36,758 nt of DNA from a bacterium (GTDB lineage Bacteria; Zixibacteria; MSB-5A5; WJJR01), in assembly GCA_035559435.1 (NCBI GenBank), contig DATMBC010000064.1, positions 1 through 36,758 on the forward strand. The letters are read 5' to 3'. Each line of letters opens with the position of its first letter. Positions within the stretch are counted from its first letter, which is position 1. The notes beneath the pieces are model-generated. The model searched no databases. It worked only from the letters and a program-made list of their open reading frames with translations, and was not told where the DNA came from. The translations under genes were made by a program, and so were the position numbers. This document shows positions 1 through 36,758 of the stretch, one piece after another.

Positions 1-2
1 TC

Positions 3-386
3 ATCCGCCCCGCCTCCGCCGCGCCCGATGACCCGCCGTTTCTCACCTTCGCGCAGGCACGGGCCCTCCACGATGACCGCGACAACGTGATCTTCGTCGA
101 TGCCCGCTACCCGGAGGATTACGAAGCGGGCCACATCCCCGGCTCGGTCCTGCTGCCGTTTGAAATGTTCGACGACTATTGGGCCGGCGTGGAACCGCGT
201 TTGCCCAGGGACAAGAAGATCGTCACCTACTGCTCCGGCGAGGAATGCGAACTCTCGCTGTTTCTGGCACGGCTCCTGCGCGACCGCGGCTACACCGATG
301 TCGCCATCTTCTACGGCGGCGCGCTCAAATGGCAGGAGAACAATATGCCGATGGAGACCGCCGCCGCGCCGCCTCCCGGCGCCTGA
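3..386 (+). CDS. Rhodanese-like domain protein, 5' truncated by the window
   Basis: The reading frame is open from base 3 to the TGA at 384-386, so the true start lies upstream of the window. A GTG at base 87 is an internal codon and would cut the fold. The visible part has the rhodanese/Cdc25 pattern: a VIFVDARYPEDYEAGHIPGS segment (CH2A-like), then a strand leading into the loop YCSGEECELS, whose first Cys is in the position of the persulfide-carrying catalytic cysteine, then a GGxxxW ending. Such domains move sulfane sulfur or serve as sensor or redox domains; the substrate cannot be read here. It sits 17 bases before a MauE/DoxX-like membrane protein, a pairing that suggests thiol/redox or sulfur handling at the membrane, which is inference. 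Whether a signal peptide or a second domain lies upstream is not visible. Confidence 0.85.
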   Translation: MRPASAAPDDPPFLTFAQARALHDDRDNVIFVDARYPEDYEAGHIPGSVLLPFEMFDDYWAGVEPRLPRDKKIVTYCSGEECELSLFLARLLRDRGYTDVAIFYGGALKWQENNMPMETAAAPPPGA

Positions 387-403
387 CCCATGCGAGGAGA
401 CTT

Positions 404-856
404 ATGAACGCGCTTTTGAAAAATGAGTGGCTCTCTCTGGTCTTCCGCCTGATTGTCGGCGCGGTTTTTGTCTACGCCGCTCTCGACAAGATCATGCACC
501 CCGACGGCTTCGCCAAGGCGGTGAGCAACTACCGCATCCTGCCCGGATCGCTCATCAACCTCGTCGCGCTCTTCTTGCCCTGGCTTGAGCTGCTCACCGG
601 CGCCGCGTTGATCCTCGGCACCAAAGTCGAGGGCGCATCATTCCTCATTAGCGGCATGCTCGTGATCTTCTTGATCGCCGTCACCGCCACCCTGATCCGC
701 GGCATCAGCATCGACTGCGGCTGCTTTACCACTTCTTCGGCGGGACGCAAGGCCGGCTGGGGTTTGTTGGTGCAGGACACGCTCCTGCTTTTGCTGTCGT
801 TGCATCTGCTCGCGCGCGGCCCCGGACGCTTCGCGCTGGAAGCCAAACGCGCTTAG
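404..856 (+). CDS. MauE/DoxX-like integral membrane protein
   Basis: This is a 150-residue hydrophobic protein with about four predicted membrane segments (roughly residues 9-30, 48-70, 75-97 and 118-138). The ATG at 404 is preceded by GAGGAGA at 393-399, which supports this start over the longer open frame that begins inside the rhodanese gene. The motif DCGCF (in GISIDCGCFTTSS, about residues 105-117) is characteristic of the MauE branch of the DoxX-like superfamily. Its cysteine pair is thought to take part in thiol-disulfide electron transfer in the membrane, as proposed for MauE in methylamine dehydrogenase maturation. No methylamine genes are nearby, so a general quinone/thiol redox role alongside the rhodanese-domain neighbour is more likely. 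Family placement is fairly sure; the role is inference. Confidence 0.8.
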   Translation: MNALLKNEWLSLVFRLIVGAVFVYAALDKIMHPDGFAKAVSNYRILPGSLINLVALFLPWLELLTGAALILGTKVEGASFLISGMLVIFLIAVTATLIRGISIDCGCFTTSSAGRKAGWGLLVQDTLLLLLSLHLLARGPGRFALEAKRA

Positions 857-913
857 CCGCCGATTCGCCGGCCAGCCGCCTGACCTGACCTTGTCACCGA
901 GCGACCCCGCGCA

Positions 914-1648
914 ATGAACTCGACCACCTTCCTGGCCCGTCACTACAACACGATGACCGGGTTTCCCGGCCGTATCGACAGCCTCGCGCAGATGATCGAA
1001 CCCTGGGTGCGGGAGTGGAATGTCCGCGCCGCCCTCGATGCCGGCTGCGGCGGCGGCGCATTGATGTTTGCGCTGGATCGCCTCGGTGTGGAGCCGGTCG
1101 GGCTAGATCTGTCCGAATCAATGCTGCGTCTGGCGCTCGACAACGCCCGCGCCGCCGGCAAGTCCTGGCGCTTCGCCGGCGCGCCGTTTCCGTCGGCCGG
1201 CGCGATCTTCCCGCGCCGTTTCGATGCGGTTTTCGTCCTGGGCAACGCCTTCATCGGGCTGGACGGGGAGAGGGCGATGCGCGAATCGCTCGATGGCCTG
1301 CGCGCCTCCCTCAAGCCGGGCGGACACATCCTGATTCAAAACCTCAACTTCGAGCCGTTCTTCCTCGGTCTCAAACGCCTCATCAACCGGCGCGTCGTCG
1401 GCGACTGGCGCTATCTGCGATATGCCGTCCCGCTCGATGACCGCCGCTTGTTCTTCACCGCCATCGCCGACTCGGAGCGGGAACCGCTCGAACTGGTGAC
1501 CAATATCTGGCAGCGCTGGGATCGTGATCGCATGGTCGATTGTCTGCACGCCTCCGGCTTCACCGAGATCGCCATCTACGGCGGCATCAACCGCTCCCCC
1601 TATGAACCCCGATCATCCACCGATCTGGTGCTTGCGGCGCGCGGGTAA
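914..1648 (+). CDS. Class I SAM-dependent methyltransferase
   Basis: This 244-residue protein has a Rossmann-type methyltransferase core. Motif I is LDAGCGGGALMFALD (about residues 41-55), followed by the acidic end of strand 2 (VGLDLSESML), a motif IV-like FDAVFVLGNAFIGL and a post-motif LKPGGHILIQN. This is the usual SAM-binding layout of small-molecule methyltransferases (the Methyltransf_11/25 type). The C-terminal part (YAVPLDDRRLFFTAIADSE) is the variable substrate-binding cap, and nothing identifies the substrate. The gene follows the MauE/DoxX-like gene after 57 bases on the same strand and may be cotranscribed. No strong ribosome binding site precedes the ATG at 914, but there is no better in-frame start before motif I. 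It converges on the minus-strand RNA candidate whose terminator lies at 1661-1687. Confidence 0.85.
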   Translation: MNSTTFLARHYNTMTGFPGRIDSLAQMIEPWVREWNVRAALDAGCGGGALMFALDRLGVEPVGLDLSESMLRLALDNARAAGKSWRFAGAPFPSAGAIFPRRFDAVFVLGNAFIGLDGERAMRESLDGLRASLKPGGHILIQNLNFEPFFLGLKRLINRRVVGDWRYLRYAVPLDDRRLFFTAIADSEREPLELVTNIWQRWDRDRMVDCLHASGFTEIAIYGGINRSPYEPRSSTDLVLAARG

Positions 1649-1660
1649 GCTCTACAAATG

Positions 1661-1687
1661 AAAAAGGCCTCGTCCCCGTTCGAGGCC
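1661..1687 (-). terminator. Rho-independent terminator of the minus-strand RNA candidate
   Basis: Inverted repeat GGCCTCG (1666-1672) and CGAGGCC (1681-1687) with an 8-base loop. Read on the minus strand it is followed by five T (complement of the A-run 1661-1665). No T-run follows on the plus strand, so it ends minus-strand transcription. Confidence 0.8.
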
Positions 1688-1860
1688 CTCTTCACTTCTA
1701 CTGCCCCTTCCCACCTATGAGAGCAGTACCGCTTGTGTGTTCGGGATCGGAGTCGATTGCCAGGCGCCCATCCGTTGGCTTCAGGAATCATCCCTGAGAA
1801 GCTCTACTCCACCCTCGACTCCGACCTCCCTCGGTGTTGCGACGAAGAGTCTTACAGGTC
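1661..1860 (-). ncRNA. Candidate stand-alone structured RNA of about 180-200 nt, unassigned
   Basis: The 385 bases between the methyltransferase and the M50 protease contain no convincing coding frame but look like an independent RNA gene. On the minus strand there is a promoter-like region at 1849-1877 and an intrinsic terminator at 1661-1687. Between them, complementary segments fold into a three-way junction. A closing helix pairs 1842-1849 with 1688-1695. A long helix pairs 1816-1826 with 1745-1755 (11 pairs) and encloses the hairpin 1781-1785/1793-1797. A third hairpin pairs 1723-1728 with 1699-1704. Size and independent transcription fit 6S-type or other housekeeping RNAs. Fragments such as TCCCGAACAC and GGTACTGC recall 5S rRNA, but their spacing is wrong for it. 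SRP, tmRNA and RNase P hallmarks were not found. The identity is open and the 5' end is uncertain. Confidence 0.5.
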
Positions 1861-1877
1861 CACACCGATTCTATCAA
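1849..1877 (-). promoter_or_regulatory. Promoter-like sequence for the minus-strand RNA candidate
   Basis: On the minus strand, TTGATA (1872-1877) and TAAGAC (1849-1854) are separated by 17 bases, a sigma70-like arrangement with a weak -10. An alternative -10, TAGAAT (1868-1873), overlaps the -35 and would start transcription near 1861. That start would keep the closing helix 1842-1849/1688-1695 inside the RNA. The two cannot be separated by eye. Confidence 0.4.
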
Positions 1878-2033
1878 CCGCCATGCCAATCCCGCGCCGG
1901 TGCCGCGCCTTCCTCGCAACCCGCGCCCCAACAACATCTTCCCGAAATCAGCTCGGCCCGTTCTATTCGTCTGATTCATGTCCGTTTCGCAATTCCTGCG
2001 GCGAACGCCGCATCCTGCGACGCAGCCGCTGCG

Positions 2034-3068
2034 TTAGGGCGTCACACGAAACGGCACCGGTGTGAAGCTGACCACAAAGATCAGCAGCGCGACGATGCCA
2101 AGGATCACGCGCGTCCGTCCGATGGGAACATCATCATGCATCGTTGGCGGATGCTCCGGTCGCACCAGAAACCCGATCACCACCCACATTAACCACCACG
2201 GCCACCAGAACGACGCCGCCGCCAGCGCCGCCATCGTCACCAGCGCCAGCCACCGTTGCCCGCGGCGAAAAATCGCATACGCGATATGCCCGCCATCCAG
2301 CTGCCCGATCGGCAGCAGATTTAGCATCGTGATCAATAGCCCCGCCCACCCGGCAAAGGCGATCGGATGCAACATGATGTTTTGCTCATCGCCGATGCCG
2401 GGGAAGAAGATCGCCGAAAACAGACGGAACAGCAGCGAATCCCCGAGGAAGATGCCCTCTCCGCCCGACGGCGGAGCCAGCGTCGACATCGACATCCCCA
2501 CCGCCAGCGCAATCACCGCCACGACAAATCCCGCCAACGGTCCCGCCACCGCCATGTCGAACAACCCCACCCGGTCGCGGATTGGCGAGCGCAAGCGGAT
2601 GAGAGCGCCGAAGGTCCCGAGAATATTGGGCGCGGGAATGAAGTACGGCCAGGACGCATCGATTCTGTGTCTGCGCGCCAGCACAAAGTGCCCGAACTCA
2701 TGGAAAAGCAGGATGGCCAGAAACCAGAACGCGAATGCCGTCCCGCCCACCAGGATCGTGGTCGCCACCGTCGCGCAAAACAGCGCAATGTTCAGCCACG
2801 GGATCCCTTCGGCGGCGCGCGTCAGCGGGACCGTGATCATCACCCGCCACGGCGCGGTCACCGACGCCACCGGTTCGATCACCGCATCCTTGTACCCGGC
2901 CGCCAGAAGCCGCCCGTTGGCCGTGATCTCGAAATCGGGAATCGGCACCCGCACCTGACCGGCCAGAATCACCGCCCCCGGCCCGGCCTGCACGGTGTCG
3001 AGCAACCAAAGATCATCCAGCAAACGGCGAATCTGCGCCACACGTTCATGGACTTCATCGCGCCTCAT
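2034..3068 (-). CDS. M50-family (site-2-protease-type) membrane metalloprotease
   Basis: This 344-residue polytopic membrane protein carries both zinc motifs of intramembrane S2P proteases: HEFGH (residues 123-127, HExxH with catalytic Glu) in one membrane helix, and NLLPIGQLDGGH (residues 250-261), whose Asp258 should be the third ligand. An AGPLAG segment between them (about 175-180) is also typical. About 90 soluble residues precede the core. The layout without a PDZ domain resembles the EGY/S2P-like proteases of cyanobacteria and plant plastids rather than RseP. These enzymes cut transmembrane substrates such as anti-sigma factors, but no sigma/anti-sigma pair is nearby, so the substrate is unknown. 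The gene stands alone on the minus strand; the hairpin at 3120-3155 upstream belongs to the preceding minus-strand gene. No terminator was seen directly behind its stop, so read-through into the RNA candidate is possible. Confidence 0.9.
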   Translation of the reverse strand: MRRDEVHERVAQIRRLLDDLWLLDTVQAGPGAVILAGQVRVPIPDFEITANGRLLAAGYKDAVIEPVASVTAPWRVMITVPLTRAAEGIPWLNIALFCATVATTILVGGTAFAFWFLAILLFHEFGHFVLARRHRIDASWPYFIPAPNILGTFGALIRLRSPIRDRVGLFDMAVAGPLAGFVVAVIALAVGMSMSTLAPPSGGEGIFLGDSLLFRLFSAIFFPGIGDEQNIMLHPIAFAGWAGLLITMLNLLPIGQLDGGHIAYAIFRRGQRWLALVTMAALAAASFWWPWWLMWVVIGFLVRPEHPPTMHDDVPIGRTRVILGIVALLIFVVSFTPVPFRVTP

Positions 3069-3119
3069 AAGTCTTGCATTATACCCAATTCGCCGCCCCG
3101 CGTCACCGGCCCTCTCGGC

Positions 3120-3155
3120 AAAAAGACAAGGCGGATGGCTTGCGCCATCCGCCTT
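3120..3155 (-). terminator. Rho-independent terminator of the 3194-7744 gene
   Basis: A perfect 11-bp inverted repeat (3128-3138 and 3145-3155, 6-base loop) is followed on the minus strand by a T-run (complement of A 3120-3124). It lies 38 bases after the stop of the giant propeller/dockerin gene. Confidence 0.85.
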
Positions 3156-3193
3156 GCTGTCGAACCATCGCGTCGCTTGCGCAACGCGTCGAA

Positions 3194-6100
3194 CTAGAAC
3201 CGCCAGGCGCCGACCGGCTGATCGCCCGCGTTGCCCGAAACAAACGAGAGCAACTTGGCGATATCCGCCGCGTCGTTGTCGCCATCGGCGTCCACGTCGC
3301 CCGAGTAGGCGGCGGGATAGATGTAGTTGCCGCCCTGCAGCCAGCAGACGTCGGCGAGGTCGACCAGACCGTCATCGTTGACATCGCCGCGCGCGTAACC
3401 CGCCCAGCGGGCGGCGCGCTTGGCCAGACCCAACGCGCCGGCTTCGATCGTCGCCGCGTTGTTCGAGCTGGCATCGATGCCAAAGAGGGCCATGGCGTGT
3501 TCCGCCGAGCCGCTCGGGGCCAGACTGATGCTCTCCACCGACAGCGCAGATTTGTCCGCCGGCGAGGCCACTTCAATCGTGAAGCCCGACTGGGCGTTGA
3601 CGTACCCGTACAGGAAGTTCAGGTCGTTGGTGAACGGGCCGGGGTAGACGGTCAACGGGTTGTCGATAATGCGCGCCGCCAACAGCGGATTGGCCGTCGG
3701 ATCGACACTCGCATACAGCGACGGCTGGCGCACGCTCAACAAGCCGTACGCGTTGCCCGGAGCCGCCTGATCCCAGATGAAATACCCGTTCAGCGCCGGT
3801 GAAGCCACGCCGACGTTGGTGTTGTAGTCGGCCGTGACATCCCAGTCCATGAACTCGCCGAACTTGATGTTCTTGGCCACCGCGTCCCGGTTCTCGATCG
3901 CCACATGGATCAGCTTGAAATCGCCGTACAGAGGATCGTACGAGCCGACCTCGGTCAGGACGATGTTCGTGCCGACTGCGGCCTTCGGAGTGCCGGCGGT
4001 CGCGGCGGTGTTGGTGTCGGCGAAGCCGGTGATCAGGATTTCGCCGTGGATGTCCACCGGCGTGCCGGGGCAGCCGCCGGTACGGTAGGCGCCCAGAAGC
4101 ACATCGGCGAACTTGTCGACCCCGCAGACCGTGCTCGGGGCCGGGTTGGCCACGAACAGATCCGTGTGATCATAGAACTCGGCATGGATACGAGCGCCGC
4201 CGTCCGGAGCCGGTCCGGCCAGCGAGTCCGCCATCAGGATGAACCCGCCGTCGTAGAGGTTGGTCTCCGAATCGTTCGGATCGCCGTCCCACACCAGGTC
4301 GTCGCCATGCTGGTCGGACAGACCGCCCGTGTTGTAGACGTTCTCGAGGTGGTGTCCGGCCACGGTGGAATCGGACGTGTTGAACAGCAGGCGCTTGTTG
4401 GCATCCGCGCAGCCGCCGACGTAGTGGATGGTGAAAAACGCCGTCGGGCTGCCATCATAGTTGAAGTCCGGATCGTCCATGTCGATCTCGAGGATTTCGT
4501 CATCGAGACCGCGGCCCAGTCCGGTGCCGTCGTAGGTCCAGTCGAGACCCGCGTTGCTGCCCGCCGCCAGCGAGGTCGGCACGGGCGCGCCGTTGATCAG
4601 GACATTCGACGTGCGAACGATGTTGGCGCCGGCCGCCATCGAACGCGCGCGGTCACGGCTCGACGAGGACGCGAGAAGCTCCTCGTTGGCCGCGATCATG
4701 CGCGCCTCGGTCGCCGACCACTCGCCGTCCACCAGCTCGTTGGTCACACCCGCCAGGCGCTGACGCTTGGTCGGATTGTCGATCGCGTAGCTGGTGTAGC
4801 CGTCCAGGTTCGCCGAGGCGGCCTGTACGCCGTTGCGGAAGTCGCGCGCATTGCGCGAGGCGATCGTCGCCGCCACGCCGTCCGGAAGCGGATCGGCGAT
4901 GTTCAGCGCCGTGAAGTTCAGCGGCTGGTCGCCGATGTTCATGAACACATCGGCTTCGCTGTGCGTGAGGCCGGAGCCGGAGTTGAGCGGCACCTCGACG
5001 GTCACCTCATGCAGGCACTGGATCAGACGCGGACGCGAACCGGCGTTCAACTGATACGCGGAGATGCGGCCGCCCAGACCAAGCAACTGACGGATGCCCA
5101 CCACGGCGTAGCTGTCGCCCAGGGAAGACGTCGCCAGCGCAGTACCGTTGATGATTTCGCCGCCGGTAATGAACGGGAACTCACGGTACCACTCAATACC
5201 GCCGTCTTGGGCATTGAACAACCACCAGCGGCCGTTGCGGTCGCCGGCGAACAGGTACGCGTCGCACGACAGCGTGACAATCTGCGGCACCATGAACAGC
5301 GACACGCCGCAGAGGTTCTCGGCCGCGAAGTTACGCGCCGCCAGACCGAGGTCCTTGTTCACCTGCAGGATGCCGAAGTTCGGGTTGTCCAGCGGGAAGT
5401 ACACGAAGTTGCGGCCGATCGTCGGCGTGCCATACAGGCCCGTGCCCTGCGAGCTTGTCCACACCACGGACGGCGCCACGCCGGACTTGTCGATCTTGTA
5501 ACGGTAGCCGATGTTGTTGGCGTCCTTGGTCGCGCCGTAGAGGAAGTCGCCTTCCACCGAGACGCCCGAAGGCCAGCCCTCACCCGGCACCCCGACAAAG
5601 TTCCAGTCGATCGCGCCGGTTGCGGCATCGATCTGGTACAGCGAACCGGCCACGTTCGAGCCGCCGATCGCCGTGCCCACATACAACTTGCCACCGCTGA
5701 CCGCGGGACCGTGCTTGGCCCCCACGTCCAGCATCACCGGATTGGTCGCCCAGCCCGGATACAACGCGCCGGTGGCCGCATCGAGCGCATAAATCGCGCC
5801 CGCGCCCGCCGCCGGCTCGGTGCAAACGATCAGAACCGAGGTTCCCGCGATGTCAATCACCTTCGAGGTGTTGAAGCGGTTCTGGTGGATCAGGGGGGTG
5901 TTCCCCGGGTTCTTCGACCAGATCGTCGGCGAGGCCTCGAGGTTGGTCTCCAACGCCGAAACGGCGTTGAATGATCCACCGGTGGCAAACACGACATCAC
6001 GGCCCAGGGCATTGACATAGGCCACGGTGGTGTTGCCGCGGTTCGAGGAACCCATCTCCGGCGCGCCCTGCAACTGGGCGATGAAGGCGCCCGTGTTCAG

Positions 6101-7744
6101 ATTGTAGGCGCGCACTTCCTGGTCGGAGGAGATGTAGACGATGTCGTTGTGAACGCTCGGGTTGGTGAAGTTGGAGACGCGCGGCAGGGGCTGCGTCCAG
6201 GACAACGTCACCTGGTTCGGATCGCCCACATTGATGGACGAGGCCGAGGTCTGCTGCGCATCATGGGCAAACTGCGACCACTGGTCCGGTCCGCCCGCGC
6301 CGCAATCCACTTCAACCGCCGGCAACTCCTCGCGGCAGATGTCGAACTCAAAGAGCAGTTCGCGGTGCGACGCCGACACTTCGCCGATGTAACGCCACTC
6401 GTTCAACGCCGGCTGGAAGCGGGCGATGGAACGATAGTACGACGGATCGCAACCCGTCACCGGGCCCGACCCCAGCACGCCGTTGGTCGTGCCGGTTCCC
6501 GGAACTACCTGCAGCGTCACAAACACATGCTGCACCGGGCCGCCGTTGAGCGTGCCCCAAACAAACGGAGTCGTCAGCGCCCAGGTATTGAAGAAACCGG
6601 GCGACCAGGCCGCCTCCGGAATCACTTCCGAATACAGCAGAGTGCCCGGGAAGGCCGGACGGGGCAGGCCGCAGGGCGATGGCGGACCATCGTTCGCGTA
6701 GATGCCCAACAGGAGGTCGGCCTTGTCGGCGATCGAGCCGCCATTCATGGCAAACGTGACCGCGTTCAGGGTGTCCAGACCGGTCGCGGAGAGGCGCACG
6801 CCGAGGATGTCGCGCCCGCCGCCCACGCCCGACGGCAGCCCAAAGGCCGCGTCGATCGCTGCGTTCGGATCATAATAGAGCTCGGTCGCGCAGTTGCCCG
6901 GCGTGCAATGCGTCGCCGGATCGTCCGGGGTGTAGCCTTCCGACCAGGTCAGGTTCGTCAGATCGAACCCAGGGCCGAAGTTGGCTTCCCAGAACTGATC
7001 CATGTCCAACCAGCCCGAGCCATACTCGTTCCACTGGGAACAGTAGTTGGCGCCCGGGGCGTGGTGGCCGGCGCCCGAACCGCCGTCAGTGCCGATACGG
7101 ATCGTGCCGGAGCCAAAGGTCGGAGAGTACCACGCCGCGTAGTACGGACCGCTCTGGCAGCACTCAATCGTAAACGGCAGGTTGATAAGGAAGAACCCGC
7201 TTCCCGTCCAGGTGATCGAGTAGGACGGGCCGGCGCACAACGCACCACCGGCCACCGGCGCCGGCTCCTGCGTGCACATCGGGTCCGCCGAAGGCGATGC
7301 CACGGCGAACACCAGCGGCTGCATCACGATCGTAAACGGGAACGGTCCGGCGGTGTTGCCGATGATCGTGTTGACTGCCGTCACGTCGAACGAGGGGCTG
7401 TTCGAACAGACCGCGCCAAAACGCGCCGGATCCTGCGGGTCCTGGTAACCGGCATAGAATTCGCTGCCGAAGTACCAGTTGCTGATCCCGTAGGTCAGCG
7501 GACCCTGATACTGGCCGTCGCAAAACGTCCCGGGGACGGTGCGGTTTTGACCCGCATTCACCGTCACCACCGGGTCGGCAATCGACGCGCCCAGGATCGG
7601 TGTGCCAGTTTTGCTCCCGCTGCCGCCAAACGCCTTGATCGGGGGCTCGCCCGGCTGACCCGGATGGTCAAGGGCAAATCCCGATGGAGACGTCAACAAC
7701 AGCAGTCCGAGAGCCAGAACTGCAGTGAAGAGTTTTTTGTGCAT
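3194..7744 (-). CDS. Giant secreted propeller/dockerin-like protein, copy 1
   Basis: This 1,516-residue protein starts with a signal peptide (MHKKLF, hydrophobic core, cleavage near residue 24). The start is fixed by AGGAGGA (complement of 7753-7759), 8 bases before ATG. Residues about 30-480 are a Cys-rich region of unknown fold. Residues about 485-895 form PQQ/WD-like beta-propeller blades, with phrases such as DIVYISSDQEVRAYNLNTG, KLYVGTAIGG and SLYQIDAATGAIDW. Residues about 900-1450 are unassigned beta-rich sequence. Residues 1452-1516 form a dockerin-like pair of calcium-binding repeats (GDVNDDGLVDLADV, GDVDADGDNDAADI) ending PVGAWRF. There is no T9SS tag. The propeller carries no recognisable catalytic signature. 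It is a tandem paralogue of the 8396-12985 gene, sharing promoter, leader and most of the propeller. The role is inferred to be extracellular structure or binding through the dockerin-like end. Confidence 0.85.
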   Translation of the reverse strand: MHKKLFTAVLALGLLLLTSPSGFALDHPGQPGEPPIKAFGGSGSKTGTPILGASIADPVVTVNAGQNRTVPGTFCDGQYQGPLTYGISNWYFGSEFYAGYQDPQDPARFGAVCSNSPSFDVTAVNTIIGNTAGPFPFTIVMQPLVFAVASPSADPMCTQEPAPVAGGALCAGPSYSITWTGSGFFLINLPFTIECCQSGPYYAAWYSPTFGSGTIRIGTDGGSGAGHHAPGANYCSQWNEYGSGWLDMDQFWEANFGPGFDLTNLTWSEGYTPDDPATHCTPGNCATELYYDPNAAIDAAFGLPSGVGGGRDILGVRLSATGLDTLNAVTFAMNGGSIADKADLLLGIYANDGPPSPCGLPRPAFPGTLLYSEVIPEAAWSPGFFNTWALTTPFVWGTLNGGPVQHVFVTLQVVPGTGTTNGVLGSGPVTGCDPSYYRSIARFQPALNEWRYIGEVSASHRELLFEFDICREELPAVEVDCGAGGPDQWSQFAHDAQQTSASSINVGDPNQVTLSWTQPLPRVSNFTNPSVHNDIVYISSDQEVRAYNLNTGAFIAQLQGAPEMGSSNRGNTTVAYVNALGRDVVFATGGSFNAVSALETNLEASPTIWSKNPGNTPLIHQNRFNTSKVIDIAGTSVLIVCTEPAAGAGAIYALDAATGALYPGWATNPVMLDVGAKHGPAVSGGKLYVGTAIGGSNVAGSLYQIDAATGAIDWNFVGVPGEGWPSGVSVEGDFLYGATKDANNIGYRYKIDKSGVAPSVVWTSSQGTGLYGTPTIGRNFVYFPLDNPNFGILQVNKDLGLAARNFAAENLCGVSLFMVPQIVTLSCDAYLFAGDRNGRWWLFNAQDGGIEWYREFPFITGGEIINGTALATSSLGDSYAVVGIRQLLGLGGRISAYQLNAGSRPRLIQCLHEVTVEVPLNSGSGLTHSEADVFMNIGDQPLNFTALNIADPLPDGVAATIASRNARDFRNGVQAASANLDGYTSYAIDNPTKRQRLAGVTNELVDGEWSATEARMIAANEELLASSSSRDRARSMAAGANIVRTSNVLINGAPVPTSLAAGSNAGLDWTYDGTGLGRGLDDEILEIDMDDPDFNYDGSPTAFFTIHYVGGCADANKRLLFNTSDSTVAGHHLENVYNTGGLSDQHGDDLVWDGDPNDSETNLYDGGFILMADSLAGPAPDGGARIHAEFYDHTDLFVANPAPSTVCGVDKFADVLLGAYRTGGCPGTPVDIHGEILITGFADTNTAATAGTPKAAVGTNIVLTEVGSYDPLYGDFKLIHVAIENRDAVAKNIKFGEFMDWDVTADYNTNVGVASPALNGYFIWDQAAPGNAYGLLSVRQPSLYASVDPTANPLLAARIIDNPLTVYPGPFTNDLNFLYGYVNAQSGFTIEVASPADKSALSVESISLAPSGSAEHAMALFGIDASSNNAATIEAGALGLAKRAARWAGYARGDVNDDGLVDLADVCWLQGGNYIYPAAYSGDVDADGDNDAADIAKLLSFVSGNAGDQPVGAWRF

Positions 7745-8179
7745 TTAATAAGTCCTCCTGAGTCAGAACTCAGATGTGAAGCTTCGTCAGGTTTCCTGCC
7801 GCCAGCCGCCGTCCGCCCCACAGCGCCCCCACCTCAGGGACGCCATGTTCCGGTTTTCGGCCTTTCCCGCTGTCTGTCGAGTCGCTCTCGGCGACGGTGA
7901 CCTTTACCAAGACTTCCGCAGACTCCCGGACCAAACCGTCGATCACCCACGATGTGATCAATCTGAAGTTGGGCCCGAAACGCCTGCTCGTGAATTCGTT
8001 GGTTCTGCGACTTGGCTCAGTCGCGGCGATGGGATCAGGCTGAAAACGACCGGGAGGAGGAGATAAAACAACCCAGTCGCTCTTGCGCCTTTCCCTCGCG
8101 GAAAGGGAGCACCGTTCGGATGGGATAGTTTTTCGAAGAGTCACCGACGGTTCGTGACGCCGCCAGCTTCAAACGCTCG
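7745..8179 (-). promoter_or_regulatory. Conserved 435-nt 5' leader of copy 1
   Basis: This is the untranslated stretch between the inferred transcription start (near 8179) and the ATG at 7744. It is closely repeated upstream of the second paralogue; about 190 well-aligned bases (7843-8031) differ at about 10 positions. Three stems recur in both copies: 8088-8094/8100-8106; 8007-8012/8019-8024; and 7758-7763/7768-7773, which takes in the last two bases of the Shine-Dalgarno complement (7753-7759). The first stem is rebuilt in the other copy with shifted base pairs, and the second keeps its stem while its loop changes, which favours RNA structure. Short overlapping frames exist but do not end alike in the two copies. 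Confidence 0.65.
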
Positions 8180-8185
8180 GGAAAG

Positions 8186-8213
8186 AAGATAAGATAGCAT
8201 CAGCATCTGTCAA
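8186..8213 (-). promoter_or_regulatory. Sigma70-like promoter of copy 1
   Basis: On the minus strand, TTGACA (8208-8213), a 16-base spacer and TATCTT (8186-8191). The identical hexamers and spacing occur before the paralogue at 13424-13451 although the spacer sequences differ, which strongly supports function. Confidence 0.75.
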
Positions 8214-8235
8214 GAAAATTCCGATGCTTTACCAT

Positions 8236-8283
8236 CCGGGATGTGTGATATAGTCTGAGTTAAGCCTTATTGCCACATCCCGG
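8236..8283. repeat. 10-bp inverted repeat upstream of the copy 1 promoter
   Basis: CCGGGATGTG (8236-8245) and its exact complement (8274-8283) flank 28 AT-rich bases, ending 22 bases upstream of the -35 at 8208-8213. It could be an operator or cruciform. No equivalent was seen before the copy 2 promoter. Confidence 0.45.
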
Positions 8284-8310
8284 CTATAAGCTCCCGCTCA
8301 CGGGCTGCAC

Positions 8311-8386
8311 AAAAAATGGGCAAAAAGAAGGGGGGGAAGGCCGAAGCCTTCCTCCCCTTGGCCGAACGGCGTTCCCGAAGGAACGC
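8311..8386 (-). terminator. Terminator region of copy 2
   Basis: Two hairpins follow the stop at 8396. The first reached is a 7-bp stem (8369-8375/8380-8386). The second is a strong stem (8331-8341/8346-8357, one bulge) with a TTCG tetraloop on the minus strand, followed by two T-rich tracts (complement of A-runs at 8322-8326 and 8311-8316). Confidence 0.85.
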
Positions 8387-8395
8387 TTGATGCCT

Positions 8396-11300
8396 TTAGA
8401 ACCGCCAGGCGCCGACCGGCCGATCGGCCGCATTGCCTGACACGTACGAGAGCAACTTCGCGATGTCGGCCCCGTCGTTCAGACCGTCGTTGTTCACGTC
8501 GCCGGAGTAGGCAGCCGGATAGATAAAGTTGCCACCCTGGAGCCAGCAAACGTCGGCCAGGTCGACCACGCCGTCATCGTTCACGTCGCCGCGCGCAAAG
8601 CCCGCCCAGCGGGCGGCACGCTTGGCCACGTCGGCGGCATTGGCTTCGATGACCAGCGGATCGTTGCTGGAGGCATCAACGCCAAAGACCGCCTGATGGA
8701 TCGCCGCGGACCCGTTCGGACCGAGACTGAACGGCTTGTTCACCAGCAGGCCCGATTTGTCCTCGTTGGTGGCGGGGTTGTGAATCTCCCGCGGACCGCC
8801 ATGCACCAGTTGCGACCAGACGGTCTGCAACTTGGAATCGGAGCCCATATCCCACGGCGCCGGGTCATAGACGTCGTTCGGGTTCGACAGGATCCAGATC
8901 TTGTGCGGAGAATCGAACGTCGGATCGACACCCGCGTACGTCGACGGCATGTTCGGGTTGAGCCAGCCATAAGCGATCGTGCCCACCGGACGCGACCAGA
9001 TGGCATAGCCGTTGAACACGTCGGAGACGATACCCATGTTGTCGGTCCCGGCGTTGACGTCCCAGTCGCAGAAGGTGCCGGCATGGATCGGGCCCTTGGC
9101 GACTGCATCACGGTTGGTCATCTCCCAACGGATCAACTTGAAGTCGCCATACAGCGGATCGTAGGCGCCCACTTCGGTCATCACAATATCCAGACCGATC
9201 GCGGCACCCGGCGTCCCCGGCGTGGCGGCAAAGTTGGTGTCGGAATAGGAGGCAATGACCTTCTCCCCATGAATGTCAACCGGCGTGCCCGGGCAGCCAC
9301 CGTCGCGATAGGCGCCGAGGACCACGTTGGTGACGTTATCGAAGCCGCAGGCACCCGAGGTCGGGGCGACGTTCGGCACGAAACGCTCCTGGTTGCCAAA
9401 CATGTCCATAAAGATCTGGGCGCCGTAGTCCGGGGCCGTCCCACCCGCCACGGAGTCGCCGGCAACAATCAGGGTGCCGTCAAACAGGTCGGCTCCCGGA
9501 CCAGTGGCGTCAGCAGCGAACAACCACTCGTCGCCGCCGTCGTCGCCGAGGGCGCCGTGGTTGAAGACCGTCTCGTAACTGCCGTCATTGTTGAAGGTTA
9601 GCGTGTCCTCAGCAAAGACGCAGCCGCCCTGATAAAGGATGTGGAATGTAGCCACCGGCGATCCGTCGAAGTTGAAATCCGGATCGTTCATGGTCAGCTC
9701 AATGTCATTGGCATCAGCGCCACGCCCCAGACCGGTACCGTCAAAGGTCCAGTCCAGACCCGCACTGCCGGCCGGCGCGATCGTCGTTGGGACCGGCGCG
9801 CCGCCAACCAACACGTTGGAGGTACGGATCATCGCGGCACCCGCCGCCATCGAGCGCGCGTCATTGCGGGTCGACAGCAGACTCTCGTTCGACGCCATGG
9901 CCGCCACTTCGCTGGTCATGAATTCACCGTCGACCTTGTCGGCGGTCAGCCCGGCCAGACGCTGGGCTTTCGTGAAGCCGGTGGTGAGGTAGTTGGTGTA
10001 GCCATCATATCCCGCTGTGGCAGAATTGATTGCCGTGCGGAAATTGATCGCGTCGCGCCGAGCGGAAGCCATGCCATCCGGGAGCGGATCGACGATGTTC
10101 AACGCGGTGATATTCAACGGCATGTCGCCGATGTTCATGAAAACATCGGACACGCTGTATGGATTCCCCGGGCCGGCGCCCAGCGGAACGACAACCGTCT
10201 CGTCGGTCTTGCACTGGATCAAACGCGGACGGGGACCGGCATTCAGCTTGTACGCCGAAACACGTCCACCCAGGCCGAACAACTGACGGATGCCGACCAC
10301 GGCGTAGCTGTCGCCCAGAGATGAGGTCGCCAGAGACGTGCCATTGACGATCTCTCCGCCGGTAATGAAGGGGAACTCGCGATACCACTCGGGCAACCCC
10401 GTCATGGCGTTGAACAACCACCAGCGGCCATTGCGATCGCCGGCGAACAGGAAGGCATCGCACGACAGCGTCACCGTCTGCGGAATCATGTAAACCGATA
10501 CGCCGCAGATGTTTTCGGCCGCGAAGTTGCGAGCCACCAAACCGAGGTCCTTGCTAACCTGCAAGAGGCCATAGCTGGGGTTGTCCAGCGGGAAGTACAC
10601 GAACCCACGGCCGATCGTCGGCGTGCCATACAGGCCGACACCCTGCGTGTTTGTCCAGACCACGGACGGAACCGCGCCGGAGACGTCGATCTTGTAGCGA
10701 TAGCCGAGGTTGTTGGCGTCCTTCGTGGCGCCATAGACGAAGTTGCCTTCGGTCGAAACACCCGACGGCCATCCTTCACCCGGGATGCCCACGAAGTTCC
10801 AGTCGATCGTGCCGGTTGCGGCATCGATCTGGTACAGCGAACCGGCCACGTTCGAGCCGCCGATCGCCGTGCCCACGTACAACTTACCGCCGTTGACCGC
10901 CGGGCCATGCTTGGCCGCCGCGTCCAGAATTACGGGGTTGGTCGCCCAGCCCGGATACAGGGCGCCGGTGGCCGCGTCGAACGCGTAGATCGCGCCGTTG
11001 CCGGCCGCTGGCTCGGTGCAGACAAACAGAACCGAGGTCCCGGCAATATCCACGACCTTGGAGGTGTTGAAGCGGTTCTGATGGATCAGGGGTGTGTTCC
11101 CCGGGTTCTTCGACCAGATCGTCGGCGAGGCCTCCAAGTTGGTCTCCAACGCCGAAATCGCGTTGAACGATCCGCCAGTGGCAAACACGACATCACGGCC
11201 CAGGGCATTGACATAGGCCACGGTGGTGTTGCCGCGGTTCGAGGAACCCATCTCCGGCGCGCCCTGCAACTGGGCGATGAAGGCGCCTGTGTTCAGATTG

Positions 11301-12985
11301 TAGGCGCGCACTTCCTGGTCGGAAGAGATGTAGACGATGTCATTGGCAATCGTCGGGTTGGTGAAGTTGGTCACGCGTGGCAGGGGCTGCGTCCAGGACA
11401 ACGTGACTTGATTGGGATCGCCCACATTGATGGACGAGGCCGAGGTCTGCCGCGCATCATGGGCAAACTGCGACCACTCGTCCGGTCCGGCCGAGGCGCA
11501 GTTTGATTCGATTGCCGGCAGAACTTCACGGCAGATCAAAGCGTCCCACACGAACTCGAAATTGCCGCCCGGCGTGCCGGAATAGTAGTTCCGCTCGCTG
11601 GTGTAGAGCCACTTCGGTCCAAGTGTCCCATCGTAATTCGGGAAAAAGAGCACCGAATGGCTTTCGTCAGGAGCCGGGAGGCATCCGGTCGTCGTCACCG
11701 GATCACCGGCCGGGAAGCCCGTGCCGTCACCAGCGGCCACGCCGCAGGTTACAAAGAAGTCGACCGTCGGTCCGCCGTTAAGCGTTCCGAAGACCAGATC
11801 GGGCAGCGGAACCACCGTCATCATCGGGTAGACGGTCGTAACGCCCGTCACCACAGTCGAATAGACCAGCGTGCCCGGGGTCGGCAGACCGCACTCAGGC
11901 GACGGGGGCCCGTCACCCAACCACACCTCGATCAGCAGATCGTCGGCACCCGGAGCGCCCGGATTGTACCGCAGAATCTGGATCTCCTTGAGGGTGTCGG
12001 CGCCAACCGCTTGGAAGCGAACGCCGGCCTTGGTGCGGCCGCTGTGAGAGCCCGACGGAATCGGGAAGTAAGTCGACCAATCGTCGTTGCCATCCACGAA
12101 ACGGCGCGCTTCGCCATCCGTGGCGCACGTGCTGGTCGGCGACGAGCAGGTGTACCAGAATTCGTAGGAGCAAGTGCCTGGCGTGCAATGCGTTGCCGGA
12201 TCGTCCGGGGTGTAGCCCTCGGCGAACACGATGTGCTCGAGGTTGTACGGTCCCGGAGAAGGCCAGGTGAAGTACTTGGACAATTCGTCCCAGCCGGTGC
12301 CGTAATCGTTAAACACGCCGCACGTGGCGCCCATCGGGCTGGCGTAACCGCCGTCGCAGCCCAAACGCAACGCGCCCGCGGTCGGAGCATAGTAGCCGGC
12401 GAAGAACGGCCCGCTCACGCAGCACTCGACCGGGAAGGGCATGTTGAAGAGATAGGTGGCCGCGGCGCCAAACGTCAGGCTATACAGCGGACCAGAACAC
12501 TGAATGCCGCCCGCCACCGGGGCCGGGGCAATGGCGCACTCCGCAGTGGAGGACACGCCGAAGACCAGCGGCTGGAAGGCAAAGGTGGCTGGGAACGGGC
12601 CGGCCGAAAACCGAAACACCGCGTTGGTTGCCGTGACGTCAAAGGACGGCGAGTTGGAACAGGTGCCGTTCCAACGGGCGGGATCCGACGGATCCTGATA
12701 GGCGGCGTAGAACTCATTGCCCGCATACCAGCCACCGACACTGTACGTGTAGGCACCCTGCCACCAACCGTCGCAGAATGTCCCCGGTACCGTGCGGTTC
12801 TGTCCGCCGTTCACCGTCACCAACGGGTCGGCCGAGACCTCGGGTGTCGGAGTAAATGCGGCCTTGCTCAGCCCGTTGCCGTAGACCTTGACCGGGACCT
12901 CGATCGGGCTGTCCGACGCGAAGACCGGCGTGGTCGCCAGCAACAAGGCGAGAGCCAGAACTGCAATGAAGAGTTTTTTGTGCAT
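8396..12985 (-). CDS. Giant secreted propeller/dockerin-like protein, copy 2
   Basis: This 1,529-residue paralogue of the 3194-7744 protein has the same order: signal peptide (residues 1-23, MHKKLFIAVLALALLL), a Cys-rich N-terminal region (about 25-500) clearly diverged from copy 1, a PQQ/WD-like propeller (about 500-915) almost identical to copy 1, an unassigned region, and a dockerin-like C-terminus (about 1465-1529: GDVNDDGVVDLADV, GDVNNDGLNDGADI, then PVGAWRF). The start is supported by AGGAGGA 8 bases upstream, and the whole start region matches copy 1. Conservation is mosaic: 110 bases (11178-11287 against 5982-6091) are identical, while the N-terminal third differs in length and sequence. 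That suggests gene conversion in the propeller or diversifying change in the N-terminal part. The function is unknown; a secreted, calcium-dependent binding protein is a reasonable inference. It may be transcribed separately from copy 1, since each has its own promoter. Confidence 0.85.
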   Translation of the reverse strand: MHKKLFIAVLALALLLATTPVFASDSPIEVPVKVYGNGLSKAAFTPTPEVSADPLVTVNGGQNRTVPGTFCDGWWQGAYTYSVGGWYAGNEFYAAYQDPSDPARWNGTCSNSPSFDVTATNAVFRFSAGPFPATFAFQPLVFGVSSTAECAIAPAPVAGGIQCSGPLYSLTFGAAATYLFNMPFPVECCVSGPFFAGYYAPTAGALRLGCDGGYASPMGATCGVFNDYGTGWDELSKYFTWPSPGPYNLEHIVFAEGYTPDDPATHCTPGTCSYEFWYTCSSPTSTCATDGEARRFVDGNDDWSTYFPIPSGSHSGRTKAGVRFQAVGADTLKEIQILRYNPGAPGADDLLIEVWLGDGPPSPECGLPTPGTLVYSTVVTGVTTVYPMMTVVPLPDLVFGTLNGGPTVDFFVTCGVAAGDGTGFPAGDPVTTTGCLPAPDESHSVLFFPNYDGTLGPKWLYTSERNYYSGTPGGNFEFVWDALICREVLPAIESNCASAGPDEWSQFAHDARQTSASSINVGDPNQVTLSWTQPLPRVTNFTNPTIANDIVYISSDQEVRAYNLNTGAFIAQLQGAPEMGSSNRGNTTVAYVNALGRDVVFATGGSFNAISALETNLEASPTIWSKNPGNTPLIHQNRFNTSKVVDIAGTSVLFVCTEPAAGNGAIYAFDAATGALYPGWATNPVILDAAAKHGPAVNGGKLYVGTAIGGSNVAGSLYQIDAATGTIDWNFVGIPGEGWPSGVSTEGNFVYGATKDANNLGYRYKIDVSGAVPSVVWTNTQGVGLYGTPTIGRGFVYFPLDNPSYGLLQVSKDLGLVARNFAAENICGVSVYMIPQTVTLSCDAFLFAGDRNGRWWLFNAMTGLPEWYREFPFITGGEIVNGTSLATSSLGDSYAVVGIRQLFGLGGRVSAYKLNAGPRPRLIQCKTDETVVVPLGAGPGNPYSVSDVFMNIGDMPLNITALNIVDPLPDGMASARRDAINFRTAINSATAGYDGYTNYLTTGFTKAQRLAGLTADKVDGEFMTSEVAAMASNESLLSTRNDARSMAAGAAMIRTSNVLVGGAPVPTTIAPAGSAGLDWTFDGTGLGRGADANDIELTMNDPDFNFDGSPVATFHILYQGGCVFAEDTLTFNNDGSYETVFNHGALGDDGGDEWLFAADATGPGADLFDGTLIVAGDSVAGGTAPDYGAQIFMDMFGNQERFVPNVAPTSGACGFDNVTNVVLGAYRDGGCPGTPVDIHGEKVIASYSDTNFAATPGTPGAAIGLDIVMTEVGAYDPLYGDFKLIRWEMTNRDAVAKGPIHAGTFCDWDVNAGTDNMGIVSDVFNGYAIWSRPVGTIAYGWLNPNMPSTYAGVDPTFDSPHKIWILSNPNDVYDPAPWDMGSDSKLQTVWSQLVHGGPREIHNPATNEDKSGLLVNKPFSLGPNGSAAIHQAVFGVDASSNDPLVIEANAADVAKRAARWAGFARGDVNDDGVVDLADVCWLQGGNFIYPAAYSGDVNNDGLNDGADIAKLLSYVSGNAADRPVGAWRF

Positions 12986-13417
12986 TTAATAAGTCCTCCT
13001 GAGTCAGAACTCAGATGTGAAGCTTCGTCAGGTTTCCCGTCGCCCGCCGTCCCCGTCCCATGTCGCCCCCACCTCGGGGCGCCATGTTCCGGTTATCGGC
13101 CATTCCGGCTGTCTGTCGAGTCGCTCTCGGCGACGGTGACCTTTACCAAGACTTCCGCAAACTCCCGGACCAAACCGTCGATCACCCACGATGTGACCAA
13201 TCTGAAGTTGGGTCCGATACGCCTGCTCGTGAATTCGTTGGTACTGCGACTTCACTCAGTCGCGGCGATGGATGACGGCCAAATCGACACGGGTAGGAGG
13301 AAATAAAACATCCCGCTCGGTTTACCGCCCTTTCCTCGCGAAAGGGAGCACCGTTCGGATGGGATTGTATTTCGAAGAGTCACCTGCGGTTCGTGACGCC
13401 GCCGGCTTCAAACGCTC
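12986..13417 (-). promoter_or_regulatory. Conserved 432-nt 5' leader of copy 2
   Basis: This is the counterpart of the 7745-8179 leader, running from the inferred start near 13417 to the ATG at 12985. Stems at the equivalent places are 13328-13334/13340-13346, 13246-13251/13258-13263 and 12999-13004/13009-13014; the last abuts the Shine-Dalgarno. The first stem has CCCTTTC/GAAAGGG where copy 1 has CCTTTCC/GGAAAGG, so pairing is kept despite base changes. Confidence 0.65.
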
Positions 13418-13423
13418 GACCCC

Positions 13424-13451
13424 AAGATACCCATCCCGCCCGACCTGTCAA
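13424..13451 (-). promoter_or_regulatory. Sigma70-like promoter of copy 2
   Basis: TTGACA (13446-13451), 16 bases and TATCTT (13424-13429) on the minus strand, the same as for copy 1. The spacer here is GC-rich (GGTCGGGC...), unlike that of copy 1, so conservation is focused on the hexamers. Confidence 0.75.
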
Positions 13452-13702
13452 CCGATTTAGTGATTTTCTGAACAAAATTCGCCAAGCGACGACTGTGCGT
13501 AACCGACCAGATACCAGAGTATTCTTATCGTCATTACAAGCCCTAAATCAACCCGTTTTGGTGGTATTTTGCCTGAATCTTGTGACGAGTAGAACGAATG
13601 TCATCAATTTCACTCCGCATTAGCACTGCCATGACTTCCCGGTTGCATTCGGTTCGACTACAGGAGTATTCTCGCCGATGGGGGGGGCAGTCTGATGCAC
13701 GG
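13452..13702. other. Divergent intergenic region
   Basis: About 250 AT-richer bases lie between the minus-strand promoter of copy 2 and the plus-strand gene at 13703. A weak plus-strand promoter may be TTGCAT (about 13643) with TATTCT about 18 bases on. A run of seven G (13681-13687) precedes the chosen start. No RNA gene or repeat was recognised. Confidence 0.35.
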
Positions 13703-14584
13703 ATGCATCCACGTCTGCCCATCTTCGCCGGCCTCCTGGTCCTCTTCCTGGCCACCGTCTCCGCCGCCCAGACCGTTCCTGACACCCAGTTCTGCGGCAC
13801 TGGCCCGATCAACAGTCGTTTCAGCGTCTCGGAGACTGTCGACAGCGCTCGTGTGGCAATACGCCTCCCCGATGCCCTCGCCGGCACCCTGATAACCTCC
13901 ATCCGCGCCTACTACCTCCAAGGCCAGCCCGACACCACCAGCGCGGCAACTTGGGCGGCTCACGCCGCTTTCGCTTGGGCATTGCACACTGGCAACGTGG
14001 ATCAACCTGGCCCGGTCGCCGACATTCCGACTGCGGTCTCTCTTTCCGCAAACCCCAATCTGCGTATCGGCGGCTGGGTGGAATCCCCGGTCAATTGGCA
14101 GATCCACTCCGGACCAACCTATTGGCTGGTAGGGTATTGGCAGCAGAATGCCGCGTTTGTGCGCCTGGGCGCCAACCAGTACAATCCTGACCTGACAACG
14201 ATGATCGGCTACGCCGATGGCGGCAGCGATGTCTGGATCGGCCACGCGGTCGGCTTGATGGTTGAAATCCACTATCTGCGCCCCGATCAGGGGCCGCCGA
14301 GCGGCATCTTCGATGATCCCGCCTCCGAGCCGGCGGGGGAGAGGGCTGTGGCCAGTGCCCGTCTCGAAGGCCCCCAACTGGTCGTATCCCTCGCCGACGC
14401 CTCAGCGCCCTACACGTTCTCCGTGGTTAACATCCTCGGCCAGACACTCGTCTCTGGCAGCGGTGCCGCTCCGACGGGAGAAATCCGACTTCCATGGAGC
14501 ATCCACCGCCCCTCCAGCGTATACTACTGCCGGATCGTCGCCGGAGGAGTGGTCACTACCATCCCGCTGGTGCACTTGAAGTAA
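13703..14584 (+). CDS. Secreted protein with a T9SS type A sorting-like C-terminus
   Basis: This is a 293-residue protein. The start at 13703 is chosen because it gives a compact signal peptide (MHPRLPIFAGLLVLFLATVS, cleavage after about AAQ). The open frame runs back to 13598, but that would bury the signal. The body (about residues 25-200) is beta-rich, with many Trp and Gly and no family I recognise. The last 80 residues resemble a T9SS sorting/FlgD-Ig-like fold (YTFSVVNILGQTLVSGS..., then VYYCRIVAGGVVTTIPLVHLK), similar in layout to the tags of the giant proteins but lacking the NYPNPFN signature. It is likely exported and perhaps anchored or released through type IX secretion. It is 29 bases upstream of the DUF1573 gene on the same strand, so the two are probably cotranscribed. 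Confidence 0.75.
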   Translation: MHPRLPIFAGLLVLFLATVSAAQTVPDTQFCGTGPINSRFSVSETVDSARVAIRLPDALAGTLITSIRAYYLQGQPDTTSAATWAAHAAFAWALHTGNVDQPGPVADIPTAVSLSANPNLRIGGWVESPVNWQIHSGPTYWLVGYWQQNAAFVRLGANQYNPDLTTMIGYADGGSDVWIGHAVGLMVEIHYLRPDQGPPSGIFDDPASEPAGERAVASARLEGPQLVVSLADASAPYTFSVVNILGQTLVSGSGAAPTGEIRLPWSIHRPSSVYYCRIVAGGVVTTIPLVHLK

Positions 14585-14613
14585 CGCTTGAGGATCTGTT
14601 ACGGGAGGACTGA

Positions 14614-15303
14614 ATGCTTCGTTCCAAGTTGTTGCTGTCGTGTGTCTTAATGCTCGTGTTCGCGGTCGCTGCCTCCGCCCAGCCCAAGCTCAAGATTGCC
14701 GAGGAGAACTTCGATTTCGGCTACACCCCCGAGGGGTTGCCGGTCATGCACAAGTACTGGGCGCACAATGTCGGCACCGACACGCTCAAGATCATCCGAG
14801 TACGTCCCAGCTGCGGTTGCACCAGTGTGCCCCTGACGAAAAACCGCCTGGCCCCGGGCGACTCGGTCAGTCTGGCCCTCAAATTCGACACCCGGCGGTT
14901 CAAGGGGAAGCTCTCCAAGACCGCCACGGTCGAAACGAACGATACCCTGACCACCGCCAACAAGCTCAAGTTCACCGCCGAGGTCGGGATGTTCGAAGGG
15001 ATCATGATCGCCAATCCGGCGATGGTTTACCTCGACACCCTGGGAAAGTCCGAGCAGGTGGTGATGATCAAGAACACCAGCGTGGCGCCCTACAAGATCA
15101 GCATCGCCTCGCCGCTTGAAGATTTCATGCACTTCGAATTGTCCACCACCGAGTTAGAGGGCAAGGGGGAGGCGGCAATCCTCATCCGCGCCACCCCGCA
15201 AACCCCGATCGGCGAGTACAATGCCTCCGTGACCCTTCATTTCGAAGGTCCGCAACCCCAAAACCTGACCATACCGGTTTATGGCGTAGGTTACTTGCCT
15301 TAA
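14614..15303 (+). CDS. DUF1573 domain secreted protein
   Basis: This 229-residue protein has a signal peptide (MLRSKLLLSCVLMLVFAVAASA, cleavage near residue 22) and a strong GGGAGGA ribosome binding site (14603-14609) before the ATG at 14614. The region FDFGYTPEGLPVMHKYWAHNVGTDTLKI followed by RPSCGCTSV is the hallmark of DUF1573: an Ig-like fold with a conserved CGCT motif, common in Bacteroidetes and related phyla. A second similar Ig-like half (about residues 125-229, MIKNTSVAPYKI) follows. The domain is thought to be periplasmic or surface-exposed, and its biochemical role is not established. It lies between the small secreted protein upstream and archease/rtcB 60 bases downstream; whether the RNA-ligase genes share its transcript is not clear. 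Confidence 0.85.
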   Translation: MLRSKLLLSCVLMLVFAVAASAQPKLKIAEENFDFGYTPEGLPVMHKYWAHNVGTDTLKIIRVRPSCGCTSVPLTKNRLAPGDSVSLALKFDTRRFKGKLSKTATVETNDTLTTANKLKFTAEVGMFEGIMIANPAMVYLDTLGKSEQVVMIKNTSVAPYKISIASPLEDFMHFELSTTELEGKGEAAILIRATPQTPIGEYNASVTLHFEGPQPQNLTIPVYGVGYLP

Positions 15304-15325
15304 AGCATCGCGCTATGTTCATTGG

Positions 15326-15360
15326 CTCGGCCCTCCGGCGCAACCACCGGAGCCGCCGAG
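15326..15360 (+). promoter_or_regulatory. Strong hairpin ending 3 bases before the archease start
   Basis: CTCGGC (15326-15331) pairs with GCCGAG (15355-15360), and CTCCGG (15333-15338) with CCGGAG (15347-15352), with a small internal loop and an 8-base terminal loop. The distal arm takes in the only purine-rich GAGG before the ATG at 15364, so it could restrain initiation. There is no T-run, so it is not an ordinary terminator. Confidence 0.5.
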
Positions 15361-15363
15361 GCA

Positions 15364-15795
15364 ATGTCTTTTAATTTCAAATACTTACCCGATGTGGCCC
15401 TCGCTGATGTCGCCTTCGAGGTCGAGGCGGACACATGGCAGGACCTGCTGGCCGGCGCGGCGGTCGCCACCACCGGGGTCATGGTCGATCTGAGCACCGT
15501 GATGCCCAGTCGGACACGCCATGTCGACTTGGTCGCCGATTCGCTGGAGTCGCTCGTGTATGACTGGCTGAGCGAGCTGGTCTATCTCAAAGACACCGAA
15601 GGACTTTTCGGACGCGACTTCAGCTTCGATGGCGGCGAGGCCCATGGCTGGCAAGTTACTGCGCACATCGTCGGCGAAACCATCGATCGCAAACGGCATC
15701 TGCTGGGACAAGATGTTAAGGCGGTGACCCTGCACCTGTTTGAAGCAGGAATTCAGAATGGCCGCTATCATGCCCGTGTGGTCCTGGATATATGA
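15364..15795 (+). CDS. Archease, protein cofactor of the RtcB ligase
   Basis: This 143-residue protein starts at ATG 15364; a TTG at 15322 would add a 14-residue, low-complexity extension through a hairpin and is less likely. The archease fold is recognisable from ADVAFEVEADTWQDLLAGAA near the N-terminus, SLESLVYDWLSELVYL in the middle (about residues 61-76), and GETIDRKRHLLGQDVKAVTLH near the C-terminus (about 103-123), whose D, H and K pattern is conserved. Archease activates RtcB for guanylylation and multiple turnover. The usual HTAD motif appears as ALAD, so the His is absent while the metal-binding Asp is kept. The stop codon overlaps the rtcB start by 4 bases (ATGA), which implies translational coupling and a shared role. 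Confidence 0.88.
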   Translation: MSFNFKYLPDVALADVAFEVEADTWQDLLAGAAVATTGVMVDLSTVMPSRTRHVDLVADSLESLVYDWLSELVYLKDTEGLFGRDFSFDGGEAHGWQVTAHIVGETIDRKRHLLGQDVKAVTLHLFEAGIQNGRYHARVVLDI

Positions 15796-17267
15796 CAACA
15801 GCTTCCGCCCATTACCTCCGTGAAATGGCACGTCCGGTCCGTCCCGGTGTCTGGGAAATCCCGCCTGAAGCCAAACCCGGGATGCTGGTTCCGGCACGGA
15901 TCCTGGCCTCATCGACGCTCTTCCAGACTATGGACGACGGCGTCTTCAATCAACTGACCAACGTTGCCTGCCTTCCCGGTATCCGCAAGTATGCCATCTG
16001 CATGCCCGATGGCCACTGGGGATATGGCTTCCCGATCGGCGGGGTGGCGGCCTTCGACCCGGACCAAGGAGTGATCTCGCCCGGAGGCATCGGCTTTGAC
16101 ATCAACTGCGGCATGCGTCTTCTGCGCACCAACCTCACCGAATCCGAGGTCCGTCCCCGTCTGGCGGCGCTGATGGACGAGTTGTACTCGCGTGTGCCCT
16201 GTGGAGTAGGCTGTAAAGGCGTTTTAAGGCTTTCTGAGCGCGAATATCGGGACGTGATGATATCCGGTGGGGGTTGGGTCGTAAAACGCGGCTACGGCCG
16301 TTCTGACGATTTGGAGCACACCGAGGAACGTGGCGCCATCCCCGGCGCCAACCCCGACAAAGTCTCCGATCGGGCGGTCAAGCGGGGTCTCGACCAGCTG
16401 GGCACCCTCGGCTCCGGCAATCACTACCTCGAAGTCCAAGTGGTTAAACAGGAAAACGTCTATGACTGGGGGGTGGCCCGCGCCTTCGGCATCGACCGGC
16501 CCGACCAGATCTGCGTCATGGTCCACTGCGGGTCCCGCGGTTTCGGCCATCAGATCGCCACCGACTACCTGAAGACCTTCCTGCCAGTCATGAGTCGTTA
16601 CGGTATCCGTACCGGCGACAAGGAGTTGGCCTGCGCGCCTTTCACCGATCCCGCCGGGGCCGACTACTTCGCCGCCATGAACTGCGCCGCCAATTCCGCC
16701 TTCGCCAACCGGCAGATGATCACTCACCTGATTCGCGAGTCATTCGCCAAGGTGTTCGGCAAGAATGACATAACGCTTGGGCTTGAAGTTGTCTACGATG
16801 TCGCCCATAACATTGCCAAGCTGGAAGAATATGAGATTGATGGAGTTAAGCAGAAACTCCTCGTTCATCGCAAAGGAGCAACCCGCTCGTTCGGGCCGGG
16901 ACGCGGCTACCTGCCGCAAGACTATGTCGATATTGGACAGCCGGTTATCGTCGGAGGCTCGATGGAAACCGGCTCCTACCTCCTCCTGGGCACCAACGTC
17001 GCCATGCAGGAAACCTTCGGCTCCACACTCCATGGCTCCGGACGCACCATGTCCCGCTCCAGAGCCAAGGAGATGATCCGTGGCGACAAACTGAAGCAGT
17101 CGATGCTGGACCGCGGCATCGTCATCCGTGCTGCCTCCCTCTCCGGCCTGGCCGAGGAGGCCGGTTTCGCCTACAAAGACATCTCCGAGGTTGTGGCCAC
17201 CGTCCACGACTTGGGCATCTCCACACGCGTCGCCCGCCTGATCCCGATCGGCAACCTCAAGGGTTAG
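15792..17267 (+). CDS. rtcB: RtcB RNA-splicing ligase (3'-phosphate/2',3'-cyclic phosphate)
   Basis: This 491-residue protein has all the RtcB hallmarks. DINCG (residues 103-107) supplies the bridging Cys106. GSGNHY gives His211, VHCGSRGFGH gives His245 and DVAHN gives His339 as manganese ligands. LHGSGR contains His414, the residue expected to be guanylylated. HRKGATRSFGPGR and GGSMETGSYLL are the other nucleotide-binding blocks. RtcB joins RNA 3'-phosphate or 2',3'-cyclic phosphate ends to 5'-hydroxyl ends using GTP and Mn2+. In bacteria it is linked to RNA repair and tRNA or rRNA healing. The length is typical (about 480). It overlaps archease by 4 bases, the classic operon for this pair. 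No RtcR regulator or RtcA cyclase is present here. A short hairpin at 17283-17302 follows, without a T-run on this strand. Confidence 0.95.
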   Translation: MTTASAHYLREMARPVRPGVWEIPPEAKPGMLVPARILASSTLFQTMDDGVFNQLTNVACLPGIRKYAICMPDGHWGYGFPIGGVAAFDPDQGVISPGGIGFDINCGMRLLRTNLTESEVRPRLAALMDELYSRVPCGVGCKGVLRLSEREYRDVMISGGGWVVKRGYGRSDDLEHTEERGAIPGANPDKVSDRAVKRGLDQLGTLGSGNHYLEVQVVKQENVYDWGVARAFGIDRPDQICVMVHCGSRGFGHQIATDYLKTFLPVMSRYGIRTGDKELACAPFTDPAGADYFAAMNCAANSAFANRQMITHLIRESFAKVFGKNDITLGLEVVYDVAHNIAKLEEYEIDGVKQKLLVHRKGATRSFGPGRGYLPQDYVDIGQPVIVGGSMETGSYLLLGTNVAMQETFGSTLHGSGRTMSRSRAKEMIRGDKLKQSMLDRGIVIRAASLSGLAEEAGFAYKDISEVVATVHDLGISTRVARLIPIGNLKG

Positions 17268-17303
17268 AGCAGAATAGGTCCTATAGGTCCGACAGGACCT
17301 ATC

Positions 17304-17341
17304 AAAAAAAACACCCCGGGCTGATTGCTCAGCCCGGGGTG
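17304..17341 (-). terminator. Rho-independent terminator of the 17366-20455 gene
   Basis: A perfect 13-bp stem (17312-17324/17329-17341, 4-base loop) is followed on the minus strand by eight T (complement of 17304-17311). A second palindrome, ATAGGTCC/GGACCTAT (17283-17290/17295-17302), lies just beyond and may mark the 3' end of the rtcB transcript. Confidence 0.9.
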
Positions 17342-17365
17342 AATCGCTTGCGCGATTTGGAACGG

Positions 17366-20300
17366 TTACTTCACCAGGGTCATCTTCTTGGTCGCGCTGA
17401 AGCCATTGGCTTCCACACGGTAGAAGTAGACGCCCGACGAAGCATGGTCGCCGGCGATGGTGGTGCCATCCCAGGAGACATTGACGCGTCCCGCGGCGCT
17501 GTGACCGGCGAACGAGCGGACGGTCTGGCCGGTGACGTTGTAGATCGTCACGGACCAGTCGGCGTCGTTGGCCAGGTCAAAGGACATCACCGTACCCGCG
17601 TTGAACGGGTTCGGATAGTTCTGCAGCAACGCGTACTCGGTCGGCACGACCGCCTTGGCGGCCGAGGTCGACATGAGCGCGCCACGAGCATCCGACATCT
17701 GCACTTCGGTCAGCTCGATCGAACCCTCGCCCGAAGTCGGGATCGAGAGGATCTCACGAGTGCCGGCGCCGATGCTGGCCAGCTCGCCGTTCCAGGACGG
17801 GTGAACGAGAACGCGCAGTTCGGAGCCGTTGGCGGTGTAACGCAGGTTCATGCCTTCGGCGCCGGAGAGCAGCATCGGCTCGCCCGTCGACAGACCGCTG
17901 TAACGGAAGACCAACAGGGCGCCGCCCAGGTCGACGCTCGAGGAGGTCGACACGGTGACGCTGTTGTTCTCCACCCGCACCGTGGCCGTGCCCGAGTTGG
18001 CGTACGGCGACAGCTTCGGCGAACCGGTGCCGGTTCCCGGCGGGAACGGCTGCTCGTCACCGGTGATGATGCGGATCAGGTAAATCAGGTCCGCCACGGT
18101 GAGAACGACGCCGTCGTTGTTGATGTCGGTGGCGAGGATCTGGACTTCGTCCCACACCGGATCCCACACCGACGATCCATACACGAAGTAGTTGATGAAC
18201 AACACCGCGTCACCGACCTCGTTGGCCAGGCCGTTGAGGTTGATGTCGCCGCGATCATCCGGCGGCTCGTCGATGCAGATACGGCCCGGGCAGAACTCGA
18301 TGATGTCACGAGCGGCCTGCTTGGTCGGGTCGATGCAGTCGGTCGGCGAACCGATCGGGATGAACAGGGTGTCGCCCGACTTGGACGACAGGGCGTTGTC
18401 GCCGCAATCCAGCACGCAGAAGCCCACGTTGAAGCACTGGTTGATGAAGTTGCGGTCGGAGGTGACCTGGAAGTTCAATCCCACGACACGGCCGTCGAGA
18501 TAGAACGACGCGTCCGGAGGATGCAACGCCGGACCGTTGTCCAGATCAGCGATCGCCACGACGCGGATGTAGCCGCTCGGGCACGAACCCGCGCAGTTGC
18601 CCGCCGGGCTGTGACGATAGGTGAAGTATTCCCAATCCGCCATCTCGTCGACCGGGAAGGCCTCGAGGAAGGACAGACCGGAAGGATCGTAGCAGATCAG
18701 CAGATCGATACCGCCCAACGGATAGGTGTTGGACAAGGTGACATAGGCGGTCGCAATCTGGCCGTTGAGCGTGTGAATGTTGGCCGAATCGAGGCCCGAG
18801 CGGATGCACAGGGCATACGAGAGCACGTCGATCTGGAAGCAGCATTCATCAACGCCGCCGCAACCGTCTTCCACGCGGATGCAGGCTTCCCACAGGCCGG
18901 CGTCGTTGTTATCAGCCGACGAGGTCTGCCAGGAGAAGTTGCCGGCCGCGTCAACGGACGGAGCGTTGTGCGGAGCGCCCTGGCCTTCCAGCGCCGTGAA
19001 CGACACCAGCGAGAAGGTCAAGGGGTTGCCCGCCGGGTCGACGGCCGAAGCCGCCGCCGAAACCAGGTCGCCCAAAACCGCGAACTGGTCGTCCGGGCAG
19101 GTGATCGCCGGCGCCGCATTGGTCACCGTGATGTTGAACGAGCAGGTGTCAGCCTTCTCGCCGTCAGAGACGCGGACGGTGAAGGTGATCGGGCCCTTGA
19201 CCACATCGGCGCAGGCCGGATCGAAGGTCAGCACATTGCCCGCCACGAAGGCCGGATTGGCCGGAGCCGGGACCGCGGAGAGAAGCGTCCACGAAAGCGG
19301 ACCGATACAGCCATCGTCGGTGGCGGTCAGCGTGTAACCGGCCGCCGGAGCGTTCCAGTCCACCGACGCATCCGACGGGCAGGTGGCCACCGGAGCGTTC
19401 TGGAACACCGTCACCTGGAAGCTGCAGTCGACGAAGTCGCAACCGTCGCTGATGCGGAAGGTGACCGTGTGCACGCCGACGTCAGCGCAAACAGTCTGCC
19501 AGTTGAACACGCCCGACGCGCTCACCGTGGCCGGACCCACGTTCGCCGGAGCAATCGAAACCAGCGAGTAGGTGACCGGGTTGCCGTTCGGGTCGGAACC
19601 GTTGAGCTGCTTGTTGTTGACGCCTGCCATGAAGTACACGTTCTCGGGGTTGTTGGTGCCGCAAACCGGAGCGGTGTTGGTCACCGTCAGGTTGAACGTG
19701 CAGTCAACCGACGCGCCGCAGGGATCGGTGGCGCGGAAGGTGACGACGTGGGCGCCCTTGTCGGCGCAGACCGCCGAGTAGGTAAACACACCAGACGGGG
19801 AGACAGCCGCGGCGCCAGCCACCGGCGGGACGATCGAGACGAGCGAGTAAGTCAGCGCGTCGCAAGCGTCTGGGTCACTGGCACTTAGCTGCTTGTTCAC
19901 CGAACCGGTGAAGTTCACAGACTCGTCGGGATTCGTGCCGCAAATCGGCGCCTGGTTCTCGAGCGGAAATTCGCCGCGGAACCAGTCGAACGGCCCATAT
20001 TCGCAGCAGTCGCAGCCCATCACAACAAAGGCTCCGGCCGGCGGATAAAAGGCGGTGTCGATCACGATAGTGCCTTGGCAGTCTGCAGGGGTCTGAACAG
20101 TCAGATTCCAAATGCCGGAATACGTCCCCGCGGGGAGGCATCCGCCAGTGAAATTCAAGACACCAGAGGTCCCCGGGAACCCGCCCACGGCCGTCGTAAA
20201 GCCGGCCAGGTCAGGACCAGGAGCCGCCGCCAGAATCGTGGCGCCACCCGTGATCGTCAGGGGCAAACCCCAGGCGCCCAACGGGCTGGTGATGTCCAAG

Positions 20301-20455
20301 AAAATCGGAACCTGGACTGTGGCGCAACGCGGCAGACCCTGGGATTGTGCCCCACCGGGTGTACCGACGTGACCACTGCTCGCGGCAAAGGCGAAACCGG
20401 TCGAGACGAGTACGACGAGACAAACGCTCGCCAATACCATGAGTCTATGTTTCAT
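17366..20455 (-). CDS. Giant surface protein: Ig-like repeats, cohesin-like, dockerin-like, T9SS tag
   Basis: This 1,029-residue protein has a signal peptide (MKHRLMVLASVCLVVLVSTG, cleavage near residue 24). AAAGGAG (complement of 20465-20471) lies 9 bases before the ATG; a second GGAG adjoining the start is too close to be the ribosome site. A Cys-rich N-terminal beta domain (about 30-165) is followed by about five Ig/cadherin-like repeats (about 165-575), each with an APxCxTNP- or CPxD-type opening and a TFNLTVTN-like closing strand. A cohesin-like domain follows (about 590-740, TAYVTLSNTYPLGGIDLLICY). Next come dockerin-like repeats (about 760-830, GDINLNGLANEVGDAVLFIN and TDINNDGVVLTVADLIYLIR), and last a T9SS type A sorting domain (about 945-1029, LLQNYPNPFNAGTVM to KKMTLVK). 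It should be exported by T9SS and held at the cell surface. The partner or ligand is unknown. Confidence 0.85.
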   Translation of the reverse strand: MKHRLMVLASVCLVVLVSTGFAFAASSGHVGTPGGAQSQGLPRCATVQVPIFLDITSPLGAWGLPLTITGGATILAAAPGPDLAGFTTAVGGFPGTSGVLNFTGGCLPAGTYSGIWNLTVQTPADCQGTIVIDTAFYPPAGAFVVMGCDCCEYGPFDWFRGEFPLENQAPICGTNPDESVNFTGSVNKQLSASDPDACDALTYSLVSIVPPVAGAAAVSPSGVFTYSAVCADKGAHVVTFRATDPCGASVDCTFNLTVTNTAPVCGTNNPENVYFMAGVNNKQLNGSDPNGNPVTYSLVSIAPANVGPATVSASGVFNWQTVCADVGVHTVTFRISDGCDFVDCSFQVTVFQNAPVATCPSDASVDWNAPAAGYTLTATDDGCIGPLSWTLLSAVPAPANPAFVAGNVLTFDPACADVVKGPITFTVRVSDGEKADTCSFNITVTNAAPAITCPDDQFAVLGDLVSAAASAVDPAGNPLTFSLVSFTALEGQGAPHNAPSVDAAGNFSWQTSSADNNDAGLWEACIRVEDGCGGVDECCFQIDVLSYALCIRSGLDSANIHTLNGQIATAYVTLSNTYPLGGIDLLICYDPSGLSFLEAFPVDEMADWEYFTYRHSPAGNCAGSCPSGYIRVVAIADLDNGPALHPPDASFYLDGRVVGLNFQVTSDRNFINQCFNVGFCVLDCGDNALSSKSGDTLFIPIGSPTDCIDPTKQAARDIIEFCPGRICIDEPPDDRGDINLNGLANEVGDAVLFINYFVYGSSVWDPVWDEVQILATDINNDGVVLTVADLIYLIRIITGDEQPFPPGTGTGSPKLSPYANSGTATVRVENNSVTVSTSSSVDLGGALLVFRYSGLSTGEPMLLSGAEGMNLRYTANGSELRVLVHPSWNGELASIGAGTREILSIPTSGEGSIELTEVQMSDARGALMSTSAAKAVVPTEYALLQNYPNPFNAGTVMSFDLANDADWSVTIYNVTGQTVRSFAGHSAAGRVNVSWDGTTIAGDHASSGVYFYRVEANGFSATKKMTLVK

Positions 20456-20933
20456 TCTCCTTTGCTCCTTTACGTTGTCTCACTTGCAAGGATGTCAGTC
20501 AGAGAGCGGGACTGACTTGGGTGTGCTTCAGCGATAGCCGGACTCGGCTAACGCAAAGCCGCACAAGAGCTTCTTATAACCGCTTGCGGGAATCTATTGG
20601 TAAAGGAATCCTACTGGGCGTAGGTCACCGCGGGTTCGAAATCACGACGTTTCAAACCGAAGTCGGTGTTCGAGATTGTGGCACAGCAATTAAGCAGTCA
20701 GCAAGACCGCTTAGCACGTGCTGGCAGAATACAACTTTTTTGCGGTTAGTCAACACTTTTTTTGAAAATCCGCCTCGAAGCACAAGCTTGGATCCCCGGC
20801 CAAGACCGCCAAATCAACAGACGCTCCCACCCTCCGACCCGCTCCCGCTGTCCGCTTTCTCGGAACCGTTTCGGTCGATCCATCATTCTCACCTGCCTCC
20901 CCAATAATTCCGGCCGCCGGTGACATTCCGACC
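20456..20933. other. Intergenic region between divergent surface-protein genes
   Basis: This stretch separates the minus-strand gene starting at 20455 from the plus-strand promoter at 20934. It is locally AT-rich, with T-runs near 20735 and 20758. A tRNA-like fragment sits at about 20597-20650: a CCTAC...GTAGG hairpin followed by GGTTCGAAATC. It lacks an acceptor stem and an anticodon arm and is not annotated as a tRNA. I found no convincing -35/-10 pair for the minus-strand gene. Confidence 0.4.
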
Positions 20934-20962
20934 TTGACACCCGTTCTAATCGTAACTATTTA
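20934..20962 (+). promoter_or_regulatory. Promoter of the 21190 gene
   Basis: TTGACA (20934-20939), a 17-base spacer and TATTTA (20957-20962): a perfect -35 with a weak -10. Transcription would start near 20969, leaving a leader of about 220 nt. Confidence 0.55.
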
Positions 20963-21080
20963 AGTCGTGGTGTAACCACAGTTGTAGTCTGGCCGACTGC
21001 CCATGTCGGAGCAGAGCACTCACGACTCGAGATCGCCAGCGATGCTTGAGTAGTGGACTTAAATCGGGCCCTTCAAATAA

Positions 21081-21108
21081 AGGAGGTCCGTGGATGTCCA
21101 AGGTGTGA
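21081..21108 (+). promoter_or_regulatory. Strong Shine-Dalgarno with a four-codon open frame in the leader
   Basis: AGGAGG (21081-21086) is ideally spaced, 7 bases, from ATG 21094. The frame reads M-S-K-V and stops at TGA 21106-21108. It is in frame with the giant gene that starts at 21190. It could be a leader peptide, or the original start cut off by a nonsense change. Confidence 0.45.
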
Positions 21109-21189
21109 AGTGTTGTGCCGTACTCGTGCCGTCGATCGGCTTTACTCCACTATCCTATTGCAAAACAACACGTTCTGGGAGGGCAAGAC

Positions 21190-24100
21190 ATGTGCATCTT
21201 GACTGCGCGCCGACGCCGGTCTGCGTCGTGTTTCTTATCCTATCTGACTGTCCTCGGCTTCCTGTTTCTCACCGTCATTCCCACGGCCGCCAGTGCCGCC
21301 ATCGTCACGACCGACCGGCCGGAATACGCCCCTGGCGAGACCGCGCGGATTCGCGGGGCCGGCTTCGCCCCAGCCGAAGTGGTCACGCTGCAGGTGACCC
21401 ATCTGGATGGCACCCCGGCATCCGGCGAGGGGCATGGTCCTTGGGATGTTCCGACCAATGGCTCCGGCGGCTTCCTGGCCGACTGGACCGTTCCCTATGA
21501 TGACAACGTTAATGAGGAACTGCTGATTTCCGCCACCGGGCAGACATCGGGCATCGCGGCCAGCGTCACGATCCTCGATGCCAACACCCATCTGACTTTC
21601 GTCTCGATTCCGACCTCGGTGCCGCCGAATTCCGGGTTTTCGGTCACGGCGCGCCTGACGCAGGACTGCGGCGGCGATCCCGACGCTCCGTTGCCGGGCC
21701 GCACCATCCTTTTCTTCATCACCGAGGGCAACTGCGGGGTCGATGTCGGACAGAATCCAAACGCGACCGCTGTCACCAATGCCTTCGGCGAGGCGACCGC
21801 CGGTCTCACCGCGCCGGCCGGCGATTTTGCCATGCGCATCAAATTCCTCGGCGAGGACAAGCCCGATCCCTGTCCGACCCCGGGCAACAGCGCCTGCGCC
21901 CCGAACGACCCGAACGCCAACAAGCGCTGCGTCTCACTGTCCAACGGCAATCTCTGTCAGACCATCTCGGCGGTGCCCTGCGATCCGCTGCAGGCGATCT
22001 GTCCGCCGCCGCTGACCGTGGAATGCGAAGCGGAAGTGCCGCCGCCCAGCCCCGGCAGCGTCGTCTGCGACGGGGGTTGCTCGCCGGTGACCACTGTGTG
22101 GGTTGGGGATGGCCCGCTCACCGGCGGTCCCTGCGGCGGCACCATCACCCGCACCTATCGCTGCACCGACGCCATGGGCAACACCGCCGACTGCGTGCAG
22201 ACCATCACGGTCGACGACAACACCGCGCCCTTCTTCGCGCCCGCCTGCTTCCAGTCCAATACGGTGGCTTGCATCAGCCAGGTGCCGCCGCCGGGACTGG
22301 GGGGGATCGGCCCGATCGATAATTGCGATGTGTCGCTTGCGCTCACGCACACCCGCACCGACAACGGCGCCACCGGCTGCCCCGGCGATCCGCGCGTGAT
22401 CACCGACATCTACACCGCCACCGACGACTGCGGCAATGCCGGGCAGTGCACACGGACCTGGACGATCGTCGACGATATCGCGCCGACCATCTCCTGCCCG
22501 CCCGGATTCACGGTCGAATGTCTGGCGGATCTACCGCCGTGCAACCCGGCCGATGCGACCGCTGCGGATAACTGCGGCGCCGTCAGCGTGACCTGCGTCG
22601 ATGGCCCGCTGGTCGGCGGACCCTGCGGCGGAACCGTCACCCGGACCTACACGGCCACCGACGCCTGCGGCAACACCGCCACTTGCGCGCAAGTGATCAC
22701 GATCGACGACACCACGCCGCCTTCGATCGCCTGTCCGCCCGACGAGACGCTGCCCTGCGGCGGCACGCTGCCGCCTTGCGATCCGTTGGCGGCCACCGCC
22801 TCCGACAATTGCGGCGCCCCGGTTGTCACCTGTTCCGAGACGCCCACCGTTGATGGCGTGATCCGCACCTTCACCGCCACTGACGCCTGTGGCAACAGCG
22901 CCAGTTGCAATCAGGTCATCACCTTCACCGATGACACCCCGCCGCAGTTTGTCGACTGCCCGCCGGCGTTCGCGGTGGAGTGTCTGGCCGATCTGCCGCC
23001 CTGTCCGACCAGCATGCCGGTCTTCGACGAGTGCGAAGGGCTGATCGTGGCGCCCGCGGTCTGCAGCGACGGCCCGCTGGTTGGCGGCGAATGCGGCGGC
23101 ACGATCACCCGCACGATCACCGTCACCGACGCCAGCGGCAATGTCGCCACCTGCACGCAGGTGATCACCGTCGACGACAACACGCCGCCCACGCTCACCT
23201 GTCCGCCGTCTGTGACATTGGCCTGCGGCGCGTCGACCGACCCGTCGCAAACCGGCACAGCTTCCGCCGGCGACAACTGCGATCCCAATCCGGCGGTCAC
23301 ATTCACCGACGCGATGGCGCCCGGCGCCTGCCCGCAGTCCTACACCATCACGCGGACCTGGACCGCCGCCGATGCCTGCGGCAACACCGCTTCCTGTGAC
23401 CAGATGCTGACGGTTGTCGATGACGTTGCGCCGGCTATTGTCTGCCCGGCCGACGCGACGGTTGAATGCGGCCAGCCGACCGATCCGGCGGCCACCGGAT
23501 TCGCCACCGCCACCGACGCCTGCGATCCGGCGCCCGCGGTTACATTCACCGACAGCGAGACACCCGGCGCCTGCGCCGCGGAGAAGACGATCACCCGCGT
23601 GTGGACCGCCACCGATGCCTGCGGCAATTCGAGCAGTTGTGTCCAGCTCATCGAAGTGATGGACACCCAGCCGCCGACGTTGACCGCCGGGTGTGGTCCG
23701 GGCGCGCAGTATCAATGCGCGGCCGATGTGCCGCCATTGGCCCCCGGCGCCGCGACGGACAACTGCGACGCCGATGTCACAGTCACCTCGGTGCGCAGCG
23801 ACAACGGCGGAGCCGGTTGCGCCGGTAATCCGTTGGTGGTGACCGACACCTACACCGCCACGGATGACTGCGGCAACACGATGACCTGCACGCGTGTTCA
23901 CACCGTCATCGACAATACGCCGCCCGTGTTCGTCAACGGTTGCGGCGCCAATGCCGCCTACGATTGCCTCGCCGCGGTGCCGCCGCCGGATCTGAGCGTG
24001 CTGGCGACCGACAACTGCGATGGCGCGGCCGTGGTCACGGTGGCGCGCACCTCCAACGGCGGGGCCGGTTGTGTCGGCAATCCGCTGGTCCTCACCGACA

Positions 24101-25839
24101 CCTACACCGCCACCGACGCCTGCGGCAACACGGCGCAATGCGCCCGCACTCACACCGTGATCGACAACACCGCGCCGGTCATCCTCGCCTGCCCGCCGCC
24201 GGTCACCGTCGATGGGCTGGAGAATCTGCCGCCCTGTGATGGCAGCGGTGTGAACGCCACCGACAACTGCGGCCCGGTGACGATCACCTGCACCCGCGCC
24301 GGATTGGGCGGGGTTGGCTGCGGCAGTCTGCCGGTCGTTGTCACCTACCAGTATACCGTCGCCGACGGTTGTGGCAACTCCGCCACCTGCACACGGTTGG
24401 TGACCGTCAACATGCCGCCCTGCAACTTCTTCGTCACGCTGGGGGCCGCCGGCGCCGAACTGAGCGCGCCGCTGGGCACGCAGATCAGCGTGCCGCTGGC
24501 CATCGACAGTCTCGACAATGAAATCGGGGCCTTCGAGATGACCTTCAACTACGATGCCGAAGCGCTCACTCTCCTGGGGGTGACACGCGGCGTTGGGTTG
24601 AACGGCTGGCAGCACTTCAGCTACCGCACCGCCGCCGGCGCCTCCGCGACCACGCGGCGTGTTTCGGTCACGGGGATTGTGCAGTTGCCCGGCCAGGGTG
24701 CCCCGCCGACCAGCGCCTACGCGCCGCTGGGCGTGATCGCCTACCTGAACTTCGCCGTCTCCGCCGACCGTCGGCTCGAAGGACGGACGTTGTCGATCGC
24801 GCCCTCACAGCAGGAGTGCGACGACCACTGTCTGCTCAGCCGCGACGGGATGACCGCGTATGTCCCGGCCGATTTCAGCGGCGATCCCTGCCCGATGTCG
24901 GCGACGATGGTGCCCGCGGTGACGATCGCCCCGGCCCACGCCCGTGTCGCGCCCGCGCCCAACACGCGCGGCGATATCAACCTCAACGGCGCCGCCTATG
25001 AAGTCGGGGATGCGGTGCTCTTTGTCGATGTGCTCGCCGGCGTTCCCGGCGCGCTGTCCTCCGATCCGTCCGTGCGCAACCGTCAGCTGGACGCGACGGA
25101 AGTCAACGGCGACGGCGTGCGCGCTTCGGTGGCCGACCTGGTCTATCTGATTCGTGTGGTCACTGGTGATGCCTCGCCTCTGCCGGGCGCCAAGCCGGCG
25201 GCGATCGTCGCCGACGCGCTGGTCCGCGCGCAGAGCACCCCCGAAGGTCTGCGTCTGACGCTGGAATCGCCCGTGGACATCGGCGGGCTGCTCTTCACGT
25301 TCCGCAGCCGCGATCTGACCGCCGGAACGCCGGTGGTCTGTCCCGAAGGAGCGGCGCTGCGCACCTGCACCCGCGTCAATCCCGACGGCGACCTGACCGT
25401 GCTCATGTACGGTTGGAACCGCGGTGACCGGCTCGCCGCCGGGCGGCATGATCTCCTGCTGGTACCGACATCCGGTTTCGGCACAATCGAGTTGATCCGT
25501 GTCGAAGTCTCTGATGCTCAAGGTGATCTGCTCGCCGTGCGCCAGGCCGGCGCCACACTGCCTGAGGACTATGCGCTTCTGCAGAACTATCCCAACCCAT
25601 TCAACGCCGGCACCATCATCCCGGCGGTCTTGCCGCAGACCGGGGCATGGTCGGTGACGATCTACAACGTCGCCGGCCAGACCGTGCGGCGGCTGGCCGG
25701 CCATGATGGCCCGGGCGCCATCCAAGTGTACTGGGATGGACGGGATGCGGGTGGAGGTAATGTGGCCAGCGGAGTCTACTTTTACCGGTTTGAGGCCGGC
25801 GGCTGGACCGCAACCCGCAAGATGATCCTGCTGAAGTAA
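21190..25839 (+). CDS. Giant surface protein: HYR-like repeat array, cohesin-like, dockerin-like, T9SS tag
   Basis: This is a 1,549-residue protein. ATG 21190 is chosen because GGGAGGGC (21177-21184) precedes it and the signal peptide follows at once (hydrophobic FLSYLTVLGFLFLTVIPTAA, cleavage after about ASA). The GTG at 21115 lacks a ribosome site. Residues about 35-130 form an Ig-like domain (TDRPEYAPGETARIRGAG). From about 269 to 1070 come about ten HYR-like repeats of 75-90 residues, with openings such as PPTLTCPPSVTLACG, a central DNC and a closing TWTATDACGN...VVD. Each has several Cys. A cohesin-like domain (about 1077-1240) is followed by dockerin-like repeats (about 1257-1320, GDINLNGAAYEVGDAVLFVD) and a T9SS sorting domain (about 1460-1549, NYPNPFNAGTII to RKMILLK). 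HYR-like domains are linked to adhesion. It is closely related to the next gene. Confidence 0.87.
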   Translation: MCILTARRRRSASCFLSYLTVLGFLFLTVIPTAASAAIVTTDRPEYAPGETARIRGAGFAPAEVVTLQVTHLDGTPASGEGHGPWDVPTNGSGGFLADWTVPYDDNVNEELLISATGQTSGIAASVTILDANTHLTFVSIPTSVPPNSGFSVTARLTQDCGGDPDAPLPGRTILFFITEGNCGVDVGQNPNATAVTNAFGEATAGLTAPAGDFAMRIKFLGEDKPDPCPTPGNSACAPNDPNANKRCVSLSNGNLCQTISAVPCDPLQAICPPPLTVECEAEVPPPSPGSVVCDGGCSPVTTVWVGDGPLTGGPCGGTITRTYRCTDAMGNTADCVQTITVDDNTAPFFAPACFQSNTVACISQVPPPGLGGIGPIDNCDVSLALTHTRTDNGATGCPGDPRVITDIYTATDDCGNAGQCTRTWTIVDDIAPTISCPPGFTVECLADLPPCNPADATAADNCGAVSVTCVDGPLVGGPCGGTVTRTYTATDACGNTATCAQVITIDDTTPPSIACPPDETLPCGGTLPPCDPLAATASDNCGAPVVTCSETPTVDGVIRTFTATDACGNSASCNQVITFTDDTPPQFVDCPPAFAVECLADLPPCPTSMPVFDECEGLIVAPAVCSDGPLVGGECGGTITRTITVTDASGNVATCTQVITVDDNTPPTLTCPPSVTLACGASTDPSQTGTASAGDNCDPNPAVTFTDAMAPGACPQSYTITRTWTAADACGNTASCDQMLTVVDDVAPAIVCPADATVECGQPTDPAATGFATATDACDPAPAVTFTDSETPGACAAEKTITRVWTATDACGNSSSCVQLIEVMDTQPPTLTAGCGPGAQYQCAADVPPLAPGAATDNCDADVTVTSVRSDNGGAGCAGNPLVVTDTYTATDDCGNTMTCTRVHTVIDNTPPVFVNGCGANAAYDCLAAVPPPDLSVLATDNCDGAAVVTVARTSNGGAGCVGNPLVLTDTYTATDACGNTAQCARTHTVIDNTAPVILACPPPVTVDGLENLPPCDGSGVNATDNCGPVTITCTRAGLGGVGCGSLPVVVTYQYTVADGCGNSATCTRLVTVNMPPCNFFVTLGAAGAELSAPLGTQISVPLAIDSLDNEIGAFEMTFNYDAEALTLLGVTRGVGLNGWQHFSYRTAAGASATTRRVSVTGIVQLPGQGAPPTSAYAPLGVIAYLNFAVSADRRLEGRTLSIAPSQQECDDHCLLSRDGMTAYVPADFSGDPCPMSATMVPAVTIAPAHARVAPAPNTRGDINLNGAAYEVGDAVLFVDVLAGVPGALSSDPSVRNRQLDATEVNGDGVRASVADLVYLIRVVTGDASPLPGAKPAAIVADALVRAQSTPEGLRLTLESPVDIGGLLFTFRSRDLTAGTPVVCPEGAALRTCTRVNPDGDLTVLMYGWNRGDRLAAGRHDLLLVPTSGFGTIELIRVEVSDAQGDLLAVRQAGATLPEDYALLQNYPNPFNAGTIIPAVLPQTGAWSVTIYNVAGQTVRRLAGHDGPGAIQVYWDGRDAGGGNVASGVYFYRFEAGGWTATRKMILLK

Positions 25840-25864
25840 CTGGAACGGTCGGCCCGGCTGTCCA

Positions 25865-25899
25865 AAGCCCCGCGGGCGCAAAGCCCGCGGGGCTTTTTT
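25865..25899 (+). terminator. Rho-independent terminator of the 21190 gene
   Basis: A perfect 13-bp stem (25865-25877/25883-25895) with a 5-base loop and six T (25894-25899), 25 bases after the stop. Confidence 0.93.
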
Positions 25900-25958
25900 G
25901 TGCTTCCTGATACCGGAGCCAGTTTTTGTCAAAAGCCGGACCCCGCCGGGTCAACTGC

Positions 25959-25986
25959 TTGACTACCTGATTTATGGGGTTAGATT
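25959..25986 (+). promoter_or_regulatory. Promoter of the 26213 gene
   Basis: TTGACT (25959-25964), a 16-base spacer and TAGATT (25981-25986). Transcription from about 25993 gives a leader of about 220 nt, similar in length to that of the 21190 gene. Apart from the hairpin at 26162-26182 the leader shows nothing recognisable. Confidence 0.5.
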
Positions 25987-26161
25987 ATCTGTGGAGCAAG
26001 GGACTCGTCTGATTACCGTCCAGTCATTCTGATCGACCGCGGCCCCGGCCGCGTCACGCGCATTTGTCATCGTCTTCACGGTCGGAGGTGGAGTCCGAGC
26101 CGGCATTCTGACAACCTGAACGAGGCGCCCAAGCGCCTGTCGCGCCGCTTTGCCAAAAAAG

Positions 26162-26182
26162 CCGGCGACTCCCCGTCGCCGG
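26162..26182. promoter_or_regulatory. Hairpin in the leader of the 26213 gene
   Basis: CCGGCGAC (26162-26169) pairs with GTCGCCGG (26175-26182) over a 5-base loop, 16 bases before the Shine-Dalgarno. On the minus strand it is followed by six T, so it would also stop antisense transcription. Confidence 0.45.
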
Positions 26183-26212
26183 ATCGCAAGACATCGATAG
26201 GGAGGTGTGGAG

Positions 26213-29200
26213 ATGACCGCTAATCAATTGTCCAAGCGCCTGCGGGTGTACGGACAGTGCGTCGGGTTCTGTGCCCTGGTGCTGTTGGCCGCGATGGTTG
26301 CGACCGCCGCCGGCGCGTCCGCCGCCGTGCTCAGCACCGACAAACCCGACTATGCGCCCGGAGAGACCATCCACATCCGCGGCGCCGGCTTCGGCTCCGC
26401 CGAAATCGTGAGCGTGCATATCACCCACGCCGACGGCACGCCCGAAACAGGGGAGGGGCACCAGCCGTGGGAGGTGCGCGCCAACGGTTCCGGCGGTTTC
26501 GTCACCGACTGGATCGTGCCGTTTGATGACAACGTCGACGAGATCCTGCTCATCACCGCCACCGGATTGACTTCGGGCACCATCTCCACCACCACGGTCG
26601 TCGACGCCAACACCAATCTCGCCTTCCTCTCAGTGCCCGAGTCGGTGCCGCCGAGCACGCCGTTTACCATCCGCTTCCGGCTGACGCAGGATTGCGGCGG
26701 CGGCGATGAAGCGCCGCTGCCCGGACGCGCGGTGCTGATCCTGCTGACGCAGGGCGCCAACTGCGGCGTCGATGTCGGCAACGAGCCCGACACCACGGTC
26801 ATCACCGACGCCTTCGGCGAGGCCACGGTCCATCTGGTCTCGCCGCCGGTGGATTTCGCCGTGCGTCTAAAGTTCCTCGGTGAAGAGAAGCCCAACCCCT
26901 GCCCGAACCCGGGCAACAGCGTCTGCGCGCCGACCGATCCGAACGCCAGCAAGCGTTGCGTGTCGTTGTCGAATGCGAACATCTGCCAGGTGGTCTCATC
27001 GATCACCTGTGATCCGCTCCAATCGGTTTGCCCGCCGGCCGCCTCGGTCAGTTGCGAGTCCGATGTCCCGCCGCCCGATCCATCGCTGGTCGTCTGCCAG
27101 GGCGGCTGTCCGCCGGTGGTCACCGCCTGGATCGGCGACAGTCCGCTCACCGGCGGCCCGTGCGGCGGCACGATTGCCCGCACCTACCGCTGCACCGACG
27201 CGCTCGGGAACACGTCGGACTGCGTCCAGACCATCACCATCGACGACAACGATCCGCCGTCATTCCCCGCCGGCTGCACACAGGCGGATACGTTTGCCTG
27301 TGTCGCGGATGTTCCGGCGCAGGCGCTGGGCGGATTCGACCCACTGGACAATTGCGATGCCACGGTGACCGTGACGGCTACGCGCACCGCCAACGGCGGC
27401 GCGGGTTGTGTGGATGACCCGTTGGTCATCACCGATGTGTACACCGCCACGGATGATTGCGGCAACACGGCACACTGCCGGCGTGTCTGGACGGTCATCG
27501 ACGATGTCGCGCCGACGATCATCTGCCCGGCGGACTTTGCCGTCGAACGCTTCGTTGACATTCCCACCTGCGATCCGTCCGATGCCACCGCCGCGGACAA
27601 CTGCGGCACGGTCACGGTCACCTGCAGCGATGGCCCGCTGGTCGGCGAGTCCTGCGGCGGCACGGTGACGCGCACCTTCACCGCCACCGACGCCTGTGGC
27701 AACAGCGCCTCCTGCACCCAGACGATCACCGTGGACGACACCACGCCGCCCACGATCGTCTGCCCGGCCGACGCGCTCTATGAATGCGGCGAGGATGTGC
27801 CGGCCTGCGATCCGGCCGATGCGACCGCGTCGGACAATTACGGCGTCCAATCGGTCACCTGCGTCGACACGCCGACCGCGACCGGCTTGATTCGCACCTA
27901 CACCGCGACCGACTCCTGCGGCAATTCCGCCTCCTGCGCGCAGATCATCACGATCGACGATGACACGCCTCCGATCTTCGTCGACTGCGTGCCCGAAATC
28001 CGTGTGCAATGCCGGGCCGATGTTCCGCCCTGTCCCGCCACGATGCCGGTCTTCGATGAGTGTCTCGGATTGATCGTCGCGCCGGTGACCTGCTCCGATG
28101 GTCCGTTGGTGGGCGGTGTCTGCGGCGGCGCCATCACCCGCACCATCACCGTGACCGACGCGGCCGGCAATACCGCCACCTGCATCCAGATCATCACCGT
28201 CAGCGACACCCAGCCGCCGGTGATCACCTGCCCTCCCGATTTCACGGTGGGCTGCTTTGGCGACATTCCGCCCTGCGACCCGACTGAGGCGACCGCCACT
28301 GACAACTGCGGCCCGGTCACGCTCTCCTGCGTGGATGCGCTGATCGCCGACGGGGTCGTGCGCACGTTTACCGCGACCGATGGCTGCGGCAACAGCGCCA
28401 GTTGCACGCAACGCGTCGTGGTTATCGACACCACGCCGCCGGTGTTCGTCGACTGTGTGCCGGAAATCCACGTTGCCTGTGTGGAGGATGTCCCGCCCTG
28501 TCCGACCGCGATGCCGATATTCGATGAGTGCCTCGGCCTGATCGTTTTGCCGGCGACCTGTGTCGATGGCCCGCTAGTCGGCGGACCGTGCGGCGGCACG
28601 ATCACACGCACGATTGCCGTCTCCGACGCGGCCGGCAACGTCGCCGCCTGCGTTCAGACCATTACCATCGATGACACCACACCTCCGACCATCGTCTGTC
28701 CGCCCGACGTGACGCTCGAATGCTCCGCGTCCACCGATCCCGACAGCACCGGCAGGGCGACCGCCACGGACAACTGCCTGCCCGCGCCCGTCGTGAACTA
28801 CATCGATGAAGTGCATCCGGGACAGTGTGAGGGCATGAGTTTGGTCATCCGCACCTGGACTGCAACCGATGCCTGCGACAACAGCGCCACTTGCGTCCAG
28901 TTGATCACGCTGCTGGACACCGCGCCGCCTACTCTGACCTGTCCGTCCGATGTCACGGTGGAGTGCGGCGATCCGATCGATCCGGCGGCCACCGGCTGGG
29001 CCACCGCCGTGGATGCCTGCGATCCGGAGCCGACCGTCGCCTACACCGAATCCCGCGCGCCCGGCGCCTGCCCGGGCGAGTTTTTCCTCTATCGCATCTG
29101 GACGGCGGCCGACGACTGCGGCAATTCCACGCTGTGCATCCAGTTGATCACCGTCGACGACTCGCAGGGGCCGGTTATCACCTGCCCGCCCGATGTCACA

Positions 29201-31078
29201 ATCGGCTGCCATGACCCCGTCGATCCGCTGTCGACCGGCCAGGCGACGGCCGCGGACGTTTGCGATCCGCAGCCCGCGATCGACTATCGCGATGCGGTCA
29301 CACCCGGCTCGTGCGCCTCGAATTACGTCATCAAGCGCACCTGGATCGCCACCGACCTCTGCGGCAACGTCTCTCAATGTGTCCAGACCATCACCGCGAT
29401 CGACACCGCGCCGCCGGTCTTTGTCAGCGTGCCGCCGCCGATCACCGTGAACGGACTGGCGGGGCTGCCGCCCTGCACGCTCGATGGCGTCGAAGTCGAA
29501 GACGATTGCGGCGAAGTAACGCTGACCTGCACCCGCGCCGGGTTGGGCGGCGTCAGTTGCGGCACCATCCCGGTGCCGGTCCGCTACATCTTTACCGCGG
29601 TCGATGAATGCGGCAACCGCGCCACCTTCACGCGCATCGTCACCGTGATCATGGAGCCGTGCAACTTCTTCGCCTCCGCCGGCCCGCCGGACAAAGGCGA
29701 GATCATCGCCCCGGTCGGCTCGCGCATCACCGTGCCGGTGCGCATCGATGTGGTCGAGGAGGAATTGGAGGCCGTGCGGTTGGCCTTCGGCTACGACCCT
29801 GAGGCGCTCACGCTGCTGGATGTTGATCGCGGCGACGCGGTCAGTTTGTGGAAGTCCTTCACCTACGACATCACCGTGGGGGACCGTCCCGGCTCGCGCA
29901 TGGTGGTGGTGCAGGCGGCCGCCAATCTGGATGGGCAGAGCAATCTGCCGACCAACGCTTTCTGGCCGCGCGGCGTCATCGCGAAGCTGCACTTTGCCGT
30001 CGCTCCCGACCGCGCCCGCGAAGGCCAGACCCTGCCGATCTGGTCGGCGCAGACCGACTGCGGCGCCAATTGCTTCCTCTCGCACGAGCGCGATGTCGCC
30101 TTCGTGCGCAAGGATGTCGGCGATGCCTGCGGCGCGCTGGCCATGCCGGTCTCGCCGGCGATCGTGATCACGCCGGCCACGGTCCGCCTCGCCGCGCCGG
30201 TGAGCGAGGCAGGGGACATCAACCGCAACGGCGCCGCCTATGAAGTCGGCGATGCGGTGCTGCTGATCGATTATCTCGCCGGCGGCGACGTCTTCTCCGC
30301 CGATCCGTTCATGCGCGGCCTGCAGATCGAGGCGTCGGATGTCAACGCCGACGGCGTGCCGGCCACCGTGGCCGACCTGGTCTACCTGATCCGGGTTATC
30401 TCCGGCGCGGCCATGCCGATTCCGGGCGCGAAACTCTCGCCCTTTGCGACCGAGGCCCGCATCGAAACCCAGGTCGCCGCCAACGAGGCGCGGGTTGTGC
30501 TCGATGCCCCCACCGACATCGGCGGCCTGCTGCTCACCTTCCGCCCGCAGGGGCTGGACTGCGGCGAGCCGATACTGTCGGCCGCAGCGGCGGGGATGAA
30601 AGTGCGCGCACGGACTACCGAAAGCGGTGAGCTGAAAATCCTCATCTATGGTTGGGACGCGAACGCCTTCGTTGCCTCCGGCCACCACCAGTTGCTCTCT
30701 CTGGCGACCAACGGATCCGGTTCTCTCGAACTGGTCGGCGTCGAAATTTCCGATGCCCAAGGCGCATTGCTCGCCGTGCGTCAGGCCCGCGCGATTGTGC
30801 CGGAAGGGTATGCGCTCCTGCAGAACTACCCGAACCCGTTCAACGCCGGCACGGTGATCCCGATCGCGCTGCCGCAGGCCGGGGAGTGGAGCATTACGAT
30901 CTGCAACGTCGCCGGCCAGACCGTGCGCCGTCTGCAAGGCTTCGATGGCCCCGGCCCAGTGCAGGTGGCGTGGGATGGACGCGCCGCCGACGGCGCCGAA
31001 CTGGCCAGCGGTGTGTACTTCTACCGTCTCGATGCCGGTGCCTGGACCGCGACACGTAAGATGATCCTGCTGAAGTAG
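26213..31078 (+). CDS. Giant surface protein: 11 HYR-like repeats, cohesin-like, dockerin-like, T9SS tag
   Basis: This 1,621-residue protein is a tandem paralogue of the 21190 gene. ATG 26213 has AGGGAGG (26199-26205) 7 bases upstream, better placed than the GTG at 26207. The signal peptide has its core at about residues 17-33 (CVGFCALVLLAAMVATAAG). An Ig-like domain (about 38-135, TDKPDYAPGETIHIRGAG) is followed by about eleven HYR-like repeats (about 270-1145), a cohesin-like domain (about 1149-1310), dockerin-like repeats (about 1331-1395, GDINRNGAAYEVGDAVLLID and SDVNADGVPATVADLVYLIR) and a T9SS tag (about 1532-1621, NYPNPFNAGTVIP to RKMILLK). Compared with the paralogue it has an extra FVDCVPEI-type repeat: two such repeats (around 27980 and 28450) are more alike than their neighbours, which suggests internal duplication. 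One repeat has DNY in place of DNC. The likely role is adhesion or surface assembly. Confidence 0.87.
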   Translation: MTANQLSKRLRVYGQCVGFCALVLLAAMVATAAGASAAVLSTDKPDYAPGETIHIRGAGFGSAEIVSVHITHADGTPETGEGHQPWEVRANGSGGFVTDWIVPFDDNVDEILLITATGLTSGTISTTTVVDANTNLAFLSVPESVPPSTPFTIRFRLTQDCGGGDEAPLPGRAVLILLTQGANCGVDVGNEPDTTVITDAFGEATVHLVSPPVDFAVRLKFLGEEKPNPCPNPGNSVCAPTDPNASKRCVSLSNANICQVVSSITCDPLQSVCPPAASVSCESDVPPPDPSLVVCQGGCPPVVTAWIGDSPLTGGPCGGTIARTYRCTDALGNTSDCVQTITIDDNDPPSFPAGCTQADTFACVADVPAQALGGFDPLDNCDATVTVTATRTANGGAGCVDDPLVITDVYTATDDCGNTAHCRRVWTVIDDVAPTIICPADFAVERFVDIPTCDPSDATAADNCGTVTVTCSDGPLVGESCGGTVTRTFTATDACGNSASCTQTITVDDTTPPTIVCPADALYECGEDVPACDPADATASDNYGVQSVTCVDTPTATGLIRTYTATDSCGNSASCAQIITIDDDTPPIFVDCVPEIRVQCRADVPPCPATMPVFDECLGLIVAPVTCSDGPLVGGVCGGAITRTITVTDAAGNTATCIQIITVSDTQPPVITCPPDFTVGCFGDIPPCDPTEATATDNCGPVTLSCVDALIADGVVRTFTATDGCGNSASCTQRVVVIDTTPPVFVDCVPEIHVACVEDVPPCPTAMPIFDECLGLIVLPATCVDGPLVGGPCGGTITRTIAVSDAAGNVAACVQTITIDDTTPPTIVCPPDVTLECSASTDPDSTGRATATDNCLPAPVVNYIDEVHPGQCEGMSLVIRTWTATDACDNSATCVQLITLLDTAPPTLTCPSDVTVECGDPIDPAATGWATAVDACDPEPTVAYTESRAPGACPGEFFLYRIWTAADDCGNSTLCIQLITVDDSQGPVITCPPDVTIGCHDPVDPLSTGQATAADVCDPQPAIDYRDAVTPGSCASNYVIKRTWIATDLCGNVSQCVQTITAIDTAPPVFVSVPPPITVNGLAGLPPCTLDGVEVEDDCGEVTLTCTRAGLGGVSCGTIPVPVRYIFTAVDECGNRATFTRIVTVIMEPCNFFASAGPPDKGEIIAPVGSRITVPVRIDVVEEELEAVRLAFGYDPEALTLLDVDRGDAVSLWKSFTYDITVGDRPGSRMVVVQAAANLDGQSNLPTNAFWPRGVIAKLHFAVAPDRAREGQTLPIWSAQTDCGANCFLSHERDVAFVRKDVGDACGALAMPVSPAIVITPATVRLAAPVSEAGDINRNGAAYEVGDAVLLIDYLAGGDVFSADPFMRGLQIEASDVNADGVPATVADLVYLIRVISGAAMPIPGAKLSPFATEARIETQVAANEARVVLDAPTDIGGLLLTFRPQGLDCGEPILSAAAAGMKVRARTTESGELKILIYGWDANAFVASGHHQLLSLATNGSGSLELVGVEISDAQGALLAVRQARAIVPEGYALLQNYPNPFNAGTVIPIALPQAGEWSITICNVAGQTVRRLQGFDGPGPVQVAWDGRAADGAELASGVYFYRLDAGAWTATRKMILLK

Positions 31079-31100
31079 CGCGTCAGATCCATCGAAACAA

Positions 31101-31137
31101 GAAACCCCGCTGGTCATCCGGCCCGCGGGGTTTCCTG
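31101..31137 (+). terminator. Probable terminator of the 26213 gene
   Basis: A 10-bp stem GAAACCCCGC (31101-31110)/GCGGGGTTTC (31125-31134) begins 22 bases after the stop. The following T content is poor, so termination may be weak. Confidence 0.65.
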
Positions 31138-31154
31138 TAATCGAAGTTTCGGAA

Positions 31155-31204
31155 GTCATCGATCGGTCGGGATCGTCGGCGCAGTCCTCCTGACCTACGA
31201 CTGC
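31155..31204. repeat. 50-bp direct repeat, copy A
   Basis: It matches 31396-31445 at 48 of 50 positions (differences G/T and C/G). The pair flanks 191 bases that contain the 31277-31353 palindrome. No gene overlaps it. Confidence 0.8.
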
Positions 31205-31276
31205 CTCTCTCATCGACGGGCAAAGCGAAGATGCTTCGCTCCGCTGATCATGACAGAGGGAGGGGTGAAATGGATT

Positions 31277-31353
31277 GGGAGGGCAAGGCTTCTGCCGAGC
31301 CTGCTTTTTTTGGTCGCCACCAAGAGCAGGCTCGGCGGGAGCTTCGCCCTCCC
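31277..31353. repeat. Long imperfect palindrome (29-bp arms), REP/MITE-like
   Basis: The left arm 31277-31305 and right arm 31325-31353 are complementary at 25 of 29 positions; three of the four exceptions would be G-U pairs in RNA. The 19-base centre contains a T-run. Arms of the form GGGAGGGC...GAGCC recall palindromic interspersed repeats I know from other environmental bacteria. No transposase is present. The area 31135-31495 otherwise holds no gene. Confidence 0.7.
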
Positions 31354-31395
31354 GAGACTGAGCATTTGGTATGTCGGGAACCCCGCGCTTCCGAT

Positions 31396-31445
31396 GTCAT
31401 CGATCTGTCGGGATCGTCGGCGCAGTGCTCCTGACCTACGACTGC
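31396..31445. repeat. 50-bp direct repeat, copy B
   Basis: Partner of 31155-31204. It ends 50 bases before the 3' end of the PLP-enzyme gene on the minus strand. Confidence 0.8.
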
Positions 31446-31495
31446 GAACGTTACAACGCGCGAAGGGAGCAGGGGGGAGGCACGGTCACTTCGTG

Positions 31496-32527
31496 TCAGA
31501 CCGCAAACCCCTTTTCCTTCATCCACCGCTCGCTCAAGAACTTCGAAAGATAGCGCATGCCGCTGTCGGCGAAGAGCGTCACGATGTTGAGATCGCGCTG
31601 CGTTGGATTGGCGGCACACCACTTGCGCAACGCCGCCATCGCCGAACCGGCCGAGCCGCCGGCGATCAGCCCTTCCTCCATCACGATGCGCCGCGCCTCG
31701 GCGAACGCCTCGGCGTCGTCGCTTTGCAGCACCTCATCGACCACGGAAAAGTCCATCGCGCCACAGGGCGTGTCGGTGCCGATTCCCTCGACGTAATAAC
31801 GGCCCGGCTCGCCTTCGCGGTTGTGGGTGAACAGTTCATGGAAGATCGATCCGACGGGATCGACCGCAAGCACACGCACGCCCGGCTTGACCTCCTTCAG
31901 GTAGCGCGCGATGCCGGAGAGCGTGCCGCCGGTGCCGATCCCGGCGATGAACACATCGACCTGCCCATCCATCTGCTGCCAGATTTCCGGGCCGGTGGTG
32001 CGGTAGTGCGCCTCGATGTTCAGCGGATTGTGGTACTGGTCGACCAGATAGGCGCCCCGCTCCCTGGCGATCCGTCGCGCCGAGGAGTAGTACGAATCGG
32101 GATGATCATGCGGCACATCGGTGGGGCAGATCACCACCTCGGCCCCCAGGGCGCGAATCAGGTCAATCTTCTCCGCCGAGGTCTTGTCGGGGACGGTGAA
32201 CAGCGCGCGGTAGCCCTTCTGGCGCGCCACCATCGCCACCGACACCGCGGTGTTGCCCGAAGAATTGTCGATCACCAGATCGCCCGGCTTGATCCAGCCG
32301 CGGCGCTCGGCCTCGTCGAGGACAAAGAGCGCCAGACGGTCCTTCACCGAACCGGTGGGGTTGAAGTACTCCAGCTTGGCGTAGACACGGTGCGGCAGAT
32401 CGCGCACCGTCGGGCCCAGCCGCACCAGCGGCGTATGGCCGATCAAATCGAGAATGCCGCGGTCCACGTCGGAACGGAACGCCGCGGCGCGCTCGCGCGC
32501 AATGGATTCTGTCGTTGTTGTCGTCAT
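31496..32527 (-). CDS. PLP-dependent cystathionine beta-synthase/cysteine synthase-like enzyme
   Basis: This is a 343-residue fold-type II PLP enzyme. NPTGSVKDR places the Schiff-base Lys at residue 62, SSGNTA (89-94) is the substrate/phosphate loop corresponding to TSGNT, and GIGTGGT is the phosphate-binding glycine loop. The segment DPVGSIF and the later YYVEGIGTD and LFADSGMRYLSKFL read more like cystathionine beta-synthase than the usual CysK, but no C-terminal CBS regulatory domain is present. It should carry out beta-replacement on serine, O-acetylserine or cysteine; the exact substrates are not readable. It lies 61 bases downstream of the aldehyde dehydrogenase on the same strand and could be part of the BMC transcript, although no encapsulation peptide is obvious. 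The N-terminal MTTTTTES is low-complexity. No terminator was seen behind it. Confidence 0.85.
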   Translation of the reverse strand: MTTTTTESIARERAAAFRSDVDRGILDLIGHTPLVRLGPTVRDLPHRVYAKLEYFNPTGSVKDRLALFVLDEAERRGWIKPGDLVIDNSSGNTAVSVAMVARQKGYRALFTVPDKTSAEKIDLIRALGAEVVICPTDVPHDHPDSYYSSARRIARERGAYLVDQYHNPLNIEAHYRTTGPEIWQQMDGQVDVFIAGIGTGGTLSGIARYLKEVKPGVRVLAVDPVGSIFHELFTHNREGEPGRYYVEGIGTDTPCGAMDFSVVDEVLQSDDAEAFAEARRIVMEEGLIAGGSAGSAMAALRKWCAANPTQRDLNIVTLFADSGMRYLSKFLSERWMKEKGFAV

Positions 32528-32588
32528 TCGATCACTTATATGCGGATGGTTCCCAATTGTTCGTATGCATTCTCAACTGGCGCCGCCG

Positions 32589-34040
32589 TCAGACGATCCG
32601 AAAGTAGTCGACCAGGGTACATCGCCGCGGCCGGGTGAACGTCGAGGCGCGGGTCAGGCCCTCGCCGGTGGTCCCGGCGATCGACATGGTGGTGTACCCC
32701 TCGCCGCCATACCCCAGCCCCGCCATGTTCGGGCCGTTTTTCACAAAGATGTTGGCGTTGCAGTTCTGCGCCATCGCCGACAGGTGGGTGATGTTGGTCG
32801 AGTGCATGACGAAGGTGTGATGGTAACCGTGCTCGGCGATGATGGCGCGTTCCATCGCCTCTTCGAAGGTGCGGCAGCGGACAAGGGGGAGGATCGGCAA
32901 CAACTGTTCGGCCATGACCAGCGGATGGTCCCAGGCCACCTCCATGAATCCGAGCGTCGCCCGCGATGGCGCCGTAAGTCCGGCCCTGGCAAGAATGACG
33001 TCGAGATCGCTTCCGGCATACTCGCGGTGGATCTTCACCGGCCGGTGGCCGTGTCCGCCCGGATCCTCGGCGACCAGAAGCGCGGTCACCCGGTCGATGT
33101 CGGCGCCTTTGATCTCAAAACCGCCCTGCTGCGCCAGTTCGCGCTTGAGGGCGTCGGCCACCTTGTCGACCACGAAGATTTCCTTCTCGTCGGTGCAGAG
33201 GATGTTGTTGTCGAAGGAGGCGCCCGTCACGATGTCCCGCGCGGCCTTGCCGATGACGGCGCTCTCATCGACCACCACCGGCGGATTGCCCGGTCCGGCG
33301 CAGATGGCGCGTTTGCCGGAGGCCATCGCCAGACGCACCACCGGCATCCCGCCGGTCACCAGTAGCAGGTCGATCCCCGGATGCCTTATCAACGCCGCCG
33401 CGCTGTCCTGCGAGGGCTCGCGCAATACGGTGACCACATTGGCCGGCCCGCCGCCTTGAACGATCGCATCGCTTAACGCCGCGGCCGCCGCCCGGCAGAC
33501 ATGTTTCGCCGCCGGGTGGGGGTTGAACACACAGGCATTGCCCGCCGACACCAGTGAGATCGCGTTATTGATCACCGTCGCCGCCGGATTGGTCGAGGGG
33601 GTGATCACGCCGACCACGCCGAACGGCGCCGGTTCGACGATCGTCAGGCCATCGTCGCCGGAAGTGGAATCGTTTTTCAGGTCGGCCGGGCCCGGAGTCT
33701 TGCGGGCGCAAAGCAGGTTCTTGTTGTACTTGTCCTGGACACGTCCCAGTCCGGTCTCCTCGACCGCCATCCGTGCCCAGAGTTCAGCCGATTGACGCGC
33801 GGTCTCGCGCATCCGGCGGATGATCTCAAAACGCGTTGCCAGCCCCAGATCAAGCAGCGACTTCTGCGCGCGCCCGGCGGCCTCGATGGCCTGGTCCAGC
33901 GTGTCGAAGACCCCGGCCTCGCGTCCCTTCTCGGCGTCGCGTCGCAGAGTCAGGGCCGCCTGCGTCCGGCTGTCCGGACGGCGGATCTCTCGAAGTACTT
34001 TCTGAACGATCTCGGATATTTCGCTGTCAGTCAAAGGCAT
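32589..34040 (-). CDS. CoA-acylating aldehyde dehydrogenase (EutE/PduP type), BMC cargo
   Basis: This 483-residue protein is read from the ATG at 34040. Longer frames reach a GTG at 34097, but that lies inside a palindrome and would precede the natural N-terminus. Residues about 1-21 (MPLTDSEISEIVQKVLREIR) form a short amphipathic helix, followed by a linker. This matches the encapsulation peptides that target EutE and PduP into microcompartments. The dehydrogenase core has GVVGVITPSTNPAATVINN (about 141-159, nucleotide/CoA region), VTGGMPVVRLAMASGK (228-243) and the catalytic Cys282 in SFDNNILCTDEKE. Such enzymes turn an aldehyde, NAD+ and CoA into acyl-CoA and NADH inside the shell. The BMC-H gene lies immediately upstream, separated by 162 bases with a hairpin and a repeat palindrome. 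The aldehyde substrate is unknown. Confidence 0.92.
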   Translation of the reverse strand: MPLTDSEISEIVQKVLREIRRPDSRTQAALTLRRDAEKGREAGVFDTLDQAIEAAGRAQKSLLDLGLATRFEIIRRMRETARQSAELWARMAVEETGLGRVQDKYNKNLLCARKTPGPADLKNDSTSGDDGLTIVEPAPFGVVGVITPSTNPAATVINNAISLVSAGNACVFNPHPAAKHVCRAAAAALSDAIVQGGGPANVVTVLREPSQDSAAALIRHPGIDLLLVTGGMPVVRLAMASGKRAICAGPGNPPVVVDESAVIGKAARDIVTGASFDNNILCTDEKEIFVVDKVADALKRELAQQGGFEIKGADIDRVTALLVAEDPGGHGHRPVKIHREYAGSDLDVILARAGLTAPSRATLGFMEVAWDHPLVMAEQLLPILPLVRCRTFEEAMERAIIAEHGYHHTFVMHSTNITHLSAMAQNCNANIFVKNGPNMAGLGYGGEGYTTMSIAGTTGEGLTRASTFTRPRRCTLVDYFRIV

Positions 34041-34078
34041 GGACGGCAGGACCCAATGGCGATTGCGCATCAAATAAT

Positions 34079-34107
34079 GTAGGGGCGTGTGAACCACACG
34101 CCCCTAC
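34079..34107. repeat. Perfect 13-bp palindrome, REP-like
   Basis: GTAGGGGCGTGTG (34079-34091) and CACACGCCCCTAC (34095-34107) with a 3-base loop, between the shell-protein and aldehyde-dehydrogenase genes. GTAGGGGCG/CGCCCCTAC palindromes are a common type of interspersed repeat. It could modulate the downstream cistron. Confidence 0.75.
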
Positions 34108-34176
34108 GCTCAACTGGACATTGCACCGCCGTATCGTCGCACGACCCTCCAGGGCGAAGAAGACGACGGCAATTGC

Positions 34177-34195
34177 CCGCCCCGGCACGGGGCGG
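34177..34195 (-). promoter_or_regulatory. Intercistronic hairpin after the shell-protein gene
   Basis: CCGCCCC (34177-34183) pairs with GGGGCGG (34189-34195), 7 bases beyond the BMC-H stop on the minus strand, with no T-run. It may protect the 3' end of a processed shell-protein mRNA and so favour shell over enzyme; that is inference. Confidence 0.45.
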
Positions 34196-34202
34196 AAATG
34201 GC

Positions 34203-34487
34203 CTACTTCTCGCCCGGCAGACGGGTCGGGAAGATTTCGTGCACGTTGCCATGCGGGCGCGGGATCACATGCACCGCGACCACCTCGCCGACTTTGCCGG
34301 CCGCGGCGGCGCCGGCATCGGTGGCGGCTTTGCAGGCAGCCACGTCGCCGCGCACCATCGCCGTCACATACCCGCCGCCGATTTTCTCATAGCCGACCAA
34401 AGTGACCTTTGCGGCCTTCACCATGGCGTCGGATGCCTCAATCAGTGCGACCAATCCCTTGGTCTCGATCATTCCCAATGCTTCCAT
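34203..34487 (-). CDS. BMC-H hexameric microcompartment shell protein
   Basis: This is a 94-residue single BMC domain (Pfam BMC type; PduA/EutM/CcmK-like). The start at 34487 is preceded by GGAGG 8 bases upstream; the longer open frame to 34541 has no family support. [20 protein letters not shown] is the classic opening. KIGGGYVT (residues 35-42) forms the central pore loop, with Gly at the position of the PduA pore Ser and Tyr where Leu is common. [14 protein letters not shown] (47-60) closes the core, and [15 protein letters not shown] is the standard C-terminal extension. Six copies form a flat hexamer that tiles the shell, and the pore passes substrates. It is the first gene after a near-consensus promoter, consistent with the high dosage a shell needs. 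No BMC-T or pentamer (BMC-P) gene is in the window. Confidence 0.96.
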
Positions 34488-34561
34488 AAGTCGGCCTCCG
34501 GCCATTACTTCCGAAGTGAGTGAAAAAGTCCGGCCCGGCACCCCGTCCCGGTGTGCCGCGA

Positions 34562-34590
34562 ATTGTAGACCCCATCCCCATACCTGTCAA
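34562..34590 (-). promoter_or_regulatory. Near-consensus sigma70 promoter of the BMC cluster
   Basis: On the minus strand, TTGACA (34585-34590), 17 bases and TACAAT (34562-34567), 11 of 12 consensus positions. Transcription would start near 34555, leaving a leader of about 68 nt. The rest of 34488-34742 shows no clear promoter for purD on the other strand. Confidence 0.85.
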
Positions 34591-34742
34591 CAGAAAACAA
34601 TCCCCCGTCCTGTCACGCCCACTCCCGCGGCCGCCGCCACCTCCCATTGTCTGAGATTCGCTGTTGTGTCGACTGCGCCGGGGCCGCAAATTAGCCGTCT
34701 GTCACGATCCGCCCACAGGCACATCGCTGGCAGCGACGCATC

Positions 34743-36062
34743 ATGGCCAAGCAGCTTAAAGTGTTGGTAATCGGCGGCGGGGGACGCGAGCATGCCCTCT
34801 GTTGGCGGCTGTCAAAGTCGCCGCAGGTCCGCGAGATTCTCTGCGCCCCGGGCAACGCCGGCATCGCCGATGTCGCGCGTCTGGTCAACCCGCCCGACAA
34901 GTCCAACCAGGGCTATCTCGATCTGGCCCGGAGCGAAGGGGTCGATCTGACCATCGTCGGCCCCGAGCAGCCGCTGGCCGACGGCATCGTCGATGACTTC
35001 CGCGCCGCCGGGTTGCGCATCTTCGGCCCGAGCAAGGCCGCCGCGCAACTGGAGTCCTCGAAGGCCTTTGCCAAGGAGTTCATGCGCCGTCATGCCATCC
35101 CGACCGCGCCGTTCCGCATTTTTGACAACAGCGACGATGCGCTGAAATTCATCGCCGGCTCCGATGGCCCGTTGGTGGTCAAGGCCGACGGCCTCGCCGC
35201 CGGCAAGGGCGTGGTGGTCTGCCGCACCAACGACGAAGCGGCGGCAGCGGTGAAGATGATCATGGTCGAGCGCGCCTTCGGCGCCGCCGGCGACCGGATC
35301 GTCATCGAACGCGCCCTCACCGGCGAAGAGATGAGCGTCATGGCCTTCGCCGACGGCGTGCGCGCCGTGGCGATGATCCCCGCGCGCGACTACAAGCGTC
35401 TCGAGGACGGCGACAAGGGGCCCAACACCGGCGGCATGGGCGCCTATGCGCCCGCGCGCACGGTCGAAGACGAGGTGCTCGAGGAAATCGCCGAACGCAT
35501 CCTCAACAAGACCGTCGAGGCGATGCGCGACGAGGGCATCCCCTATACCGGCATTCTCTACGCCGGCCTGATGATCACCGACAACGGGCCCAAGGTGCTC
35601 GAATACAATTGCCGCTTCGGCGATCCGGAGACCGAGGTCGTCCTGCCGCTTCTGAAGACCGATCTGGTCGATGTGATCGGCGCGGCGTTGGCCGGCCAGC
35701 TGCAGATGGAGCCGCTGGCCTGGCTTGAGGAGTACTGCGCCGGCGTCATTCTCACCGCGCGCGGCTATCCCGGACGCTACGAGAGCGGAGTGCCCATCGA
35801 AGGGAACACCGCCACCGAGCAGGGCAACATCCTCTGCTTCCATGGCGGGACCGCCCGCGAGAGCGGGGGACGGTTGGTCTCTTCCGGGGGACGCATCCTC
35901 GGCGTGTACGCGCGTTCCAGTTCGCATGAGGGGGCGGTCGCCGCGGCTTATTCGGCCATCGACCGTATCCGCATCAAGGGCGCGCACTACCGCCGCGACA
36001 TCGGTCTGCGCACCAAACGCATCATGCGCCCGCGCCGTCTCGAAACCGGCAGCCGGCGGTAG
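34743..36062 (+). CDS. purD: Phosphoribosylamine-glycine ligase (GAR synthetase)
   Basis: This is a 439-residue ATP-grasp enzyme that joins phosphoribosylamine and glycine with ATP, the second step of de novo purine synthesis. The N-domain starts LKVLVIGGGGREHALCWRL. IVGPEQPLADG and GPSKAAAQLESSK follow. The ATP-grasp part has PLVVKADGLAAGKGVVVC (about residues 140-157), DYKRLEDGDKGPNTGGMGAY (about 216-235) and YNCRFGDPETEVVLPLL (about 293-309), all signatures of PurD. The length matches the family (about 420-430), with a short basic tail (RPRRLETGSRR). It is 36 bases upstream of purE on the same strand, a common purine operon arrangement. The start ATG 34743 lacks a strong ribosome site, but the N-terminal motif follows directly. 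Confidence 0.97.
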   Translation: MAKQLKVLVIGGGGREHALCWRLSKSPQVREILCAPGNAGIADVARLVNPPDKSNQGYLDLARSEGVDLTIVGPEQPLADGIVDDFRAAGLRIFGPSKAAAQLESSKAFAKEFMRRHAIPTAPFRIFDNSDDALKFIAGSDGPLVVKADGLAAGKGVVVCRTNDEAAAAVKMIMVERAFGAAGDRIVIERALTGEEMSVMAFADGVRAVAMIPARDYKRLEDGDKGPNTGGMGAYAPARTVEDEVLEEIAERILNKTVEAMRDEGIPYTGILYAGLMITDNGPKVLEYNCRFGDPETEVVLPLLKTDLVDVIGAALAGQLQMEPLAWLEEYCAGVILTARGYPGRYESGVPIEGNTATEQGNILCFHGGTARESGGRLVSSGGRILGVYARSSSHEGAVAAAYSAIDRIRIKGAHYRRDIGLRTKRIMRPRRLETGSRR

Positions 36063-36098
36063 GGCGATGCCAGACGCGCCCATTCGAAAGAGCCAACC

Positions 36099-36551
36099 AT
36101 GAATCCACAAGTGCTCATCTTGATCGGTTCGGAGTCCGACCGCGCCACGATGGAAAAGACGGTCAAGACGCTCGATGAGTTCGGCATCAGCGCCCGTCTC
36201 GAGGTCGCCTCGGCGCACCGCACCCCGGCGAAGGTGGTGCGGATGGTGCGCGACGCCGAAGCGGGCGGCACCAGAGTCTTTGTCGCCGCCGCCGGCATGG
36301 CCGCGCATCTGGCCGGGGCGGTAGCCGCCAACACCACTCGTCCGGTGATCGGCGTGCCGCTCTCCGGCTCGGCGCTTAACGGCATGGATTCGCTGCTCTC
36401 TACGGTGCAGATGCCCAAGGGAATCCCGGTGGCCACTGTGGCTATCGGCGACCACGGCGCCATCAACGCCGGCTTTCTGGCCGCCCAGATCATCGCCCTG
36501 TCCGATCCGGCGGTGGCGGCGAAACTCCGCGAGCAGAGAGAAAAAGTTTAG
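36099..36551 (+). CDS. purE: N5-carboxyaminoimidazole ribonucleotide mutase
   Basis: This 150-residue class I PurE converts N5-CAIR to CAIR in purine synthesis. GSESD (residues 10-14) and SAHRTP (with His40) are the active-site loops; [15 protein letters not shown] and [33 protein letters not shown] are the phosphate-binding and core segments of the octameric enzyme. The AxAxHLxG spacing and the [14 protein letters not shown] block fit the class I mutase rather than the class II AIR carboxylase. A partner purK was not seen in the window. It follows purD by 36 bases and shares its transcript by inference. Confidence 0.95.
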
Positions 36552-36617
36552 ATTGACGGAACGGGAAGCCAGATCGATTGTTTAATCAGCAAGCCCGGAT
36601 ACAAGGAGGATGGATTA

Positions 36618-36758
36618 ATGCGTAAACGACTCTCGACTGTGTTCGCTGTGGCGGCGCTTGCCGGAGGTATTTGGTTTGCCGCGGCCGCGGCCGAACCGAC
36701 GGAGGAAGCCAAAAAGTCATTCAACGCGGCGGTCGAAGCCGCCAAGGCGGGCAACACC
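36618..36758 (+). CDS. Secreted protein, 3' truncated by the window
   Basis: Only the first 47 codons are visible. AAGGAGGA (36603-36610) is perfectly spaced from ATG 36618. A signal peptide (MRKRLSTVFAVAALAGGIWF, cleavage after about AAAA) leads into a charged, Ala-rich helix (EEAKKSFNAAVEAAKAGN) that looks like the start of a TPR-type or helical repeat protein. The family cannot be assigned. It starts 66 bases after purE and may have its own promoter. Confidence 0.7.
   Translation, partial: MRKRLSTVFAVAALAGGIWFAAAAAEPTEEAKKSFNAAVEAAKAGNT

Follow-up and report, generated by a model that had tools for sequence, protein, structure and literature searches.

Translational riboswitches, for example those for preQ1 or of the SAM-II class, hide the Shine-Dalgarno sequence with an anti-Shine-Dalgarno strand. 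Genes for S-layer proteins, such as slpA of Lactobacillus and slpA of Thermus, have a long structured leader in front of a large surface-protein gene. Here we describe a duplicated leader from Candidatus Zixiibacteriota that has several traits in common with these systems. Like translational riboswitches, it is a leader RNA in which helices exclude one another and one strand is the complement of the Shine-Dalgarno sequence. However, the element matches no Rfam riboswitch, its anti-Shine-Dalgarno strand lies about 300 nt upstream of the Shine-Dalgarno sequence instead of adjoining it, and it is linked to one secreted-protein gene. The gene context gives no hint of a ligand, the element being tied to a single gene family. 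The likeness to S-layer gene leaders is one of description only, organism and protein being unrelated as far as known. The autogenous leaders of ribosomal proteins are likewise structured and bound to one gene, but the product here is an exported propeller protein and not an RNA-binding one. Among the papers searched, none linked Zixibacteria with a riboswitch.

Our main reading, to which we give a probability of about one half, is that the first ~135 nt of the leader are a cis-acting structured RNA, from a family not described so far, by which translation of a giant secreted propeller protein is controlled. The window, that is, the whole stretch of 36,758 nucleotides analysed, contains two copies, A and B, with the following features:

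8208 to 8213, minus strand: -35 box TTGACA, copy A; the pattern TTGACA-N16-TATNTT is common to 9/9 homologous loci
8186 to 8191, minus strand: -10 box TATCTT, copy A; predicted +1 at or adjoining 8179
13446 to 13451, minus strand: -35 box TTGACA, copy B; shared promoter pattern
13424 to 13429, minus strand: -10 box TATCTT, copy B; shared promoter pattern
8048 to 8179, minus strand: conserved structured RNA element, copy A; 115-126 bits with models R2/R3, covariation
13286 to 13418, minus strand: conserved structured RNA element, copy B; 105-118 bits with models R2/R3
8132 to 8173, minus strand: P1/P2 hairpin, copy A (P2 8144-8166); two-sided changes in all 7 P2 pairs among 8 sequences
8078 to 8114, minus strand: P3 inner helix and tip, copy A (tip 8088-8106); pair changes between families
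8070 to 8122, minus strand: base of P3 (P3o), copy A; competes with P4 for its 5' strand
8048 to 8078, minus strand: P4 hairpin, copy A; mutually exclusive with P3o, 90% of cells paired
8056 to 8061, minus strand: UCCUCC in the P4 loop (anti-Shine-Dalgarno), copy A; invariant in 8/8
13296 to 13301, minus strand: UCCUCC in the P4 loop, copy B; from sequence and Shine-Dalgarno pairing energies
7842 to 8035, minus strand: middle block, copy A; 95% identical to copy B, unconserved across species
7753 to 7759, minus strand: Shine-Dalgarno sequence AGGAGGA, copy A; precedes gene A
12994 to 13000, minus strand: Shine-Dalgarno sequence AGGAGGA, copy B; precedes gene B
3194 to 7744, minus strand: gene A, 1516 aa; signal peptide, BamB/PQQ-like propeller, dockerin-like C-terminus
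8396 to 12985, minus strand: gene B, 1529 aa; tandem paralogue of gene A with the same three parts, 63% protein identity to A

The first-pass annotation had given both propeller genes a TTGACA-N16-TATCTT promoter and a leader of about 430 nt, and this description is accurate. Such sites occur in the window at 8213 and 13451 (minus strand) only, and both leaders measure 433-435 nt from CGAGCG to the ATG. The promoter TTGACA-N16-TATNTT sits 5-6 nt upstream of YGAGCG in all nine homologous loci. Transcription is predicted to start about 435 nt from the ATG and not close to it. A BLAST search of the 3.0-Mb genome with the leader region returned the second copy (89% identity over 435 bases) and no third one. 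Regarding the downstream genes, the product of gene A has a PQQ_2 match of 42.6 bits, and the Pfam Dockerin_1 match stays below the cut-off in copy B, which was the copy tested and is closely similar to A. A structure prediction of the N-terminal domain reached a pLDDT of 44.5, too low for use. The codon adaptation index of the two propeller genes is 0.64 and 0.56, compared with ranges of 0.60-0.75 (ribosomal-protein genes) and 0.39-0.68 (neighbours in the window); these are ordinary values, and high expression is not supported by codon bias. Within the propeller domain, codons 500-700 show 92-95% protein identity and raised identity at 4-fold sites in paralogues that are otherwise diverged (82% of 4-fold sites identical in codons 500-600, about 41-66% in most other blocks), which looks like partial gene conversion.

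The argument for a regulatory RNA had originally been built on the best-aligned 190 bases of the leader, said to contain about 10 differences next to strongly diverged coding regions. Both observations are correct: the alignment of A and B has 10 differences in about 190 bases (block 7843-8031), and past the signal peptide the coding regions share 40-60% of amino acids over codons 100-500. The argument itself fails, because the block is alike only in the two tandem copies. When species of the same genus are compared with the window's own copies, identity is 66-73% in the first ~135 nt and 63-75% in the surroundings of the Shine-Dalgarno sequence, versus 41-48% in the middle block (shuffled control: mean 33%, maximum 41%). 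We therefore rejected the 190-nt block as functional core, its cross-species identity being near the shuffled level. Judged by these comparisons, the conserved core consists of the 5'-most ~135 nt of the transcript, beginning at the predicted +1. Gene conversion between the tandem copies, the simplest cause, probably produced the middle-block likeness; coding likeness between the copies is patchy in the same manner. A DNA search of 58 related genomes gave short matches only: three relatives match in the leader's 5' part, one of them also close to the start codon, and all of these matches stand before the same propeller gene. A further hairpin follows P4 at 7992-8032 (minus strand), and several homologues have one with wholly different sequences. 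The stem previously placed at 8007-8024 is a hairpin directly 3' of the conserved element, and several relatives fold a hairpin at the same place. The structured region might reach as far as ~185 nt.

Searching related genomes with a covariance model, as had been suggested, led to both homologues and covariation. Six other genomes, from two families within a single order of Candidatus Zixiibacteriota, have a homologue of the element in front of the orthologous propeller gene. Model R1, built from five sequences, found a match in another genus (G004, E 1.4e-9) and a weak match in a different family (G008), each before the orthologous gene, and an eighth copy was found by reading the orthologous site in G007. 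With R2, which was run on 132 genomes of the phylum Zixiibacteriota, the convincing matches were the known loci and a near-identical contig end in G008; no other convincing element turned up elsewhere in these 132 genomes. Weak matches in G002 (contig C119), G035 (contig C147), G104, G108 and G109 align poorly, do not lie upstream of this propeller gene and were treated as chance. The two near-identical contig ends of G008 (L054 and L030, contigs C42 and C47) both have the element; they represent strain variants or else a further tandem copy, as in the window. The held-out test used R3, a model trained on six sequences of a single family: in whole genomes it ranked the elements of the second family top, at the orthologous site, with E-values of 1.9e-4 and 6.0e-4. 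The element lies in the 5' UTR of 8/8 orthologous genes that have upstream sequence, a count outside which stand the orthologues in G003 and G006, as these end at contig edges. It is missing before the divergent paralogues L028, L029 and L033 (in G003, G005 and G006). Rfam 15 at the gathering cut-off gave no match in the window or in the six homologous loci, and at a relaxed E-value the leader gave nothing over the element on the relevant strand. Weak minus-strand Rfam matches at 8306-8392 lie outside the element, within a terminator-like hairpin, and were set aside.

For the analysis of structure, eight sequences from two families were aligned by hand and fitted to the structure (alignment A4). 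In this alignment 92% of cells are paired and 15/32 pairs have two-sided changes; none of 500 shuffles attains any of five measures, and pairing falls to at most 61% when partners are slid by one column. Given A4 without a structure, RNAalifold recovers P2, P3 inner, the tip and P4, with two-sided changes in 17/26 pairs. The alignment was built with the structure in mind, and hence the held-out model search carries more weight. Between families, P3 inner changes from UA to AU and from GC to UG. The stem 8088-8106, described earlier as re-formed in the second copy, corresponds to the P3 tip and is indeed re-paired there. Single-sequence folding of the element yields unremarkable z-scores (0.84 to -2.26), so that folding energy alone would have missed it. 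A candidate 5'-CGUU/AACG pseudoknot consists of bases that scarcely vary, and its partner is missing in G008. Based on these alignments, the 5' part of the duplicated leader is a real structured RNA of a new family, so far seen in one order and with one gene. Since relatives preserve the shape while the letters changed, it is very likely that the element is a regulatory RNA not described before. The original claim of a structured leader RNA of unrecognised type thus stands on covariation, the held-out model search and the lack of an Rfam match, and no longer on the 190-nt block. The stem next to the Shine-Dalgarno sequence is present in the window's own copies and is not conserved.

Comparison also supports two competing helices. 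Columns 102-110 pair either with columns 58-66 (P3o) or with columns 127-135 (P4), and both pairings are supported. For P4, 90% of cells are paired (slid controls at most 59%) and 3 pairs have two-sided changes; for P3o together with P3 inner, 85% of cells are paired (slid controls at most 47%). Support for P3o is below that for P4, with mismatches in several homologues. In G008, C and G at columns 105 and 106 are replaced by U and A, and the partners on both sides are altered correspondingly. The loop of P4 is variable apart from UCCUCC, which is complementary to the AGGAGG Shine-Dalgarno sequence of the gene. The Shine-Dalgarno sequence is the best partner of UCCUCC in 6/8 leaders, and in the other two it is within about 0.5 kcal/mol of the best. 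When the element is folded under constraint, the two states lie within about 7 kcal/mol and the lower state varies; in full-leader folding of B, G001 and G008 they differ by at most about 0.3 kcal/mol. With P3o forced in the full leader, the pairing between Shine-Dalgarno and anti-Shine-Dalgarno reaches 0.38 in B, 0.85 in G001 and 0.93 in G008. In G007 the pair appears in free folding and is absent when P3o is forced, in G005 it forms only with P3o forced, a costly state, and in A, G002 and G004 it is at most 0.05 in any state. With P4 forced, this pairing is impossible by construction, as the programme allows no pseudoknots. Covariation cannot probe the long-range pairing because the Shine-Dalgarno sequence is invariant. 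A switch mechanism is thus plausible and unproven, the long-range pair being predicted by whole-leader folding in part of the homologues, namely B, G001, G007 and G008, and in G005 with P3o forced.

We propose that the P1/P2 hairpin and the P3 inner hairpin would be the constant parts, and that the strand 3' of P3 inner would pair in two exclusive ways, as P3o or as P4. In the OFF state P3o would form and leave UCCUCC free to bind the Shine-Dalgarno sequence ~300 nt downstream, while in the ON state P4 would form and close UCCUCC within the hairpin loop. Some signal acting on the P1-P3 part would set the balance between the two. Sequence comparison establishes that the structure is conserved, that two helices compete, that the loop motif is invariant, that the element sits at the predicted +1 and that it is tied to one gene. 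We infer that the RNA switches, in which direction it controls translation and that a signal exists. We hold only tentatively the more specific idea of a new bistable class of leader RNA, confined to one Zixiibacteriota order, which would sense a signal and, through its long-range anti-Shine-Dalgarno, gate translation of the giant extracellular propeller protein; it might be an orphan riboswitch. An attenuator with an intrinsic terminator, a GC-rich hairpin followed by a U run, is not supported: UUUU directly after P4 was seen in copy A only and not in the other homologues.

Other explanations have to be weighed against translational control by the leader. Hairpins at the 5' end might stabilise or protect the mRNA of a major surface protein by shielding the end, without any switching. 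In 9/9 loci the element follows a strong promoter and lies precisely where the 5' end is predicted, the product is a large secreted protein and a neighbouring surface-protein gene likewise has a long conserved leader, all of which agrees with such a role; however, the ordinary codon bias of both genes does not, and the invariant UCCUCC loop and the two exclusive helices would be left unexplained. We regard pure stabilisation as unlikely, yet as the strongest of these competitors. Somewhat less likely again is a protein-binding leader, autogenous or trans-acting, in which an RNA-binding protein would hold one conformation and set translation, as in ribosomal-protein leaders. Confinement to one gene family, unlike the spread of metabolite riboswitches, would fit this, but no candidate RNA-binding protein was identified and the propeller protein, being exported, is an unlikely autoregulator.

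An RNA thermosensor, in which heat would melt the Shine-Dalgarno:anti-Shine-Dalgarno pairing or P3o and so allow translation, seems improbable to us. Long-range Shine-Dalgarno pairing is plausible in several homologues, but the conserved multi-helix core exceeds what a melting hairpin needs, and the conserved unpaired stretches CGAGCGUU and GACUCUUCGA (within one family) would be equally superfluous. That there is no functional RNA, and that the likeness reflects recent duplication and gene conversion only, accounts for the 190-nt middle block and agrees with the patchy coding likeness of the copies. It is contradicted by the conservation of the first 135 nt and the covariation in six other genomes from two families, and we consider it highly improbable. 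Least credible is a leader that encodes a conserved regulatory peptide for attenuation. Four of the leaders contain a frame starting with GTG that overlaps the element, but it is missing in G004, G005, G007 and G008, has no Shine-Dalgarno sequence and varies in length from 19 to 124 codons; we rejected it on these grounds, the leader encoding no conserved peptide.

Little is known about the cis-regulatory RNAs of uncultured phyla. The leader RNA described here comes with a tested covariance model, a clear design of competing helices and one dedicated target, which makes it directly amenable to reporter or probing tests. The locus also suggests that a large exported protein, a neighbour of cohesin-bearing surface proteins, is subject to control at the RNA level.

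The neighbourhood holds further genes for surface proteins. A type IX-secreted surface protein with an MKHR/MKHK start is encoded at 17366-20455, and its long leader at 20456-20690 (minus strand) is conserved in four relatives (GUGCUGAGCAGUU..AACUGCUU, then UUUCCUUUGCCAAUAGAUUUCC), with a weakly supported consensus structure. An RtcB-family protein is encoded near the leader-bearing genes at 15792-17267 (plus strand), and the same neighbourhood is found in four relatives. At 21115-25839 and 26207-31078 (plus strand) lie the genes for two giant proteins, whose features are HYR repeats, a cohesin domain and type IX sorting signals. The closeness of these cohesin proteins to the dockerin-like propeller proteins points to a possible cohesin-dockerin surface assembly.
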